Positions 1 through 64,000 of a stretch of DNA of 64,000 nt are shown piece by piece (position 1 is the first letter of the stretch; every line of letters starts with the position of its first letter). The DNA lies in NCBI RefSeq assembly GCF_000717595.1, contig NZ_JNZO01000045.1:43521-107520 (forward strand). The letters run 5' to 3'. The notes under the pieces are model-generated. The model saw only the letters and a list, made by a program, of their open reading frames with translations. It was not told the origin of the DNA and ran no database searches. Source of the DNA: Streptomyces flavochromogenes (GTDB taxonomy: Bacteria > Actinomycetota > Actinomycetes > Streptomycetales > Streptomycetaceae). The translations under genes and the position numbers were made by a program.

Positions 1-543
1 GGGGTGCGCGCCCTGCGCCCCGACGTCGTCCTCATGGACATCCGGATGCCGCGGCTCGACGGCCTGGAGGCGACCCGCCGCATCACGGACGACCCGGACC
101 TCGCCGGGATCCGGGTCGTCATGCTGACCACCTTCGAGCTCGACGAGTACGTCTTCGAGGCGATCCGCGCGGGTGCCTCCGGCTTCCTGGTCAAGGACAC
201 CGAGCCGGAGGAGCTGCTGCGGGCCGTGCGCGCCGTCGTCCACGGGGACGCCCTGCTCTCCCCCGGGGTGACCCGCCGCCTGATCGAGGAGTTCGCGGCC
301 CGCTCCAAGGCCCCGGGGGCGGCGGAGTCCCTCGGGGCCCTGACCGAGCGGGAACGGGAGGTGATGGCCCTGGTGGGCATCGGCCTGTCGAACGAGGAGA
401 TCGCCCGCCGACTGGTCGTCAGCCCTCTTACCGCCAAGACCCATGTGAGCCGCGCCATGGTGAAACTCGGCGCCCGGGACCGTGCCCAACTCGTCGTCCT
501 GGCGTACGAGTCGGGACTCGTACGGCCCGGCTGGCTCGGCTGA
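1..543 (+). CDS. LuxR/NarL-type two-component response regulator (5' end outside window)
   Basis: The frame is already open at base 1, so the N-terminus lies upstream. The first visible residues are the receiver core: VVLMDIRMPRLDG carries the phosphoacceptor Asp, and GFLVKDT carries the conserved switch Lys, giving a REC domain to about residue 85 of the fragment. A linker leads to a C-terminal LuxR helix-turn-helix (about residues 113-175; LTEREREVMALV, SNEEIARRL, TAKTHVSRAM). The NarL/LuxR family activates or represses promoters after phosphorylation by a histidine kinase. The kinase is probably just upstream, off the window; nothing downstream looks like it. The target genes cannot be told. 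Confidence 0.93.
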   Translation, partial: GVRALRPDVVLMDIRMPRLDGLEATRRITDDPDLAGIRVVMLTTFELDEYVFEAIRAGASGFLVKDTEPEELLRAVRAVVHGDALLSPGVTRRLIEEFAARSKAPGAAESLGALTEREREVMALVGIGLSNEEIARRLVVSPLTAKTHVSRAMVKLGARDRAQLVVLAYESGLVRPGWLG

Positions 544-725
544 GGGGGAGGCGAAGGCCGCGTACGAGCCGGAGAACGCCGTTCCGGACGCGTGCTCGGG
601 GACGAGTGGCGTGACGTCCCCGCCCGGCACGCCCGTACGACCTGTGAGCTCGACCGGGCGCTTCATCCGTACGGCCCCGGCGCCGACGCCGGATGCTGGA
701 CGGGACGGTCCGGGCGGTCCCGGGT

Positions 726-1502
726 TCAGGACCAGGTGACCCCGGAGGTCTCGCGCCACACCCGTGCCGGCTCCTCGTCCCCGGTGAGCGTCACGGCGTC
801 GAAGGGCAGCCGGTTCCACAGGACGAGGTACAGCCGGTCGGCGGCCCCGACGAGCTCGGTGTCCACCGGCCCCGACGCCCGACCGTCCCGCTCGGTCCGG
901 GGCGGCTCGGTCGCCGAAAGCCGCACGGTCCACACATCACCCGTGTCGGTGGCCCGCATCCGCAGGGTCCGGGGCCCGGTCGTCCGCACCCGGCTGCGGT
1001 TCCGGCCGTGGAACTGGAACAGCAGCTCGTCGATGCCGTCGACCGCGACCGACGGCTCCACCGGCCGCGGCCCCGCCGCGAGCGCCGACTCGGCGTCCGC
1101 GCGGTGGACGGTGGTCTCGTGCGCCTGCCGTCGCGCCCAGAAGGCGAGCGGCGAGGGTGCGGGCAGGAAGGTCCAGCACTCCAGCGACTCCGGCGCCGCC
1201 CGCAGGGCGGCGACCAGGCCCGCGTGGCCCTCCCTGAAGTAGGTCAGGAGCTCGTCGCCGTCGAGCGAGGTCTCGCCGGTGCCCGGCTGATACGCGGTGC
1301 GCGCGTGGACCACGAGATCCGTGGCCCAGCGGTGCACCATCGAGGTGTGCCGGAGGAGGTCCCGAACCCGCCACCCCGGACAGGTCGGCACCTCCGCGTC
1401 GGGCCCGGCCTCGGCCGCCGCCGCGGCGAGGGCCCGGCCGGCGGTCTCCAGGGCGTCGACGTGGTCGACGACCTTCAGCGTTCCCCCATGCGACGTGTCC
1501 AT
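726..1502 (-). CDS. Mycothiol-dependent maleylpyruvate isomerase family protein (DinB-like)
   Basis: A protein of about 258 residues of the MDMPI/TIGR03083 type. The N-terminal half is a DinB-like helical bundle with the conserved PTCPGWRVRDLLRHTSMVH segment; further on lies HETTVHRADAE, whose histidines and acid match the metal site of the family. The C-terminal part resembles the MDMPI C-terminal domain. Family members use mycothiol as thiol cofactor in isomerisation or conjugation, but most actinobacterial paralogues have no known substrate. ATG 1502 is preferred to a TTG at 1541 because the latter would overlap the upstream MFS gene. The gene lies 35 bases downstream of the MFS stop on the same strand, so the two may be cotranscribed. 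Confidence 0.8.
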   Translation of the reverse strand: MDTSHGGTLKVVDHVDALETAGRALAAAAAEAGPDAEVPTCPGWRVRDLLRHTSMVHRWATDLVVHARTAYQPGTGETSLDGDELLTYFREGHAGLVAALRAAPESLECWTFLPAPSPLAFWARRQAHETTVHRADAESALAAGPRPVEPSVAVDGIDELLFQFHGRNRSRVRTTGPRTLRMRATDTGDVWTVRLSATEPPRTERDGRASGPVDTELVGAADRLYLVLWNRLPFDAVTLTGDEEPARVWRETSGVTWS

Positions 1503-1537
1503 GGGGGGATTCTCGCAGCCGCAGGCACGCCGGGGAC

Positions 1538-2767
1538 TCAACTCACCCGAGATGATCCGGCGTTCCGTGCCCAGTACCCCATGGCGGCGGCACCGGCCGC
1601 GAGTACGGCGACGGTCGTGAGCGCCACCGGCAGGGAGAACCAGTCGGCGAGGAACCCGATGGACGGCGGACCGAGCAGCATGCCCCCGTAACCGAGCGTG
1701 GACGCCGTCGCCACCCCGCCGGGGCCGGCGACGGCGCCGGCGCGGGCCACGGCGACGGGGAAGATGTTGGCGAGCCCGAGACCGGTGATCGCGAAGCCGA
1801 GCAGGGTGGCCCAGATGCTCGGCGCGAGCGCGCCGAGCAGCATGCCGGCGGCGGCAGTGGCGCCACCGAGGACCAGGGTCCGGGTCTGGCCGAGACGTTC
1901 GAGCAGGGCGGTGCCGGAGAGGCGCCCCGCGGTCATGGTCAGCGCGAACACGGAGTACCCGGCGGCGGCCACCCCCGGGTGCGCGCCGAGGTCCTGCTCC
2001 AGGTGGAGGGCGCCCCAGTCGGCGAGCGCGCCTTCGCCGTACGCCGTACAGAGGGCGATCACGCCGAAGACCAGGACGATGCGCCGCGACCCGCCGGACG
2101 GTCCGCCCTTCGCGCCGGCTGCCGGCGCCAGGGATTCGGGCGCCGGGGCGGGGGAGGGGTGACGCAGGAGTACGGGCCCGGCGACGGCGGTGAGCACGAG
2201 GCCGACCCCGGTGAGACCCAGCAGATGGGCGGTCGGGGACAGGCCCCCGGCGAGCAGTCCACCGAGTCCCGCGCCGATCATGCCGCCGAGGCTGAACGCG
2301 GCGTGGAAGCTGGGCATCACCGGGCGCCGGAGCGCGGTCACGAGGTCCACGGCGGCGCTGTTCATGGCGACGTTGATCCCGCCGTACGCGGCCCCGAACA
2401 CGAGCAGGACGAGGCCGAGGGCGAGCGGTGACCGGGTGAGCGCCGGCAGAGCGACCGACAGCGACAGGAGTACGGCGGTGGCGACGGTGACGACGTGGGA
2501 GCCGTGGCGACGGCAGAGTCGCCCGGTCAGCGTCATGGTGACGACGGCGCCGGCGGACACCCCGAGGAGGGCGAGGCCGAGGTCACCGGCCGAGGCACCG
2601 GTCTGCTGCTTGACGGCGGGGATCCGGACGACCCAGCCGGCGAACAGGAAACCGTCGAGAGCGAAGAAGAGGGTCAGGGCGACGCGGAGGCGGGACAGGG
2701 AGTGCGTGGCGGTGTCTCCGCCGGGGCCCCCCGGAACGACCGTCCGTACTTTGTTTAGTAGCGGCAC
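1538..2767 (-). CDS. MFS transporter
   Basis: A protein of about 409 residues with some twelve hydrophobic segments. It has MFS signatures: FFALDGFLFAGWVVRIPAVKQQ in helix 1 and an LTGRLCRRHGS loop after helix 2. The family includes fucose-permease-like and drug-efflux members; the substrate is unknown. A TTG start at 2803 is possible, but GTG 2767 lies 7 bases beyond a good -10 box, which suggests a leaderless message starting at that GTG. A 14-base near-palindrome lies just inside the reading frame, suggesting repression at the start of the gene. The mycothiol-isomerase-family gene follows on the same strand. Confidence 0.85.
   Translation of the reverse strand: MPLLNKVRTVVPGGPGGDTATHSLSRLRVALTLFFALDGFLFAGWVVRIPAVKQQTGASAGDLGLALLGVSAGAVVTMTLTGRLCRRHGSHVVTVATAVLLSLSVALPALTRSPLALGLVLLVFGAAYGGINVAMNSAAVDLVTALRRPVMPSFHAAFSLGGMIGAGLGGLLAGGLSPTAHLLGLTGVGLVLTAVAGPVLLRHPSPAPAPESLAPAAGAKGGPSGGSRRIVLVFGVIALCTAYGEGALADWGALHLEQDLGAHPGVAAAGYSVFALTMTAGRLSGTALLERLGQTRTLVLGGATAAAGMLLGALAPSIWATLLGFAITGLGLANIFPVAVARAGAVAGPGGVATASTLGYGGMLLGPPSIGFLADWFSLPVALTTVAVLAAGAAAMGYWARNAGSSRVS
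2747..2760. promoter_or_regulatory. Candidate operator overlapping the MFS start
   Basis: TACTTTGTTTAGTA is an imperfect inverted repeat (TACT...AGTA) and is strikingly AT-rich inside a GC-rich gene. It sits at about +8 to +21 of the predicted leaderless transcript. AT-rich sites with short palindromic ends are typical of ROK and LacI repressors, and a ROK regulator is encoded 0.9 kb away at 3634. The link to that regulator is inference. Confidence 0.35.
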
Positions 2768-2773
2768 AAACTC

Positions 2774-2803
2774 AGGATAGGGGGATCCCCTGGCCGCAAT
2801 CAA
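2774..2803 (-). promoter_or_regulatory. Predicted leaderless promoter of the MFS gene
   Basis: On the minus strand, TTGATT (2803-2798) and TATCCT (2779-2774) are separated by 18 bases. The predicted transcript start falls on the G of GTG at 2767, 7 bases past the -10 box. No Shine-Dalgarno sequence precedes that GTG, which fits leaderless translation, common in Streptomyces. Inferred by eye only. Confidence 0.5.
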
Positions 2804-3052
2804 GCGAGCGGCGGGGGGTCCCGCAGTGTGATGCCCGCTGCCGTGCAGGCTGTACGGGTGACAAAGACCAGGTCATCGCGGTGAGGGTGATCCCCAACGG
2901 GTGGCTGGAGAGCATCGTTTCTGCGCACGCGTGACCCCGGGATCGGGCTGCCCGGCATTGGAGTGAGACGCCGTGTCTCGGCTTTTCCCGGGGCGTTTGA
3001 CCGGCAGACGGGCACCTTCCGGCACGTCATTCCGAGATCTTGAGGAGTAGTC
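2804..3052. other. Divergent intergenic region
   Basis: This stretch separates the MFS promoter from the small secreted protein gene. It contains a short inverted repeat GAGACgccgtGTCTC near 2970 and a TTGACC near 2998 that could be a -35 box without a clear -10. No coding potential was seen on either strand. Confidence 0.4.
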
Positions 3053-3286
3053 ATGCGTTCTCTCGCCGCGTCTGTCCTGGCCGTGGGCATCCTGCTGGGC
3101 GGCGCCGGTTCCGCGCTCGCCAACGACGGATTCGGTGCGGGGTACTTCTCCGCCGGTGGCGCGGGCTTCAGCTCGCACTGCGCGGTGGCCGGCGTCCCGG
3201 CCGTGTACGGAACGATCTTCACCGGCTCGTGTTCGGAGAAGGGCTGGGAGAAGGGCCCGGAGGGCGCGTTCCTCGGCGCTCACTGA
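3053..3286 (+). CDS. Small secreted protein, unknown function
   Basis: A 77-residue protein with a clear Sec signal peptide: MRSL, a hydrophobic run LAASVLAVGILLGGAGSA, and likely cleavage after ALA (about residue 23). The mature part is about 54 residues, glycine-rich, with two cysteines (SSHCAVAG and GSCSEKG) that could form one disulfide. It is the size of a short chaplin but lacks the chaplin domain pattern. A good ribosome site TGAGGAG precedes ATG 3053. A real exported mini-protein is likely; no function can be assigned. Confidence 0.75.
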   Translation: MRSLAASVLAVGILLGGAGSALANDGFGAGYFSAGGAGFSSHCAVAGVPAVYGTIFTGSCSEKGWEKGPEGAFLGAH

Positions 3287-3633
3287 TCCGACGTCACTCC
3301 CTGCCTCGGGCGAGGACGCGGCCTCGCCCGAGGCCAGGGCGGCACGGCGGGCCGGCCGACGCCGTACGGGAGCACGTCCGGACCGACGGAGGGACCCTTC
3401 CGGCCACCCGACAGAGAGACCCGTCCGGCCACCCGGCGGAGGGGTGTCCCGCAGACGGTCCCGGAACGTCCCCACGTCTGCGTCGACCCGGGCCCCCGAC
3501 GCGAGGCGGAGACACTCCCGACGGCCCGGCGGAGAGACACTCCCCATCACCGGCGGCGAGACACCCCCGCCCCCGTCCCCAAGGGAGACGCCCCGGGGAC
3601 ACCCCACCCCCCGATCATGGGAGACTCGCCCCC
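3287..3633. repeat. Non-coding leader of the ROK gene with imperfect repeats
   Basis: No gene was seen in these 347 bases. Near the 3' end a purine-rich unit close to GGCGGAGAGACACTCCCC recurs at about 3505, 3528, 3552, 3581 and 3617, spaced 23-36 bases apart and decaying in similarity. An earlier part repeats CCGGCCACCC. The array runs up to the ROK start codon, so it may be a binding array or simply slipped-strand expansion. Confidence 0.4.
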
Positions 3634-4860
3634 ATGAACGGCAAGGCGACGACGATCCGGACACGGCTGGACAGGGGGCGCAACGCGCTCGGCCCCGCAC
3701 TGGAGCTGGTGCACACCGGCAGGGCGCCCACCAGGGCCGTCCTCACCGCCGAGCTCGGCGTCACCCGCGCCACCGCCGGCGCGGTCGCCGCGGAACTGGA
3801 GGCCCTCGGCCTCATCCGCGTGGACTCCAACCCCGGCGCCGCCGCGGGCTCCCAGGGCCGCCCCTCCCACCGTCTCGCCGTCGACGAGAAGGGCCCCGTC
3901 GCCCTCGCCGCCCAGGTCCACGCCGACGGCTTCCGCGCCGCACTCGTCGGCCTCGGCGGCACCATCGTGGCCACCGTCCCCGGCTGCGTCACCGTCTCCG
4001 CCGACCCGGCCCAGGTCCTCGGCGAGGTCGTCGAGGCCGGAGTCGCCCTGCTCAGGGAGAGCGGCCGCCGCTGTGTCGGCGCGGGCCTCGCCGCCCCTTC
4101 GGCCGTGGCGGAGCCCGAGGGCACCGCGCTGAACCCGCTGCACCTCGCCTGGCCCGCCGGTGCGCAGGTCCGGGAGATCTTCGCCGAGCGGGTACGGGCC
4201 GCCGGCATCGACGGCCCCGCCTTCACCGGCAACGACGTGAACCTCGCAGCCCTGGCCGAGCACCGCCACGGCGCCGGCCGCGGCGCCCGCGACCTGCTCT
4301 GCGTGGCCACCGGCCACCGCGGCGTCGGCGGCGCGCTCGTCCTGGACGGGCGCCTCCACACCGGCAGCGCGGGCCTGGCTCTGGAGGTCGGCCACCTCAC
4401 GGTGAACCCGGAGGGCCGCGCCTGCCACTGCGGCAGCCGTGGCTGCCTGGACGTGGAGACCGACCCGCTCGCCTTCCTCACGGCCGCCGGCCGCGCCCCC
4501 GGCCCCGAGCTGTCCCTGCTCCAGCAGGCCCGGGACCTGCTGCGCACGAGCCCCGACGACCCGGGCGTACGGGTCGCGGTGGGGGAGCTGATCGACCGTC
4601 TGGGCCTCGGCCTCGCGGGCCTGGTGAACATCCTCAACCCGGACCGGATCATCCTCGGCGGCCTCCACCGCGAGCTCCTCGACGCGGACCCGGAGCGTCT
4701 GCGCGCGGTGGTCGCCGACCGCAGCCTCTGGGGCCGCAGCGGCGGAGTGCCGATCCTCCCCTGCACCCTGGACCACAACAGCCTCGTCGGCGCCGCTGAG
4801 CTGGCGTGGCAGCCGGTCCTGGACGACCCGCTGGCGGCGCTGAGCCGCGAGCCGGTCTGA
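3634..4860 (+). CDS. ROK-family transcriptional regulator
   Basis: About 408 residues. The N-terminus (about 1-75) is a winged helix-turn-helix (PTRAVLTAELGVTRATAGAVAAELEALGLI), followed by a sugar-kinase-like ROK domain. The zinc-binding ROK signature is visible near residue 265 (GHLTVNPEGRACHCGSRGCLDVE). The N-terminal ATP-binding motif of true sugar kinases is not evident, so this is a repressor that senses a sugar or sugar phosphate rather than a kinase. ATG 3634 starts directly at the helix-turn-helix region; longer starts would read into repeats. A candidate AT-rich operator lies at 2747 by the MFS gene, which is a plausible but unproven target. Confidence 0.88.
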   Translation: MNGKATTIRTRLDRGRNALGPALELVHTGRAPTRAVLTAELGVTRATAGAVAAELEALGLIRVDSNPGAAAGSQGRPSHRLAVDEKGPVALAAQVHADGFRAALVGLGGTIVATVPGCVTVSADPAQVLGEVVEAGVALLRESGRRCVGAGLAAPSAVAEPEGTALNPLHLAWPAGAQVREIFAERVRAAGIDGPAFTGNDVNLAALAEHRHGAGRGARDLLCVATGHRGVGGALVLDGRLHTGSAGLALEVGHLTVNPEGRACHCGSRGCLDVETDPLAFLTAAGRAPGPELSLLQQARDLLRTSPDDPGVRVAVGELIDRLGLGLAGLVNILNPDRIILGGLHRELLDADPERLRAVVADRSLWGRSGGVPILPCTLDHNSLVGAAELAWQPVLDDPLAALSREPV

Positions 4861-4882
4861 CCGCTCGCCCCGACCGGCGGCG

Positions 4883-5356
4883 TCACGCCTGCGGGTCGGG
4901 TCGCCCCTCGGCCAGCGCGGCCAACCGATCCAGGGCCGTCCGCGTCCCGGCCTCGTTGTCGGCGGCGGGGACGCCGTCGGGCACCCCTTCGTGGACGAGG
5001 ACCACCTCCGTGCCGCCCTCCAGGGCGATCAGGGTCGTGGTGAGGGTCATGGGGCCCTGGAGCCCCGGGTCCGGGGTCTCGAACTCGGTGATCTCGACGA
5101 CGCGTTCGTCGGGAAGCAGCTCCACGAAGCGTCCGTGGTACGTGTCCGTACGGGCCCCCGACTTGCCGGTGCCGTCCGCGCTGTCGTAGGTGAGGGAGAC
5201 CCGGAAGGTTCCCCCCTCGCGGGCGTCGAACTCGTGGACCTCGCAGGTCATTCCGTACGGCACGCGCCAGCGCGCGACCGCCTCCGGGTCCAGGAGGGCC
5301 CGGTAGACGGCCGAGGGCGGGGCGTCGACATGGCGGGACACGCGCGTGGTGTACAC
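4883..5356 (-). CDS. SRPBCC (AHSA1-like) domain protein
   Basis: A single START/Bet v1-like domain of 157 residues. It opens with the family pattern VSRHVDAPPSAVYRALLDPEAVARW and continues with REGGTFRVSLTY, YHGRFVELLPDERVVEITEFE, a beta-strand run and a final long helix. AHSA1-type proteins bind hydrophobic ligands or act with ArsR repressors; no ArsR is adjacent here. The gene converges with the ROK gene (22-base gap) and is followed at its 5' side by the lipoprotein gene on the same strand. Confidence 0.82.
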   Translation of the reverse strand: MYTTRVSRHVDAPPSAVYRALLDPEAVARWRVPYGMTCEVHEFDAREGGTFRVSLTYDSADGTGKSGARTDTYHGRFVELLPDERVVEITEFETPDPGLQGPMTLTTTLIALEGGTEVVLVHEGVPDGVPAADNEAGTRTALDRLAALAEGRPDPQA

Positions 5357-5365
5357 GTCTCCAGG

Positions 5366-6031
5366 CTAGAGGCTGAGGGCGTCCTCCGCGTTCGTCATCC
5401 AGGCGGTCACCGAGTTCTTGTCCGGCGACACGTACAGGCCGGGGGTCGAGGCCTTGAGCGGCTTCTGCTCCAGGTCGGAGTCGGTGGTCATCGTCATCGC
5501 GATCGAGTGGACGGTCGTACCCTTGCCGTCCTTGAGGCCGCCCATGAGTCCCGCGTACGCCGACTGCCCCGGTGCGAGCCGGATCGCGTCCTCGATCCCG
5601 GGGGCCGGACCCCGCTCGACGGCCTGTCCGTCGAGGTCGCCGAAGGTGACGACCGGGTGTCCCAGGGCCCGGCAGGGCTTGCCGCCCCTGTTGGTGATCT
5701 TCAGCAGGTAGCTGCTGGTCGTGGGCTCCGCCAGTGTCGCGGTGAAGGTCACGTCGAAGGTGCTGCACGGGAACACGTCGTAGTCGGGGTCCACCGACGG
5801 CGTCGCGGGCTTCGAGGGGGCCGGGGGCTTCGTGGGGGTGACCTTCGGGGCGTCGGTCGGCGCGGCCGTGGGGGCCTTCGTCGGTGCGTCCGTCGGCGTC
5901 ACGGACTTCGACGGAGTCGCCGACGGCGCTTCGGGGCCACCTGCCGCCCCGTCCTCGGCGGGACCGCAGGCGGTCAGCGCGACCGCGGCGAGGGCGACGA
6001 GGACGACGGCGGATCTGCGGACGGTGCTCAT
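5366..6031 (-). CDS. Lipoprotein, DUF4232-like
   Basis: 221 residues. There is a lipoprotein signal peptide ending in the lipobox LTAC (Cys about residue 22). A Pro/Thr/Ala/Lys-rich linker (about residues 35-80, with repeated TDAPTKAP-type units) leads to a globular domain of about 140 residues with two cysteines (FPCSTF and GKPCRALG). This matches DUF4232 proteins, common extracytoplasmic lipoproteins of unknown role in Streptomyces. It would be anchored outside the membrane with the domain held away by the linker. The stop lies 9 bases before the SRPBCC start, so the two may be cotranscribed. Confidence 0.82.
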   Translation of the reverse strand: MSTVRRSAVVLVALAAVALTACGPAEDGAAGGPEAPSATPSKSVTPTDAPTKAPTAAPTDAPKVTPTKPPAPSKPATPSVDPDYDVFPCSTFDVTFTATLAEPTTSSYLLKITNRGGKPCRALGHPVVTFGDLDGQAVERGPAPGIEDAIRLAPGQSAYAGLMGGLKDGKGTTVHSIAMTMTTDSDLEQKPLKASTPGLYVSPDKNSVTAWMTNAEDALSL

Positions 6032-6180
6032 GATGGTGTCCCCCGATGAGAAGCGCGCACGGCGCGGTACTGAACGAACTGATCAGATCCGATCTGACCC
6101 GGTCCGGGCTCGGCCGGTCCGAAGTCCAGGGTCCCGAAGAAACTTCACGGCTTGGTGACGGCGGCTTGCCGAAATCACCA

Positions 6181-6299
6181 CGACGTCGGCGCGGCGAACC
6201 CTCGGCGTCGACGACGAATCCCCGACGTCGGCACGACGCATCCCCGACGCGGGCGGGGCGCACCCCCGACCGGCGTCGGCGGGACGCATCCCGACGCGC
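6181..6299. repeat. Imperfect 21-26 base tandem repeat
   Basis: About five tandem units beginning CGACGTCGGC or similar and ending CATCCC or CACCCC, with starts near 6181, 6202, 6223, 6245 and 6267 and a partial sixth at 6292. The array lies between the lipoprotein and methyltransferase promoters. The units are adjacent and variable, so it is not a CRISPR array. It may be a slipped-strand expansion or a multi-site operator. Confidence 0.6.
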
Positions 6300-6358
6300 G
6301 CCCCCACCGGCCGGAAAGCCCTGGCCGGAGCCGGGCGGACGACGTACCGTTCCGCCTC

Positions 6359-7129
6359 ATGACCATTTCTGATCATGATCTTCCTCCGCGTCTTGGCAGC
6401 CTCACCTTCCACAGTCCGCTCTCCGAGGCCCGCGCGACCCGCATGGTCGAGCGGCTCGCCGCCATCGGGCCCGCCGATGTGCTCGACATCGGCTGCGGCT
6501 GGGGCGAGTTGCTGCTCCGCGTCGTCGAGGCCGTGCCGGCGGCCAAGGGTGCGGGAATCGACATCAACGGCGAGGACCTGGCCCGCGGCCGGGCCCTGGC
6601 CGAGGCCCGTGGCCTCGGCGACCGCGTCGAGTTCGTCGAGGAGTCGGCGTTCGGTACCGGCCGGGGACCCGTCGACGTGGTCCTCTGCCACGGATCGAGC
6701 CAGGCCCTCTGCGACCCCGAGCAGCCGCACGACCTCTCCGCGGCCCTGAGCGAACTCCGCCGTCTCGTCAGGCCCGGAGGGCATGTCGTGCTCGGGGAGT
6801 GCTTCTGGGACCGCACTCCCACGGACGAGGAACTGGCCGGGATGTGGCCGGGCGCCGACGAGGGGGACCACACGTCCCTCGGCGCCCTCGTCGACCTCGC
6901 GATCGAGGCGGGATTCCGGCCCGCGTGGATCGAGACGGCGACCGCCGAGGAGTGGGAGGAGTTCGAGTCGGGCTACCGGTACGACACCGAGCTCTGGCTC
7001 GCCGCCCACCCCGGCCACCCGCTCGCCGCCGAGACCCGGGAGCGCGTCGACCGGCAGCGCTCGACGTGGGTGAACGGCTACCGGCGCGTCCTCGGCATGG
7101 CGTACCTGACGCTCGTCGCCGTGGCCTGA
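6359..7129 (+). CDS. SAM-dependent class I methyltransferase
   Basis: About 256 residues with a Rossmann methyltransferase fold. Motif I VLDIGCGWGELLL is near residue 42, the acidic residue of motif II is in GAGIDINGEDL, and motif IV is PVDVVLCHGSSQ; the sequence LRRLVRPGGHVVLGE is the post-motif strand. The substrate is unknown; small-molecule methylation is typical. ATG 6359 is chosen because upstream in-frame sequence is the tandem repeat. TACCGT 8 bases before the ATG could be a -10 box for a nearly leaderless message. The gene converges with the DUF4865 pseudogene, with a hairpin between them. Confidence 0.85.
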   Translation: MTISDHDLPPRLGSLTFHSPLSEARATRMVERLAAIGPADVLDIGCGWGELLLRVVEAVPAAKGAGIDINGEDLARGRALAEARGLGDRVEFVEESAFGTGRGPVDVVLCHGSSQALCDPEQPHDLSAALSELRRLVRPGGHVVLGECFWDRTPTDEELAGMWPGADEGDHTSLGALVDLAIEAGFRPAWIETATAEEWEEFESGYRYDTELWLAAHPGHPLAAETRERVDRQRSTWVNGYRRVLGMAYLTLVAVA

Positions 7130-7151
7130 ACCGTCAGGCAGCGGGCCACCG

Positions 7152-7176
7152 GGCCCCGGCCGGCCGAGCCGGGGCC
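7152..7176. terminator. Hairpin between converging genes
   Basis: GGCCCCGG and CCGGGGCC form a perfect 8-base-pair stem around a 9-base loop, 22 bases after the methyltransferase stop. There is no T tract, as is usual in Streptomyces. It would serve the methyltransferase and possibly the converging DUF4865 remnant. Confidence 0.5.
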
Positions 7177-7189
7177 GACGGGCCCCGGC

Positions 7190-7681
7190 TCACCAGTGCC
7201 GCCCCGCCCCCAACCGCCCCGGCCCCGGCGCGGACAGATGCAGGACCCGGAAGCGCTCGCCCTCGTCGGCGGGTGCTTCCGCGTCGGCCCACAAGGTGAC
7301 GTGAGCAGTTCCCAGTGGCGCGGATCGACCGCCAGAGCGGAGGCCACCACCCGTCCCGACGTGCCTCGCGCGCGTGCCGGGCCACGGCGTCCGCCACCGC
7401 GTCGCCGGGGGCGCCCCCTCCCCGAGCGGGGTCCTGCGACGCGTCGCGGTGCCCGGCGCCGAACCGGATGCGGGCCCCTCCTCGTACGACAGGCCGGTCC
7501 AGTGCTGCACCACGGGTCGGCCGAAGTCGTTCACGATGCCCTGGAAACCCGGGCCCCAGAGGAAGGAGATCATGCCCTCGGGAGTGGCCCACAGACAGAA
7601 CGGCGCGCACTGGTTGACCGGCGACGCGTCCCCACGCTCCCGCACCAGGTACGCCGTCAGGCCGAGCCCGGGGAAGCCGTC
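7190..7681 (-). pseudogene. DUF4865 family protein, truncated and frameshifted
   Basis: Minus-strand reading gives GFPGLGLTAYLVRERGDASPV, then FCLWATPEGMISFLWGPGFQG, FGRPVVQHWTGL, and finally a C-terminus RVLHLSAPGPGRLGAGRHW. These match DUF4865 monooxygenase-like proteins as I know them. The first 30 or so residues are missing: the similarity stops abruptly at about 7681, where prophage-type sequence begins. The middle segment AVDPRHWELLT is in another frame, so there is at least one further frameshift near 7330-7400. The gene is dead and marks the left edge of the inserted or rearranged DNA. Confidence 0.7.
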
Positions 7682-7686
7682 TCGAC

Positions 7687-8115
7687 ATGCTGGAGACCAT
7701 CGGCACTCTGCTGCTCCTTGGCGGCTTGCTGCTGGGTCTCGTGGTGACGGAATCCTGGTTCTTGCTCACCCTCGTGGGCCTCGCGCTCATGGCCGCCGTC
7801 TATGCCATGAAGGCGCCCGGTCCGCGGAGGAGGCTATCCAGCGTGGCGGTAAGGCTCCTGCGGCGTGGAAGACGCTCACGGACATGCTGGGAGCGCTGCG
7901 CAACATCCGTCAGGCTCAGTTCGACATCCTGAGGCCCCCTGGCGACGGTCACCGTCTCCAGGAGCTCCGCGAGAAGGGCGACTTCGAAGCGGCGGGCATC
8001 ACGTCCGACGGCGTCCCTGACGACATCCTGCGCGCCATGACGTCAGGGCGTGCCCGACGACTCCGTCGTCGACTACAGCCCGCGCGAGCGGATATTCCTG
8101 CGCATCAGTAGGAGA
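7687..8115 (+). pseudogene. Broken open reading frame: membrane segment plus helical region
   Basis: Starting at ATG 7687, the first 45 residues contain two hydrophobic stretches (IGTLLLLGGLLLGLVV and SWFLLTLVGLALMAAVYAM). Near 7820 the frame is lost and continues one frame over as AEEAIQRGGKAPAAWKTLTDML, then RNIRQAQFDILRP and REKGDFEAAGITSDGVPDDILRAM, with another shift near 8045. It reads like one former protein broken by indels. The family is not recognised. Confidence 0.4.
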
Positions 8116-8125
8116 GGCAACAACC

Positions 8126-8475
8126 ATGAACGAACCCACACCCCCGAACAGCTCGCGGCCGGCGAGGCGCATGGGCTGACTCCGCCCATGCGCGCGTTCC
8201 TGCGCGGCGAGACTGACGAGGAACTCCAGACGGACGCTGCGGCGTTCCTCGAAGCCTTCGGCACCCCTGAGCCGCCCGCCCCGGTCTACCGTTCCGGCGG
8301 TCCCCGCGGAGTCGATGTGGCGAGCTCGGGTGGACGAGGGGGCTTCAGTGCTGGCGCCGCCCTCTACCGCGAGCGTCACGGGCTCGACGAGGACGGCAAG
8401 GGGCCCGAGAAGAAACCGATGCCGACCGGAAACCGCAACCCGTTCGCCGAGAGTGGCTACAGCATGGAGCGCTGA
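8126..8475 (+). pseudogene. Phage-type assembly/structural protein, frameshifted near its start
   Basis: GGAGAGG lies 8 bases before ATG 8126, an excellent initiation site, but that frame stops after 17 residues. The adjacent frame carries a continuous sequence: PEQLAAGEAHGLTPPMRAFL, ETDEELQTDAAAFLEAFG, then a glycine-rich stretch, LYRERHGLDEDGK and a C-terminus GNRNPFAESGYSMER. The acidic helix and NPFxxxSY tail are reminiscent of small head-assembly proteins of actinophages, but I cannot name the family. One base too many or too few in the C run near 8140 would explain the break. Confidence 0.45.
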
Positions 8476-8527
8476 GGGACTCCGCACCTCGGAGGGGCAA
8501 CCCTTGGGGCCGCCCCTTCCGAAGACG

Positions 8528-8737
8528 TCAACGCTTGAGGTACTGGAGCACGATAAGGCCCGCACCCGTAACCGCGAGGCACGCAGTCCCCGCCTTGGTG
8601 AGGCCGTCAAGAACGGTGCCACCAAGTTCGGTGACGACGATAAAGGAAAGAAGGCCGACCACCGCACCGACGAGCATCACGATGATGATGTCGCGAACCG
8701 GGTGCGCACAGATAGTGGTGGTGCCGCTGGACGTCAC
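8528..8737 (-). CDS. Small two-helix membrane protein, possibly holin-like
   Basis: 69 residues, intact. GTG 8737 is preceded by the near-ideal site GGGAGGAAACAGC. Two transmembrane segments are evident: about residues 17-37 (IIIVMLVGAVVGLLSFIVV) and 49-66 (TACLAVTGAGLIVLQYL), with a short charged loop between and a C-terminal KR. Size, topology and the phage context suggest a holin or a phage accessory membrane protein. It is the best-preserved gene of the remnant. Confidence 0.6.
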   Translation of the reverse strand: MTSSGTTTICAHPVRDIIIVMLVGAVVGLLSFIVVTELGGTVLDGLTKAGTACLAVTGAGLIVLQYLKR

Positions 8738-9236
8738 GCTGTTTCCTCCCGAGTGTCACTGATGCGTACTGCATGGAGACATGACTCACCTGTCGGTGTG
8801 GTCTCCAGCTAGGAGCCGACAAGGCGGCTCCTGGGCCTACGCCGTCACAGCGAGGCCAAATACGATCAGTTCGTCCTTTTCGGATTCGGGAAGGGTCAGG
8901 CGCGTGTGTAGGTTTCCAGCCGGTACACGCGCCGATCAAGCTACAGCACGGCCAACTACCCTGCAAGTAGACATTGTTCGGCGACGCAGGGGCTACAGGT
9001 GGCAGGGGGGTGACCCGGGGTGGGGCAGATGGGGAGACCGTACAAGTGCTGGTGCGCTCCCCGTGTACGGGTCTGGGGGATCTGAACGAGCGGGCCCGCG
9101 CGGACTTGCCTGGCAGTAGGCCTGGAGGCGCCCGCACAGCCCCTTCTAGGGGGCGCTGAGCGTCGACCCTGCCCTGAAAGCGTGACTCGCCGGCATGGCT
9201 GACGTCATGAAACACGCAGGTGGGAGGCTTGAAAGT
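8738..9236. other. Gene-free part of the prophage remnant with one hairpin
   Basis: No coding region was recognised in these 499 bases. A perfect hairpin (AGGAGCCG, 6-base loop, CGGCTCCT) lies at 8811-8832. It could be a terminator or a processing site. Confidence 0.4.
8811..8832. terminator. 8-bp hairpin in prophage remnant
   Basis: AGGAGCCG pairs perfectly with CGGCTCCT across the loop ACAAGG. No T tract follows. Its role as a terminator is likely but not shown. Confidence 0.4.
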
Positions 9237-9738
9237 GTGACGCGCCCCTACTGCGATGAACCCATGAAGAGGACGTGTGCAATGTGCCCCACTGAGCTGC
9301 CGCTCCTGGCGCGCTCTCACGCACGCACCTGTTCTCCTCGCTGCCGTAACAGACTCTGCGACGTGGAGCACGTACAAGGACGCCGCCACTTCGACGGCCG
9401 GCGCCGGTCTAGGTTTCGTCCTCAGCGACGTCGACGACATCGTCTGCATCGACCTGGACCACCGTTTGAACCCGCTCACGGGCCGTCTGACGCCGTGGGC
9501 CGCAGCTATCGTGCGCGATGCGGGCACCGCCTACGTAGAGGTGTCCCCGTCCGGCGATGGACTGCATATCTGGGGCCGCGCGGACGTCCGGCAGGGACAC
9601 TGCATCCGACGCCCTGACGGTACGGCCGTGGAGATCTACGGGACCGGCCGGTCCATCGCAATGACGGGCCGCCGGCATGGCTCCTGCCCGTCGATCCTCG
9701 CGGACATCTCCGCGGTGGTGAACACGCTGACGGCGTAG
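9237..9738 (+). pseudogene. Zinc-finger/primase-polymerase-like phage protein, internally deleted
   Basis: GGGAGG lies 7 bases before GTG 9237. The first frame encodes VTRPYCDEPMKRTCAMCPTE, then HARTCSPRCRNRL, with four cysteines typical of the zinc finger that opens these actinophage proteins. Near 9355 the frame shifts and the sequence jumps to DSATWSTYKDAATSTAGAGLG, then DIVCIDLDH, YVEVSPSGDGLHIWGRA and GTGRSIAMTGRRHG, the primase/polymerase-like domain with its conserved DLDH acidic motif. About 40 residues that normally join the two parts seem to be missing. The product would be non-functional. Confidence 0.6.
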
Positions 9739-9741
9739 AGG

Positions 9742-10020
9742 CTAGCTCCCGCCTGTGAACTCCTTGACAGCTACCGCGACAGCTACAAGCAGACTGAGCA
9801 AGCCGAAGATGGCGCCAAGCGCCGTGTTGAGATTGGCATGGAAACGACGTCTGCCACAGCAGGCTTGGACGCACGATGAACTTCGTGTACTTCCTGAGCA
9901 CTTGGGTGCGCTGCAGATCAGAGACAAGCTGGTGCAGCTTGTCTTCAGCCGTCGTACGGGTCGAGTGGCGCACCTGAAGGCGGGTATCCCAACTGAGATC
10001 CCACGAACCGGTGGCCACGA
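9742..10020 (-). pseudogene. Small tail-anchored membrane protein remnant
   Basis: Two minus-strand frames together read as one plausible protein. The first gives DLSWDTRLQVRHSTRTTAED, KLHQLVSDLQRTQVLRKYTK and FIVRPSLLWQ. A shift near 9850 leads to RRFHANLNTALGAIFGLLSL and LVAVAVAVKEFTGGS, a terminal transmembrane helix. Neither frame alone is convincing, so a frameshifted gene is the simplest reading. The family is unknown. Confidence 0.35.
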
Positions 10021-10116
10021 GCATACCGGCTGGAAGCACACAGGAGGTGACATCGCCGGACCAGGCCCCGCCGCAAAGCGCCGCCACTGCAGAACAGCCT
10101 GACTGCCCCCAACCCG

Positions 10117-10144
10117 AAGGCCCCAGCGTGCCGCTGTGGGCCTT
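10117..10144 (+). terminator. Strong intrinsic terminator within phage remnant
   Basis: AAGGCCCCAGCG and CGCTGTGGGCCTT form a 12-bp stem with one bulged base around a TGC loop, followed by TT. Hairpins of this shape commonly sit between late genes of Streptomyces phages. The next phage frame begins 30 bases downstream. Confidence 0.65.
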
Positions 10145-10173
10145 TTGCATGCCCACAGCGAGAGGTACCCCCC

Positions 10174-10412
10174 ATGACTGACCCGACCAAGTGCGCACGG
10201 CCGAACTGCGCTTCGCGCCGATGCCGACGATGACGACCACGGGTGACATCGTCATCGATCCGTATTGCTCCATCCTCTGCCGGATGTGGGCGGAGTACGC
10301 CCTCGCACTCGTGCGGACGCCATGGTCGCCGCGCACTGAGTGGGAGTCCAAGCAGATGTTCACTCTGGATGCCGTCCTGAACGGGCGCGCGCAGCCGACG
10401 AAGATCGTCTGA
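10174..10412 (+). pseudogene. Phage hypothetical protein, frameshifted
   Basis: ATG 10174 opens MTDPTKCARPNC, then stops within 20 codons. The neighbouring frame continues with MTTTGDIVIDPYCSILCRMW, AEYALALVRTPWSPRTEWES and a helical C-terminus to the stop at 10412. In combination it looks like one small cysteine-containing protein encoded immediately before the tape-measure gene, to which its stop is fused (TGATG). Function unknown. Confidence 0.45.
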
Positions 10413-11145
10413 TGGCCGTCGACCACGACATTGTGGGCAGTGTCGGCGTCGAGGTCGTGCCCATCGCGCCGACCTTCCACCGTCACATGGAGCGGGTCGT
10501 CATTCCCGCTGCGGAACAGGTCGGCCAACAGGCCGGCCGCATCCTCGGTGACCGCATGGCAGACGCGATTGTCCGGCAGGTTGCCGCCTTCAAGGCGATG
10601 CCGAAGCTGAACGTGAGCCTGGCTGACGGCGGAGTCACGTTCTCCCGATCTTCGCGCGAGGCGTGGACGGCGCGAAGGCCTCCCTTCCAGGCCTGACACC
10701 GCTAGTCATCGGCGCCGCGAGCGCGGTCCAGACGCTCATGGACACGGCGTCCGCGCATGAAGACGCCGTTCTGGAAGGGCCTCAAAGCAGACCTGAAGGA
10801 GAACGTAGAGCCGGCGATCGTCGGCTTCGGCGTGGCTTTCGGGAACGTGCTGAAGGGCATGGCGGGAGTGATCGACGCCTTCCTACCGCACATGGACGGC
10901 ATCGCGAAGCGGTCGGACTCGATCACCGGTTCGCGAAGTGGGGGAGCCTTAAGGGGTCGCCAGCGTTTGAGAGGTTCCTCGACTACGTCAAGGGAAGCGC
11001 GCCGAGCGTTGGAGTCCTCATCGGCAGCATCCTGACGACGTTGATCACCACCGCACAGACGTTGAGCTCCGTCTCATCGGCGTTCATGACCGTTGTCACG
11101 CCGTTGTTCGACGCCATCTCGTGGCTCGCTACGAACGTCCCGGCG
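10412..11145 (+). pseudogene. Phage tail tape-measure protein remnant
   Basis: ATG 10412 starts MAVDHDIVGSVGVEVVPIAP, followed by a helix with EQVGQQAGRILGDRMADAIV, the typical N-terminus of actinophage tape-measure proteins. Later segments appear in other frames: LPGLTPLVIGAASAVQTLMD near 10690, FWKGLKADLKENVEPAIVGF and FGNVLKGMAGVIDAFLPHMD near 10770-10900, and FERFLDYVKGSAPSVGVLIG near 10970 followed by a hydrophobic stretch. At least three frame changes and a large internal deletion are needed, since whole tape-measure proteins normally exceed 1,000 residues. No stop is assigned; the similarity fades near 11145. Confidence 0.7.
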
Positions 11146-11210
11146 TCATCGCCTGTACGGAGCACACCGGGCGGACCGGTCACGCGATTTTCGCCCGCCG
11201 GTACGAGGAC

Positions 11211-11232
11211 CTGTACATACCAGTAGGTACAG
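11211..11232. promoter_or_regulatory. TetR-type palindromic operator before the ABC exporter operon
   Basis: CTGTACATAC, a 2-base spacer CA, and GTAGGTACAG form a 22-base inverted repeat with 9 of 10 positions matched. Symmetry, length and the GTAC core are typical of TetR-family operators. It lies 186 bases before the SHOCT gene that opens the exporter operon. No TetR gene is nearby; the sequence directly upstream is prophage debris. Confidence 0.55.
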
Positions 11233-11345
11233 AAGGGAAGCAGGGCCGGAGCCGCCCCGTACTCCCGCCGTCGTACGCGCGATGCCGCTGCCCGTACGAC
11301 GCGCCGGGCCCCCGCCCGGAGGGAGCCTCGAACCACGGAAAAAGA

Positions 11346-11400
11346 CCACCACGGCGCGGCGATCACGGCGCATCCACCACAGCGCGGCGATCACGGCGCA
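11346..11400. repeat. 28-base tandem duplication
   Basis: Two consecutive copies of a 28-base unit (11346-11373 and 11374-11400), nearly identical; the shared core GCGCGGCGATCACGGCGCA is exact at 11354 and 11382. It lies in the leader between the palindrome and the SHOCT start. Confidence 0.7.
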
Positions 11401-11418
11401 CCGAGGAGCTGAACCCTC

Positions 11419-11718
11419 ATGAACACACTCGCCCACGCGGGCCCCGGCCCGTGGGTCCTTCTCTTCCCCCTCGTCTGGGCGGCGGTGATCGTCGGCATCG
11501 TCACGATCGCCCGCCGCGCCGGATGGCGCCGCGGCCGCGGGCCGTGGCGCGACGTCGGCCCCGGCCGGGCCGAGGGGCCGGACGGCAGCTCGCCCATCGC
11601 CCTCCTCGGCCACCGTTTCGCCGCCGGGGAGATCGACGAGGACGAGTACTGGCGGCGGCTGACCGTCCTCGAAGAGCAGTTCGGCCGCCGTACCGACTCC
11701 AAGGGGCACCGGGCATGA
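11419..11718 (+). CDS. Small membrane protein with SHOCT domain
   Basis: 99 residues. One N-terminal transmembrane helix (about residues 12-32, WVLLFPLVWAAVIVGIVTIA) precedes a basic Arg/Gly-rich linker. The C-terminal SHOCT motif, about 30 residues (ALLGHRFAAGEIDEDEYWRR, LTVLEEQF), follows; SHOCT domains mediate oligomerisation. GAGGAG precedes ATG 11419. Its stop overlaps the start of the ABC ATPase (ATGA), so translation is coupled and the protein probably assists or regulates the exporter. Confidence 0.85.
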   Translation: MNTLAHAGPGPWVLLFPLVWAAVIVGIVTIARRAGWRRGRGPWRDVGPGRAEGPDGSSPIALLGHRFAAGEIDEDEYWRRLTVLEEQFGRRTDSKGHRA

Positions 11719-12578
11719 CCACCACCGAGAAGCGCCTCCGGACCGTGCCCGCCGCCGTCCGAGTCGTCGACGCCGTCAAGGTCTACGGGCGCGGCGACAC
11801 GGAGGTCAGGGCCCTGGACGGGGTGAGCGTCGACTTCCCCGTCGGTCGCTTCACGGCCGTCATGGGCCCTTCGGGCTCCGGCAAGTCCACCCTGATGCAC
11901 TGCGCCGCCGGGCTCGACACCCTCACGTCCGGCGCCGCCCTGCTCGGCGACACCGACCTCGCCACGCTCGACGACCGCCGTCTGACGCTGCTGCGCCGCG
12001 ACCGGATCGGCTTCGTCTTCCAGGCCTTCAACCTGCTGCCGACCCTCACCGTCGCCGAGAACATCACCCTGCCGTCGGCCCTCGCCGGCCACACCGTGGA
12101 CCGGGAGCGGTTCGACCGGATCGTCGACGCGGTCGGGCTCCGGGACCGTCTCCACCACCGGCCGAGCGAGCTCTCCGGAGGACAACAGCAGCGTGTGGCC
12201 GTCGCCCGCGCGTTCGCCGGAGACCCGGACGTCGTCTTCGCCGACGAACCGACCGGCAACCTCGACTCGCGCTCCGGCGAGGAGGTCCTGCGCCTGCTCG
12301 GCCGTACGGTGCGGGAGACCGGCCGTACGGTCGTCATGGTCACCCACGACCCGGTCGCCGCCGCCCACGCCGACGAGGTGATCTTCCTCGCGGACGGCCG
12401 GCTCGTCGACCGGATGACGGCCCCCACGGCCGACCGCGTCCTCGACCGCATGAAGGCGTTCGAGACGGCGACCGGAACCGGGGCCCGAACGGGTGACGGG
12501 CACCCGGCCGACACCCACGACCCGCGGTCGGCCGACGGTCACCCGACCGCCCTCACCCCCGGGGGCGTGTCCCCGTGA
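11715..12578 (+). CDS. ABC transporter ATP-binding protein (MacB/LolD type)
   Basis: About 287 residues. All nucleotide-binding motifs are present: Walker A GPSGSGKST near residue 54, Q-loop (VFQAFNLLPTLTVAENI), signature LSGGQQQRVAVARAF, Walker B VVFADEPTGNLD, and the H-loop VTHD. The long loop between Walker A and the signature is typical of FtsE/LolD/MacB ATPases, which power FtsX-like permeases that export peptides, antibiotics or lipids. A C-terminal 45-residue tail rich in Asp, Thr and His is unusual. It overlaps the permease gene by four bases (GTGA). Confidence 0.93.
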   Translation: MTTTEKRLRTVPAAVRVVDAVKVYGRGDTEVRALDGVSVDFPVGRFTAVMGPSGSGKSTLMHCAAGLDTLTSGAALLGDTDLATLDDRRLTLLRRDRIGFVFQAFNLLPTLTVAENITLPSALAGHTVDRERFDRIVDAVGLRDRLHHRPSELSGGQQQRVAVARAFAGDPDVVFADEPTGNLDSRSGEEVLRLLGRTVRETGRTVVMVTHDPVAAAHADEVIFLADGRLVDRMTAPTADRVLDRMKAFETATGTGARTGDGHPADTHDPRSADGHPTALTPGGVSP

Positions 12579-15142
12579 GAACTCCCTCCGCCCCCGCCTC
12601 GCTCCGCCTCGCCCGCTCCTCCCTCGGCGCCCACCGGCGCCGGTTCCTCGGCACCTTCGTCGCCGTCCTCCTCGGCGTCGCCTTCCTCACCGGCACCCTC
12701 GTCATGGGCGACACCCTGCGCGCGAGTTTCGACTCGATGTTCACCGGCGCGAGCCGTGGCACCGACGCCGTCGTCCGCAGCGCCGTCACGGTCATCGCCC
12801 CGGGCGACGCCCAGGGCACCCGCGGCCCCGTCGACGCGGACCTCGCCGAGCGCCTCGCGCGCGTGCCCGGGGTCGCCGCCGCCGCGCCCCGGATCGAGGG
12901 CGCCGGCCAGCTCCTCGCCGCCGACGGCACCCCCGTCGGCGGCAAGGGCCCGCCCACCCTCGCCGGGAACTGGATCGACGACCCGGCCCTCAACCCGTAC
13001 AGGCTCGCGGAAGGCCGTGCGCCGAGCGCCCCCGGAGAGGCCGTCGTCAACCGGGGTGCCGCGAAGGCCGCGGGTCTCGCCCTGGGCGACACGACGGTCC
13101 TTCGCACCCCCGACCCGGTACGCGTCACCGTCGTCGGTCTCGCCACCTTCGGCGGCGCGGACGGCATGGGCCAGGTCACCTGGGCCGGTCTCACCCGCGC
13201 CGACGCCGAGCGGTATCTGACGGCACACCCCGGCGAGGCGACGAGCATCGCCGTACGGGCCGGGCCCGGCGTCTCCCAGGAGGAACTGGTCGCCGCCCTC
13301 GCCCCCGCCCTCCCGGACGACGTCGAGGCGATCACCGGGCAGCGCGCCGCCGAGGAGAACACCGAGATGGTCTCCGGCCGCTTCCTCAGCCTCTTCACGA
13401 CCTTCCTGCTGGTCTTCAGCGGCGTCGCGGTGCTCGTCTCCGCCTTCAGCATCCACAACACGTTCGCCGTGCTCGTCGCCCAGCGGACCCGCGAGAACGC
13501 CCTGCTCCGCGCGATCGGCGCCGCCCGGCGACAGGTCGTCGTCGGCACCCTGGCCGAGGCGCTGACCGTCGGTCTGCTCGCCTCCCTCGCCGGACTGCTC
13601 GCCGGCATCGGCGTGGCGGCCGGCCTCCAGGCCCTCTTCCCCGCGATCGGCTTCCCCTTCCCCGAGGGCGACCTGGTCGTGACCGGCACCTCCCTGGTGC
13701 TGCCGCTCGCCGTGGGCCTCGCGGTCTGCGCGGGCTCGGCGCTCCTGCCCGCCGTACGGGCCGGGCGCACGGCCCCGCTCGCCGCGCTCCGCGAGACGCA
13801 GGTGGACGCCTCGGGCACGTCACGCGCGCGCGTGGTGACCGGCGGCGTCCTGCTCGCCGTCGCGGTCGGCACGGTCCTCGCCGGTGTGCTCGGCACCCCC
13901 TCGCTGTGGCTCGCCGCGACCGGCGCGGCGCTCGCCGTCGCCGCCTTCGTGGTCCTCGGCCCGGTGGCCGCGTCGGTCGCCGTACGGGTCCTCGGCCGGC
14001 CCCTGCGCGGCGCCAACCGCGGGCTCGCGCGCCGCAACGCCCTGCGCAGCCCGGGGCGTACGGCAGCGACCGCGACCGCCCTGATGATCGGCGTCGCGGT
14101 GGTCACCCTCTTCACGGTCTTCGGCGCCTCCCTCAAGGCGACCATGGACCGCACGGTAGACCGCTCCTTCGCGGGCGACGTGGCCATCAGCGGCGCCACG
14201 TTCGGCGCCGGCGGCGCGGGCCTCAGCCCGCGCCTCGCACCGGCCGTCGGCGCGCTGCCCGAGGTCGACACCGCCGTGGGCCTGGGGCGCGGGGTGGCGG
14301 AGGTGGACGGCGAGGGCCGCGCCCTGACCGTCACCGACCCGGCCGCGCTCTCCCGGACCCTCGACCTGGGCGAGGTACGGGGGTCCCTGACCGGCCTCGG
14401 CACGGACGGGCTCGCCGTCGCCGCCGACGAGGCGGCCTCCGCGGGCCTGGCCCCCGGGCGGACGACCGAGCTCACGTTCACGGACGGCACCCGGCACACC
14501 TTCACCGTCCGGGCGGTCTACGAACGCTCCGACCTGGCCGGCGACTACCTCGTCACCCGCGAGGCCTGGGCCCCGCACCGTACCCAGGACTCCGACACCC
14601 TGGTCGCCGTCTCCTTCGCGGACGGGGTCGGCACCGAGGAGGGCAGGACGGCCGTGACCGAGGTCGCGGAGCGCTACGGGCAGCCCGAGGTGCAGACCCG
14701 GGAGGAGTACGCGGAGTCCTCGGCGGGAGGCATCGACATGATGCTCACCCTCGTGTACGCGCTCCTCGCCCTCGCCGTCCTGATCGCGCTGCTCGGCATC
14801 ACGAACACGCTGACCCTGTCCGTCCACGAACGGACGCGTGAGCTGGGCCTGTTGCGGGCCGTCGGTCAGACGCGGGCGCAGCTGCGGGCCATGGTCCGCT
14901 GGGAATCGGTCCTGGTGGCGGCGTTCGGCACGCTCGGCGGACTCGTCCTCGGCGGCTTCCTCGGCTGGGTGCTGGTCCGTGCCTCGGAGGGCTCGGGCGA
15001 CAGCGCGTTCGCCTTCGCCGTACCGGGGGTGCAACTGGCGACGGTGGCCCTGGTGGGTCTGTTCGCCGGCGCTGTGGCGGCGCTGCGCCCGGCGCGCCGG
15101 GCGGCCCGTCTGGAGATCCTCCGGGCGATCGCCACGGAGTGA
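12575..15142 (+). CDS. ABC transporter permease, FtsX/MacB-like double module
   Basis: 855 residues with two FtsX-type modules. The first transmembrane helix lies near residue 20-40 (FLGTFVAVLLGVAFLTGTLVMG), with an extracytoplasmic MacB-like domain to about 255. A helix triplet follows at about 265-415, containing the RTRENALLRAIGAARRQV coupling motif. A second extracytoplasmic domain (about 500-715) and a last triplet (about 735-845) contain the matching ERTRELGLLRAVGQTRAQL. Such exporters move peptides or antimicrobial compounds out of the membrane. Operon order SHOCT, ATPase, permease with two four-base overlaps. A terminator hairpin follows. Confidence 0.92.
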   Translation: MRTPSAPASLRLARSSLGAHRRRFLGTFVAVLLGVAFLTGTLVMGDTLRASFDSMFTGASRGTDAVVRSAVTVIAPGDAQGTRGPVDADLAERLARVPGVAAAAPRIEGAGQLLAADGTPVGGKGPPTLAGNWIDDPALNPYRLAEGRAPSAPGEAVVNRGAAKAAGLALGDTTVLRTPDPVRVTVVGLATFGGADGMGQVTWAGLTRADAERYLTAHPGEATSIAVRAGPGVSQEELVAALAPALPDDVEAITGQRAAEENTEMVSGRFLSLFTTFLLVFSGVAVLVSAFSIHNTFAVLVAQRTRENALLRAIGAARRQVVVGTLAEALTVGLLASLAGLLAGIGVAAGLQALFPAIGFPFPEGDLVVTGTSLVLPLAVGLAVCAGSALLPAVRAGRTAPLAALRETQVDASGTSRARVVTGGVLLAVAVGTVLAGVLGTPSLWLAATGAALAVAAFVVLGPVAASVAVRVLGRPLRGANRGLARRNALRSPGRTAATATALMIGVAVVTLFTVFGASLKATMDRTVDRSFAGDVAISGATFGAGGAGLSPRLAPAVGALPEVDTAVGLGRGVAEVDGEGRALTVTDPAALSRTLDLGEVRGSLTGLGTDGLAVAADEAASAGLAPGRTTELTFTDGTRHTFTVRAVYERSDLAGDYLVTREAWAPHRTQDSDTLVAVSFADGVGTEEGRTAVTEVAERYGQPEVQTREEYAESSAGGIDMMLTLVYALLALAVLIALLGITNTLTLSVHERTRELGLLRAVGQTRAQLRAMVRWESVLVAAFGTLGGLVLGGFLGWVLVRASEGSGDSAFAFAVPGVQLATVALVGLFAGAVAALRPARRAARLEILRAIATE

Positions 15143-15144
15143 GG

Positions 15145-15164
15145 GAGGGCCGGGGCAGGCCCTC
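15145..15164. terminator. Hairpin after ABC permease
   Basis: GAGGGCC and GGCCCTC form a perfect 7-bp stem with a 6-base loop, immediately after the permease stop and before the converging ATPase gene. Confidence 0.5.
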
Positions 15165-15177
15165 TCGGGCCGCCCCG

Positions 15178-15816
15178 TCAGCCCGTGCGGCCCGCCGGCA
15201 CCCGGCGAGCCGCGGCCACGGGCACGGCGGGGGCCGGCGCGAGCACGGGTGCGAGGGCCGGGGCGGGGGCGGGGGCAGGCTCGGCCGGGGCGCTGAGCGG
15301 TACGCCGGGGAACGGCGCGTACTCGCGGAACGGGCCCTCGGCCGCCGTGCCCAGCACGGCGTAGGAACGCGTCTCGACCGGGACGGCGGGCGTCGGCGCG
15401 GCGAGCGTGAACCACACCACCTTCCCGTCGGCCCCGCACGGGCGGACGCCCCAACTCTCGCTGACCGCTCCGACGATGGCGAGGCCGCGACCGGACGTGG
15501 CCAGCTCGTCGCCCCCGTCGCCCCCGTCGAGCGGGTCCGGGCAGCCGACGGCCTCCGGTATGCGGGGGTCGTGGTCCCGGACGGAGACCGTGAGACGGTC
15601 GAGCAGCAGCTCGATCTCGACGGTGCACCGCTTGTCCGGCTGGGCATGCCGGTGGACGTTCGTCAGAAGCTCGGTGACACCGAGCACGGCATGGTCGATC
15701 AAAGCGTCGAGCTGCCAATGACGGAGATGCGCGGAAACAATCCTGCGGACCTGTCCGATCCGCGACGGCAGGGCGTGTAGCTCCACCGCGTAATACCTGC
15801 TCGGCTCGCTGATCAC
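15178..15816 (-). CDS. RsbW-like histidine-kinase-fold ATPase (anti-sigma type)
   Basis: About 212 residues. The N-terminal 135 residues are a HATPase_c fold: N-box VLGVTELLTNVHRHA, G1 box VSVRDHDPRIP and G2 region GRGLAIVGAVSESWGV. The C-terminal 60 residues are a low-complexity Ala/Pro tail. Streptomyces has dozens of such proteins; they can phosphorylate STAS antagonists or hold sigma factors, but no partner is adjacent here. GTG 15816 is chosen over a start near 15909 because GGGGAG lies 8 bases upstream and the family begins with VISEPSRYY. Confidence 0.85.
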   Translation of the reverse strand: MISEPSRYYAVELHALPSRIGQVRRIVSAHLRHWQLDALIDHAVLGVTELLTNVHRHAQPDKRCTVEIELLLDRLTVSVRDHDPRIPEAVGCPDPLDGGDGGDELATSGRGLAIVGAVSESWGVRPCGADGKVVWFTLAAPTPAVPVETRSYAVLGTAAEGPFREYAPFPGVPLSAPAEPAPAPAPALAPVLAPAPAVPVAAARRVPAGRTG

Positions 15817-15998
15817 GGCTGCGACTCCCCGAAGTAGTCCGGAAGAAGACGAAGATTCGGATCTCACATGCGGTACAGCAGGGTGGCGACCTGAGCGCAC
15901 TGTCACCACCGGTCAACCCTCGGTGAGGTGGTTCCAGGGTGAGCCAGTGGTGAGCGTCCCGCAACTCACGGCGACCCGCGACTCGCCGAGCCGTCGCT

Positions 15999-16325
15999 TC
16001 AGCGCCGTCCCGCCGCCCGCTTCAGCGCCGCCAGGAACCGCCCCGACTCCTCCGACGCCCCGCGGCCTTCGTCCCCGGTGGCGCCGCCCTTGTCGAGGGT
16101 CAGCCGGTAGCGCGTGCCGTTCACGGTGGCCACCGCCTCGTCGGGCTTCGCGAACCACGGGCGCCCCGCCCGGACCGCCGTCACGGGCGCGCTGTCGATC
16201 TCGCTGCCGTAACTCGTGAGGAGGGCGAGCCGCCCGTCCTCGATCCGCACCTCGCCGGCGCGTGTCAGTGAACGCGGCCAGCGGGCGATCCGTACGCCCC
16301 TGGCACTGAACTCGGGTTCCGACAT
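15999..16325 (-). CDS. Conserved hypothetical protein
   Basis: 108 residues without signal peptide or membrane segment. The predicted strands ([58 protein letters not shown]) followed by a C-terminal helix suggest a PH-like beta domain of the kind seen in many small actinobacterial proteins. Codon usage supports a real gene. The gene stands alone between two genes facing other ways; no function can be given. Confidence 0.65.
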
Positions 16326-16511
16326 GCCGATCCGCCCCTTTCATCCGGTTGCCCTCCCAGTGTGCCGGGCCGCCGCGGCCCGCACCAGGGGCCCTTCCGT
16401 ACGGCGTCCGCAAGTCATCCCTATGGAGAGTCAAAGGAAACGTTTGCCCAGGTGAGAGGGGTATTGTCGGCGGCGGGGGAGTACCGGGGAAGTGATCGAG
16501 GAGAGGCGCGG

Positions 16512-17654
16512 ATGAGCACCACCGAGAACAGTGTGGAGAGCGGTGCCACCGCCGCGGCGGTGACTGTCGACGTCGACCGCACCGATCCGGCGTACCGGTC
16601 CTGGCTCAAGGAGGCCGTCCGCAAGGTCCAGGCGGACTCCAACCGCTCGGCCGACACGCATCTGCTGCGCTTCCCGCTCCCCGAGAAGTGGGGCATCGAC
16701 CTCTACCTCAAGGACGAGTCCACCCACCCCACCGGCAGCCTCAAGCACCGCCTCGCCCGCTCCCTCTTCCTGTACGGCCTCTGCAACGGCTGGATCCGGC
16801 CCGGCAAGCCCGTCATCGAGGCCTCCAGCGGCTCGACCGCCGTCTCCGAGGCGTACTTCGCGAAGCTCATCGGCGTCCCCTTCATCTCCGTGATGCCCCG
16901 CACGACCAGCCCCGAGAAGTGCCGCCTGATCGAATTCCACGGCGGGCAGTGCCACTTCGTCGACGACTCGCGCACGATGTACGAGGAAGCCGCCGCGCTC
17001 GCCGAGCGCACGGGCGGTCACTACATGGACCAGTTCACCTACGCGGAGCGGGCCACCGACTGGCGCGGCAACAACAACATCGCCGAATCGATGTACCAGC
17101 AGCTGAGGCTGGAGCGCTATCCGGAGCCCGCCTGGATCGTGGCCACCGCGGGGACCGGCGGCACATCGGCGACCATCGCCCGCTACGTCCACTACATGCA
17201 GCACGACACCCGCATCTGTGTCGCCGACCCCGAGAACTCCTGTTTCTTCGACGGCTGGACGCATCACGACCCGCACGCCACCGCCGACTGCGGTTCGCGG
17301 ATCGAGGGCATCGGCCGCCCCCGGATGGAGCCGAGCTTCGTGCCCGGCGCCATCGACCGCATGATGAAGGTCCCCGACGCGGCGAGCGTCGCCGCCGTCC
17401 GCGCCCTGGAGGCGGCGATCGGCCGCAAGGCGGGCGGCTCCACCGGCACCGGCCTGTGGAGCGCCTTCAAGATCATCGCCGAGATGGTCGCCCACGAGCG
17501 GACCGGCAGCGTCGTCACCCTGATCTGCGACGGGGGAGAGCGCTACCTGGACAAGTACTACTCCGACGAATGGCTGGCCGCCCAGGGCCTGGACATCGGC
17601 CCGTACAGCGCCGCTATCGAACGGTTCCTGGCGACGGGGGCCTGGCCGGAGTGA
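16512..17654 (+). CDS. PLP-dependent cysteine synthase family protein
   Basis: About 380 residues of fold-type II PLP enzyme. The PLP lysine is in [14 protein letters not shown] near residue 80; the phosphate/substrate loop is [15 protein letters not shown], and the cofactor-phosphate loop is [16 protein letters not shown]. The protein is longer than CysK (about 310) and matches the actinobacterial class annotated as PLP-dependent cysteine synthase family, some of which are L-cysteine desulfhydrase-like. GAGGAGAGG precedes ATG 16512. No sulfur genes are adjacent. The C-terminus overlaps the converging SRPBCC gene by 41 bases. Confidence 0.88.
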
Positions 17655-18114
17655 GCCGCCGGTCGAGCCGGCGCGCGGCGTCCCGGAAGGACAGCCCCAC
17701 ACCCGGCCCCGCCAGGCGCAGCGCCAGCCGGAACGGCGCGGCGCCGTCGGCGGCCATCGTCCACCGCAGCCGGGTGCCCCTGCCGACGGGGGAGAGGGTC
17801 CACTCCTCCGCGAGGGCCGCCATGCCGGGGGCGTTGGTCGTGTCGACCCGGTAGGCGTACCGGGCGTCGGGCTCGGCGGCGAGGATCGTCTCCTCGAAGA
17901 CGATCCCGCCCCGGAGGCGGACGGTCCGGCCCGCCCCGTCGCCCGACGGGACGGCGGAGGTGACCGCGGTGAACCAGGCGGGCAGGCTCCCCACCTCCAC
18001 GGCGAGGGACCGGTAGACGGTCGGGGGCGGGGCGGCGAGCGTCGCCGTGAAGACCAGACGGACGGGCGCGGACGCGGTGAAGTCGAGCTCCACCGGCCTC
18101 AGTCGGCGTGCCAT
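17614..18114 (-). CDS. SRPBCC family (polyketide-cyclase/dehydrase-like) protein
   Basis: About 166 residues. The START-type fold is visible in [25 protein letters not shown], the strand run [20 protein letters not shown], and a C-terminal helix with [16 protein letters not shown] 18114 is chosen because GGGGAGGG stands 7 bases before it; an upstream in-frame start at 18186 lacks a site. The second SRPBCC gene lies directly upstream on the same strand, so the pair may be one transcription unit. The ligand is unknown. Confidence 0.78.
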
Positions 18115-18176
18115 GGACCAACCCTCCCCAAGGTGGAACAGGACGGAAGCGGAAGTGCACCCTAGCTGACGGAATG

Positions 18177-18899
18177 TCAACAGCACAGGGGGTGCGGACG
18201 GTGGCCCCGCTCACTCCGCCGCACCGCGCTCGGGCCCGGTGCCGGTCCGCCCGCCGGCCCGCGGGTCGGTCCGGCCGCTGAAGCCGTCACGGCCCGCGCA
18301 CCTGTCAGGCCACCGAGCTCGCCACCGCCCTCGCACCCCTCCGGCCACCTCGGGCCACCGAGGTCGTGTCGGCCCGCGGGCCCGACCACGGTCCGGCCTC
18401 GGCCGTCGGCCACAGGTTCTCTCTCCCCCCCCGCAGCAGCCCGTCCACCGCCCTCGCACCCCTCCGGCCACCTCGGGCCACCGAGGTCGTGTCGGCCCGC
18501 GGGCCCGACCACGGTCCGGCCTCCGAAGGCCCGCGGCAGGCCTCGTACGGACAGTTCCTCCGTCCACACCACCCGGCTTCCGCCGTCCGGCATCTCCGTC
18601 ACCTCGACGAGCGCCCAACCCCGGACGACCCGCCCGGACTTCTCCAGGCGGCAGACGCCCGACCGGTCCGACCCCGCCCCCGGCGGTTCCCAGACCACGA
18701 CCTCCATCGGGTCGTCGAAGGACAGCGGGCCGATGCCGGTACGGGCCGTGAAGCGGGTCCCGGCCCGGTTCGAGCCCGGTGTCAGCACTCTCGTCCGGGT
18801 CAGCGGCACCTGGCGGCCGTGGGCCGGCCAGTCCGTGAGCCGCCGCCACACCTCGTCCGGGGCCGGCGACACGGTCCGCTCGACCCGGAAGAGGGTCAC
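18177..18899 (-). CDS. SRPBCC family protein with duplicated C-terminal sequence
   Basis: 240 residues. Residues 1-115 are a normal SRPBCC domain start (LFRVERTVSPAPDEVWRRLT, FTARTGIGPLSFDDPMEVVV, GWALVEVTEMPDGGSRVVW). From about residue 125 the usual final helix is missing. In its place the unit GRTVVGPAGRHDLGGPRW appears twice, 41 residues apart, in a Gly/Arg-rich tail. The change coincides with a 79-base DNA duplication. The protein is probably misfolded at its C-terminus, so the gene may be decaying; the reading frame nevertheless stays open. Confidence 0.6.
   Translation of the reverse strand: MTLFRVERTVSPAPDEVWRRLTDWPAHGRQVPLTRTRVLTPGSNRAGTRFTARTGIGPLSFDDPMEVVVWEPPGAGSDRSGVCRLEKSGRVVRGWALVEVTEMPDGGSRVVWTEELSVRGLPRAFGGRTVVGPAGRHDLGGPRWPEGCEGGGRAAAGGEREPVADGRGRTVVGPAGRHDLGGPRWPEGCEGGGELGGLTGARAVTASAAGPTRGPAGGPAPGPSAVRRSERGHRPHPLCC
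18322..18523. repeat. 79-bp direct repeat offset by 123 bp inside the SRPBCC gene
   Basis: Bases 18322-18400 and 18445-18523 are essentially identical. The 123-base offset is a multiple of three, so the frame is kept. The intervening 44 bases contain a run of eight C. The repeat replaces the expected 3' end of the SRPBCC gene. Confidence 0.8.
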
Positions 18900-18921
18900 G
18901 CCCGGTCCCCGGGGAGGAGGC

Positions 18922-19749
18922 TCACGCCTGCTCCTCGCCCGCCACGACGAGCCCCGGCAGGTGCTCCGCCACCTCGGCCCGTACGTCCTCGGGCAGGCCC
19001 CGGTCCGTCACCCAGGTGTCCACCTCGTCCAGACCGGCGAACGAACTCAGGCCCACCGTCCCCCACTTGGTGTGGTCGGCCACCGCGACGACCCGGCGCG
19101 CCGACCGCATCAGGCACCCGTTCGTCTCGGCCTCCGCCAGATTCGGCGTCGACAGACCCGCCTCCACCGAGATGCCGTGCACGCCGAGGAACAGCAGGTC
19201 GAAGTGGAGCGAGCGGACCGCCCGGTCCGCCACCGGCCCCACCAGGGCGTCGGACGGTGTGCGCACCCCTCCCGTCAGGACGACCGTGGCCGCCCCGCGC
19301 CGCGACTCCGCGCCGCCGCCCGCCAGTTGCGCCTCGTGGAACACGTCCGCGACCCGGACCGAGTTCGTCACCACGGTCAGGTCCGGCACGTCGAGCAGGT
19401 GCCGGGCCAGGGCGTAGGTCGTCGTGCCGCCGGACAGGGCGATCGCGCTGCCCGGCGCGACCATCGCGGCCGCCGTCCGGGCGATCTCGTCCTTGGCACT
19501 CGGTTCGAGCACCGACTTGGCCTCGAAACCCGGCTCGTGGGTACTCGCCTCGACCACCGGAACGGCCCCGCCGTGCACCTTCGCGAGCATGCCCTGCCGG
19601 GCCAGCGCGTCCAGGTCGCGACGGATCGTCATGTCCGAGACGCTGAGGCGCCGGGTCAGCTCGTTGACCCGTACACCGCCGCGCCGCCGTACCTCGTCGA
19701 GGATCAGGGCACGCCGCTGCTCCGCGAGGAGGTTCTGGTTGTCAGTCAC
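18922..19749 (-). CDS. DeoR/GlpR-family transcriptional regulator
   Basis: About 275 residues. The N-terminal DeoR helix-turn-helix is clear (EQRRALILDEVRRRGGVRVN, ELTRRLSVSDMTIRRDLDAL). The DeoR sensor domain follows, with AIALSGGTTTYALARHL near residue 115 and FLGVHGISVEAGLSTPN further on, which binds phosphorylated sugars. GTG 19749 is chosen because the family starts just there and GGAAGGA lies upstream; an earlier start would add 50 residues of non-conserved sequence. It is divergent from the hydrolase-like membrane protein gene across 134 bases. The target operon is not evident. Confidence 0.85.
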   Translation of the reverse strand: MTDNQNLLAEQRRALILDEVRRRGGVRVNELTRRLSVSDMTIRRDLDALARQGMLAKVHGGAVPVVEASTHEPGFEAKSVLEPSAKDEIARTAAAMVAPGSAIALSGGTTTYALARHLLDVPDLTVVTNSVRVADVFHEAQLAGGGAESRRGAATVVLTGGVRTPSDALVGPVADRAVRSLHFDLLFLGVHGISVEAGLSTPNLAEAETNGCLMRSARRVVAVADHTKWGTVGLSSFAGLDEVDTWVTDRGLPEDVRAEVAEHLPGLVVAGEEQA

Positions 19750-19883
19750 CGCCGGGGCCGGTCCTTCCGCAGGAGACAAGGGGATGGGTGTCGGATTCGG
19801 TGAGGAACGGTGCGCGGGCGCACCACTGTCCGCGATCCTGGTGCCGACGTCGCATCTTCCCACCCTGAGAGGAAGTCCCCTCA

Positions 19884-22322
19884 GTGTCCCCTGCCACACC
19901 CGCTCCGGAGAGCGGGGGCGCGGCGCTCGAACTCCTCGTCCACGGAGTCGGCGGAGCCACCCCCCAGGACATGCTCGACGACCCGAGGACCGTACGGATC
20001 ACCGGCGACCGGACCGCGGCCATGCACCGGCGCGCCGAGGACGTCGACGCCGAGGACCACCCGGAGCGGTACGCGGCCCGCCCGGTCCCGGAGGCGTACG
20101 TCTGGTCCAATCTGACCTCGGGCGACGGCGCCCGTGCCCTGTGGCTGCTGCTCCTGCCCTTCATGGTCGCCAATCTCGCGCACTGGATGCGCCCGCCCGC
20201 CCCGGGCAGGCCGGGGCTCGTCCGGACCTACGGGGTCCTCGTCCGGCTGGTGGCCCTCACCCTCACCGTGCTGCTGACCGCCGCGGCCTGCGAGGTCGCC
20301 CTCGACCTGACGGCCTGGCAGTGCGCCGCGAGCGCCGCCTGCACCGACGCGTACTCCTGGCTCGGTTTCCTCTCCGAGGCGCGGGGCGGCTGGTGGTCGG
20401 CGCCCGGCCGTCGCCTCGCCGTCGCCGCCCTGGTGCCGACCCTGCTCGTCGGCCTCCTCTGGTACCTGTCGAACCGGACGTGGAGCGCGTACGAGGCCCA
20501 GCGCCCCCCGACCGGATACGACGACCCCGTGGCCGAACCACCGGCCGCCACGGGGTTCGCCCCGGTCCCGGAGGAGTCCGCCGACACGGAGAGCGCCGAC
20601 CGGGGGGACGACGGTCCCGGCCCCGTCGAGCTGCGGCCCGCCCTCGGCCGCCCCGGCTTCTGGTACGGCCGCCGGCTCGTCGCCCGCCTCAGGGCCGCCC
20701 ACACCGCCGCCGGATTCCTCACCGTCGCCGCCGCCCTCGCCACGGCCACCGCCCGGCACGACGTCACCACCCCGGGCGCCGGCGCCTTCCTCGGCCGGGC
20801 CCTCCAGGCCGCCGTCGCCGCCCTCGCGGTGCTCGTCCTCTGGGTCGTCTGCCGCCGCGGCCGCAGCGAGCGCCGCCTCGACCTGCGCGTCGAACGCGCC
20901 CTCGTCTCCTGGCTGCCCGGCGTCTCGCTCGCCGTGCTCGCGCTCACCGCCCTCTACGCCGGCTGGTCACGCCCCGGCTGGACCTCCGACGGAGCCCTGC
21001 CCGGCAACGTCGCCTTCGGCGGACTCACCCTCGTCCAGGGCGGCCTCGTCGTCGCCCTCGGCGTCGTCGCCGTACTCCTCCGGCGGCGGCCCCGCAGGGA
21101 CACCCGTACCGCGCTGCGCGGACTCGGCGGACCCGCCGTCGCGATGCTCGCCTGCGCCCTGGCCGGAGTGATGTCCGGTGGTGTCGCCCAGCGGGTCGCC
21201 GACTGGCTCGACGGGCCCGCCACCCCCGGCATGGGCGACGGCGGCCCCCGGATCAGTCCGCCCGTGCTGCTCAGCTGGCAGGCGTCCGTCATCCCCGTGC
21301 TGCTCCTGCTGCTGCTCGCGCCCGCCGCGCTCCTCGCCGCCCGGACCGTGCTCGCCGGACGCCGGCTGCGCTCCCAGGTCGAGGCCGACTACGACGCCGC
21401 CGACGAACGCGACCCCGTCCGCACCGGCCGGATCGCGGCCGGCCGGGCCCGCGCGTCGCTCACCGACTCCGCGCCCGTCCTCGTCGGCGTCATCTCCGGA
21501 GCCACCCTGCTCCTCGGGGCGGGTTCCGTCGCCGGCGCCTGGGCCAGCGGAAACGTCCCCGGCCGGGCCTTCGACGGAGCCCACCCGGCGATCGCCTCCC
21601 TGGCCACCGTCACCCAGGCCATCGGCTCCTGGATGATCGGCTTCGGCTTCCTGCTCTTCGTCACCTGGGGCCGCCGCGCCTACCGTGACGCCTCCGCCCG
21701 CCGCACCATCGGCATCCTCTGGGACGTCGGCACGTTCTGGCCGCGCGCCGCCCACCCGTTCGCCCCGCCCTGCTACGCCGAACGGGCGGTCCCCGACCTG
21801 ACCTGGCGGATGAGCTCCTGGACCCGGAGCACCGGCGGCCGGCTCGTCATCTCGGGACACTCGCAGGGCAGCGTGCTCGCCGCGGCCGCCGTCTGGCAGC
21901 TGCCGCCCGCCACCCGCGGCCGGGTCGCGCTCCTCACGTACGGGTCACCCCTGGAGCGGCTCTACGGACGCTGGTTCCCGGCCTACTTCGGCCCGGAGGC
22001 GCTGCGCGCCCTGAACCGTACGGTCCACTGCTGGAGCAATCTGTACCGCGCCACCGACCCCATCGGCGGCCCCGTCCGGGTCCCCGCCGACGGTGACAGG
22101 CCCGCCGTCGACGCGGCGGCCCTGCTCGACCCGGTCGCCTACGGCCGCACCCGCGCGCACCCGCTGCCCGAACCGATCCTGGGCCACTCCGACTACCAGG
22201 CCGACCCGGCGTTCGCCCACCGGCGCGGTGCCCTCCTGGACCGGCTCCCGCCCGCCGTACCCCACCCCCGCACGCCGAACGCTACGGCGGATCAGGGGAG
22301 TTCGGGCAGATCCTCCGGGTAG
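19884..22322 (+). CDS. Polytopic membrane protein with a split alpha/beta-hydrolase fold
   Basis: 812 residues. The N-terminus (about 15-70) has the strand and oxyanion-type turn [11 protein letters not shown] of an alpha/beta-hydrolase. About 560 residues then follow with eight to ten hydrophobic segments. Near residue 655 the nucleophile elbow VISGHSQGS appears with the Ser, then a plausible Asp ([11 protein letters not shown]) and His ([11 protein letters not shown]). Thus the hydrolase core seems to flank a membrane domain. An integral lipase/esterase acting at the inner membrane is the likely role. GTG 19884 has GAGAGGAAG upstream. The 3' end overlaps the converging AAA gene by 31 bases. 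Confidence 0.75.
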
Positions 22323-24697
22323 AGCAGGGTCAGGTCGTCCGTGCTCGCCTCGGCGAGCTCGGCGACCCGGCCCGCGTGCCGCTCCACCATCGACTCGAAC
22401 GTCTGCCGCGCCGTACGCCCGTTGCCGAAGGCCGGGCCCTTGGGCAGCTTCGCGAAGTACACGAGCAGTGCCTCGTCCGTGCCGGGGGCGAGCCGGTACT
22501 CGTGCTCGTCCGCCTGCTGCCCCACGATCCGGAGCAGCTCGTCCGGGTCGTAGTCGCCGAAGGTGATGGTCCGTGAGAATCGGGACGCCACACCGGGGTT
22601 GACCGTGAGGAAGCGCTCCATCTCCGCCGTGTAGCCGGCGACGATGACGACCACCGCGTCCCGGTGGTCCTCCATCAGCTTCACCAGCGTGTCGATGGCC
22701 TCCCGGCCGAAGTCCCGGCCGGAGTCCTCCGGCGACAGGGCGTACGCCTCGTCGACGAACAGCACCCCGCCGCGTGCCCGGTCGAAGGCCTCCTGGGTAC
22801 GGATCGCCGTCGAGCCGATGTGCTCGCCGACGAGGTCCACGCGGGAGACCTCGACCAGATGCCCGCGCTCCAGGACACCGAGCGAGGCCAGGATCTCTCC
22901 GTACAGGCGGGCCACTGTCGTCTTGCCCGTTCCCGGGTTGCCCGTGAAGACCAGATGGCGACGGACCGAGGCGGCCTTGAGGCCCGCCTCCTGACGCCTG
23001 CGCCCCACCTCGATCATGTTGGTGAGGGTCCGCACCTCCAGTTTGACGCTCTCCAGACCCACCAGGGCGTCCAGCTCACCGAGCACGTCCTGCGAGGAAC
23101 GGGCGTCCACCGCCGGGACGTCCGGCACCGGTACGGGGGCCGGGACACGGGGCGCGGGCACCGTCCCGAGCAGTCCCCCCGACTGGGTGGCCGTCAGCAC
23201 CGTCCCGCCCTCGGGCACGGAGGAGCGGACCGCGCTCTCGTCGCTGGTGCAGTCCTCGGCGCTCGCGCCCTCCTCCGGGAACTCGTATCCGCCGCGCGCG
23301 CACCGCTCCGTACGGCACTTGCGCAGGCTGGTCCGGCAGCCGTCGGTGACATGGAACCCGTACCCGCCGCTGCCCGTGACCCGGCAGCCGGTGAAGGAGC
23401 CGCGGCCCTCCGCCGACACGTAGAATCCGGCCTCGGCGGGAGAGGTGACCGTGCACCGGTCGATCGTGGGATCGGCGCCCTTGGTGACGATGACCCCGGT
23501 CTGTACGGAGTCGATCGTGCAGCCGCCGAGGGTGCCGCCGCTGCCGTGGTCCCGGAACCAGGCGCCCGTCGACGCCTCCCGGATCCGGCAGTCGTCGAGC
23601 TGAGCCGTCGCCCCGTCGCTCACCGACACCGCCGTGTTCCGCACCTGCGACAGGTCGCTGTCGACGACGTCCACGCGCGAACCCCGGTCGAGGACGAACA
23701 ACGCGTCCGGTACGTCGTGCACCCGGCAGGCGTCGAGGACCGCGGTCGCCCCGTCGCTCACCCAGACCGCCGGGTAGTCGCCCGTACTGTCGTGGATCTC
23801 GCACTGGTTGGCGTCCACCCGGGTCCCCGGGTCCCACACCGAGAGGCCGTTGCGGCCGAAGCGGCGGACGGTCGACCGGGTCAGCGTGAGGACCGAGCGC
23901 GAGCGCAGGTCGACGGCGTTCTCCGGGACGTCGTGGATGTCGCAGTCGGAGAGCGTGAGCACCGCGTCGGTGTCGAGCGTGATGCCGTCGCCCGAGGTGC
24001 GGTGCACCGAGGAGTCGGTGAGATGGGCGGTCGCACGGGCCGCGATCTGGAGACCCGCGCCCTTGATCTCGTACACCTCGCAGCCGATGCCTTCGAGTCC
24101 GCTGCCCTCGCCGGTCACGGCGATCCCGGCGCCGGAGGCGTGGTGCACCCGGCAGCGTTCGAGCCGCGGATGCGCGCCGCCCCGCACCGAGATGCCCGCC
24201 TGCCCGGCGGAGACCACCTCGCACTCCTCGAACACCCCGCCCGCGCCGTCGACCACGGCGATGCCGACCCCGGCGGGATTGTCGACGGTGCAGCGGCGGA
24301 CCGTCGGCCTGGCCGCGCCCCGCACCTCTATCCCGGCCGCCGAGCGGGTCATGATCCGCAGGTCGAGCAGCTCGGGGGTGCCGTCCTCGACGAGCAGCGC
24401 CGGTGCGGCGACGTCCTGCCCCTCGATGTGGAGGTCCTGGACGGTGACGGAGGCGCGCAGCGTCAGCGGCACCCCGTCCGGCGGGGCGATCCGCACCGAG
24501 CCGATGGAGCCCTCGGGGCCGCGCAGGGTGACGGCCCGCCGCACCACGAGGTTCTCCCGGTAGGTGCCGGGAGCGATGGTGAGCACGTCCCCGTCCCCGG
24601 CCGCCTCGAGTGCGGCGGCGAGCGAGGGGTACTCACCCGTGCGGCGCCGCCACCGCGATGTGCCGGTGTGCGTCACCTGGACCGTGCCCTGTGCCAT
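22292..24697 (-). CDS. Right-handed beta-helix / AAA+ (CbbX/EccA-type) fusion protein
   Basis: About 801 residues. Residues 1-480 form a parallel beta-helix of many rungs of 22-24 residues (for example [40 protein letters not shown]), as in pectate-lyase-like and NosD-type domains. After a Pro/Val linker, the AAA+ module has Walker [14 protein letters not shown] near residue 590, Walker [12 protein letters not shown] and an arginine finger region RFSRTITF. Related AAA proteins include CbbX and EccA of type VII secretion. No signal peptide, so cytoplasmic. ATG 24697 is chosen because the upstream extension is Arg/Pro-rich and uncharacteristic. A chaperone or remodelling role is inferred. Confidence 0.85.
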
Positions 24698-24951
24698 GGG
24701 TGTGTCCTGCCCCCGCCTCATGCCTCGCCGCTGATCCGATGCCCCACCGTAGCGCGCGCGAGGGCACGGGGTTGACGGGTCGCGGACCCGCACGTGTGCC
24801 CGCGGCGGGGTGGGCGCCGGGCGCATGTCACGCCCGGTCAGGGGACGGTCGCCGATGGTCGAGGTCGGTCGGGCTCGGTCGCGCAGCGGTGCTGCCGGAG
24901 GTCGGTCGGACGCCGGATCCCGCCCCGGTTCGACCGGGGTCCGGCCGTGGG

Positions 24952-25560
24952 TCAGCTGCCGGTTCCGGTGCGGCCCCAGTCCGGTCCGGTCGCCGCCCAC
25001 GCGCGGTCGAGGCGTGCGTACCGCATCAGCACCAGGCGGCGTACGGCGAGGCGGCGGACGATCTCGACCATGAGTCCCGCGAGCAGAGCGGCCGTCAGAC
25101 CGGCGACGATCGCGTGGGCGCGGGCGGTGTCCGGGTGCATCGGCGGAGCCACGGGATGTCCGTACCGGTCGGTCCAGAGGGGGAAGGTGGCGCCCGGTGC
25201 GGAGGTCCGCCGGGCCGTCGTCACCGTTCCCGTACGGGCCGAGCCGTCGGGTGCGGTCCACTCGGCGACGACGGAGCGGCGCAGACGCTCCTCGCCGGTC
25301 GCCTCGGCGGTCCTGGGGCCGCCCGCGGGCCGGTCGGCCGGCCTGAGCACCCGGGCCGTCGTCGGCACCCGCTGTTCCTGCTGGGTGCGGACCGCGCGCT
25401 GGAGCGAGCCGTGGGCGGATGTGCCGGCCGCCCAGCCGGTCAGGGGCACGATCAGACAGAGCAGCGCGACCGCCGTGAAGGCGACCCAGGCCTCGACGAG
25501 ATCGGTGGTCCGGCGCAGGGGATTGTGCCGCCAGCGCCAGAGTCCGATGGCAGCGCGCAC
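24952..25560 (-). CDS. Two-helix membrane protein, Rv1733c-like
   Basis: About 202 residues. It begins [20 protein letters not shown], the typical Rv1733c-family opening, with a first transmembrane helix (about 24-45, [20 protein letters not shown]). A periplasmic-side domain of about 95 residues carries [15 protein letters not shown], and a second helix lies near 150-170. GAGGGGG stands 7 bases before GTG 25560. The family is common in Streptomyces and has no known function. The next gene downstream (beta-helix/AAA) is 254 bases away. Confidence 0.8.
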
Positions 25561-25703
25561 GTCGGAACCCCCTCGTTGTTCACAGCTCCTCCAACGAGTG
25601 TGACCCGGAGGCGGGTTCCCCGCCTGTCGGTCGGCGAAGTGTGACGGGGGCCCCGGGGGATCTCGTGGCACGGTCCCGCGGGGAGGAGGGGACGGGGAGC
25701 GGC

Positions 25704-26528
25704 TCAGTCCAGGATCTTCACCTCGTCGCCGACCCGGACGGTGCCGGTGTGCTCGGGGACGAGGTTCTGGCCGAAGATGACCCGGCCGTCGCTCTTGCGG
25801 TGCCGGGCCAGGGTCCGCAGCGGCTCCTTGCCGCGCTCGGCCGTCAACTGGTTCGTCGTGGTGACGACACAGCGTCCGCACGGCCGCGCCACCCGGAAGG
25901 TGACCTCCCCGACGGCGAGCCGCGTCCACCCGTCCTCCGCCCAGGGAGCGGCGCCCTCGATCACCAGGTTCGGCCGGAACCGGTTCATCGGCAGCGGGCC
26001 CTCATGGGCATGGTCCCCCTGCGCGATGAGGGAGTTGAGCGCGTCGAGCGACGACGTGGTGGCGACGAGCAGCGGATAGCCGTCCGCGAAGCTCACCGTC
26101 TCCCCGGGCAGTGCGAAGTCCGGGTCGACCGGACGCCGGTGCTCGGGCGCGTCCATGTGGACGAGCCGGAACTCGCCCTCCAGATACGCGGAGAGCCAGC
26201 CGGCCGCCCCGGGGCCGGCCGGCACCGCCTCCACCGGCTTGTCGAAGATCTCCACCGTGACCGTGGACGAGGGGTGCGGTACCTCGACCGTCAGCGGCGG
26301 GTGACCGGACGCGGACAGGACGACCCCGCCGCCCGGCAGCGGCTCCGCCGTGGCCAACGCCATCCGGGGGTGACGGCGTTGGGTCACGACCTTGCCAGCC
26401 GCGTCGACGACGGCCCAGCGACGGTCTCCGGCCAGCCCCCAGGGCTGGACCTCGGCCTCCGCGGGGGCCAGTGCGCGCATGGCCTTCACCGGATGGACGT
26501 GGACGGAGCGGAGCGAAGGAGTCGGCAT
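25704..26528 (-). CDS. MOSC domain protein (MOSC N-terminal beta-barrel type)
   Basis: About 274 residues. An N-terminal MOSC_N barrel (LRSVHVHPVKAMRALAPAEA, WGLAGDRRWAVVD) is followed by the MOSC domain with FRPNLVIEGAAPWAEDGW and the conserved cysteine in ARPCGRCVVTTTNQLT. MOSC proteins transfer sulfur or reduce N-hydroxylated compounds using molybdenum cofactor, as in YcbX and mARC. The conserved Cys is present, so the protein is likely active. ATG 26528 fits the family start. It is encoded alone. Confidence 0.9.
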   Translation of the reverse strand: MPTPSLRSVHVHPVKAMRALAPAEAEVQPWGLAGDRRWAVVDAAGKVVTQRRHPRMALATAEPLPGGGVVLSASGHPPLTVEVPHPSSTVTVEIFDKPVEAVPAGPGAAGWLSAYLEGEFRLVHMDAPEHRRPVDPDFALPGETVSFADGYPLLVATTSSLDALNSLIAQGDHAHEGPLPMNRFRPNLVIEGAAPWAEDGWTRLAVGEVTFRVARPCGRCVVTTTNQLTAERGKEPLRTLARHRKSDGRVIFGQNLVPEHTGTVRVGDEVKILD

Positions 26529-26583
26529 GCGGTCATCCTGCCAGCCGCTCCGGACCCGACGTCGTCCGCAGGGTGAAAGCCGG

Positions 26584-27087
26584 TCAGTAGCCTCCGCCCT
26601 GGTAGGGGCGGTTGTACGGGTCCTCGTACTGCATCGGCGCGGGGGCGGGCCGGGGTGCCGCCGGGCGCATCGCCTCGTACCCCGCGGGGGCGGGGCGGGG
26701 CGGCTGCGCGTACTGGCCGCCCTGGTAGCCGCGCGGGGCCACCTGCTGCTGCGGGATGTACGGGGCGGGGGCGTGCTGCAGGGGCACGGGGGCCATCTGC
26801 TGTGCGGGCTGCGGGTATCCGTAGCCGTTGCCGTAGGAGGGCTGCGGGCTGGGCGCCGCCGGGAGGGCGGGCAGTGCCGCGGGGAGCGCCGGCAGGTAGG
26901 AACCGCTGGAGGGGAAACTGCTGCCGGTGGCCTGGAAGCTGCTGCCGGTGTCGTAGGCGGCGGGCACTCGGATCGGGGCGATCTGAGGCGTGCCCCGCTC
27001 CGCGACCAGGGAGTCGTAGATCGGGGTGTCCGGGAAGGACGGCGCGGTGTGGTAACCGCCTCCATAGGTGGAGCGGGGGGAGGTCAT
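26584..27087 (-). CDS. DUF6643 family proline/tyrosine-rich protein
   Basis: 167 residues, starting MTSPRSTYGGGYHTAPSFPD, TPIYDSLVAERGTPQIAPIR, VPAAYDTG, the conserved opening of DUF6643. The rest is low-complexity Pro, Ala, Gln, Tyr and Gly with repeated short P-A-P and Y-G-x-G-Y units, so largely disordered. No signal peptide or membrane helix. The family is restricted to Streptomyces and near relatives; its role is unknown. The upstream 400 bases are non-coding and AT-richer than average, suggesting a strong or heavily regulated promoter. Confidence 0.85.
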   Translation of the reverse strand: MTSPRSTYGGGYHTAPSFPDTPIYDSLVAERGTPQIAPIRVPAAYDTGSSFQATGSSFPSSGSYLPALPAALPALPAAPSPQPSYGNGYGYPQPAQQMAPVPLQHAPAPYIPQQQVAPRGYQGGQYAQPPRPAPAGYEAMRPAAPRPAPAPMQYEDPYNRPYQGGGY

Positions 27088-27499
27088 GGCACATAAGTTA
27101 AGCCCACGATGTGCTGGTTGGGGAGCCTGATTAGAGGGTTGTTTGACGGGCTTCGTGAAGAAGTGGATCCCCAATCCGAGCGAACGTGCCAAAAACGGGC
27201 GGCGGAACGTGCCAAGATCATGTAAAAGCCGAGTTCGGAGGGGGTTACCGGCGGGTCGGGGGCCATGGACCGGCCGGCTGCCCCCGGGCATGAAGAACAC
27301 ATAAAGAAAAGGTGCCGGGAACGCGTGCGGGGAGTGATCATGGGCATGCTTAAGCGTCAATCCGCGGATCTCCGGGGCGATGTGTACACGCCGAATTGAC
27401 GGCGCTACTCCCCGTGTCGGGAAAACTGTTTTTTCCGTGAAGAGGCGGCCTGCTCACCTGAAGCGACGTCACGGTCACGCGGCCGGAACGGCGTCGCGG
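27088..27499. other. Long gene-free region upstream of the DUF6643 gene
   Basis: No gene was recognised in these 412 bases. The first 250 bases are locally AT-rich for this genome (for example TTGTTTGACGGGCTTCGTG and ACACATAAAGAAAAGG) and presumably hold the DUF6643 promoter. The last part holds several TCACGG/GCGTCGCGGTCAC-like short repeats before the end of the glycosyltransferase gene. A small RNA cannot be excluded. Confidence 0.4.
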
Positions 27500-28723
27500 T
27501 CACTCGCCCGGTGCGACGTCACGGCACCGGTCCGGTGCCGCCTCCGGTCGCGCGTACGTCCGGCCCTTCCACGCCGCACCGACACCCCGGTAATGCCGGA
27601 CCGCCGAGTCCACCGTCATCAGGAGATACAGAAACGCGGTGAAGGGCAGCAGCGGAGCGAGCCACAGCGGCTGCCGGTAGTAACGGAGCATCGGCACGTA
27701 CGTCCCCGCCATCACCGCCCACGCCGCACCACCCGCCCAGGCCGCCGCCCCGTCCCCGCGCACCGCACCCGCCGACAGGGCCACCGGCGGCACCAGATAG
27801 ACGAGGACGAGCCCGGCCACGGTCCCCAGGAGCAGCAGCGGGCTGTGCCGCAGTTGCGCGTACGCGCTGCGGGCGACCATCCGCCACAGATCGCCGAGTC
27901 CCGGATAGGGGCGCACGCTGTCGACCCGCTCCGCGAGCCCCAGCCAGATCCGGCCACCGGCCCGCCGCACGGCCCGCGCCAGTGACACGTCGTCGATCAC
28001 CGCCTGCCGGATCACCTCGGGCACGTCCGCCGCCACCACCGTCTCCGTCCGCAGCAGCACACAGCCACCCGCGGCGGCCGTCGCCAGCGGGCGCGGCCTG
28101 TTGATCCAGCGGAAGGGATAGAGCTGCGCGAAGAAGTAGACGAACGCCGGCACGACGAGACGCTCCCAGAGGCTCGCCACCCGGAGCCGGGCCATCTGGG
28201 ACACCAGGTCCAGCCCGTTCGCCTCCGCCGCCGACACCAGGAGACGCAGACTGTCCGGCTCATGGGCGATGTCCGCGTCGGTCAGCAGCAGAAACCCGGG
28301 TCCCCGCGTGCGTGCGAGCGCCATGCCGTGCCGCAGCGCCCAGAGCTTCCCGGTCCAGCCCGGCTCCGGCTCACCCGGCGACACCACGGTGAGCGCCAGA
28401 CCTCCATGACGGGTGGCGAGCTCGACGGCCAGCCGCCCCGTGCCGTCCGTACTCCCGTCGTCCACCAGGATCACCTCGGCGACGCCCGGATAGTCCTGCG
28501 CGAGCAGAGACGGCAGGCTCAGCGGCAGCACCTCGGCCTCGTCCCGCGCCGGAACGACCACGGCCACGCGAGGCCACCGATCCGCCTCCCGGCGCGTGCG
28601 CCGCTCCTCGTGCCGGGAGGCCGACGGCAGCCGCTGATCCGTGCGCCAGAAGAACCCCTGGCCGAGCAGCAGCCAGACCCAGACGACCAGGGAGAGGAGC
28701 GCGAACCAGGCGAGGGTGCTCAT
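27500..28723 (-). CDS. HpnB-like family 2 glycosyltransferase
   Basis: About 407 residues. One N-terminal transmembrane helix, then a GT2 domain: WPRVAVVVPARDEAEVLPLS, VILVDDGSTDGTGRLA (nucleotide-binding aspartates), LLTDADIAHEPDS (metal-binding DxD), IDDVSLARAVRRAGGRIWLG (catalytic region). Three to four C-terminal helices and an MTVDSAVRHYRGVGAAWKGR ending follow. The pattern matches the hopene-associated glycosyltransferase HpnB. No hopanoid genes are adjacent, so the acceptor here is uncertain. ATG 28723 is chosen before the first helix. Confidence 0.8.
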   Translation of the reverse strand: MSTLAWFALLSLVVWVWLLLGQGFFWRTDQRLPSASRHEERRTRREADRWPRVAVVVPARDEAEVLPLSLPSLLAQDYPGVAEVILVDDGSTDGTGRLAVELATRHGGLALTVVSPGEPEPGWTGKLWALRHGMALARTRGPGFLLLTDADIAHEPDSLRLLVSAAEANGLDLVSQMARLRVASLWERLVVPAFVYFFAQLYPFRWINRPRPLATAAAGGCVLLRTETVVAADVPEVIRQAVIDDVSLARAVRRAGGRIWLGLAERVDSVRPYPGLGDLWRMVARSAYAQLRHSPLLLLGTVAGLVLVYLVPPVALSAGAVRGDGAAAWAGGAAWAVMAGTYVPMLRYYRQPLWLAPLLPFTAFLYLLMTVDSAVRHYRGVGAAWKGRTYARPEAAPDRCRDVAPGE

Positions 28724-28781
28724 TCGCGGCAGTCTGCCCCAGATTCGGGGCCCCAGAACGCTCATCGGCTAGGGTGACCGG

Positions 28782-29576
28782 GTGAAGATCGCGCTCATGG
28801 ACTCCGGAATCGGCCTCCTCCCGGCAGCGGCCGCGGTGCGGCGACTCCGGCCGGACGCCGACCTCCTCCTCTCGAACGACCCCGACGGGATGCCCTGGGG
28901 ACCGCGTACCCCCGAGGACCTCACGGGGCGCGCACTCGCCGTCGCCCTCGCCGCGGCCGAGCACCGCCCGCAGGCGCTGATCGTGGCCTGCAACACCGCC
29001 ACCGTGCACGCCCTGCCCGCCATCCGCGCCGCCCTCGAACCGGACATCGCCGTCATCGGCACCGTGCCCGCGATCAAGCCCGCCGCCGCCGGCGGCGGCA
29101 AGGTCGCCATCTGGGCCACCCCGGCCACCACCGGCAGCGCCTACCAGCGCGGACTCATCCGCGACTTCGCCGACGGCGCCGAGGTCACCGAGGTGCCCTG
29201 TCCCGGACTCGCCGACGCCGTGGAGCACGCCGACCCCGAGGCCGTCGACCGCGCGGTCGCCGCCGCCGCGGCGCTCACGCCCCGCGACGTCCACACCGTC
29301 GTCCTCGGCTGCACCCACTACGAACTGGTCGAGGAGCGCATCCTCGCCGCCCTCGAGGCGCGCGGCCGCGCCGGACTGCCCCCGCTCGTCTTCCACGGCT
29401 CCGCCGACGCCGTCGCCGCGCAGGCGCTGCGCCGCGTCGGCGCCGAACCCGCCCCCGCCGCGGACCCCACCGGCAGCCTGTCCGTGCTGCTCAGCGGTCG
29501 CCCCGGCTCGCTCCCCGCCACCGCCCTCGGCTACGCCCAGGGCCGGCTCCTCGCGGCGGTCGCACCCGCGCACTGA
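28782..29576 (+). CDS. Glutamate racemase-like protein (Asp/Glu racemase family)
   Basis: 264 residues. It carries both racemase cysteines in context: LIVACNTATVHALPAIR near residue 70 and VVLGCTHYELVEE near residue 178. The N-terminal loop reads ALMDSGIGLLP, where MurI has DSGxGG, so the glycine pair is altered. MurI supplies D-glutamate for peptidoglycan. With both catalytic cysteines present the protein is probably a racemase, either MurI or a paralogue. GTG 28782 starts at the first conserved strand. It diverges from the glycosyltransferase across 58 bases. Confidence 0.8.
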   Translation: MKIALMDSGIGLLPAAAAVRRLRPDADLLLSNDPDGMPWGPRTPEDLTGRALAVALAAAEHRPQALIVACNTATVHALPAIRAALEPDIAVIGTVPAIKPAAAGGGKVAIWATPATTGSAYQRGLIRDFADGAEVTEVPCPGLADAVEHADPEAVDRAVAAAAALTPRDVHTVVLGCTHYELVEERILAALEARGRAGLPPLVFHGSADAVAAQALRRVGAEPAPAADPTGSLSVLLSGRPGSLPATALGYAQGRLLAAVAPAH

Positions 29577-29704
29577 GCGGGGGACCCCACCGGCCACCGA
29601 GCGGAGGAGATCCAGACCGCCCCCACCGGGGTCGATCACCGAGCGTGTGCGTACGACCTCGTTCCATCGCGCTGTTCCGGGTGATCCTGGGTACGCTTCC
29701 CGAT

Positions 29705-30277
29705 ATGAGGGACCATGCCCGGAACCAGTACGCCGACGAGCGGACACCCGCCGTCTGGACCGGCCGCGCCACCAACCGCTTCCAGTGGGTCGCGGCGGCC
29801 GCCGGTGCCGCCTGCCTGGCCCTCGGCATCACCCTCGCCGTCGCGTCGGCCTGGACCTCGGGCATCGCACCCCTGCTGATGGCCGTGATCGGCTGCGTCG
29901 CCGCCGGACTGCTCGTCCTCTTCGGCACGCTCGCCTTCGTCCATGTGTATGTGAAGGTCGACGCCAGCGCCATGGAGGTCCGCTGCGGCCACATCGGCGT
30001 GCCGCGCCGCCGCATCCTCCTCTCCCATGTCGTCGGCGCCGACTTCGAGCCGAGCGTCGACCCGCGCCACTGGGGCGGCTGGGGTTACCGCTGGCGCCCC
30101 GAGAAGGGCACGGCCGTGGTCGTCCGGCGGGGCGAGGGCCTGATCCTGCGCCTCGGCGACGGACGGACGTTCACCGTCACCGTCGATGACGCCGAGTCCG
30201 CCGTCCGCGTCATCCGCGACCGCCTCCGCGACATGGCCCCGCCCGCGCCGCCCGCGCCGACCGGCCGACCCGTGTGA
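29705..30277 (+). CDS. Conserved membrane protein with PH-like domain
   Basis: About 190 residues. Two transmembrane helices (about 27-50 and 56-80), then a PH-like beta domain: VKVDASAMEVRCGHIGVPRR, FEPSVDPRHWGGWGYRWRPE, VVVRRGEGLILRLGDGRTFT. A Pro/Ala-rich tail ends it. This is the architecture of a common actinobacterial hypothetical family. TACGCT, 7 bases before ATG 29705, could be the -10 of a nearly leaderless message. Function unknown. Confidence 0.75.
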   Translation: MRDHARNQYADERTPAVWTGRATNRFQWVAAAAGAACLALGITLAVASAWTSGIAPLLMAVIGCVAAGLLVLFGTLAFVHVYVKVDASAMEVRCGHIGVPRRRILLSHVVGADFEPSVDPRHWGGWGYRWRPEKGTAVVVRRGEGLILRLGDGRTFTVTVDDAESAVRVIRDRLRDMAPPAPPAPTGRPV

Positions 30278-30420
30278 CCGTATGGCACGAGCAGCACGAG
30301 CAGGAGCCGGACGAGCTTGAGGAGCCGGCGTGACCTCGTGAGTCGAGGCGGCTCGCCGGGCCCCACGCCCGGCGCGCCCGCCCTCCGCCCTCGACAGGAA
30401 CGCCCCGTAGACTCCGCAAG

Positions 30421-32166
30421 GTGAGCGCCACCATCACCCCCGTCGACGCGTCCGCAGCCGACACCGCCCCCACACCGGCTCCCCGGCTGCGGCGGTTCGT
30501 ACGGCCCGGGGCGGCTCTGCTGTCCGGGCTGCTGCTCTACCTGAGCTTCCCGCCGCGCCCCCTGTGGTGGCTCGCGCTGCCCGCTTTCGCCCTGCTCGGC
30601 TGGAGCCTGCGGGGCCGCCGGCTCCGCGCCGGGTTCGGCCTCGGATACCTCGCGGGGCTCGGCTTCCTGCTGCCGCTCCTCATCTGGACGGGCGAGGAGG
30701 TCGGCCCGGGGCCGTGGCTCGCCCTGGCCGCCATCGAGGCGCTGTTCGTGGCCCTCGCCGGCCTCGGGATCGCGGCGGTCTCCCGGCTCCCGTGGTGGCC
30801 GTTCTTCGCCGCCGCGGTGTGGATCCTCGCGGAGGCGGCACGCGCGCGCGTGCCCTTCGGCGGCTTCCCGTGGGGCAAGATCGCCTTCGGGCAGGCGGAC
30901 GGGATCTTCCTGCCGCTGGCCGCCGTGGGCGGCACGCCGGTGCTCGGCTTCGCCGTCGCCCTCTGCGGCTTCGGCCTGTACGAGACGTACCGCCAGATCC
31001 AGACCCGCCGGGCCGCGGGCGCGGCGACCGGCACGGTCCACGACGAGGACACCGACGCCGACGCCGACGCCGACGCCTTCACCGAGGCCGGCGGTGCCGG
31101 CTCGGACCGAGCACTCGCCACGCGCGCCGGCACCGGGCTCGAAGCGGCCGCCGGCGGCCGTTCCCGCACCCTCCCGCGCGGTCCGCTCGTGGCCGCCGCG
31201 CTCGCCGTGCTCGTCCCGGTCACCGGCGCGCTCGCGGCGCTGCCGCTCGTCGACGACTCGGCCGAGGACGGCACGGCCACCGTCGCCGCCGTCCAGGGCA
31301 ACGTGCCCCGCTTGGGCCTCGACTTCAACTCCCAGCGCCGGGCGGTCCTCGACAATCACGTCGCCCGCACCCGTGAACTCGCCGCGGACGTCAAGGCCGG
31401 CCGCGCGCCGCAGCCCGACTTCGTGCTGTGGCCAGAGAACTCCTCGGACATCGACCCGTACGCGAACGCCGACGCGGCCGACGTCATCGACGGCGCCGTC
31501 CGCGCGATCGGCGTGCCGACCGTCATCGGCGCGGTCATCGCCCCCGAGACCGGCAAGCTCCGCAACACGCTCATCGAGTGGGACCCGGACCGCGGCCCGG
31601 TCGCCACCTACGACAAGCGGCACGTCCAGCCCTTCGGCGAGTACATCCCGATGCGGTCCTTCGTCCGCATCTTCAACAGCAACGTCGACCGGGTGAGCCG
31701 CGACTTCGGCGCCGGCACGAAGGTCGGGGTCTTCGACCTGGCCGGTACGAAGGTCGGCCTCGCCACCTGTTACGAGGCGGCCTTCGACTGGGCCGTGCGC
31801 GACACGGTCACCCATGGCGCCCAGCTGATCAGCGTCCCCAGCAACAACGCCACCTTCGGCCGCAGCGAGATGACCTACCAGCAGCTCGCGATGTCGCGGG
31901 TGCGGGCCGTCGAGCACAGCCGGTCGGTGGTCGTGCCCGTCACCAGCGGGGTCAGCGCGGTCATCCGCCCTGACGGCGAGATCGTCGCGGAGACGAAGAT
32001 GTTCACCCCGGACGTCCTGGTGGAGAAGGTGCCGCTGCGCTCCTCGCTGACCCCGGCGACCCGGATGGGCACCCTGCCGGAGGCGCTCCTCGTGGCGCTG
32101 GCGGCCGCCGGTCTCGGCTGGTCGGCCTTCCGTTCGGTACGGGCCCGGCGCACCGCGGCGGAGTAG
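30421..32166 (+). CDS. lnt: Apolipoprotein N-acyltransferase
   Basis: 581 residues. About eight transmembrane helices fall into an N-terminal set (about 20-200) and a final helix (about 555). Between them is the nitrilase-like catalytic domain: DFVLWPENSSDIDPY (Glu nucleophile-activating), DKRHVQPFGEYIP (Lys and Glu), GLATCYEAAFDWAVRD (catalytic Cys), all conserved for Lnt. Lnt adds the third acyl chain to lipoproteins in the membrane. An insertion of about 55 residues with an Asp/Ala run (about 205-260) sits before the catalytic domain. GTG 30421 is the only start with coding-like sequence. Confidence 0.92.
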   Translation: MSATITPVDASAADTAPTPAPRLRRFVRPGAALLSGLLLYLSFPPRPLWWLALPAFALLGWSLRGRRLRAGFGLGYLAGLGFLLPLLIWTGEEVGPGPWLALAAIEALFVALAGLGIAAVSRLPWWPFFAAAVWILAEAARARVPFGGFPWGKIAFGQADGIFLPLAAVGGTPVLGFAVALCGFGLYETYRQIQTRRAAGAATGTVHDEDTDADADADAFTEAGGAGSDRALATRAGTGLEAAAGGRSRTLPRGPLVAAALAVLVPVTGALAALPLVDDSAEDGTATVAAVQGNVPRLGLDFNSQRRAVLDNHVARTRELAADVKAGRAPQPDFVLWPENSSDIDPYANADAADVIDGAVRAIGVPTVIGAVIAPETGKLRNTLIEWDPDRGPVATYDKRHVQPFGEYIPMRSFVRIFNSNVDRVSRDFGAGTKVGVFDLAGTKVGLATCYEAAFDWAVRDTVTHGAQLISVPSNNATFGRSEMTYQQLAMSRVRAVEHSRSVVVPVTSGVSAVIRPDGEIVAETKMFTPDVLVEKVPLRSSLTPATRMGTLPEALLVALAAAGLGWSAFRSVRARRTAAE

Positions 32167-32219
32167 AGCGGGGCCGGCGCCCGAGCGGGGCGGATCCGCG
32201 GATGATCTAGGGTCGGTGC

Positions 32220-32702
32220 ATGGTTACCCCTGACTTCATCCGGACCCTGCGCGAGACAGCCGGTCACCAGCTCCTCTTCCTGCCCGGAGTGAGCGCCGTC
32301 GTCTTCGACGACCGGGGCAGGGTGCTGCTCGGCCGGCGCGCCGACAACGGACGCTGGGCGGTCATCGGGGGCATCGTCGAGCCCGGGGAGCAGCCCGCCG
32401 ACTGCGCGGTGCGCGAGGTCTTCGAGGAGACGGCCGTGCACTGCGAGGTCGAGCGGATCGTGCTCGTCGAGACCCTTCGTAAGCCCGTCGTCTACCCCAA
32501 CGGCGACCAGTGCCAGTTCCTGGACGTCTCCTTCCGCTGCCGTGCGGTGGGCGGCGAGGCGCGGGTCAACGACGACGAGTCCACCGAGGTCGGCTGGTTC
32601 GACGTGAACGACCTTCCGGAGATGAAGCGCTTCTCGCTGCTGCGGATCGAGAAGGCGCTGGCCGACGCACCCACATGGTTCCGCACCACAGCAACCGGCT
32701 GA
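32220..32702 (+). CDS. Nudix hydrolase
   Basis: 160 residues, one Nudix fold. The Nudix box is GGIVEPGEQPADCAVREVFEETAV near residue 57 (given here in parts: GGIVEPGE, REVFEET). The usual Gly after EET is Ala; all metal-binding glutamates are present. The fold continues QFLDVSFRCRAVGGEARVND and EVGWFDVNDLPEM, typical of NTP or ADP-sugar hydrolases of the MutT type. Its substrate is unknown. It lies 53 bases after lnt on the same strand. Confidence 0.9.
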   Translation: MVTPDFIRTLRETAGHQLLFLPGVSAVVFDDRGRVLLGRRADNGRWAVIGGIVEPGEQPADCAVREVFEETAVHCEVERIVLVETLRKPVVYPNGDQCQFLDVSFRCRAVGGEARVNDDESTEVGWFDVNDLPEMKRFSLLRIEKALADAPTWFRTTATG

Positions 32703-32757
32703 ACTATGGGTCCGAAGCACATCGGTGGGGGAGTGGACCCTTCATAGGGTGCGGAGC

Positions 32758-33600
32758 ATGAGCGCCCCCATCACCGCCCCTCTCGGAGCCGTATCGGACC
32801 CCGATGCGCCCGCCGTCGCACCCCGGCCCCGTGCCGTCGCCCTCGACCTGACCGGCCGCACCGCGCTCGTCACCGGCGCGGCCGGCGGCATCGGGCGCGC
32901 CTGCGCGCTGCGGCTCGCCGCCTCGGGGGCCCGGGTCAGAGCCGTCGACCGGGCGGCCGAAGGCCTGGAGACCCTCGCCGAGGAGGCCGCGGAACTCCCC
33001 GGGGGCCTCGAACCCCGGCTGCTCGACCTCACCGACCTGGACGCCGCCGAGGCGGCCGCCGACGGCGCCGACATCCTCGTCAACAACGCCGGACTCCAGC
33101 TCGTCCGGCCCATCGAGGAGTTCCCGCCGGACGTCTTCCACACCGTGCTCACGGTCATGCTGGAAGCGCCCTTCCGGCTGATCCGGGGCGCCCTGCCGCA
33201 CATGTACAGCCAGGGCTGGGGCCGGATCGTCAACATCTCCTCCGTCCACGGGCTGCGTGCCTCCGCCTTCAAGTCCGCGTATGTGGCCGCCAAACACGGT
33301 CTGGAGGGCCTCTCCAAGACCGCCGCCCTCGAAGGTGCCCCGCACGGCGTCACCTCCAACTGCGTCAACCCCGGCTATGTACGCACCCCGCTCGTCGAGC
33401 GGCAGATCGCCGACCAGGCCGCCGCCCACGGCATTCCGCCGGAGCGCGTCCTGTCCGAGGTCCTGCTGAAGGACTCGGCGCTCAAGCGGCTCATCGAGCC
33501 GGAGGAGGTCGCCGAGGCCGTGCTCTACCTCTGCACGTCCCAGGCCTCGTTCATCACCGGCAGCTCCCTCACGCTCGACGGAGGCTGGACCGCCCACTGA
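32758..33600 (+). CDS. 3-hydroxybutyrate dehydrogenase (SDR family)
   Basis: About 280 residues of classical SDR. The cofactor motif TGAAGGIG, the NNAG motif (DILVNNAGLQLV), and the catalytic Ser (IVNISSVHGLRAS), Tyr and Lys (SAYVAAKHGLEG) are all seen. The stretch HGIPPERVLSEVLLKDSALKR followed by SASFITG-type ending matches D-3-hydroxybutyrate dehydrogenase, which oxidises 3-hydroxybutyrate to acetoacetate with NAD. TAGGGT 7 bases before ATG 32758 suggests a nearly leaderless message. A GAF/PucR-type regulator and an MHS transporter follow, likely one functional group. Confidence 0.88.
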   Translation: MSAPITAPLGAVSDPDAPAVAPRPRAVALDLTGRTALVTGAAGGIGRACALRLAASGARVRAVDRAAEGLETLAEEAAELPGGLEPRLLDLTDLDAAEAAADGADILVNNAGLQLVRPIEEFPPDVFHTVLTVMLEAPFRLIRGALPHMYSQGWGRIVNISSVHGLRASAFKSAYVAAKHGLEGLSKTAALEGAPHGVTSNCVNPGYVRTPLVERQIADQAAAHGIPPERVLSEVLLKDSALKRLIEPEEVAEAVLYLCTSQASFITGSSLTLDGGWTAH

Positions 33601-33605
33601 GGGAC

Positions 33606-33640
33606 GCCCCCGGGGCTCCAGCTCCTGGAGACTCGGGGGC
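33606..33640. terminator. Hairpin after 3-hydroxybutyrate dehydrogenase
   Basis: GCCCCCG and CGGGGGC form the outer stem, CTCCAG and CTGGAG the inner stem, separated by a 3/3 internal loop. It starts 6 bases after the stop. No T tract. Confidence 0.55.
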
Positions 33641-33811
33641 CCGCCCTCCCCGTGGCGCCCCGGGCCCGACCCCTGGGCGGCGCCTCCGGGGCCCGCCCCC
33701 TCTGGGCGTCTTCAGGGCCCCTGCCCTGGGCGCCCCTGGTGTCCCTGCTTCCCCGTGAAGGTCGTCCACAGGGGTGGTGCGACCACACGTTCGGCAGGTA
33801 TCCCTGTGTCC

Positions 33812-35704
33812 ATGTCCCACGAACACGTCTCCTACCTCGAACTCCTCGCCCGGGGAGCCGCCACGGAGGCCTACGACCGGCCCGTGCTGCTCGCCCGTGC
33901 GAGCGGCGCGGGCCCCGAGGCGCTGGCCGAGCTCGAAGAGGCCAAACAGCTGGCCCTGCGGGTCCGGGCCGAGCTGGAGGGGCGGCGGCGGCGCGAGGCG
34001 GAACTGTCCGCGCTCTTCGCCACCGCCCACGACCTCGCGGGACTCCGTGACCTCGACGCGGTGCTGCGCGCCATCGTCCAGCGCGCCCGCTCGCTCCTCG
34101 GCACGGAGTGCGCCTATCTGAGCCTCAACGACCCGGCTGCCGGCGACACGTACATGCGGGTCACCGAGGGCTCGGTCTCCGCCCGCTTCCAGCAGCTCAG
34201 ACTGGGCATGGGGGAGGGGCTCGGCGGCCTCGTCGCCCAGACGGCCCGCCCCTACGTCACCGACGACTACTTCGACGACGCGCGCTTCCAGCACACCCGG
34301 ACCATCGACACGGCCGTACGCGACGAGGGCCTCGTCGCCATCCTGGGCGTCCCGCTCAGCCTCGGCAGCCAGGTCATCGGCGTCCTCTTCGCCGCCGACC
34401 GACGGGCCAGGGTCTTCGAACGCGAACAGGTCGCGCTGCTCGGCTCCTTCGCCGCGCACGCCGCCGTCGCCATCGACACCGCCAACCTGCTCGCGGAGAC
34501 CCGCTCGGCCCTCGCCGAGCTGGAGCGCGCCAACGACATCATCCGCGAGCACAGCGGCGTCATCGAGCGCGCGTCGGAGGTCCACGACCGGCTCTCGGAA
34601 CTCGTCCTGCACGGTGGCGGCGTCCACGACGTGGCTCACGCCGTCTCCGAGGTCCTCGGCGGAACCGTCGAGTTCACCGAGGAGGGCGCCGGAACCGCCC
34701 GCCGCGCCGGGGGCCACGCCGTCCGCGAGGGCGACGACTGGGTCGCCGCCGTCTCCGCCGGCGGCGAGACCCTGGGCGCCCTCGTCCTGCACGGCCAGCC
34801 GGACCTCGACCCGGTCGACCAGCGCACCCTGGAACGCGCCGCGCTCGTCACCTCCCTCCTCCTCCTCGCCCGCCGTTCCGCCGGCGAGGCCGAGCAGCGC
34901 GTACGGGGCGAACTCCTCGACGACCTCCTCGACGCCCCCGACCGCGACCGGCGGCTGCTCAAGGAGCGCGCCGCCCGGCTCCGTACCGACAGCGAAGCCC
35001 CGCACGTGGTGCTCGCCGCGCGGATCGACAGGGCCGGCGGCGCGGCCGATCCGGATGCCGGCGGCCGCGAGGGCGCCGACCGCCAACGCCTCTGGTCGGC
35101 GGCCACCCACCTGGCCGCCACCCGCCACGGACTCGCCTCGGCCCGTGACGGCGGAACGGTCCTGCTGCTGCCCCTCGGTCCCGGCGAGAGCGCCGCCGAC
35201 CTCGCCCGGCAGACCGCGCGCAGCCTCGGCGGCACCCTGCGCGAACCCGTCACCGTGGGCGCCTCCGCTCCCGTACGGGCGCCCCTGGACCACCCGGGCC
35301 AGGTGGCCGTCGCGTACGAGGAGGCCCGCCGCTGCCTCGACGCGCTCCGGCTCCTGCACCGCTCCGGCCAGGGCGCCGCGGCCGAGGACCTCGGTTTCCT
35401 CGGCCTGCTGCTCGCCGACAGCCGGGACATCGACGGCTTCGTCGACCGGACGGTGGGTCAGGTCGTCGCGTACGACCGGCGTCGGGGCACGGACCTGATC
35501 CGCACCATGGACGCCTACTTCGCGAGCGGCATGAGCCCGGCCCGGACCAAGGACGAACTCCACGTCCACGTCAACACGGTGGCCCAGCGCCTGGAACGGG
35601 TCGGCCGCCTCCTCGGACCGGACTGGCAGTCCCCGGCACGCGCCCTGGAGATCCAGCTGGCGCTGCGGCTGCACGCCCTGGCGGACGCGGTCACGAGCAC
35701 ATGA
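33812..35704 (+). CDS. GAF-domain PucR/CdaR-type transcriptional regulator
   Basis: About 630 residues. A GAF domain (about 65-225; SLLGTECAYLSLNDPAAGDT, YVTDDYFDDARFQHT, AILGVPLSLGSQVIGVLFAA) is followed by a coiled region and a GGDEF-like/PucR middle region. A C-terminal PucR-type helix-turn-helix follows (DLIRTMDAYFASGMSPARTK, DELHVHVNTVAQRLERVGRL). Members sense small molecules and control catabolic genes. ATG 33812 is preferred; an in-frame GTG lies two codons upstream. Position between 3-hydroxybutyrate dehydrogenase and an MHS carrier suggests it controls their uptake and oxidation, which is inference. Confidence 0.88.
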   Translation: MSHEHVSYLELLARGAATEAYDRPVLLARASGAGPEALAELEEAKQLALRVRAELEGRRRREAELSALFATAHDLAGLRDLDAVLRAIVQRARSLLGTECAYLSLNDPAAGDTYMRVTEGSVSARFQQLRLGMGEGLGGLVAQTARPYVTDDYFDDARFQHTRTIDTAVRDEGLVAILGVPLSLGSQVIGVLFAADRRARVFEREQVALLGSFAAHAAVAIDTANLLAETRSALAELERANDIIREHSGVIERASEVHDRLSELVLHGGGVHDVAHAVSEVLGGTVEFTEEGAGTARRAGGHAVREGDDWVAAVSAGGETLGALVLHGQPDLDPVDQRTLERAALVTSLLLLARRSAGEAEQRVRGELLDDLLDAPDRDRRLLKERAARLRTDSEAPHVVLAARIDRAGGAADPDAGGREGADRQRLWSAATHLAATRHGLASARDGGTVLLLPLGPGESAADLARQTARSLGGTLREPVTVGASAPVRAPLDHPGQVAVAYEEARRCLDALRLLHRSGQGAAAEDLGFLGLLLADSRDIDGFVDRTVGQVVAYDRRRGTDLIRTMDAYFASGMSPARTKDELHVHVNTVAQRLERVGRLLGPDWQSPARALEIQLALRLHALADAVTST

Positions 35705-35707
35705 GAG

Positions 35708-35748
35708 AGGCCCGGTGCCCCGCTCGTCACGAGCGGGGCACCGGGCCT
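35708..35748. terminator. Strong bidirectional terminator
   Basis: A perfect 19-bp stem with a TCA loop: the left arm begins AGGCCCGGTG, the right arm ends CACCGGGCCT, then TT. It separates the converging regulator and MHS-transporter genes and would work in both directions. Confidence 0.9.
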
Positions 35749-35782
35749 TTCACGGGTGTCCTGGAACGGGGTGTCCCGAGCC

Positions 35783-37150
35783 TCAGGCGTCGGCGCCGAC
35801 CTTGGTGTCGGCGGCGGTCCGCTCCTCGATCTCCCCGAGGTCACGGTCGCGGGTCTCCTTGGCGCAGGCGATGGCGACCACGGTGAGCAGCGCGGCGGCG
35901 ATCACGTACAGGGCGATCGGAGTCGAGTCGCCGTAGTCGGCGAGGAGCGCCGTCGCGATGAGCGGGGCGGGCGCGCCGGCGGCCACGGAGGAGAACTGGG
36001 CACCGATGGAGGCACCGGAGTACCGCATCCGGGTCGCGAACATCTCGGAGAAGAAGGCGGCCTGCGGCGCGTACATCGCCCCGTGGAGGACCAGGCCGAC
36101 GGTCACGGCGAGCAGCAGGGAGCCGAAGGTGCCGCGGTCGATGAGCGTGAAGAACGGGAACATCCAGGCACCGACACCGATCGCGCCGATCAGGTACACG
36201 GGACGGCGGCCGATGCGGTCGGAGAGCGCGCCCCACAGCGGTATCACGGCGAAGTGGACGGCGGAGCCGATGAGAACGGCGTTCAGCGCGGTCTGCTTGG
36301 AGAGCCCGACCTCGGTGGTCGCGTAGACCAGGATGAACGCGGTGATCACGTAGTAGGAGATGTTCTCCGCCATGCGGGCGCCCATCGCGATCAGCACGTC
36401 CCGCCAGTGGTGCCGCAGGACGGCGACCAGCGGCATCTTCTCGACCTGACCGGCGACCGCCTTGCGCTCCTCGGCGGCGGTGAGGGCCGCCTTGAAGACG
36501 GGCGACTCGTCGACGGAGAGCCGGATCCAGAGGCCGACGAGCACGAGCACACCGGAGAGCAGGAAGGGGATGCGCCAGCCCCACGAGGCGAAGGCGGCGT
36601 CGGAGAGCAGCGCGGTCAGCGCGGACAGCACACCCGTCGCGAGCAGCTGGCCGGCCGGCGCACCGGTCTGCGGCCACGAGGCCCAGAACCCGCGCCGCTT
36701 GGCGTCCCCGTGCTCGGACACCAGCAGGACGGCCCCGCCCCACTCACCACCGAGCGCGAACCCCTGCACGAGCCGCAGCACGGTCAGCAGCACCGGGGCG
36801 GCGGACCCGACGGTCGCGTGCGTCGGCAGCAGTCCGATGGCGAAGGTGGCCCCACCCATCAGCAGCAGGCTGAGCACCAGCAGCTTCTTCCGCCCGAGCC
36901 GGTCGCCGTAGTGCCCGAACACCAGCGCCCCGAGGGGCCGGGCGGCGAACCCGACCGCGTACGTCAGGAAGGACAGCAGGGTCCCGACGAGCGGATCGGA
37001 CTCGGGGAAGAACAGCTTGTTGAACACGAGCGCGGCGGCGGACCCGTACAGGAAGAAGTCGTACCACTCGATGGTGGTGCCGATGAGACTGGCGGCGACG
37101 ATTCTCTTGAGGGATCCGGGTGGCGTCGGGGAGGGTGTTGCGGCGGCCAT
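35783..37150 (-). CDS. MFS transporter, metabolite:H+ symporter (MHS) type
   Basis: 455 residues, twelve helices. It begins with the MHS signature ASLIGTTIEWYDFFLYGSAA, then FGHYGDRLGRKKLLVLSLLL and LRLVQGFALGGEWGGAVLL, as in ProP, KgtP and ShiA. Substrates are usually carboxylates or betaines; here a ketone-body or organic acid would fit the neighbouring 3-hydroxybutyrate dehydrogenase. ATG 37150 is selected because the hydrophilic lead then matches the family. Upstream lies an array of GTGCTGAC repeats that may be its operator. Confidence 0.9.
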   Translation of the reverse strand: MAAATPSPTPPGSLKRIVAASLIGTTIEWYDFFLYGSAAALVFNKLFFPESDPLVGTLLSFLTYAVGFAARPLGALVFGHYGDRLGRKKLLVLSLLLMGGATFAIGLLPTHATVGSAAPVLLTVLRLVQGFALGGEWGGAVLLVSEHGDAKRRGFWASWPQTGAPAGQLLATGVLSALTALLSDAAFASWGWRIPFLLSGVLVLVGLWIRLSVDESPVFKAALTAAEERKAVAGQVEKMPLVAVLRHHWRDVLIAMGARMAENISYYVITAFILVYATTEVGLSKQTALNAVLIGSAVHFAVIPLWGALSDRIGRRPVYLIGAIGVGAWMFPFFTLIDRGTFGSLLLAVTVGLVLHGAMYAPQAAFFSEMFATRMRYSGASIGAQFSSVAAGAPAPLIATALLADYGDSTPIALYVIAAALLTVVAIACAKETRDRDLGEIEERTAADTKVGADA

Positions 37151-37235
37151 GTGCACCACTTCCAGGCAAGCGCCTGCGAGGGGCCGAGAGAGAGGCTGTC
37201 CGGGTTGCAATGATCGGGCACGTTTTGGTGGTGCG

Positions 37236-37321
37236 GTGCTGACGCCCGTGCTGGTTTGGTGCTGACTGAAGTCCCATGTCAGCACCCCTGCCGACCTCTC
37301 CCGTGCTGACTTGGTGCTGAC
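37236..37321. promoter_or_regulatory. Array of GTGCTGAC repeats upstream of the MHS transporter gene
   Basis: GTGCTGAC occurs at 37236, 37259, 37303 and 37314, GTGCTGGT at 37248, and the reverse complement GTCAGCAC at 37278. The copies at 37248/37259 and 37303/37314 are each 11 bases apart and embedded in a longer nearly identical block, offset by 55 bases. The helical spacing and position 86-171 bases before the transporter start suggest cooperative regulator binding. Confidence 0.5.
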
Positions 37322-37558
37322 TACGCAGCGTTGAACTCCGACATCTGCGACAGACCGGTTCCGATGGATGCGCCAAGGTCGGTCGTGGGTTGCGATCCTC
37401 CATGTGTGGCCCTGCTGGCCCCGTGGGTCGGATGGCCGTTCGTGGAGGCTGGTTCGAGTCGTACGATTTCCCGAATAGCCGCGCACAACTGGGGAGTGTG
37501 GCGCGGGGGATGCGCCTGCGCCCCCCGTCTGGGGCGCCGACCCTTCGGCGGGGGTGCC
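37322..37558. other. Gene-free spacer before the OLD-type fragment
   Basis: About 240 bases with no recognised gene, after the GTGCTGAC array. Short frames here have no resemblance to known proteins. It begins the eroded accessory stretch. Confidence 0.35.
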
Positions 37559-37742
37559 GTGTATCTGGCCACACTGACGGCTGAGAACTTCCGTGTCTTC
37601 GGTGCCCGGAGATCACCCGAGGAAACGGGAGATGCGCTCGAACTGGAGCTGACGCCCGGTGTATCCGTTCTCCTGGGCGAGAACGACGCCGGGAAGACGG
37701 CCGTCGTCGACGCCATTCGGCTGTGCCTCCTGACGACAGCTG
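37559..37742 (+). pseudogene. N-terminal fragment of an OLD/RecF-like ATPase
   Basis: GTG 37559 opens VYLATLTAENFRVFGARR, then ELELTPGVSVLLGENDAGKT, AVVDAIRLCLLTTAA. This is the Walker A strand-loop-helix (GENDAGKT) typical of OLD-family nucleases and other RecF/SMC-like ATPases, which normally exceed 500 residues. The similarity ends at about 37742, where a rhodanese fragment begins in another frame. The gene has lost everything after the P-loop helix and cannot work. OLD-type nucleases are often phage-defence proteins. Confidence 0.65.
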
Positions 37743-37916
37743 CCCCGCCGCCTGGACGAGATCTCCCGCGACCGGCCCCTGGTCCTGCACTGCGCGGGCG
37801 GCCACCGCTCGTCGATCGCCGCGAGCCTGCTGCGCCACCACGGCTTCACCGACGTCTCCGACATCCTCGGCGGGTACGCCGCCTGGGCGCTACTGAACAC
37901 CCCCGCGACCCTGTGA
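37740..37916 (+). pseudogene. C-terminal rhodanese domain fragment
   Basis: The frame reads LPRRLDEISRDRPLVLHCAG, GHRSSIAASLLRHHGFTDVS, DILGGYAAWALLNTPATL and stops at 37916. CAGGHRSS is the active-site loop of a rhodanese domain with its catalytic Cys, as at the end of metallo-beta-lactamase/rhodanese fusion proteins that act on sulfane sulfur. No start is available; the upstream part is missing. The junction with the OLD fragment is a clean join of two unrelated genes, the mark of a deletion or insertion excision. Confidence 0.65.
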
Positions 37917-38036
37917 CCGGCTGCCGCCCCCGCATGCCGGCCCTTCCCGGCCGCGACGAACCGTCGGCGCCCCTGCGGGGTGACCCTCCGCCCTGACGGG
38001 CCCTCCTTGCGCGGGCACCGGCCCCCGACCCTGACC

Positions 38037-38752
38037 TCAGATATACCCCGCCCCGTATTCGCGTACGGAATCATCTCGCCACGACGGGTGGTCGGCCAGC
38101 CAGCCGGCCACGCGTGCGGCCTCGCGGCCGGGCAGCACGTCGATCGGTCGGCGGGCCTCAAGGTCGACCAGCAGCGTCGCGTAGGTGTGGCCCTTGAGCA
38201 GGGCGAAGTCGTCGGTGCCCAGGACCCGGACAGGTCCCGTGCTGGTCAGCTCGGTGGTCCGCAGCAGCCGCAGCAGGGTGTCCTTCGCCGCGGTCATGCC
38301 CAGCCTTCGGGGGAGCCGGGCACCGGGCCGTCCGGCCAGCGCCTGAGCGACCAGGCCGAGCAGGTCCCGCAGGACGGGCGTATGCCGGGCGTGCGGCCGG
38401 TCAGTCCCGGAATCCGCTCGGCGAAGGTGACTGCCGGGCACTCGGCCGCCAGGCACTCGAACCGCCGTATCAGCACCACGATCACGACCGGCAGCCCACC
38501 CAACGGCGCGTCCGCGAGACGCCGTTCATACCGGCCGTGTATTCGACCCGAGAGCCTTCCGCACCCCGGGTACCGCGCCGAGCACGTACGGGATCGTGCA
38601 CGCAGCACAACGTCGCCCGTATCCCGGTGCACCGACTCGATCACCACATCCGCCAGATGCGGCAGAACCTCCCGCAAACCCCCTGAACCGCACACTCATC
38701 CGAAACGATCGAACGGCTCCAACGTCACAAGATCAGCGACAGAGCCGATGGA
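38037..38752 (-). mobile_element. Remnant of an ISL3-family insertion sequence
   Basis: The minus-strand frames read VLPHLADVVIESVHRDTGDV, VLRARSRTCSARYPGCGRLS and [20 protein letters not shown], then after a frameshift near 38410 [40 protein letters not shown] and [20 protein letters not shown]. This is an ISL3 transposase: zinc-finger region and the first part of the DDE domain. The zinc-finger CxxC has Tyr for one Cys. The rest of the DDE domain is missing after 38037. GGCTCTGTCGCTGATCTTG on the minus strand at 38752 may be the left terminal repeat; the right end is gone. Confidence 0.75.
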
Positions 38753-38800
38753 CGTGCAGAGCAAGGAGACCCGTGAAGCGCGAACGTCGCGGTTCGAGAT

Positions 38801-38963
38801 GATGGAGCGTTGTTTTTTCGCTATTTCAATCAGACCGGCTGGACTGCGATCTTCAACGGCACCGACACCGAGATCGGCCGCATAGTGCGTATGGAGGGCT
38901 GGGACCGGGCGACCGGGACGGCCCTGGTCGTCGATCCCAAGCGTGGTGGCACCTGCACCTGGT
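38801..38963 (+). pseudogene. C-terminal gene fragment, unidentified
   Basis: One frame stays open with protein-like composition: FFRYFNQTGWTAIFNGTDTE, IGRIVRMEGWDRATGTALVV, DPKRGGTCTW, then stop. There is no start codon or ribosome site and the upstream sequence is the end of an insertion sequence. Probably the 3' remnant of a host or plasmid gene cut by the ISL3 event. Family not recognised. Confidence 0.25.
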
Positions 38964-38966
38964 GAG

Positions 38967-39110
38967 TCAGGAACCGAGTGTTGGCCTGCCCGCCGCCTGT
39001 CGTCGGAGGGCCCGGAACTTCCACACGATCCCGTTCAGGACCCGGCGGTCCTCCAGATCGAAGACACCGCCTACCGTGTACGAGCTCGTGAGGGGCCTCG
39101 TGCTGCCGAG
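38967..39110 (-). pseudogene. N-terminal fragment of an IS5-type transposase
   Basis: The minus strand contains VFDLEDRRVLNGIVWKFRAL, closely matching the conserved DRxVLNGIVWKFRTG element of IS5-family transposases (DUF4096 region). Sequence before and after does not fit, so only 25-45 residues of the N-terminal domain survive. It confirms that this stretch is a graveyard of mobile DNA. Confidence 0.5.
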
Positions 39111-39228
39111 GCGCCTATGGGCGCAGGAGGAATGGTGGCCGCCTCCCATCTCCCCAGAGGTGCTGTCCATCGAGGGAGGACGGGAGACGGCCACCGGTCG
39201 GCGGCCCACCCACGGCGGAGGTCGGCGT

Positions 39229-39639
39229 CTACCGCTCCGCGTGGAGGTCGCCGAGGAGTTTGGCCTGGTCCGCCAGGACGCCGGACAGGATCTCGCGGGC
39301 CACCCGGAGCAGCTCCGCCACGCGCGGGCTGGCCAGCGAATAGTGGACGTTTACACCCTCTCTTCGGGTGACCACCAGGTTGGCGCGGCGCAGCACTGCG
39401 AGCTGCTGCGACAGATGCGCCGGTTCGATGCCGACCTTGGGCAGCATCTCGGACACCGCATGCTCCCGCTCGCTCAGGAGCTCCAGCACGCGGATGCGCG
39501 CCGGGTGGCCCAGCGTTTTGAAGAACTCTGCTTTGAGCTGGTACAACGGCGCGCTCACCGAACCGGCCCCCTCCACATCGACGGCCCGTCGGCCGTGAAG
39601 ATCTTTGGACACGGGCCATCCTCGCTCAGCCCCGCCCAT
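39229..39639 (-). CDS. ArsR-family winged-helix repressor (first of three related)
   Basis: About 136 residues. The ArsR core is clear: [76 protein letters not shown], with a C-terminal dimer helix. There is no cysteine in the core, so classical thiolate metal sensing is ruled out. ATG 39639 has GAGGAAGG 7 bases upstream; GTG 39612 is an alternative. Upstream, CGCA and TGCG flank an ATTGGCAAT at about 39658-39675, a possible operator. Two close relatives lie at 40334 and 45202. Confidence 0.85.
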   Translation of the reverse strand: MGGAERGWPVSKDLHGRRAVDVEGAGSVSAPLYQLKAEFFKTLGHPARIRVLELLSEREHAVSEMLPKVGIEPAHLSQQLAVLRRANLVVTRREGVNVHYSLASPRVAELLRVAREILSGVLADQAKLLGDLHAER

Positions 39640-39770
39640 TCGCGAACCTTCCTCATTACGCACATTGGCAATTGCGAAGGTCCGCGTGATCCCGGACGTG
39701 CGCGGACCGTTCTGATGGAGCAGGGCCGGTGGGGCGCGACGCATCAGCGCAATCAGTGAGCCCTGTCAGG

Positions 39771-40136
39771 TCACGCCTTCTTGACCACGCTGGACTTGAG
39801 CTGCATGGGGCCGAAGCCGTCGACCTTGCAGTCGATGTCGTGGCCGTCGACGCCGTCCACGAGTCGGATGTTGCGGACCTTCGTGCCCGCCTTGATGCCG
39901 GTCGGGCTGCCCTTGACCTTCAGTGTCTTGACGACCGTCACCGTGTCGCCGTCGGCGAGTACGTTGCCGACCGAGTCCTTGACCACTTTGTCGCCGGAGT
40001 GGGGCGCGGTGTCATCGGCGGCCGGGGACCACTCATGCCCGCATTCCGGGCACACCAGCAGCGCGCCCATCTCGTAGGTATAGGCGCTGGAGCACTGGGG
40101 GCACAGGGGGAGGGTCTCGGACACGGTCACATCCAT
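39771..40136 (-). CDS. yjdM: YjdM/PhnA-like zinc ribbon protein
   Basis: About 121 residues. The N-terminal zinc ribbon has [20 protein letters not shown] and ECGHEW (two CxxC knuckles). The C-terminal PhnA domain is intact: [60 protein letters not shown]. The family was named for alkylphosphonate utilisation, but its biochemical role is unsettled. ATG 40136 is taken; GTG 40130 is possible. It points away from the SulP operon, sharing an AT-rich divergent region with the second ArsR. Confidence 0.9.
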
Positions 40137-40333
40137 CTCGTACGGGGGAATCGGTCGGTTGCGGGGTCTTCCCGGCACTCGCGTCCCGAGCGCGGTGACG
40201 GTGACTCGGGGCGACATCGCGGAATCAATAATTGCATAATTTCGCAGTTCGTTAGATGCTCTATTGGCTGTGCCTGCAGATAGCCGTGGGTACAGCGCCA
40301 AGCACACCCCGATGGCGAGGAGCGTTCGCGACC

Positions 40334-40675
40334 GTGCCGGTTCCGCTGTATCAGGCCAAGGCCGAGTTCTTCCGCATGCTTGGGCACCCGGTCCGCATCC
40401 GCGTTCTGGAGCTGTTGCAGGGCGGGCCGATGCCGGTGCGTGATCTGCTGGCGGCGATCGACGTGGAGGGGCCTGCGCTGTCACAGCAGCTCGCGGTCCT
40501 GCGCCGGTCCGGGATCGTGACCTCCAGCCGGGAGGGCTCGAGCGTGATCTACACCCTGGCGGGCGGGGACGTCGCTGATCTCATGCAGGCCGCGCGCCGG
40601 ATCCTCACCGAGGTGCTGGCCGGGCAGAACGAGCTTTTGGCCGAACTGCGGGAAGACGAGGGCGTTGCCGGATGA
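40334..40675 (+). CDS. ArsR-family repressor heading the SulP operon
   Basis: 113 residues: [80 protein letters not shown]. No cysteine is present. GAGGAG lies 11 bases before GTG 40334. The stop overlaps the SulP start (ATGA), so it is translationally coupled with the transporter and most likely controls it. The AT-rich sequence upstream (for example ATTGCATAATTTCGCA near 40225) is a candidate operator. It is very like the ArsR at 45202, suggesting duplication. Confidence 0.88.
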
Positions 40676-42393
40676 ACACCCTGTGGATGCGGCTGCGTGC
40701 GTTGCTGCCCGCGCGTGCCGATGTCGCGGTGATGGGGAGCACGCCTCGTCGGGACCTGCTGGCCGGCCTCACGGTCGCGATCGTCGCCCTGCCATTGGCA
40801 CTCGGCTTCGGGGTTTCCTCGGGGCTCGGCGCCGAGGCCGGGCTCGCCACCGCCGTCGTCGCGGGCGCGCTCGCCGCTCTCTTCGGCGGGTCGAACCTCC
40901 AGGTCTCCGGTCCGACCGGGGCGATGACCGTCGTCCTGGTCCCGATCGTCACGCAGTACGGTCCGAGCGGCGTGCTGACCGTCGGCCTGCTCGCCGGGCT
41001 GATCTGCGTGGCCCTCGCCGTGGCCCGGGCCGGCCGGTACATGGCGTACATCCCGGCCTCGGTGGTCGAGGGCTTCACGCTGGGCATTGCCCTGGTGATC
41101 GGTCTTCAGCAGATTCCGAACGCGCTGGGCGTGGCCAAGCCTGAGGGTGATCGCGTCCTGGTGGTGACCTGGCGGGCTGTGCAGGAGTTCGCCCAGGCCC
41201 CGAACTGGACGGCCATCGGGCTGGCCCTCTCCGTTGCCGCCGTGATGCTGGGCGGTGCTCGCCTCAGGCCCACGGTCCCGTTCTCGATCGTCGCGGTGAT
41301 CGCGGCAACGGTGGCGGCACAGGTCTTTCAGCTCGACGCCGCCGCGCCGATCGGCGACCTGCCGTCCGGGCTGCCCGCACCGTCCCTTGCCTTCCTCGAC
41401 CTCTCCGCCCTGGGCTCACTGATGGCCCCGGCCGCGGCGGTGGCCGCGCTCGCGGCTCTGGAGTCGTTGCTGTCGGCGCAGGTCGCCGACGGTATGACGG
41501 TCGGCCAGAAGCACGATCCGGACCGGGAGCTGTTCGGGCAGGGCCTGGCGAACCTTGCCGCGCCAATGTTCGGCGGTGTCCCGGCGACCGGCGCCATCGC
41601 CCGTACCGCGGTCAACGTCCGCAGCGGCGCCTCCTCCCGGCTGGCCGCCCTCACCCATGCGGTGGTCCTCGCGGTGATCGTCTTCGCCGCGGCGCCACTC
41701 GTGTCGAAGATCCCCCTCGCGGCCCTGGCCGGTGTGCTGCTGGCCACCGCGGTCCGGATGGTCGAGGTCGGATCGCTGCGCGCGATGGCCCGGGCCACCC
41801 GATCCGACGCCGTGGTGCTGGTTCTGACCGCCGTTGCCACCCTCGCCCTGGACCTCGTGTACGCGGTGATCATCGGCCTTGTCGTCGCCGGCGCGCTGGC
41901 CCTGCGGGCCGTTGCCAAGCAGGTGCGCATGGACCAGGTGGACTTCCGGCACGACCTGCCAGGCGGGCACAGCGAGGAAGAGCACGCCCTGCTGGCCGAG
42001 CACATCGTCGCGTACCGCATCGACGGCCCGCTCTTTTTCGCCGCCGCGCACCGATTTCTCCTGGAACTGTCCGAGGTCGCCGACGTCCGGGTCGTCATCC
42101 TGCGGATGTCGCGGGTGACGACGATGGACGCCACCGGTGCCCTGGTCCTCAAGGACGCGGTGGAGAAGCTGAACCGGCGCGGCATCGTGGTCATGGCCTC
42201 GGGGGTACGGCCCGGTCAGCAGCAGGTCCTCGACTCCGTCGGAGCCCTCGACCTCCTGCGGTACGAGGGCCGGGAGTACGCCACGACCCCCGAGGCCATC
42301 GCCGGAGCCCGCACCCACCTCCAGCGCGCCGGCCTTCTTCCCGCCGTCTCCGACCAGCACGCCCGCACCACCCCCCAGGAGCCCGCGAGATGA
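40672..42393 (+). CDS. SulP-family anion transporter with STAS domain
   Basis: 573 residues. About 12-14 membrane segments (about residues 28-425) contain LLAGLTVAIVALPLALGFGV and GPTGAMTVVLVPIV of the SLC26/SulP core. A cytoplasmic STAS domain (about 440-555) follows, with HIVAYRIDGPLFFAAAHRFL, VVILRMSRVTTMDATGALVL. SulP carriers move sulfate, bicarbonate or other anions; the substrate is not readable from sequence. It is coupled at both ends: ATGA with the ArsR before and ATGA with the split-barrel gene after. Confidence 0.92.
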   Translation: MNTLWMRLRALLPARADVAVMGSTPRRDLLAGLTVAIVALPLALGFGVSSGLGAEAGLATAVVAGALAALFGGSNLQVSGPTGAMTVVLVPIVTQYGPSGVLTVGLLAGLICVALAVARAGRYMAYIPASVVEGFTLGIALVIGLQQIPNALGVAKPEGDRVLVVTWRAVQEFAQAPNWTAIGLALSVAAVMLGGARLRPTVPFSIVAVIAATVAAQVFQLDAAAPIGDLPSGLPAPSLAFLDLSALGSLMAPAAAVAALAALESLLSAQVADGMTVGQKHDPDRELFGQGLANLAAPMFGGVPATGAIARTAVNVRSGASSRLAALTHAVVLAVIVFAAAPLVSKIPLAALAGVLLATAVRMVEVGSLRAMARATRSDAVVLVLTAVATLALDLVYAVIIGLVVAGALALRAVAKQVRMDQVDFRHDLPGGHSEEEHALLAEHIVAYRIDGPLFFAAAHRFLLELSEVADVRVVILRMSRVTTMDATGALVLKDAVEKLNRRGIVVMASGVRPGQQQVLDSVGALDLLRYEGREYATTPEAIAGARTHLQRAGLLPAVSDQHARTTPQEPAR

Positions 42394-42803
42394 CCGCCCC
42401 CACCCTGCGCCGCATGGCCGACGTCACCGGAACCGAGGCACTCTGGCTGCTCGAAGGCGCCGCGCAAGGCCGTCTCGTATACCTGCGGCGCGAGCAGCCG
42501 GTCGTCCGTCCCGCTCTCCACGTCCTGGAGTACGGACGGCTGATCGTCCGTGCTCCCGTCCAGGCGGACGTCGTGAGCGACCGGGACATGCTGACCTATC
42601 AGGCGGACGAGATCCGGCTGCCCGCCGGCAGCGGCTGGAGCGTGACGGTCAGTGGACCGGCCGAGCTCGTCGACAACCCCGTCGAGGCCGCGCACTACCG
42701 CCGCACACTGCCCGGCTGGGCCTACGGACCGCACGACACCCTGCTGCGCATCACCCCCCAGACGGTCGGCGGCCACCGCCTCGGCACGATGGAACAGCGA
42801 TGA
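42390..42803 (+). CDS. Pyridoxamine 5'-phosphate oxidase-like FMN-binding split-barrel protein
   Basis: 137 residues. The fold is indicated by EALWLLEGAAQGRLVYLRRE, QPVVRPALHVLEYGRLIVRA, SVTVSGPAELVDNPVEAAHY and LRITPQTVGGHRLG, as in the short flavin- or F420-binding reductases and heme-binding relatives common in Streptomyces. It overlaps SulP by four bases and the next gene by four (ATGA), so it is part of the operon. A redox sensor or detoxification role is possible, inferred from context. Confidence 0.82.
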   Translation: MTAPTLRRMADVTGTEALWLLEGAAQGRLVYLRREQPVVRPALHVLEYGRLIVRAPVQADVVSDRDMLTYQADEIRLPAGSGWSVTVSGPAELVDNPVEAAHYRRTLPGWAYGPHDTLLRITPQTVGGHRLGTMEQR

Positions 42804-43215
42804 CCACTGCGCAGACGCTCCCGCACCGCCACGTACTGACCGCCCCCACGGTGCCGGCCTCGGTCCGGCTGGCCCGTGAGACCGCGGAGATGACGTACGC
42901 CTCCTGGGGAATCGACGCCACGCATCCCACCATGGGGCCGGCCCTTCTGATCCTCAGCGAGCTGGTTGTCAACAGTGTCCGGCACGCCGCCGTCACCTCC
43001 GCGAGTCTGACGGTCACCTTCGCGGCCGGCGAGTACACCCTCGCCTTCGCGGTCCACGACCGCATCCCCACCATCCCGGTGCCGTCCCTGACCCGGGGCA
43101 GACGGGCGGCCTTGCCACCGTCGCCGAGGTGGCGGCGCAGCACGGCGGCACCTGCGTACTCAGACGGGACGCGGACGGAGGTGGCAAGAGTGTGTGGATC
43201 ACCCTCCCCCTGTGA
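42800..43215 (+). pseudogene. RsbW-like ATPase gene with one frameshift
   Basis: The first 98 residues are a HATPase_c domain (PASVRLARETAEMTYASWGI, PALLILSELVVNSVRHAAVT with the N-box). Near 43096, within a CCCGGGG run, the frame is lost. One frame over, the rest of the domain is intact: GQTGGLATVAEVAAQHGGTC, VLRRDADGGGKSVWITLPL, stop at 43215. A single-base change restores a protein of about 138 residues. Either a recent mutation or an assembly error. As a whole domain it would be an anti-sigma-type kinase paired with the STAS protein encoded 27 bases downstream. Confidence 0.75.
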
Positions 43216-43242
43216 ATCCCCTGTGAGAGCGAAGGCGAGTTC

Positions 43243-43656
43243 ATGACCATCGAGTGGCGTTACACCGTCCAGAAGGAGCTTGGCGTCCTGTCCCTGGCCG
43301 GATTCCTGGGGGCCGAGGCCGTCGACCGTTTCACCGGTGCGGTTGGCTGGGCACTCGCCCGTGGTACGGGCCCGGTCATCCTGGATCTCACGAGTCTGCG
43401 CGGCTGGTCGGTCGGCGGGCAGCTCGCCGTCGCCGCCGCCGCCCGACGACTCGCGGCCGAGGGCCGCAGCCTCGAACTCGCCGCGATCCCCGCCGACGGC
43501 TCTCTCGTCCCCGACGGCAGCCAACCGCCCCTCCTCACCCACTGCGACCTGCCGACCGCACTCGCCGCCCATCACGCGGAGGTCGACGGCCGGCGCGAAT
43601 GGTGCAGCGACGACTGGCCGGGCACCCGGGGATCCGCAGGCCTCCCGCTCGCGTAG
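43243..43656 (+). CDS. STAS-domain anti-sigma factor antagonist
   Basis: 137 residues. A STAS fold is indicated by VQKELGVLSLAGFLGAEAVD, GTGPVILDLTSLRGWSVGGQ, AVAAAARRLAAEGRSLELAA. The serine or threonine target of the kinase would lie in the DLTSLRGWS segment. STAS antagonists bind RsbW-like kinases when unphosphorylated. The gene follows the RsbW-like gene directly, making a partner-switch pair inside the SulP operon. A strong palindrome comes just after its stop. Confidence 0.8.
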   Translation: MTIEWRYTVQKELGVLSLAGFLGAEAVDRFTGAVGWALARGTGPVILDLTSLRGWSVGGQLAVAAAARRLAAEGRSLELAAIPADGSLVPDGSQPPLLTHCDLPTALAAHHAEVDGRREWCSDDWPGTRGSAGLPLA

Positions 43657-43675
43657 CGGCCCGCGCGGGGACACT

Positions 43676-43706
43676 CCTGGCCCTACCCCCTGGGGGTAGG
43701 GCCAGG
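43676..43706. promoter_or_regulatory. Perfect 31-base palindrome with C/G tract
   Basis: Arms of 15 bases flank a central T (43691). The core TACCCCCTGGGGGTA looks like the operators of CsoR/RcnR-family copper, nickel or persulfide regulators, which are GC tracts flanked by TA. Its place 20 bases after the STAS stop also fits a terminator stem, although no T tract follows. Confidence 0.55.
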
Positions 43707-44040
43707 CCGTCTTCGGGAAGGTGCTGTAACTCCACTTGCGGGGTGATGAGTTGACCGCCCACGTGGACGGCGGGCCGGAGCCGGCGTGCTCAGCTGTGGC
43801 GCGGCCCCACAACCTGCTGCGGAAGGAGCTGATCGCCGGACGCGGGACCTGATCCTGCTCGTGGCTCTGCTGGCCCTCGGTAGCGTGGCCCTCGCGCCAG
43901 CCGGATGGATACCGGAACCACGCCTTTTCGATGGCATGGTGTCGTCCCATGGGCGCCCTCGCGGACTTCGCCACCCACGAACACCGCCTGACCGAACCGG
44001 CCCGCGCCGACCCCAAACCGTCGACGGCCCCTGTAACTGT
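43707..44040. other. Region with no intact gene
   Basis: These 334 bases contain short protein-like scraps in different frames, for example a hydrophobic ILLVALLALGSVALAPAGW near 43855 and a 37-codon frame from ATG 43949. None has a ribosome site or recognisable family. It may be remnants of a membrane protein gene. Confidence 0.35.
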
Positions 44041-44525
44041 TCAGCCGTCGACACCAACGTGACTGCCACGGCGCGGCAGAGGCCCGATGAGGGCCCGCGA
44101 TGTGTCGAGTTCGTCTGCCGTGGCGTCGCGGGCGCTGGACGGCGTGCCGTCCCAGACCGCCAGCACTCGGCTGCAGCTCCTGATCAGGCTCTCGTCCGCG
44201 CTTGCACACGATCTTTGGCTCGACGGGTCGTAGTCCAGCAGCCGCACTCGCTGCGAGAGCATCAGCAGCTCACCGGCTGCTCGGTGGTTCCACTCACGCA
44301 GCAATGCGGGCAGCCCGGCCATCGCCGGAAGGGCGGTCACCAGTGCCACCCCGCAGCCCGTGCGGCCCGGCCGACCGCGACCGACAGTCCTTGACCGGCT
44401 CGCACGAGACCCACCCCGCTCGTCGTCGTGAACACTGCGAGCCGGGAACGCAGCTCAACTTCCAGCAATGCCAATGTCGGCGCGGTGAGGTCACCGTGGC
44501 CTACGACAGCGATCACCTTGCGCAT
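44041..44525 (-). pseudogene. Rossmann/SLOG-like protein gene with one frameshift
   Basis: The minus strand starts MRKVIAVVGHGDLTAPTLAL, then a helix and GVGLVRAGQGLSVAVGRAAR. At a GGGG run near 44345 the frame is lost; one frame over it continues ALVTALPAMAGLPALLREWN, LLMLSQRVRLLDYDPSSQRS, SLIRSCSRVLAVWDGTPSSA and ends GSHVGVDG. The pattern of GHGDL at the N-terminus and VLAVWDGTPS before a helix resembles SLOG/LOG-like nucleotide-binding proteins. A single-base correction gives about 160 residues. Frameshift mutation or assembly error. Confidence 0.6.
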
Positions 44526-44549
44526 CCCCTCTGATAGTCGGGCCCGCTG

Positions 44550-44714
44550 CTACTTCTGCGCATGTTGGCCCACGTAGAACAAGAGCCAGACGAAGCCGGC
44601 GAAGGCATGGGTCGCGAAGATGTACACAAAGACGCGCAGCATCACGCCGCGCTCCTTCCATCTCTCCTCGTCGTTCCCAGCCGCTGACTTCTCGCCGGTC
44701 ACGTCATTACTCAT
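44550..44714 (-). CDS. DUF6126 mini membrane protein
   Basis: 54 residues: a charged N-terminus (MSNDVTGEKSAAGNDEERWK), then one transmembrane helix (about 28-48, RVFVYIFATHAFAGFVWLLF) and a short tail. This matches DUF6126, a Streptomyces family of single-pass mini-proteins with the same helix pattern. GAGAGAG lies 6 bases before ATG 44714; an ATG two codons upstream is less favoured. It follows the ATPase gene by 20 bases, so it belongs to that operon. Confidence 0.75.
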   Translation of the reverse strand: MSNDVTGEKSAAGNDEERWKERGVMLRVFVYIFATHAFAGFVWLLFYVGQHAQK

Positions 44715-44734
44715 CGTCATCTCTCTCAAAGCCG

Positions 44735-45202
44735 TTACGAAGGGATCTGGAAGCGCGCCATCACGGTCTTCCCGCCTCGATCGGCGGCGGGCTCCGCAAG
44801 CACCTGGCCCTGGTACTCGTCCGCCAGCTCTGACACCATCCACAGCCCCGGTCCCATTCCTGCCGCGTCCAGACACGGAAGACGGTCGTCGTCATCGGCG
44901 ACGGACACCGCGAGCTGTCCGCCGGCAACGGTGATCCCCACATAGGCGACCGGGGTATTCGCCGCATGCCGCACGACATTGGTGACCAGCTCACCGACCA
45001 CCAGCAGCACCGCGTCGGCGAACGCCGTCGTGGGCGCGATCCCCGCCTCCGTCAGACTCTCGGACACCGTCCGGGTAGCCACCCGCACCGCGCCCGGACC
45101 CACATGAACGGACACGATATGCCGCTGGACACGGGGCAACGCGTGCTCGACAGCCACCGGCGGCAGGTACTTGCGCCACGGCCGGAACCTGTCCATCCCC
45201 AT
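44735..45202 (-). CDS. RsbW-like histidine-kinase-fold ATPase
   Basis: 155 residues. HATPase_c motifs: N-box DAVLLVVGELVTNVVRHAAN, G1 box ITVAGGQLAVSVADDDDRLP and G2 GPGLWMVSELADEYQGQV. As an anti-sigma-type kinase it would pair with a STAS antagonist; the one encoded at 43243 is the nearest. Its ATG overlaps the stop of the third ArsR (TAATG), so it is translationally coupled to that repressor. Confidence 0.85.
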   Translation of the reverse strand: MGMDRFRPWRKYLPPVAVEHALPRVQRHIVSVHVGPGAVRVATRTVSESLTEAGIAPTTAFADAVLLVVGELVTNVVRHAANTPVAYVGITVAGGQLAVSVADDDDRLPCLDAAGMGPGLWMVSELADEYQGQVLAEPAADRGGKTVMARFQIPS

Positions 45203-45555
45203 TACCGAGCCGCCTGGCCGTCGGCTTCACGCAGCTCAGCCAGCAGCTCTTGCTGCCCGGCGAGCAGAACGGACAGGATGCGTCGCGCGGCGGCGAGTAG
45301 CTCCGCCACGTCCCCACCGGCCAGCTCGTACACCACCGTGGAGCCTTCTCTCATCGCCGTGACGATTCCCGACCGCCGGAGCACGGCCAGCTGCTGCGAG
45401 AGGTTCGACGGCTCGATCTCGATCGCCGCGAGAAGATCACGGACCGGCATCGGCCCGTCCTGCAGGAGCTCCAGGACCCGAATCCGCACCGGGTGCCCCA
45501 GCATCCGGAAGAACTCCGCCTTCACCTGGTAGAGCGGAACCGGAACAGCCTTCAT
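45202..45555 (-). CDS. ArsR-family repressor (third of three related)
   Basis: 117 residues: [80 protein letters not shown]. It is nearly the same as the ArsR at 40334 over its first 70 residues. No cysteine. The gene is preceded by a small coupled frame and by two palindromes around a putative -10, strong candidates for autoregulation. It is the head of an operon with the ATPase and DUF6126 genes. Confidence 0.88.
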   Translation of the reverse strand: MKAVPVPLYQVKAEFFRMLGHPVRIRVLELLQDGPMPVRDLLAAIEIEPSNLSQQLAVLRRSGIVTAMREGSTVVYELAGGDVAELLAAARRILSVLLAGQQELLAELREADGQAAR

Positions 45556-45732
45556 CCGTCCGTCACCTCCTCCTCCGTACAGATGCCGTGCTTGCGAGCC
45601 AACCGCAACGCGTCCTCCAGCTCATCCTCGGCCAAGCGCCGTCTCGAAGGCGTCCTCTGCCGCATGCGCGGCCTCCAGCCGGACTCTCGCCGCACGGACA
45701 CGCTCCAGCACCGCTTCGGCAAACGTGCTCAC
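45552..45732 (-). pseudogene. Small helical protein gene upstream of ArsR, one frameshift
   Basis: GTG 45732 opens a frame MSTFAEAVLERVRAARVRLE-like (first codon GTG), AAHAAEDAFETAL, then loses frame at a GG near 45630. One frame over: AEDELEDALRLARKHGICTE, EEVTDG, stop overlapping the ArsR start (ATGA). With the single-base correction it is a 59-residue, highly charged helical protein coupled to ArsR. No family is recognised. As with other genes here, mutation and assembly error are both possible. Confidence 0.5.
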
Positions 45733-45753
45733 ACCCACCCCCGTCCCAATCTC

Positions 45754-45797
45754 ACTTGCGCAAGTCAGTAACTAGCGACTTGAAGAATTCTTCAAGT
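45754..45797. promoter_or_regulatory. Two perfect palindromes flanking the ArsR promoter
   Basis: ACTTGAAGAATTCTTCAAGT (45778-45797) and ACTTGCGCAAGT (45754-45765) are both perfect inverted repeats and share the half-site ACTTG. Between them, on the minus strand, TAGTTA (45774-45769) is a plausible -10 box, with the longer palindrome covering the -35 position. This arrangement fits autorepression by the ArsR encoded at 45202. Confidence 0.7.
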
Positions 45798-45829
45798 TTA
45801 CTCCTCCGGGCTGGGCCGCACTGCTCCTC

Positions 45830-46223
45830 TCTCCGATGGGTGGGTGAGTCCAGTGGTGACACAGCTCGCCTGGGGCTTGGGTGCTGGTCCTGGGGGCGGC
45901 CGACGCCGTGGGACACGTTGCGATGCCGGTCGCCAAGCTGAAGGTGGAGTCGTCTGCCAGCGGCTCGGGCAGGTGCTCGCGTCACCATTGCCGGCCCCGG
46001 GTGGCCGGGGCGTCGTAGGTGAACCCGACGGGTGCGCCGCCGTCGTGGTCGATGGCGCAGGAGAACGCGAGGCTGGACCCGGCAGTCGACGGGCAAGGGG
46101 AAGGGCTGGACGTATCCGTCGTTCATCTCGTCGGCAGTAGGCGTCCGCGTGCACGTCGAAGAGGGGCTGTCGGATGGTCGGCAGGTCCTCATGGGTGAAG
46201 CGGCGGAGGCCGACGGCGGTCAT
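45830..46223 (-). pseudogene. GNAT acetyltransferase remnant
   Basis: The minus strand starts at ATG 46223 with MTAVGLRRFTHEDLPTIRQP, LFDVHADAYC. It then continues in other frames with DEMNDGYVQPFPLP, SLAFSCAIDHDGGAPVGFTY, DAPATRGRQW and REHLPEPLADDSTFSLATG. This is the order of a GNAT N-acetyltransferase up to the middle of its fold, with at least three frame breaks. The acetyl-CoA binding part is missing. Clearly dead. Confidence 0.6.
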
Positions 46224-46517
46224 GAGTTCTCAGTGGCAGCGATGGCCGGCTGCGGGACCGAGTGGAGTTGCTCAGTCATGAGTGGGCCGTCTGGGATCTC
46301 ACTGATCAGACGGTCGACTCAGTGATTCGGTCCTGGCCTGGTCGAGTGAACAGGCTGATGACGTGGCCTCGTTCCCGTACAGCTACGGCGAGGTGGCGTG
46401 TGGCTACTGTGACGGTCAGGACTTCCCGTCGAAAGCCGAGCTGCCCGCAGCCTCCGTGGCGGTCCCTCAATACTCGTCCTCCGGCATCTGTGGGCAGGGT
46501 CGATCAACCGGTCTGAG
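46224..46517. other. Region without recognised gene
   Basis: About 290 bases between the GNAT remnant and the uracil-glycosylase promoter. Short frames exist on both strands but none has a ribosome site together with a recognisable family. Confidence 0.35.
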
Positions 46518-46540
46518 GTGTCAGACGTTCCCGGTAGGGT
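46518..46540 (+). promoter_or_regulatory. DNA-damage-type promoter (PafBC-like) before the uracil-glycosylase gene
   Basis: GTGTCAGAC (46518-46526), 8 bases, TAGGGT (46535-46540). The mycobacterial LexA-independent damage promoter reads TTGTCRGTG-N8-TAnnnT; six of nine upstream positions, the exact spacing and the -10 agree. GTCTGA/TCAGAC also form an inverted repeat at 46511-46526. The start of the downstream repair gene is 37 bases further on. Confidence 0.5.
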
Positions 46541-46577
46541 CCCCGCGATGCTGTGAGCCTGTGTTGGAGGGAGGACC

Positions 46578-46960
46578 ATGGCGAGACGAATGCGTGACGA
46601 GGCGTTCCGGATAGAGCAGGAGAAGGGGCGCTACGGACCCCGCGTGCGTGCCATCAACGAGATGATGGACGCCTTGCGGGACCGGGACGGGCACGGCTGG
46701 ATGCCGCACGTCGCCCCCTGGCACGGGGGAGTGGAGGCCCGTGTCTTGTCCATTCTGCGGGACCCGGGCCCAAAGACGCAGGACGGCGTCGGCTCCGGAT
46801 TCCTGTGCGTCGAGAACGACGATCCGACAGCGGAGCTTCAGGCGCAGATCGAGGGGGCGGGGATCGCGCCGCGAGACGTCACTCCCTGGAACGCCTACCC
46901 CTGGTACATCAACCGCTCGCCGAAGGGGCCGAGCTCCAGGCCGGCGTCTCCTGGGCTTCG
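46578..46960 (+). pseudogene. Uracil-DNA glycosylase family protein, C-terminally truncated
   Basis: GGAGGGAGGACC precedes ATG 46578. Residues 1-115 read RVRAINEMMDALRDRDGHGW, HVAPWHGGVEARVLSILRDP, GPKTQDGVGSGFLCVENDDP and TPWNAYPWYINRSPKG, the first half of an actinobacterial uracil-DNA glycosylase-family protein with its GSGFLxxEN and WNxYPW motifs. Near 46922 the frame shifts (AELQAGVSWASFPW follows in another frame), and by about 46960 similarity ends. The C-terminal half with its HPS-type loop is missing. The gene would have been damage-inducible from the promoter upstream. Confidence 0.65.
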
Positions 46961-47754
46961 TTTCCCTGGAGAAGCACGACCTCGGCCTGCGGCATCAACC
47001 GAGCAGATGGTTCAGGCCGCTGTAGGAGGTCCTTGTCGTCAGGGGCTCCAGTGTCGGTGGCGAGGCCAGAGGCGTCGAGGGCAACGTGCCCCGGACGCCG
47101 TCACCGGGACTGGAAAACGGTTCAGCAGGGTGCGGTGGCGTCTGGTTCGGCATGGATCGATGTCCGATCGGATGTGCCTCAACCATGGTGGCTTCGTAGG
47201 TATCGGAGGTGCTGCCGAGCAGGTGGACGCACAGTGTCCAGCGAGTGTTGTCCGTTCCGTCGGACCGCAGGAGGATCACGATGAGCCCCAACTGTCTGGC
47301 GGTGCCGGTGCCGGAGGGGTGCGAGGTCATTTCTGGTGATGTCCATGCCAGCTGTCTCGGGATCGGGTCCGGCAGGTATGACTCGGGTGAGGCTGACGGT
47401 GTAGTCGCCGACCGTGTAGGTGCGTTCCAGGGCCCGGCGCTGAGCCTCTGTGCGAGCAGCACTGACAGTGGCCGCAGCGGACCGGGATGCCTCTGCTCGC
47501 GGGGAAGCGGCTGACTTCGCTTCGTCGGGCGTGGGTTCCGGCTGGGCCGTGGTTACCGCATCGGCCAGCTGACCCGAGGGGTCGGGGCAGGTTCGGGGCT
47601 TCCGTCATTGGTTGTCAGGTCACGGACGGTTGACGACCGTTTCCGGCAGGGCGCCTCCCGCTCGGAAGCGTTCATGATCTTGCCGTCACTGCCTGCTGGT
47701 CCCGAGATCCGGACGAGAATCGGAGCCCAGGAACACTGACGAAGGGGGATGGCC
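46961..47754 (-). pseudogene. Broken minus-strand gene of unknown family and debris
   Basis: Protein-like sequence appears on the minus strand in changing frames. From 47700 down to 47580: SDGKIMNASEREAPCRKRSS, TVRDLTTNDGSPEPAPTPR. From about 47560 to 47330: QLADAVTTAQPEPTPDEAKS, ARTEAQRRALERTYTVGDYT, VSLTRVIPAGPDPETAGMDI. From 47310 to 47180: ARQLGLIVILLRSDGTDNTR, WTLCVHLLGSTSDTYEATMV. Two frame changes could join these into one protein of about 170 residues. The family is not recognised. The part below 47180 holds no intact gene. Confidence 0.35.
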
Positions 47755-48474
47755 GTGAGGCACACACTGAACTTGTGGCGTCAAGTGCTCGGAGAGGTGC
47801 CCGAGTCGGTTTGGCGACAGACCGAGCTCCGCGTACTGATCCTCGCGGACAACGGACTTACGGCCATCCCGCCAGCCATCGGGCGGCTTCACCAGCTGAA
47901 CACCCTGGACCTGGGCCACAACGCGCTGTCATCGGTGCCCGAAGAACTCGGCAAGTTGACCGAGCTCAGCGACTGTCTCTACCTCCACGACAACCAGCTG
48001 ACACGGCTTCCGGACTCTCTGGGAAACCTGACCCGGTTGCGCTATCTCAATGTTGGTGAGAACTCCCTCACCACTCTGCCGGAGATGATCGGTGGGATGA
48101 GCGGACTCATCGAGCTCAGGGCGCAGCGCAATCGTCTCATCACCTTGCCCGATGCCCTCGGTCAGCTCCGCAACCTGCGTGAGCTATGGCTCAGGGGGAA
48201 CGCGATCGAGCACTTGCCGAGTTCGGCAGCCGGCCTGCGTGAACTACGCCACCTGGACCTACGCGAGAACTCTCTGAACGGGCTGCCGGAGTCTCTGGCG
48301 GGCCTCCCGCTCCTGCGTCAGATCGACCTGCGGAGCAACCGCCTTGGCCAGCTGCCCGACTGGCTCGCCCTGATGCCATCGCTGGAGAAGCTGGATCTGC
48401 GGTGGAACGAGGTCGATCCCTCGCTACCGCTCCTCAGCGAGCTGGAGCGGCGGGGGTGCGTCGTCCTGACGTGA
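47755..48474 (+). CDS. Leucine-rich repeat protein
   Basis: About 239 residues made almost wholly of eight or nine leucine-rich repeats of 23 residues with the pattern LxxLxLxxNxLxxLPxxLGxL (for example LRVLILADNGLTAIPPAIGR, LRYLNVGENSLTTLPEMIGG). There is no signal peptide or membrane segment, so it is cytoplasmic, probably a protein-binding scaffold. GTG 47755 has AAGGGGG six bases upstream; ATG 47749 is too close to that site. The GC content is lower than in flanking core genes and neighbours are debris, so horizontal origin is likely. Confidence 0.82.
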   Translation: MRHTLNLWRQVLGEVPESVWRQTELRVLILADNGLTAIPPAIGRLHQLNTLDLGHNALSSVPEELGKLTELSDCLYLHDNQLTRLPDSLGNLTRLRYLNVGENSLTTLPEMIGGMSGLIELRAQRNRLITLPDALGQLRNLRELWLRGNAIEHLPSSAAGLRELRHLDLRENSLNGLPESLAGLPLLRQIDLRSNRLGQLPDWLALMPSLEKLDLRWNEVDPSLPLLSELERRGCVVLT

Positions 48475-48663
48475 CAGACACGACACCACCTCGCGCCACA
48501 GTGCCGCAGGGCAACAGCTCACGAAGCAGAAGAGGAAATGCCACGGTCACGCTCTCGATACAAGACGGAGGAAGGCGCCGGGGCAGGTGTGCGTCGGGGA
48601 GATCGTCGCTACCCGGGCGGTCGATACGATACTTCCGCATGGCTCCGCCTGATGGTCGCCCGC
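48475..48663. other. Spacer between converging genes
   Basis: 189 bases between the converging leucine-rich-repeat and small membrane genes. No gene or clear terminator was seen. Confidence 0.35.
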
Positions 48664-48921
48664 TCACCCTTCCCTGGAAGAGAAGCGGGCCACGAGGAGC
48701 ACCCAGGGCAGGTGGGCCGGGCCGGAGATCGTCCAGCTCACGGCAGAGAGCACCGAGGCCGTCCCCAGGAAGGTGACCAGCCCTCGCCGCTCCCGCAGGG
48801 ACTGCCATTCGTGGCGGGCGCTGCCCGCTTCCTTCATCTCGCACCGGGCGGTGCGGATGACCAGGAGGGCGAGTACGACGGCCGCGCCGAGAAACGCCGG
48901 GGCCACGCCCTGTTCGTTCAC
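48664..48921 (-). CDS. Small membrane protein coupled to NhaA
   Basis: 85 residues: an N-terminal helix (APAFLGAAVVLALLVIRTAR), a charged segment (KEAGSARHEWQSLRERRG), and a second helix (VTFLGTASVLSAVSWTISGP). GTG 48921 overlaps the nhaA stop as GTGA, so translation would be coupled, which supports a real gene despite the lack of its own ribosome site. Family unknown; an accessory subunit of the antiporter is conceivable. Confidence 0.5.
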   Translation of the reverse strand: MNEQGVAPAFLGAAVVLALLVIRTARCEMKEAGSARHEWQSLRERRGLVTFLGTASVLSAVSWTISGPAHLPWVLLVARFSSREG

Positions 48922-50219
48922 GCCGTGCTGCCGGACCGCGTGCCGGACCGGTAGATGTCGGGGATTCCGTCGGCGTCGTCGTCGCGCTCTTCCTCTTCCC
49001 ACAGCTGCTTGTAGATGCGGTTGCGGCGGCGCAGGAGTATGGCTGCGAGGGCGGCGGCGGTGAGGGAGCCGACGAGGACGGCGGCCTTGATGTGTTCGGC
49101 TTCGGCGCCTGTCGGGAAGGCGAGTTCGCCGATGAGGAGGGCGACCGTGAAGCCGATCCCGCCCAGAGCGGCCAGGCCCAGGACGTCGGCCCAGGCGAGG
49201 TCGGAGTTGAGCTCGGCGCGGGTGAAGCGTGCGGCCAGGTAGGTGCCTAGGAAGATGCCGAGGATCTTGCCCGCGACGAGGCCGATGACGACTCCGAGGG
49301 GTTCGGGGTCGGTGAAGACGTGGAGGAGGGCGCCGCCCGAGATGCCGACACCTGCCGCGAACAGGGCGAAGAGGGGGACCGCGACGCCGGCGGAGAAGGG
49401 ATGTGCGAGGTGGGAGACACGGGCCGCCGGGGACCGTGCCTCGCCCTTGTCACGGGTGGTGCGCAGGATGAGGCCCATGGCGACACCGGCGACGGTGGCG
49501 TGGACGCCGGAGTTGTACATCAGCGCCCAGACTGCGATGCCCAGGGGCACGTACCACCACCAGCCGCGCACCCGGAGGCGCTGGAGCACGTAGAAGACGA
49601 CGAGTCCGGCGAAGGCCGCGCCCAGCGCCCAGAAGTTGAGGTCGGAGGTGAAGAAGACGGCGATGATGAGAATGGCGCCGAGGTCGTCGACGACGGCCAG
49701 GGTGAGCAGGAACGCGCGCAGCGCGGAGGGCAGGTGGGTGCTGATGACGGCGAGGACCGCGAGCGCGAAGGCGATGTCGGTGGCCATCGGTACGGCCCAG
49801 CCCTCAAGGCTCCCGCCGCCGATGGTGACGGTGAGCACGTAGAGGGCGGCGGGCACGGCCATGCCGCAGACGGCGGCGACGACGGGCAGGGCGGCGGTGG
49901 CGGGGGTGCGCAGCTCGCCGACGACGAACTCGCGTTTCAGCTCGATGCCGGCGACCAGGAAGAACACCGCGAGCAGGCCGTCGGCCGTCCAGTGGGCGAC
50001 GGAGAGGTCCAGGCCGAGGGTGGGGATGCCGAAGTGGAAGTCGCGTATCTCCTCGTACGCCTCGCTCCACGGGCTGTTCGCCCACGCGAGCGCGACGACT
50101 GCGGCGGCGAGCAGGACCAGCCCTCCGACGGTCTCGGTGCGCAGGGCCTCGGTGACGGCCTGGCGTTCGGGCCACGGCAGCAGGCCGAGGATCACCTTGC
50201 GCGGGCGTGACTGCGTCAT
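48918..50219 (-). CDS. nhaA: Na+/H+ antiporter NhaA
   Basis: About 433 residues with about twelve helices. Family motifs are all visible: ADGLLAVFFLVAGIELKREF, VPMATDIAFALAVLAVIS, LLTLAVVDDLGAILIIAVFF (the paired aspartates of the ion site), and LGGIGFTVALLIGELAF. A C-terminal acidic tail EEEERDDDADGIPDIYRSGT is added. NhaA expels sodium in exchange for protons. GGAGG lies 10 bases before ATG 50219, which is preferred to a start 29 codons upstream. Isolated from other ion genes, with a coupled small membrane gene downstream. Confidence 0.92.
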   Translation of the reverse strand: MTQSRPRKVILGLLPWPERQAVTEALRTETVGGLVLLAAAVVALAWANSPWSEAYEEIRDFHFGIPTLGLDLSVAHWTADGLLAVFFLVAGIELKREFVVGELRTPATAALPVVAAVCGMAVPAALYVLTVTIGGGSLEGWAVPMATDIAFALAVLAVISTHLPSALRAFLLTLAVVDDLGAILIIAVFFTSDLNFWALGAAFAGLVVFYVLQRLRVRGWWWYVPLGIAVWALMYNSGVHATVAGVAMGLILRTTRDKGEARSPAARVSHLAHPFSAGVAVPLFALFAAGVGISGGALLHVFTDPEPLGVVIGLVAGKILGIFLGTYLAARFTRAELNSDLAWADVLGLAALGGIGFTVALLIGELAFPTGAEAEHIKAAVLVGSLTAAALAAILLRRRNRIYKQLWEEEERDDDADGIPDIYRSGTRSGSTA

Positions 50220-50449
50220 GAGGGGAAGGCCTCCGGGATGGGTTGACGGGCGGGCACGAGGCCCCTCGACGCCGACCAGACTTCCCGGCACACCAGCGCA
50301 TCGCATTGACGCGTTCCTTACACCCTATCGAGCGCCGGGGGACCTCGCCAGGGCGTCTCTCAGCTGCCGAGACGGGTTGAAGGGCCCTGCTTCTCACCAA
50401 GGCGCGAGGTGAGGGCACGACCCTTCGGGAGCCGGGCCGCCGGGGGCGG

Positions 50450-51698
50450 TCAGACGGTGGTCTTCACCGGCTCCTGGTCAGTGTCCTCGTCCGTGTCGAG
50501 GCCTGCGTCGCGCTTCTTCGCGAAGGCGAGGAAGGTGTTCAGCTCCCGCTTGACGACCGGGGCGAGGAGGTAGAGGCCGATGATGTTGATGACGGCGAGC
50601 ATGAAGAGCACCGCGTCGGCCATGTCGATCGGGGTCTGCAGGGTGAGCAGGGAGCCCGCGACGGCGAAGAGGGTGTAGAGGACCGTGAAGGTCAGCTCGC
50701 TGGCCCTGCTACGGCCGAAGAGGTGGGTCCAGGCCTTCATGCAGTAGTAGCCCCAGGTCAGTACCGTGGAGATCGCGAACAGCATCACCGCGACGGTGAG
50801 GATGTACGGGAACCAGGGCATGACCGTGTCGAAGGCGTCGGAGGTGATGGTGACGCCGCCGATGGACTCACCGCCGTTACGGAGCTCGACGTAGCTGGCG
50901 GGGTTGGCGATGACGATGGTCAGCGCGGTCATGGTGCAGATGACGACCGTGTCGATGAAGGGCTCAAGCAGGGCGACCAGGTGCTTGGTCTTCACCGCGG
51001 AGTGGGCGATCGGGGCCGAGCCCAGGCCGCCTCGTTGGAGAACGCGGCCCGCTTGAAGCCGATGATCAGCGCACCGAGGACACCACCGGCGACACCCTCG
51101 GGGTTGAACGCACCCTCGATGATCGTGGAGACCGCGGAGGGCACGGCGCTCGCGTTGACAGCGATGCGACGAGGCAGGCGGCGATGTAGATGCCGGCCAT
51201 CGCGGGGACCAGCTTGCTGGTGACGGAGGCGATGGAGCGGATGCCGCCGAGGAGCACGATGCCGACGAGGGCCGCGATCAGGATGCCGAAGAACAGCGCA
51301 CCGGCCGAGGAACCAAGGGCTCCGACCTCGCCGCCTGTGACGGAGACGAGCTGCGCGTAGGACTGGTTGACCTGGAAGAGGTTGCCGCCGAAGAGGCCGA
51401 AGAACAGGATCATGAACGAGGCGAGGACGGCGAGGACCTTGCCGAGGGTCTTGCCGTTCTTGCCGAAGCGTTCGGCCAGGTCCTTGGGCAGGTAGTGCAT
51501 GGGGCCGCCGGAGACGGTGCCGCCGAACCAGCCGGTGAAGACCAGACCGGCGACGACGAGCCACGCCACGATCATCGGAAGCTCCGTACCTCCGACGGGC
51601 ACGGAGTAGAAGACGATTTCGCCGAGCCAGGTGGCTATCGGCTCGAAGAAGCCACTGACCGCCCTGTCGACGGACTGGGTGAGGGAATCGAGAGACAC
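50450..51698 (-). pseudogene. Alanine/glycine:cation symporter (AGCS) gene with two frameshifts
   Basis: GTG 51698 opens VSLDSLTQSVDRAVSGFFEP, IATWLGEIVFYSVPVGGTEL and helices through KLVPAMAGIYIAACLV. At about 51165 one base is missing; the next frame gives RIAVNASAVPSAVSTIIEGA, FNPEGVAGGVLGALIIGFKR, AAFSNEA. At about 51022 a second base is missing; the third frame gives the last helices from KHLVALLEPFIDTVVICTMT to the C-terminus. Together they make a complete AGCS carrier of about 415 residues. The AGCS signature GALIIGFKRAAFSNEAG spans the second break. Complete content with only two point indels suggests recent mutation or sequence error. Confidence 0.8.
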
Positions 51699-51981
51699 GG
51701 TGGGGACCTCGGAAGCGCAGGACCGGCGCGTGGGAGGCAGCGCCAGTGGGGGTGCGGTCTTTGAGCGAACGCCGTTGTCCGGTCGGCGACCCGAGTGATC
51801 GACGCCCATGGACGCAGAGCGTGATCATCTCGGTCGTACTGCCGGTACGTGCCCGGCATCCCACAGGACAGACGGGGGGCGGTGCCACCTGCGGAGTTGC
51901 GCATTCCTGCCACGACAGGGCGCCTCCGCCTGCCACCCGGCGGGACGCGTCGGCGACGGCAGGAGTTTGACCGGCCGCCCC

Positions 51982-53040
51982 TTACCTGCCCTCTGGTGCC
52001 TGCGGCTTCTGACGGCCGGCGGTGAAGGGATACGTGTCGGCATCGGCCTCGGCCGCGTCAGCAAGTGCCTCGGCGGCGGCTTGCGCCGCCTTCGCCGCGT
52101 CGTCGGCCGCCTGGGTGGCGGCCTCGTCCTCCGCGGACGTCTCCCGGGTGGCCGGAGACGGGGGCAGCGCCTCGTTGAGGGCGCGGGACACCCCTTGAAG
52201 CGCCGAGGTGACCTCACTGGGGATTACCCAGAAGGTGCTGCCCGCACCCTGGGCGAGCTGGGGCAGCACCTGCATGTACTGGTAGGCGAGGAGCTTGGGG
52301 TCGGGGTCGTTGCGGTGGACGGCCTGAAAGACCTCGTCGATGGCCCGGGACTGCCCCTCGGCCTTGAGGATCTCGGCGGTGCGGTTGCCTTCCGCCCGGA
52401 GCACGGCGGCCTGCTTGTCCCCTTCGGCGGTAAGGATCTGCGACTGGCGCTGCCCCTCCGCCCCCAGGATCGCCGCCCGCTTGTCGCGCTCGGCGCGCAT
52501 CTGCTTCTCCATGGCGTCCTTGATGGACTGCGGAGGGTCGATGGCCTTGATCTCCACGCGGTTGACCCTCAGCCCCCACTTGCCCGTAGCCTCGTCGAGC
52601 ACGCCACGGAGCTGGTTGTTGATGGTGTCCCGGGAGGTCAGGGTCTTCTCCAGGTCCATCGAGCCGACGACGTTGCGCAGGGTGGTGACGGTGAGCTGTT
52701 CGACGCCCTGCAGGAAGTCGGCGATCTCGTAGGCGGCCGCTCGTGGATCGGTGACCTGGAAGTACAGCACGGTGTCGATCTCGACGACCAGGTTGTCCTC
52801 GGTGATGACCGGTTGCGGCCGGAACGAGACCACCTGTTCCCTCAAGTCGATCACCGGATAGACGCGGTCTACATAGGGGATGACGAGGTTGAGGCCCGGC
52901 CTCAGGGTGCGCCGGTAGCGGCCGAGGCGTTCGACGTTGCGGGCCCGCGCCTGCGGCACGATGCGCACCGCCCGCACCACGGTGAACACCGCGAGGGCCG
53001 CGAGAATAAGACCGGCTATGAGTAGTCCCGGCACGTCCAT
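51982..53040 (-). CDS. SPFH/Band 7 protein, QmcA type
   Basis: 352 residues. One N-terminal helix (LLIAGLILAALAVFTVVRAV), then the SPFH domain (RIVPQARARNVERLGRYRRT, LRPGLNLVIPYVDRVYPVID, VTTLRNVVGSMDLEKTLTSR), then a coiled coil (RAERDKRAAILGAEGQRQSQ) and an acidic Ala-rich tail. QmcA-type proteins form membrane microdomains and usually pair with an NfeD protein. NfeD is encoded directly upstream, 3 bases away. It is the last gene of a five-gene minus-strand set. Confidence 0.9.
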   Translation of the reverse strand: MDVPGLLIAGLILAALAVFTVVRAVRIVPQARARNVERLGRYRRTLRPGLNLVIPYVDRVYPVIDLREQVVSFRPQPVITEDNLVVEIDTVLYFQVTDPRAAAYEIADFLQGVEQLTVTTLRNVVGSMDLEKTLTSRDTINNQLRGVLDEATGKWGLRVNRVEIKAIDPPQSIKDAMEKQMRAERDKRAAILGAEGQRQSQILTAEGDKQAAVLRAEGNRTAEILKAEGQSRAIDEVFQAVHRNDPDPKLLAYQYMQVLPQLAQGAGSTFWVIPSEVTSALQGVSRALNEALPPSPATRETSAEDEAATQAADDAAKAAQAAAEALADAAEADADTYPFTAGRQKPQAPEGR

Positions 53041-53043
53041 GAC

Positions 53044-53475
53044 TCACTCCCGGGGATAGACGACGGCGGTGGCGCCATCGATCTCCATGACGTCGACGGT
53101 CGCCCCCGGAGGTATCACCAGCGTCTCGTCGTAGGCGCGGGCCGTCCACTCCTCGCCACCGATGCGGACCCTGCCGCCCAGCCCCGTCACTTCCGACACG
53201 ACACGGGCGGAGCGGCCCACCAGCGCGTCCGTGCCGAAGCGCTCGGTCTGCGGCTTGAGCAGATGGCGCGCGGCGACGGGGCGCACGAACAACAGGCTGG
53301 TCGCGGCCAGAGCGGTGAAAACCGCGAGCTGCAAGGGCGGTGAGAGTCCCAGGGCGGCGGTTCCCGCGGTGACCGCCGCGGCGACGCCGAGGATCCCGAG
53401 CGCGGCCGTGAGGGTGAAGATCTCCGCCGCCACCAGCACCCCTGCGGCGATCAACCAGACCAGCCATGGGTCCAT
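53044..53475 (-). CDS. NfeD-like membrane protein with OB-fold domain
   Basis: 143 residues. Two to three helices (WLVWLIAAGVLVAAEIFTLT, LGILGVAAAVTAGTAALGLS) are followed by a C-terminal OB-fold (ALVGRSARVVSEVTGLGGRV, RIGGEEWTARAYDETLVIPP, GATVDVMEIDGATAVVYP). This is the short NfeD class lacking the protease domain, which partners SPFH proteins. ATG 53475 is chosen with GAGAG upstream. It is followed by the SPFH gene after 3 bases, the usual arrangement. Confidence 0.9.
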   Translation of the reverse strand: MDPWLVWLIAAGVLVAAEIFTLTAALGILGVAAAVTAGTAALGLSPPLQLAVFTALAATSLLFVRPVAARHLLKPQTERFGTDALVGRSARVVSEVTGLGGRVRIGGEEWTARAYDETLVIPPGATVDVMEIDGATAVVYPRE

Positions 53476-53535
53476 GGCACTCTCCCGGTAGGTGCGACTC
53501 CGCGAAGGCCCGAAAAAGCGCACCTTTCGGATTTC

Positions 53536-56500
53536 TTACCCCTTTTTGCGGGGTGGCACGCTCGGGCAGGCTTGTCGGCCTGCTCCAAGCGCGGTCGGGC
53601 AGGCCGACAAATGTGGTTTCTCCTCTTCCTGTGTCAGTTCTGAAGGTGTTCGGGAGCCGTCAGCGCGGTGTATCGCGTGCCGCCCGGCGGGGCGGGCGAG
53701 GAGGTGGCGCGGGTCCGTCGCGCGGGTGATCGCGGTCTCGACTGCGGTGATGCGGTCGGCGAGCAGGCCCAGGGCGGCGACCGCCCGGGCGAAGGGGTCG
53801 TCCCCGGAGCCGCCGAGTGCCCGGGCGCGCGCGTGGGCGGCGGTGATCTCGCTCCAGCGGGCGGCCTGTGCCGGGGTGAGGACGCCGCGGAGTTCGGCGA
53901 GCTTGAGGAGGTTGGCCTCGGCTTCGGTGGTGAGGGTCTGGGCCTCGGCGGTGTAGTGGTCGTCGATCACGGCGGCGAGCTCGGCGTCGTTCATGGCGGG
54001 TGAGATGCGGGCCGTGATCTTGTTCATGGTGCGGTACGAGCCCTGGAGCCGGAACGGCGGTTCGGTGCGGGCCGCGTCGGCGGTGGCGGCGGAGGAGATG
54101 TACTCCTCGTTGACGGCGAGGACCGTCTGGCGGGCGGCGAGGAGGTGGCGGAGGACGGCGAGGATCCGGTCGAGTTCGGCCGGGGCGTAGGGGTGGGTGA
54201 GCCGGTCGCGGCGGGCCGTCGGGTCGCCGGCCGCCAGCCTGGTCAGGAGCTCCAGGTCGGTGCGGTCGCGTCCGGCGAGGGGGGCGAGGACGGGGTGGGA
54301 GGCGAGGGCGTTCTCGACGAAGCTGAACGCGAAGGCATCCTCTTTGCCCGTCAGTACGTCGCCGAGGTTCCACACGTCGGCCCGGTTGGCGAGCATGTCC
54401 GGTACGCGGAAGGCCTGTCCCGACTCGGTGTACGGGTTTCCCGCCATGCAGACGGCGAAGCGCTTGCCGCGCAGGTCGTGGCCGTTCAGGGTCCGGGTGG
54501 CGTCGCAGAGCGGGATGAACTTCTGCAGGAACTCCGGCGAGGTGTGCTGGATGTCGTCGACATACAGCAGGACGTTGCCGGCCGCGGTCAGCGCGAAGTC
54601 GATCTTCTCCAGTTCCCGGCGGGCGGTGGCGTCGGGTGCCTCATCGGGGTCGAGGGAGACGGTCCGCTGCCCGAGAGCGGGCCCGTCGACCTTGACCAGG
54701 AGCAGGCCGAGGCGGTCGGCGACGTATTCGATCAGCGTGGTCTTGCCGTAGCCGGGCGGGGAGAGGAGCAGCAGCAGGCCCTGGGAGTCGCTCCGCTTGG
54801 CGTCTCCGGCCGCGCCGAGCTGTTTGGCGAGGTTGTCGCCGATGAGGGGGAGGTAGACCTCGTCGACGAGCCGGTTGCGGACGAAGGACGACATGACCCG
54901 GGGCCGGCATTCGTCAAGGCGGAGCCGTTCGCGCTCGGTGGCGACGAGCCGAGCCCTGTGTTCCTGGTACGCACGGAAGGCCGGCACGTCGGTGGCGGCG
55001 AACTCCCGCGTCCTGGCCAGGAACTCGTCGAGGCGCAGCTCCAGCGCGCGTCCCTCCACGCGGGGGTGGCTGCCCAGGAGTCCGGTGACCGTCTCCGTGG
55101 TGGGGGCGGCGATCTCGTAGCGGTCGAGGTCCGGGCAGAGCTCGACCGCGACGGCCTCGGCTAGCACGCCTTCGTCGAACCGTTCCCCGGACGCCGACGC
55201 GTAGGAGGTGAGCCATGCCTCGACGAGCTGGCGCCGCGCGCGCGGCGCTGTGAGGGAGGCGAGGGCGTCGTCGTAGGCGGAGGTGCCGACTGCGCGGCGG
55301 AACTTGTCGAGCAGGGCCCGTGCGGCGTCCGAGACGGCGAAGCCCGCCGGCGCGGTGGCGAGTTCCTCTATCAGGTACGCGGCGGCCGTCGGGTCGCCGA
55401 TCTCCCCGGCCAACTCGTTCCGCAGGCCGTCGAGGGCCGACTCCGCGCCGAAGAGGTCACGGGCCCGTGCCAGGGCGTCGGCCCGGCAGGTCCACTGCTC
55501 GCGGGCGTCGGCGGTGGCGGCGTGGGCCCAGAAGAGCTGGGCGGTCGCTCGCGCAGGGGCCGGGTACCTGAGCAGTCCGATCCGTTCGTGCAGACGGAGG
55601 ACGGCCCCCAGGATCGCCGCCGTGTCGTGAGCGTGGACGCCGCGCTCGTACCCCTCGTCGTACGCGGCCTCGGCGGCACGTCGCGCGAGCGCGTACAGGT
55701 CCTCGCCCGCCAGGCTGCCGGGGCCGTGCTCGGCCAGGAGGCGTGCGGCCAGATATTCGGACCGGTAGACCTCCGGCGATTCGGAGCGCAGGGTCCGGTC
55801 CCAGAAGGGGCGGGTCGCGGCGAACGCCGGATCGGTGACCGGCACGCGGTAGTCGGTTCCGGTCAAGGTGAGGGCGAGGGCGTCCTCATGTGGGACGAGG
55901 GTCAGTTCGGGGGTCTGCCGGTTGACGGCGAAGCGGTGCCGGCCGAGCCGGATCGTGGCGCCGCCGTCGGAGAACAGGTCGCTACGGTCCCGCAGCGCCC
56001 GTCCGGCCTCCTGGCGGGCGGCGCCGAGTCGGCCCTCCAGTTCCTCCGCCCGTGTCTCGTCGCCGAGTTCCCTCAGCTCGGCGCCGGTGCGCCGGACCTT
56101 GGCGACCATGGGGTCGGAGGCGAAGTACGTGTTCACCTCGTCCCGGTCGGCCAGGGTCGCGGCGCGCCGGGCGATCGCTTCCAGAACGCGGCCGGCCGAT
56201 GCCGCGAGGCGCTCCGCGCGGCGGGCACGGGTGTCCACGAGGGACTGCCTGCGCGCGGTGAAGGCGTCGTACATCTCGGCGCGCTTGTCGGCGATCTCGC
56301 CGAGGAAGCCGTCGTGCTCGGCGAACCGCGACTCCAGGTTCTCCAGTTGGAGCAGCAGCCGGCCGAGCTGGTCGTCGCAGTGGTCAGGGGTGTCGGCAGC
56401 GGCCAGCGCGCTCGTGACGGCCTGGGCGAGCAGGGCGAACTCGGCGACGAACTCCGCCTTCCCCTCCTGGCCCAGGAGTTCGGTGCGGCGGGCTGTGAGC

Positions 56501-58485
56501 ACGGCGCGGGCACGGTTCAGCGCGCCCAGGACGTCGGCGATCCGTTCCAGGATCGAGGTGCGGACGGTGGCGTCGCCGATGTCGAGTCCGGCGATGATCT
56601 CGCTGAGGGTCCGCAGGCCGGCGGTGTGCGTATCGAGGCGGTCGGCGACCAGGCCGGTCTCGGCGACGGTGGTGACGGCCCCGGCCTCTGTCGCGAGCCG
56701 TTCCGCCTCGGCGTAGTGGGCGGTGAAGGCGTCCTCTCGCTGGAGGAAGGCGGCGGCCCGCTGTGCCGCCCAGGCGATGTCGGCCTCGACGTCCCCGGCG
56801 AGGGCGTCGATGCCCTCCGTGTCGGCGTACCGCATGTCCTTGAGGGTCACCAGGTGGCCCTGTGCCCGGCGAAGTTCGGTGATCCGGGAGATCCACTCCT
56901 CGGCGGTGGCGGGCGCCTCGCCCCGGATGCGCCGTACCAGTCGGCCGACCTGCTGGGCGGCCTCCGCGAAAGCCTCCGCCGCCTGTCGGGTGAGCGTGGT
57001 CACGGTCGCGAACTCGTCGAGGACTTGCACGGCGGTCGCCCGGAGTTCTGTCAGCGGGGTGTGCAGGTCGCCTGTCTCCGGGTCTCCCAACCAGTGGTGG
57101 ACGTCGCCCGCGCGCACACACGCGGCGACGAGTGCCTCGTATACCTCGCCGGAGGCGGTCAGCTCGGTGGCCTGACGGGCGATCGACAGGCAGTCGGCGA
57201 CCCCGCGGACGAGATCCGCGTTGCCGATGCGGGCCAGCGGGCCGTCCACCGCAGGGGTCACGTGCGTGTCGGAGACGTACGGGGTCCGCCAGATCTGCAC
57301 GGGGTGGACCCGGCCGGGCTCGCCGGTCTCGTCGCGCAGCACGACCATCGCCCCGTCGTCGAGCAGCGCGTATCCGCGGCAGGAGACGGGACGGGTGATC
57401 TCCTTGCGGATCAGGTTGTACGGCAGGAGAAGACCGCGACGCTCCGGCCGGGTGTGGAAGGCGAAGAGGATGTCCTCGCCGTTGGGCGAACGGATCAGCC
57501 GGTCGAAGACCAGTCCCGAGGTGTCGGTATCGAAGGTCTTCACCTCCCCGGAGGCCAGGCAGTAGCCGCCGGGGAACACGACCCCCTCGTTCCCGGGCAA
57601 TCGCAGACACGCCTGAGCGAGTCCGTCGAGCCTGACCACGCTCCCGGTCAGGGCGTTGAAGACGAGGTGGCGGACGGCCTCCTCCTTGTACGGGCGGACG
57701 CGCACCAGGATCAGGGTGCCCACGGCCGCGTGCGCGACCTCGGCGTCGGCCAGCGCCTGGAGCGGCTCGTCGACCGGCTCGGCGTACACGCCCTCGGCCG
57801 TCTCGGCGTTGTTCTCCGTCTTGACCGTGAGCGTTCCGCCGACCGTGGAGACGAAGAGGCGGCCGTCGAGCGAGATGTGCGGGTGCCGCCCTTGGACGTG
57901 GTCGCCGCGGGTCGTCTCCACCCAGTCCACGTCGTGCGAGGGAGGGACGACGTGGTCGCGTTCTCCCTGGGCGTCGAGGAACCGCGTCTCGCCGGACGGC
58001 CCGATCGACCAGCGCAGGACGCGGATGTCGTCGGCCTTCTGCCCGGTCCGGAAGAGGGCGAGGAGCCGGCCCTCCACGCGCCTCAGCCGGAGCAGGCGCG
58101 CGCCTCGGAAGTACCGGTGCAGCGCCGAGAACTCCCGTACGAAGCCGGCGTCGTCGAGGAGTCCGGGCACCGCGCCCTCGGGCAGCGGGTTCAGGTCGCG
58201 GTCATGCAGGGTGAAGACGTCGGCGACCGACGGCTCGGCGCTCACCGCGGAGGCCGGGTGGCAGCCGAACAACAGGACGTCGTCCCCCACGGCGGCGACG
58301 TCCAGCAGTACCCGGGCGCCCTCGGTGCGGACGCTGTCGGTGCCGGTGAGAGACAGACCACCGGCACCGAAGGCGGCGGTACGGGCGGTGTTGAGCGCCT
58401 CGGCACGCCTGGCCAGCTCGGCCGCCTGCGCCGAAAGACGGTCGCGCAGCACCGCGTACGTGTCCTGGTCGATTCCGGTGCTCAT
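53536..58485 (-). CDS. Giant AAA+ ATPase of the DUF3686 ('DNA repair ATPase') type
   Basis: 1,649 residues. The N-terminal 400 residues are strand-rich and propeller-like (DUF3686 region; ILFAFHTRPERRGLLLPYNL). A long helical middle (about 400-830) is probably coiled coil, followed by an alpha/beta region to about 1180. The AAA+ module has Walker A LLSPPGYGKTTLIEYVADRL near 1243 and Walker B NVLLYVDDIQHTS near 1308 (DD rather than DE); RFAVCMAGNPYTESGQAFRV is a sensor-type segment. No membrane helix, so cytoplasmic. It lies between flotillin and NfeD genes, so it probably works at the membrane. The last 35 residues look like read-through of an intergenic hairpin. Confidence 0.88.
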   Translation of the reverse strand: MSTGIDQDTYAVLRDRLSAQAAELARRAEALNTARTAAFGAGGLSLTGTDSVRTEGARVLLDVAAVGDDVLLFGCHPASAVSAEPSVADVFTLHDRDLNPLPEGAVPGLLDDAGFVREFSALHRYFRGARLLRLRRVEGRLLALFRTGQKADDIRVLRWSIGPSGETRFLDAQGERDHVVPPSHDVDWVETTRGDHVQGRHPHISLDGRLFVSTVGGTLTVKTENNAETAEGVYAEPVDEPLQALADAEVAHAAVGTLILVRVRPYKEEAVRHLVFNALTGSVVRLDGLAQACLRLPGNEGVVFPGGYCLASGEVKTFDTDTSGLVFDRLIRSPNGEDILFAFHTRPERRGLLLPYNLIRKEITRPVSCRGYALLDDGAMVVLRDETGEPGRVHPVQIWRTPYVSDTHVTPAVDGPLARIGNADLVRGVADCLSIARQATELTASGEVYEALVAACVRAGDVHHWLGDPETGDLHTPLTELRATAVQVLDEFATVTTLTRQAAEAFAEAAQQVGRLVRRIRGEAPATAEEWISRITELRRAQGHLVTLKDMRYADTEGIDALAGDVEADIAWAAQRAAAFLQREDAFTAHYAEAERLATEAGAVTTVAETGLVADRLDTHTAGLRTLSEIIAGLDIGDATVRTSILERIADVLGALNRARAVLTARRTELLGQEGKAEFVAEFALLAQAVTSALAAADTPDHCDDQLGRLLLQLENLESRFAEHDGFLGEIADKRAEMYDAFTARRQSLVDTRARRAERLAASAGRVLEAIARRAATLADRDEVNTYFASDPMVAKVRRTGAELRELGDETRAEELEGRLGAARQEAGRALRDRSDLFSDGGATIRLGRHRFAVNRQTPELTLVPHEDALALTLTGTDYRVPVTDPAFAATRPFWDRTLRSESPEVYRSEYLAARLLAEHGPGSLAGEDLYALARRAAEAAYDEGYERGVHAHDTAAILGAVLRLHERIGLLRYPAPARATAQLFWAHAATADAREQWTCRADALARARDLFGAESALDGLRNELAGEIGDPTAAAYLIEELATAPAGFAVSDAARALLDKFRRAVGTSAYDDALASLTAPRARRQLVEAWLTSYASASGERFDEGVLAEAVAVELCPDLDRYEIAAPTTETVTGLLGSHPRVEGRALELRLDEFLARTREFAATDVPAFRAYQEHRARLVATERERLRLDECRPRVMSSFVRNRLVDEVYLPLIGDNLAKQLGAAGDAKRSDSQGLLLLLSPPGYGKTTLIEYVADRLGLLLVKVDGPALGQRTVSLDPDEAPDATARRELEKIDFALTAAGNVLLYVDDIQHTSPEFLQKFIPLCDATRTLNGHDLRGKRFAVCMAGNPYTESGQAFRVPDMLANRADVWNLGDVLTGKEDAFAFSFVENALASHPVLAPLAGRDRTDLELLTRLAAGDPTARRDRLTHPYAPAELDRILAVLRHLLAARQTVLAVNEEYISSAATADAARTEPPFRLQGSYRTMNKITARISPAMNDAELAAVIDDHYTAEAQTLTTEAEANLLKLAELRGVLTPAQAARWSEITAAHARARALGGSGDDPFARAVAALGLLADRITAVETAITRATDPRHLLARPAGRHAIHRADGSRTPSELTQEEEKPHLSACPTALGAGRQACPSVPPRKKG
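53572..53610. terminator. 12-bp stem-loop inside the 3' end of the giant ATPase frame
   Basis: TTGTCGGCCTGC and GCAGGCCGACAA pair perfectly around a 15-base loop. The ATPase frame runs through it for another 36 bases. A hairpin of this strength is normally between genes, which suggests the original stop was further upstream. Confidence 0.5.
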
Positions 58486-58584
58486 GTCGATCCGCTCCTT
58501 GTCCCGTGATGGATGCGGGTCCGGCGCCGACAACCCCCGTATGCCGGCGCCGGACCCGCTGTGACCGCTCTCCCCCCGGGGCGG

Positions 58585-60609
58585 TCAGTTCGTGACCGCG
58601 CCGTTCAGCGCGGCGCTCTCGGCCGGGGCGGTGGTGGCCTGGCCGGGTGCGTGCGCGTCGAGCACGCCGGACTTCATGACCTTCGCGAGCAGTGCCGAGA
58701 CGCTCAGGTTCTGCACGTCGCCCGTGGACAGCGAGCCGAGCACCTTGGTCAGGTCCTCGGTGAAGGAGCCCTCACCGTTCAGCCACGGGCCGGCCAGGGC
58801 CTGCGCGGTCTGGGAATGGTCCATGAACCCGTCGACGGACTTCCCGAGCGCGATCGACTGCACGAGACGGTCGAGGAAGACGGACTCCCCGCCGACGATG
58901 TTGATGTCGGCGTTCTCCAGGCCGGTGGCGAGGACGGTGGCCTGCGCCTCGGCGACCTGCCGCTGCACGTCGAGGCCGGCGAGCCGGATGTCCTTCTCCG
59001 CCTCCAGGCGCAGCCGGTACTCCTCATGGGTACGGGAGGCCTCGTCGAGCGCGGCCATCGCCGCAGCCTTCTCGGTCAGACCGGCCGCTTCGGCCTTGAG
59101 CTTCTCGCCGATCGCGGTCGCCTCGGCCAGCGCCTTCTCTCGTGTACCGACCGCCTCGGCGCGCAGCCGTGCCTCCGTGGCCTCGGCCTCGGCGCGGCCG
59201 GTCTTCTCGATCACGTCGGCCTCCTTCTCCCGGACCTGCACTGCCGCCAGCCCCTCGGCGGCCGCCTCTGCCTGCACTCCCTCGGCGAGGCGGATCTTGG
59301 CGCGGGCGTCCATGTCGGCGGCCTTGTTGCGGGCCTCCGCCAGGGTCAGCTCCTCGGCGGCCCGGTGCACGGCGGCCTGCTCGGCCGCCTCGGCCGCCTT
59401 GATGTCCTTGACCAGCCTCTCCTGCGCCTCAGCCTCGGCCGCGATGACGACGGCCTGCCGGGTGCGCTCGGCCTCTTCGACCGTACGGAGCCGCTTGATG
59501 GACTCCTCCTGCTCGGCGACCGTACGGTCCACCGCGATCCGCTCCCGGATCACCTCGGCGATGTCACGGCGCTCCGACTCCACCTCCTTCTCGGCGGAGA
59601 TGCGGGTCAGTTCGGTCTCCCGGTCACGGGCGATGACCTCCAGCAGGCGGTCCTTCTCGATCCGCTCGTTCTCGACGGCGATGACCCGCTCGCGGTTCTT
59701 CTGCGCGACGGCCACCTCGCGGGCCTGGTTCTCCCGCTGGATGCCGAGCTGCTCCTCCGTCCTCAGGAACGCGCTCTGCGCCCGCAGCCGCTCCTCCTCC
59801 ACCACCCGCGCCGTCTCGGCCTCCTCACGCGCCCGTACGGTGTCGATCTCCCGCTTCTGCTTGATCTCCGCGTCGGCCTGGCGCCGCTCCAGCTCCAGGA
59901 TCGCCTCGCGGGCGTCGACGTTCTGCCGGGTGATCTCCTTCTGCTCGTGCTGGCGGAACTCGTTCGTGCGGACGTTCTCGACGGCGGTCAGTTCCGTGAT
60001 CTTGCGGATGCCCTGGGCGTCGAGGATGTTGCCGGGGTCGAGCTGGGTAAGCGGGGTCTGCTCCAGGTAGTCGATCGCGGCGTCCTCCAGGCTGTAGCCG
60101 TTGAGGTCGATGCCGATGATTTCGATGATCCGGAACCGCAGCTCCTCGCGCTTGGTGTACAGATCGGTGAAGTCCAGCTGCTTGCCGACCGTCTTGAGCG
60201 CCTCGGAGAACTTGGCGTTGAACAGCTCCTGCAGCGTCTCCTTGTCGCTGGCGCGGGCGGTGCCGATGGCCTGCGCGACCTTGATGACGTCCTCGACCGT
60301 CTTGTTGACCCGGACGAAGAACGAGATCCGGATGTCGGCGCGGATGTTGTCGCGGCAGATCAGGCCGTCCCTGCCGGTCCGGGAGATCTCGATCGTCTTC
60401 ACCGAGATGTCCATGACCTCGGCCTTGTGCAGGACGGGCAGGACCACCTGCCCGGTGAAGGTGACGTCGACCTTCCGCATCTTCGAGACGATCAGCGCCT
60501 TGCCCTGTTCCACCTTGCGGAACAGCCGGCTGACCACGAAGAGCAGCGTGAGAACGATGAGCAGGACAGCGGCGACGAGCACGCCGATGCCCACGGTGAT
60601 GGCATCCAT
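58585..60609 (-). CDS. Flotillin (YqiK type)
   Basis: 674 residues. The N-terminal transmembrane helix (ITVGIGVLVAAVLLIVLTLL, FVVSRLF) precedes an SPFH domain (RKVEQGKALIVSKMRKVDVT, EVMDISVKTIEISRTGRDGL). About 340 residues of flotillin coiled coil with Ala/Glu repeats follow (AEAEAQERLVKDIKAAEAAE). The C-terminal helix region reads TGLENADINIVGGESVFLDR. Flotillins scaffold membrane microdomains. Gap of about 100 bases to the ATPase gene, same strand. Its pairing with a YqiJ-like gene upstream mirrors the E. coli yqiJ-yqiK pair. Confidence 0.92.
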   Translation of the reverse strand: MDAITVGIGVLVAAVLLIVLTLLFVVSRLFRKVEQGKALIVSKMRKVDVTFTGQVVLPVLHKAEVMDISVKTIEISRTGRDGLICRDNIRADIRISFFVRVNKTVEDVIKVAQAIGTARASDKETLQELFNAKFSEALKTVGKQLDFTDLYTKREELRFRIIEIIGIDLNGYSLEDAAIDYLEQTPLTQLDPGNILDAQGIRKITELTAVENVRTNEFRQHEQKEITRQNVDAREAILELERRQADAEIKQKREIDTVRAREEAETARVVEEERLRAQSAFLRTEEQLGIQRENQAREVAVAQKNRERVIAVENERIEKDRLLEVIARDRETELTRISAEKEVESERRDIAEVIRERIAVDRTVAEQEESIKRLRTVEEAERTRQAVVIAAEAEAQERLVKDIKAAEAAEQAAVHRAAEELTLAEARNKAADMDARAKIRLAEGVQAEAAAEGLAAVQVREKEADVIEKTGRAEAEATEARLRAEAVGTREKALAEATAIGEKLKAEAAGLTEKAAAMAALDEASRTHEEYRLRLEAEKDIRLAGLDVQRQVAEAQATVLATGLENADINIVGGESVFLDRLVQSIALGKSVDGFMDHSQTAQALAGPWLNGEGSFTEDLTKVLGSLSTGDVQNLSVSALLAKVMKSGVLDAHAPGQATTAPAESAALNGAVTN

Positions 60610-60705
60610 GAGAAACCCCGTGTCGATGGAAGAAGGGGGAGCCGCACGTTCAGGCGGCGTTGTGGAAGAGCGAGCACCGGACGGCGGGCGCTCCCGGAGC
60701 GACGG

Positions 60706-61179
60706 CTACCTGCGTCGGGGTGTGCGCACAGCGGCACGGTGCTGCCCGAAGGCGGCAGCTCGGTCGCGTTCGGGCAGCACCGCCGGACCTGCGGCGTCCT
60801 GCCGGGACGGCCCGGGTTCGTCGGGGAACAACTTCGCAAGCGGCCCCACGAGGCGCCGTGTCGCCCACCATGAGGCGACGGGAGCAAGCACCAGCAGGGC
60901 GAGCGAGAGCAGAGCGGACAGCGGGCGAGGCACATCGGAAAGGCCGAGGAGTACGGATCCGGTGACGCTCATGGCCCAGCCGGCGACGACGAAAACGGAG
61001 GCCGCCACCGAGACGGGCACCCGGCCGAGACGCAGCCTCTCCGCGTCCACGTCGCCGTCGAAGCCCTTCCGTTCCACCGCCCCGAACAGGACGAGCAGCC
61101 AGAACACCGCCACGGCGACCAGGGCCGCGCTGAACGACAGCGAGGGGAACCCGAAGGCGGCGCTCAGGAACTCACCCAT
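60706..61179 (-). CDS. YqiJ-like membrane protein, apparently without OB-fold
   Basis: 157 residues. Three to four helices: EFLSAAFGFPSLSFSAALVA with VAVFWLLVLFGA, VSVAASVFVVAGWAMSVTGS, LSALLSLALLVLAPVASWWA. The opening resembles the DUF1449/YqiJ membrane portion. In that family a C-terminal OB-fold of about 70 residues follows; here the protein ends in an Arg-rich tail (AAFGQHRAAVRTPRRR) without it. ATG 61179 is selected just before the first helix. As the first gene of the flotillin operon it probably recruits the flotillin in the membrane. Confidence 0.7.
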   Translation of the reverse strand: MGEFLSAAFGFPSLSFSAALVAVAVFWLLVLFGAVERKGFDGDVDAERLRLGRVPVSVAASVFVVAGWAMSVTGSVLLGLSDVPRPLSALLSLALLVLAPVASWWATRRLVGPLAKLFPDEPGPSRQDAAGPAVLPERDRAAAFGQHRAAVRTPRRR

Positions 61180-61293
61180 GGCCCTCTCCCCCTGCACATC
61201 ACGGTTTCCGTCTTCCGGCATCAGGCCCGTGCCCATGCCTTTCCGTGGAGCCATCCTGCTTCAGAATCGGCGCCTTGGCATTGCCGTAACCAT

Positions 61294-61320
61294 GCAGTCT
61301 TTGACGTCTTCCTGATGCCG
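61294..61320 (+). promoter_or_regulatory. Element A: GCAGTCTTT...ATGCCG motif
   Basis: The 27-base element begins GCAGTCTTTGACG and ends TGATGCCG. A closely related copy lies on the minus strand at 63031-63056. It is in the divergent region between the YqiJ-like operon and the PucR gene. It may be the binding site of that regulator or a shared promoter. Confidence 0.4.
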
Positions 61321-61406
61321 GTTGCGAACCCCGGCGGGCGGCGTGTCAGTCTTGGTCCCCGCGCGTCAGGAACTCGTATCAGACGCGTCAGGAACGGGGA
61401 GGGACC

Positions 61407-62468
61407 GTGGCGGAGAGGGAACGGGTCGAGGGGTACCTGGAGGGGTACGCCGAGATCCTTACGGGCGTGTGTGAGACCCGCCGCAGGCTCACTCCGGAGG
61501 AGCGCGCGGCCCTCCGCTCCCTCGGAGAGCGGGCCGCTGAAGCCGGCATCGGGCTGCGGGACCTCATCCGGGCCCACCTCTCCGCCGCACAGCGGGTACA
61601 CCCGGGGCTGCCGAGGGCAGCCGCCGACCACCTCCTGTCCGCCGTAGAACAGGCCGTCGACGCCTTCGCCGAGGGACACGAGCGGGCACAGCACCTGGCG
61701 ATGCGCCAGGAAGAGGCCGCCCGGCGGGAGTTCATCGACGACCTCCTGTACGGCCGGAGCGATCTCGGCAGGCTGGCCGAGCGCGCCGAACGCTTCGGGC
61801 TGCTCCTGTCCCACGCCCACGCGGTGGCCGTCGCCCAGGGACGGGAACCGTACAGCGACGGCTACGAGGTCACCCGTGCCGTCGAGTCCTCGCTCACCGC
61901 CCGCTTCGGCAACCGCCGCATCCTGCTCACCACCAAGGACGGGCGGCTGATCTGCGTCGCCCCGGCGGACGAACCCGCCGTGCTCGCCCACTTCGCCAAG
62001 CAGGCGCACGCCGCCACGGACGGCGGCCAGGTGGCGATCGGCCGCGCCCACCCGGGCGCGGGCGGCGTCGTCCACTCCTACGAGGAAGCCCTCAACGCCC
62101 TGGACCTCGCCGCCCGCATGAACCTCGACGAGCCGGTCCTGCACGCCGCCGACCTCCTCGTCTACCCCGTTCTCACCCGCGACCGGCAGGCCATGGCCGA
62201 CCTGGTCCGCACCGTCCTCGGCCCGCTGCAACAGGCACGAGGAGGCGCGAAGCCCCTCCTGGACACCCTCACGGCGTACTTCGACACCGGCTGCGTCACC
62301 GCCCAGGCGGCCCGCCGCCTCAACCTCAGCGTGCGGGCCATGACCTACCGCCTCGACCGCATCCACCGCCTGACCGGCGCCGATCCCGGCGATCCCGTCC
62401 AGCGCTACACGCTCCAGACGGCCGTCGTCGGCGCCAGGCTCCTGGACTGGCCCGACCAGCCCCTGTGA
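61407..62468 (+). CDS. PucR-family transcriptional regulator
   Basis: 353 residues. An N-terminal helical sensor (about 1-110) is followed by a CdaR/GGDEF-like middle domain (ARREFIDDLLYGRSDLGRLA, AERFGLLLSHAHAVAVAQGR) and a C-terminal PucR helix-turn-helix (LLDTLTAYFDTGCVTAQAAR, RLNLSVRAMTYRLDRIHRLT). GGGAGGGACC precedes GTG 61407. Lying between and divergent from the flotillin operon, it is the obvious candidate to control both flotillin units. The inducer is unknown. Confidence 0.9.
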   Translation: MAERERVEGYLEGYAEILTGVCETRRRLTPEERAALRSLGERAAEAGIGLRDLIRAHLSAAQRVHPGLPRAAADHLLSAVEQAVDAFAEGHERAQHLAMRQEEAARREFIDDLLYGRSDLGRLAERAERFGLLLSHAHAVAVAQGREPYSDGYEVTRAVESSLTARFGNRRILLTTKDGRLICVAPADEPAVLAHFAKQAHAATDGGQVAIGRAHPGAGGVVHSYEEALNALDLAARMNLDEPVLHAADLLVYPVLTRDRQAMADLVRTVLGPLQQARGGAKPLLDTLTAYFDTGCVTAQAARRLNLSVRAMTYRLDRIHRLTGADPGDPVQRYTLQTAVVGARLLDWPDQPL

Positions 62469-62811
62469 TCACGAGGCTGAGCGACCAGACTGGGAGGAGG
62501 AAGGGGCGCATCAGCTCTGGGCGAGCTGGGTCCTGCTGATCGGCGGTGCGGTGCTGCTCCTGGCGCCGAGTGTCGCCGTTCTCCTGGGCTGGCGGCCGCG
62601 CTGCCTTGTACGGCCCGGTGAACCCACCCGCCTGCTGGGTGCCGCGGGCGTCATGCTGTACGGGACGGTGCTGACCAACGAGGTGGCGGGCGATCCGTCT
62701 CCTGCGGACCACGGCATACGAGGCCTCCTTCGGTCGACAGCGAGCATGAGCCGCCCTGCCCGCGTAGGGACCCGCGAAGGTGTTTCCCGACCGGTGTGCT
62801 GCCGTTCCCGG
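62469..62811. other. Possible remnant of a small membrane protein gene
   Basis: A plus-strand frame near 62515-62740 reads LWASWVLLIGGAVLLLAPSV, AVLLGWRPRCLVRPGEPTRL, LGAAGVMLYGTVLTNEVAGD, two helices with a polar loop, but no start codon with a ribosome site precedes it. It may be a translated gene with an unusual start or a decayed one. Confidence 0.3.
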
Positions 62812-63036
62812 CTACGGGAGAGCGCGGTCTTCGTAGGCCCCCGAGACCGCCGCAGGTCCCCCGTCCTCTCCCGTCGCCGGGGGCGACCGGCTGTCCAGCA
62901 TGGCGGTGAGGATCAGCCCCAGCAGCGCGGTGACGGTCAGGACGGCAGCCGCCACGACGCGGGGGTTGCGGCGCGCGGCTCGGACGCCCGCGGGCGCGCC
63001 CTCGTGGCCGAGTTCACGGACGCGTGCAGACGGCAT
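62812..63036 (-). CDS. Small single-pass membrane protein
   Basis: 74 residues: a charged N-terminus (MPSARVRELGHEGAPAGVRA) with RRNPR, one helix (VVAAAVLTVTALLGLILTAM), then a polar Pro/Gly tail, predicted outside. No ribosome site precedes ATG 63036; the upstream bases form the shared element B, so initiation may be leaderless. Function unknown, divergent from the membrane protein gene at 63112. Confidence 0.45.
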   Translation of the reverse strand: MPSARVRELGHEGAPAGVRAARRNPRVVAAAVLTVTALLGLILTAMLDSRSPPATGEDGGPAAVSGAYEDRALP

Positions 63037-63070
63037 TAAGAACGCGTAAAGACTGCCGGAACCAGGCAGT
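63031..63070. promoter_or_regulatory. Element B and central inverted repeat in a divergent promoter region
   Basis: 63031-63056, read on the minus strand, matches element A of 61294-61320 (GCAGTCTTT plus most of the next 17 bases ending ATGCCG). ACTGCC and GGCAGT form an inverted repeat with a 7-base spacer at 63052-63070. It sits between the 74-residue protein gene and the SPFH-linked plus-strand genes. Confidence 0.4.
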
Positions 63071-63111
63071 GACCATCTATGCCGTTACGTGGAAACATCC
63101 TTGAACAACGG

Positions 63112-63648
63112 ATGAAGCCCCGCATGGGACAGGTGGCGCAGATGGGCTGGTTTCTCGGTCTCGGCATCGCGGGTCTCGTGCTGCTCGTCCTGGCGCTGGT
63201 CTTCGACGGGGTGTTGGAGGGGGTCCTCGACTCGATCGGCGCGGGGCTTGACGGGTTTCTGTCGTTGCCGGTGGTCGCCGGGTTCGTGTCCGCGCTCGGA
63301 TTCACGGGCGCGATCACGATGGGCGCCGTCGGTACGGGGGCGGGGGTCGCCACCGGTGCGGGTGTGGTCGCGGGGGGCGTCGTGGGGTGGGGGACCTGGC
63401 GGCTCAGCCGGGCGCTGCTCCGCGACGGCGTCACGCCCGCACCGCGCGGCGAGGACCTGACCGGTACGAGCGGGTCGGTGGTGACGGCGATCCCCGTGGG
63501 CGGCTACGGCGAGGTACTGCTGTACCTCGCGGGCCAGCCGGTGAAGTACGCGGCGAAGGCCGCGACTCCCGTCACGCGGGGCACCGAGGTGTGGGTGGAG
63601 TCCGTGCTCTCACCGACGTCCGTCTCCGTCCGCCCGGTCGAACGCTGA
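63112..63648 (+). CDS. Membrane protein, possibly NfeD-like with OB-fold
   Basis: About 178 residues. Hydrophobic segments (WFLGLGIAGLVLLVLALVFD; VVAGFVSALGFTGAITMGAV; GAGVATGAGVVAGGVVGWGT) precede a C-terminal beta domain (DLTGTSGSVVTAIPVGGYGE, VLLYLAGQPVKYAAKAATPV, TEVWVESVLSPTSVSVRPVE) that fits an OB-fold. This is the arrangement of NfeD-like partners of SPFH proteins, and an SPFH gene follows after 49 bases. ATG 63112 is chosen; ATG 63079 and 63124 are in frame and cannot be excluded. Confidence 0.75.
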   Translation: MKPRMGQVAQMGWFLGLGIAGLVLLVLALVFDGVLEGVLDSIGAGLDGFLSLPVVAGFVSALGFTGAITMGAVGTGAGVATGAGVVAGGVVGWGTWRLSRALLRDGVTPAPRGEDLTGTSGSVVTAIPVGGYGEVLLYLAGQPVKYAAKAATPVTRGTEVWVESVLSPTSVSVRPVER

Positions 63649-63697
63649 CCCGGCGCCACGTTCTGTCCTTCTCATTCTGATCGAAGGGGGTTTCTTC

Positions 63698-64000
63698 ATG
63701 AGCCCTGTCCTGACCGCTGTGGTGGGCATCGTCGTCCTCGTGGTCCTGCTCGGCCTCGTCGTCGTCACGCGTTACAAGGTCGCCGGGCCCAGCGAGGCGT
63801 TCATCATCACCGGCCGCCGGGGCAAGCAGGCCACCGACCCGGCCACGGGGCGGGTGTTCACCGACAACAGCGGCCAGAAGGTCGTGGTCGGTGGCGGTGT
63901 GTTCGTCGTGCCTTTCGTGCAGCAGAAGTTCACGCTCGACCTGTCCAGCCGGCACATCCCGGTCGCGGTGCGCGGCGCGGTCACCCTGCGCGGTGTGAAG
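63698..64000 (+). CDS. SPFH/flotillin family protein (3' end outside window)
   Basis: 101 residues are visible. GAAGGGGG precedes ATG 63698. It starts MSPVLTAVVGIVVLVVLLGL, one transmembrane helix, then VTRYKVAGPSEAFIITGRRG, KQATDPATGRVFTDNSGQKV, VVGGGVFVVPFVQQKFTLDL, SSRHIPVAVRGAVTLRGVK. This is the beginning of an SPFH domain of the flotillin type (SEAFIITGRRG, GGGVFVVPFVQ). It is the third SPFH protein within 12 kb and is encoded right after a membrane gene that may be NfeD-like. Confidence 0.9.
   Translation, partial: MSPVLTAVVGIVVLVVLLGLVVVTRYKVAGPSEAFIITGRRGKQATDPATGRVFTDNSGQKVVVGGGVFVVPFVQQKFTLDLSSRHIPVAVRGAVTLRGVK

Follow-up and report, generated by a model that had tools for sequence, protein, structure and literature searches.

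A YqiJ-like membrane protein, a YqiK-type flotillin and a giant DUF3686 ATPase form the working unit (the module) of the locus described here, which lies in a stretch of 64,000 nucleotides analyzed as a whole (the window). This core trio is a conserved unit, and its association has been described before (PMC11237479; Ravi et al. 2024); we add the strict pairing, a promoter element and a cation island. The five minus-strand genes reported in the earlier note, and the PucR, NfeD-like and FloT-type SPFH genes divergent from them, are all present:

48918-50306, minus strand: NhaA sodium/proton antiporter, cation-transporter island
50450-51936, minus strand: AGCS sodium:alanine symporter, cation-transporter island, in two reading frames (50450-50995 and 50992-51936)
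51982-53040, minus strand: QmcA-type SPFH protein (Band_7), partner of NfeD (profile match)
53044-53523, minus strand: NfeD of the accessory NfeD-QmcA pair (profile match)
53536-58533, minus strand: giant DUF3686 ATPase with propeller, coiled-coil, helical region and AAA+ domain (Pfam, model)
58585-60609, minus strand: YqiK-type flotillin, SPFH domain and long coiled-coil, 674 aa
60706-61254, minus strand: YqiJ/YuaF-type membrane protein, module gene 1, 182 aa (BLAST cluster)
61407-62468, plus strand: PucR-family regulator (GGDEF_2 and HTH_30), divergent from the module
63079-63648, plus strand: NfeD/YuaF-like protein paired with FloT (gene place and relatives)
63698-64000, plus strand: FloT-type flotillin, truncated where the contig stops (NCBIfam FloT)

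The third SPFH protein is indeed of FloT type from position 63698, but its gene is incomplete, the contig ending inside it; the part present matched NCBIfam FloT with E 2.3e-12, under the model cut-off. The window flotillin was matched by Band_7 at 43 bits in a whole-genome profile search, and gave no match when searched alone against Pfam or when its sequence was compared with the PDB. No Pfam match was obtained for the protein at 63079-63648, which is called NfeD-like because of its place before FloT and its relatives. The YqiJ-like protein of the window consists of the membrane half only; the C-terminal OB-like half was not found there and is present in 23 of 36 Streptomyces loci. The open reading frame at 62551-63039 had no match in Pfam/NCBIfam and none by tblastn in 40 related loci, and judged from sequence it is probably not a gene.

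Across 101 Streptomyces genomes, the sets holding the ATPase and the flotillin were identical (the same 50 genomes, no exception). In a plasmid collection, too, the two occurred in one identical set of 12 records, where their coordinates place them side by side. DUF3686 was found in none of 14 control genomes. As a diverse set we used the best 80 of at least 538 ATPase relatives. In 74 of these 80 loci the flotillin lay upstream of the ATPase and on its strand, at a distance of up to 600 bases in 70 and of 2.0-6.4 kb in 4, an order seen in Myxococcota, Gamma- and Betaproteobacteria, Actinomycetota and Planctomycetota. Among the 6 flotillin-less loci of this set, a contig end lies within 358 bases of the ATPase in 5, two of them with a flotillin stub. 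Locus L153 has an ATPase with no visible flotillin. A YqiJ-like gene was present in 64 of the 80 loci; the BLAST cluster of the window protein is the gene before the flotillin in other loci and was represented in 66 of 82 sequences compared. Distance matrices of the ATPase correlated with those of the flotillin at 0.91 (74 loci) and with those of YqiJ at 0.74 (64 loci), both values being uncorrected for the species tree. Note that the module loci are related to each other, so that locus counts are not independent events. The check proposed in the earlier note thus came out in favor of a tie of DUF3686 to flotillin and YqiJ. Partners beside the module outside Streptomyces include PspA/DUF2170, PLD and rhomboid proteins (Pfam naming of recurrent neighbors covered ten cluster representatives only).

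The ATPase is 1665 aa long from a TTG start and 1649 aa from the ATG at residue 17. It matched DUF3686 (E 4.9e-173), DUF7902 (7.2e-26) and, weakly, AAA. In the structure model it is a beta-propeller followed by a coiled-coil and a MoxR-like AAA+ domain, which backs the propeller-like N-terminus proposed earlier:

57280-58356, minus strand: predicted beta-propeller, residues 60-418 of the 1665-aa reading frame
55975-57240, minus strand: predicted long helical/coiled-coil region holding DUF7902, residues 432-853
53881-54900, minus strand: predicted AAA+ domain, residues 1212-1551

The AAA+ fold was closest to MoxR members, with CbbQ/NorQ in the top rows and dynein AAA within 2 Z units, in a comparison covering only chains ranked by Foldseek. 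We take residues 1258-1266 to be Walker A, 1323-1329 Walker B and 1365-1369 sensor 1; candidates are presumably an arginine finger in 1382-1386 and a sensor 2 at 1498-1501. The catalytic motifs other than Walker A were invariant in the set compared, whereas Walker A was itself a search pattern for relatives and is invariant by selection. A VWA partner, a MoxR trait, was not matched among ten window proteins scanned. Profile search matched no protease domain in the ATPase, nor was a protease gene constant beside it (a rhomboid cluster occurred in only 8 of 82 sequences).

The available excerpts of PMC11237479 describe YqiJ-flotillin-AAA+ operons with the same three genes and the same ATPase domains as here (propeller, coiled-coil and AAA+), and give abbreviated operons without PspA as widespread. 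The window locus shares this organization, a flotillin-type SPFH gene adjoining the propeller/coiled-coil AAA+ gene and accompanied by a YqiJ/YuaF-type gene. The CesT/Tir-PspA dyad of the larger module form is absent from the locus, and the abbreviated form does not need it. An operon of NfeD2/YqiJ and flotillin, as here, is also formed by B. subtilis yuaF-floT and E. coli yqiJ-yqiK, and yuaFGI is sigma-W dependent and inducible by osmotic or alkaline shock (excerpts of PMC2636767). Unlike the window gene, E. coli yqiK has no giant ATPase beside it, and YqiK occurs there without this ATPase; the E. coli protein (553 aa) is also without ~65-100 coiled-coil residues of the window flotillin. The MoxR proteins NorQ/CbbQ have VWA partners; in the module, propeller and coiled-coil belong to the ATPase chain itself, and a flotillin gene stands in the partner's place. 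HflK/C-FtsH resembles the proposed machine in combining an SPFH cage with an AAA+ motor; the kind of AAA+ and the SPFH subfamily differ, and here there is no protease. In excerpts of three further papers, the flotillin cage consists of 22 pairs of subunits (PMC11260169), PspA is mentioned with flotillin and NfeD (PMC9239133), and no word starting with 'ATPase' appears in a P. aeruginosa SPFH study (PMC13086221). Literature searches returned nothing on DUF3686, nothing joining 'DNA repair ATPase' with flotillin and nothing joining the PucR family with flotillin. Searches combining flotillin with YqiJ, NfeD, AAA+ ATPase, PspA or Streptomyces, and with yuaF/floT, alkaline, NhaA, TrkA or antiporter, gave no operator or cation link among the matches listed, as excerpted; likewise, the main text of PMC11237479 did not mention PucR, antiporter or TrkA.

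In Streptomyces, the module is preceded by a palindromic element, TTGCCGG-N3-CCGGCAA, with at most 2 mismatches in 39 of 40 cases. New here is that the module shares this element with the operon of NfeD and FloT and with most of the PucR and CPA-antiporter genes linked to these loci. At module promoters it was present with 0-1 mismatch in 38 of 40, compared to 0 of 800 mononucleotide shuffles of the module upstream regions. Before FloT operons, 28 of 30 were within 2 mismatches, including 10 of 11 loci from module-less genomes. Counted as a symmetrical palindrome, the element preceded 31 of 41 PucR genes (30 of 40 once one gene counted twice, G005, is dropped), 5 of 7 CPA and 20 of 24 FloT genes, versus 3 of 920 control windows. 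The element was missing from 10 of the 41 PucR genes, and many of the PucR matches share the intergenic region with the module and are thus not independent. Operator-like rows numbered 39, versus 6 for the reversed pattern, in 12 module genomes, and 15 versus 7 in 6 module-less genomes, where 8 of the 15 were one repeated sequence in G040. In the window itself the palindrome is poor, with 3 mismatches at each of two sites:

61279-61297, minus strand: putative operator of the module promoter, degenerate, left arm altered
63053-63069, plus strand: putative operator before the NfeD-FloT operon, CTGCCGGAACCAGGCAG, mismatches counted to the perfect palindrome

From gene position we infer a link of the PucR protein to the palindrome, making it a candidate regulator. 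Of the 23 genomes holding both, 12 had FloT no more than 20 kb away from the module, and FloT was hardly more common with the module (23 of 50 genomes) than without it (18 of 51); distances of FloT and QmcA to the module were read by hand from match listings.

Module loci were enriched in Na+/H+, K+/H+ and 2-TM/RCK (TrkA-type) genes. Cation transporters were found in 27 of 40 module loci and in 0 of 20 control loci, a difference favored by the use of transporter queries taken from module loci; the other 13 module loci had no such match. NhaA was searched separately, by a family model of independent origin; of 36 copies, 9 lay within 20 kb of a module, where 0.23 were expected (37 copies were found, one on a second contig being left out of the distance count; copies in 15 other genomes were left out of the module-distance evidence). 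The operator preceded none of the NhaA (0/10), AGCS (0/7) and CBS (0/5) genes and 1 of 18 TrkA-type genes, so that much of the transporter link is neighborhood and not proven co-regulation. Among the best 80 of at least 538 loci, tblastn matched these transporters only in 6 Streptomyces loci, and none beside the module outside Streptomyces. The TrkA-type protein has two membrane segments (one sequence profiled). We rejected its identity as a classical K+ channel, as stretches of two sequences had no TVGYG, which we take to be the K+ channel filter motif. The shared promoter element and the cation-transporter neighbors lend support to the stress-response role suggested in the earlier note, and point to a unit for protection of the membrane under ionic or pH stress.

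We infer an ATP-driven membrane machine. The flotillin and YqiJ would form a membrane-bound cage, on which the ATPase would dock through its propeller and coiled-coil. By MoxR-type twisting or pulling, the ATPase could then act on the cage or on membrane proteins inside it, opening, rebuilding or recycling them. A linked PucR protein may control these genes when cations, pH or membrane potential put the cell under stress. The best explanation as a whole, to which we would give an even chance, is a PucR-linked membrane/cation-stress unit whose ATPase remodels the flotillin cage or its clients. Tentative, and on balance rather doubtful, is a more specific version: a dedicated MoxR-type motor would reshape or open the flotillin cage and so control ion leak or transporter activity in the membrane patch beneath. 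In this version the PucR-linked operator in Streptomyces would join the machine, the second flotillin, and K+/H+ and Na+/H+ transport into a single regulon for membrane-potential/cation stress. The module bears on what bacterial flotillins do; according to unpublished work that PMC2636767 cites (as excerpted), E. coli lacking yqiK grew without defect under the stresses tried. A strictly co-inherited ATPase and a shared promoter element offer concrete handles, namely the choice of stress, genes to measure jointly and a catalytic mutant.

Other functions were weighed against the remodeling of the flotillin cage. The ATPase might be a bacterial counterpart of Vps4 acting on PspA, an ESCRT-III relative, with the flotillin only recruiting PspA to the membrane. 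We consider this unlikely. In its favor, PspA and its DUF2170 partner were each represented in 21 of the 82 sequences compared, proteobacterial throughout; the window genome carries two PspA genes, both away from the locus; and excerpts of PMC11237479 propose ATP-dependent membrane remodeling for PspA with AAA+ proteins. Similarly improbable is a protein-quality-control unit, with the flotillin collecting damaged membrane proteins and the ATPase unfolding them, like FtsH with HflK/C. That system is a known case of an SPFH cage combined with an AAA+ protease, and membrane microdomains of S. aureus hold unfolded proteins (excerpt of PMC11222466), but the lack of a matched protease domain and of a constant protease neighbor argues against it. 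Highly improbable is the DNA-repair ATPase of the Pfam description and protein names, an identity we set aside as coming from the database name alone: the constant neighbor is a flotillin, and none of the 10 recurrent-neighbor representatives is a DNA-repair protein. Given the tie to flotillin, 'DNA repair ATPase' would be a misleading name in the databases. The defence role raised in the earlier note gained no support: PADLOC matched none of the five window proteins scanned, and gave weak DrmC/Mko matches for a relative's PLD protein.

It is also very unlikely that the full five-gene set, including NfeD-QmcA, is one functional machine, as had been read earlier. The Band_7 protein adjoins NfeD at 51982-53523, the arrangement of an SPFH1/NfeD1 (QmcA) pair, and the five genes share a strand with gaps of 96, 51, 12 and 3 bases between neighboring reading frames. 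Against this, 23 of 101 genomes have the closest QmcA orthologues (at least 83% identity), 7 of them without the module; of the 50 module genomes, the window genome alone has the orthologue beside the ATPase; and 40 other module loci had no NfeD or QmcA match. A typical placing of the ATPase between two SPFH/NfeD pairs was not confirmed. In addition, a hairpin lies at the ATPase/NfeD junction:

53571-53611, minus strand: strong hairpin at the 3' end of the ATPase gene (-28.6 kcal/mol, z -4.65, 0 of 200 shuffles as good)

This hairpin is a possible transcript end before NfeD-QmcA; a U-tract terminator scan did not detect it. A simple scan for promoters and terminators gave two sites resembling terminators and none resembling a promoter, fewer than in shuffles. 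One five- to seven-gene operon was not supported, since despite the short gaps the hairpin separates ATPase and NfeD, and with the adjacency confined to the window genome we likewise rejected NfeD-QmcA as a machine part. The NfeD-QmcA pair, AGCS and NhaA are taken as neighbors from the same kind of island and not as components of the machine. A loose island link does speak for the five-gene reading: in two other genomes, G097 and G009, the QmcA orthologue and the module are ~10 and ~17 kb apart; G067, which has two modules, holds more distant QmcA homologues (64% and 61%) at ~7 and ~18 kb from them; and in G076 the NfeD-QmcA pair and a FloT operon are separated by ~8 kb. QmcA-type genes recur loosely in such islands.

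The DUF3686 AAA+ ATPase is very tightly linked to the YqiK-type flotillin in both inheritance and position, bearing out an association proposed in the earlier note. Of the 101 genomes searched in the genus, 50 carry DUF3686, and an independent flotillin search (E <= 1e-60) gave the identical list of 50. Across the phylum, 9 of 396 sampled genomes carried DUF3686, one of them outside the genus. The two genes adjoin in all 40 Streptomyces loci examined (L032-L071). Among 80 genome-contig loci, chosen as the best of 538 relatives, the flotillin lies upstream of the ATPase on the same strand in 74, at a spacing of at most 600 bases in 70 and of 2.0 to 6.4 kb in L086, L089, L128 and L140. In five of the other six loci no more than 358 bases separate the ATPase from the start of the sequence, and a flotillin stub remains at the edge in two of the five; in the sixth, L153, no flotillin was found. 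The YqiJ-like gene was detected in 64 of the 80. ATPase and flotillin distances correlate at 0.91 (74 loci), and YqiJ distances at 0.74 with the ATPase and 0.73 with the flotillin (64 loci), all values ignoring the species tree. In a plasmid collection the ATPase occurs in 12 records (Actinomycetota, Deinococcus, Hymenobacter and Gammaproteobacteria), several of them chromosome-sized (1.7 to 11.9 Mb); the same 12 top the flotillin list, and the genes adjoin by coordinates.

Plasmids of 169-562 kb carry the pair in Streptomyces, Deinococcus, Pseudomonas and Hymenobacter (records H1, H2, H4, H5, H8 and H11). The ATPase match is split in two at L037, L050 and L071, so some copies may be broken. 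Two eroded modules keep operator, PucR and YqiJ-like gene: L199:8901-11462 (genome G036) has the ATPase as fragments only, and L257:3112-7195 (G065) has no flotillin or ATPase match.

The window forms the last part of a 107,520-base contig from an 8.9-Mb genome; its closest ATPase relative among the matches listed is from Streptomyces gardneri (94% identical). The genes previously assigned to 51982-64000 match, but the plus-strand FloT gene is truncated by the contig end, one reading frame is doubtful and the YqiJ-like protein is short.

Features of the window:
50450-51936: AGCS sodium:alanine symporter, as two overlapping ORFs in different frames
53571-53611: hairpin at the boundary between ATPase and NfeD (-28.6 kcal/mol; as stable in 0 of 200 shuffles)
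60706-61254, minus strand: YqiJ-like protein
62551-63039: ORF without match in domain-model searches or in the related loci compared
63053: weaker copy of the promoter element, before NfeD-FloT

The AGCS split is either a true frameshift or an assembly error. Two C-terminal FloT pieces lie elsewhere in this genome (G000:C66:2-694 and G000:C47:35639-36352), one at a contig start; the FloT break may perhaps reflect a repeat.

The core of the module is of a known kind, and its association has been published (Ravi et al. 2024, PMC11237479). Neighbours among the 82 sequences we compared (PspA 21, DUF2170 21, PLD 11, rhomboid 8, TelA 4) are consistent with that paper, which names PLD; the word rhomboid is absent from its main text. 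In Gammaproteobacteria the ATPase is followed by rhomboid and PLD genes, and four loci from Xanthomonas, Stenotrophomonas and Luteimonas have TelA genes (loci for these genes: L104, L108, L112, L116 and L127, on the downstream side of the ATPase, and L122, L138, L144 and L151). E. coli YqiK (553 residues) has no such ATPase partner adjoining, and the partnered flotillins carry ~65-100 more coiled-coil residues than this single reference. For the Streptomyces regulatory and physiological context, no published description was found in the literature searched. The YqiJ-like membrane half was detected in 36/40 Streptomyces loci, followed by an OB-like half in 23 (one partial); 13 loci gave no match to the OB-like half (the window, L034-L038, L041, L044, L046-L048, L052 and L056).

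The intergenic DNA that separates PucR from the divergently oriented module shares a palindrome across loci. Scored in the region ahead of the flotillin in 40 loci, TGCCGG-N3-CCGGCAATG matched without mismatch in 20, with 1 mismatch in 18, with 2 in one and with 3 in one, the window; of 800 shuffled upstreams, 10 had a best match at 2 mismatches and 68 at 3. CGGCAT and AAGA, flanking the palindrome, are also conserved. The element (<=2 mismatches, A or G accepted at one base) recurs ~650-850 bases before FloT, i.e. before its NfeD partner, in 28/30 FloT loci, including 10/11 from module-less genomes. Counted at <=2 mismatches in the 400 bases ahead of each gene (950 bases in the case of FloT), it precedes PucR in 31/41 cases (30/40 without one counted twice), FloT in 20/24 and the CPA antiporter in 5/7, TrkA in only 1/18, and NhaA (0/10), AGCS (0/7) and CBS (0/5) in none; control DNA gave 3/920 windows. 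In other genomes PucR faces the element beside CPA (L037, L041), TrkA (L256) or NfeD-FloT (L262, L263, L264).

Eighteen whole genomes were scanned with a related 19-base pattern (<=1 mismatch), which gave 39 rows versus 6 for the reversed pattern in 12 module genomes, 15 versus 7 in six module-less genomes, and no match in the window genome. Non-module sites lie at PucR/CPA, CPA/NhaA, CPA/CBS or NfeD-FloT in G005, G007, G009, G013, G025, G067 and G080; others look like chance. Eight of the 15 module-less rows are one identical operator-like sequence, TTGCCGGTGGGCGGCGATG, at eight places in G040, probably within a repeated element.

At least one CPA, TrkA-type, NhaA or AGCS gene was present in 27/40 module loci versus 0/20 control stretches 700 kb away, with queries drawn from the module loci themselves. 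With an independent Pfam model, 9 of 36 NhaA copies in 21 whole genomes lay within 20 kb of a module (expected 0.23; at most 3 in 20,000 simulations). In the window, AGCS and NhaA (a sodium/proton antiporter) lie directly left of the gene set at 51982-64000; in nine loci (L059, L060, L061, L063, L065, L066, L068, L069, L070) a TrkA-type gene follows the ATPase on the same strand, overlapping or within 200 bases. FloT is hardly commoner with the module (23/50 genomes) than without (18/51), and lies within 20 kb of it in 12 of the 23 genomes with both; for the window genome this distance was taken from the window. Outside Streptomyces, none of these transporters was found beside the module in the loci compared. 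The shared inheritance, the structural class, the promoter element and the gene neighbourhood are shown, and the evidence favours a flotillin-based unit for membrane/cation stress that has a MoxR-like motor of its own. The ATPase would dock on the flotillin and carry out remodelling, PucR may control the unit, and membrane or cation stress is the presumed setting.

The NfeD-QmcA pair, previously placed in the same system, is a bystander: neither gene had a match in the 40 other module loci read, and among 101 genomes a QmcA orthologue adjoins the ATPase in the window genome only. Orthologues at >=83% identity occur in 23/101 genomes, 16 with the ATPase; the link is a looser one. QmcA-type genes recur non-adjacently 7-20 kb from modules or FloT operons: ~10 kb in G097 (C47), ~17 kb in G009 (C1), ~7 and ~18 kb for more distant homologues in the two-module G067 (C1), and, as an NfeD-QmcA pair, ~8 kb from the FloT operon in G076 (L274:16801-19780). 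Some match to the window QmcA protein exists in 101/101 genomes, and the window genome's second copy is 62% identical.
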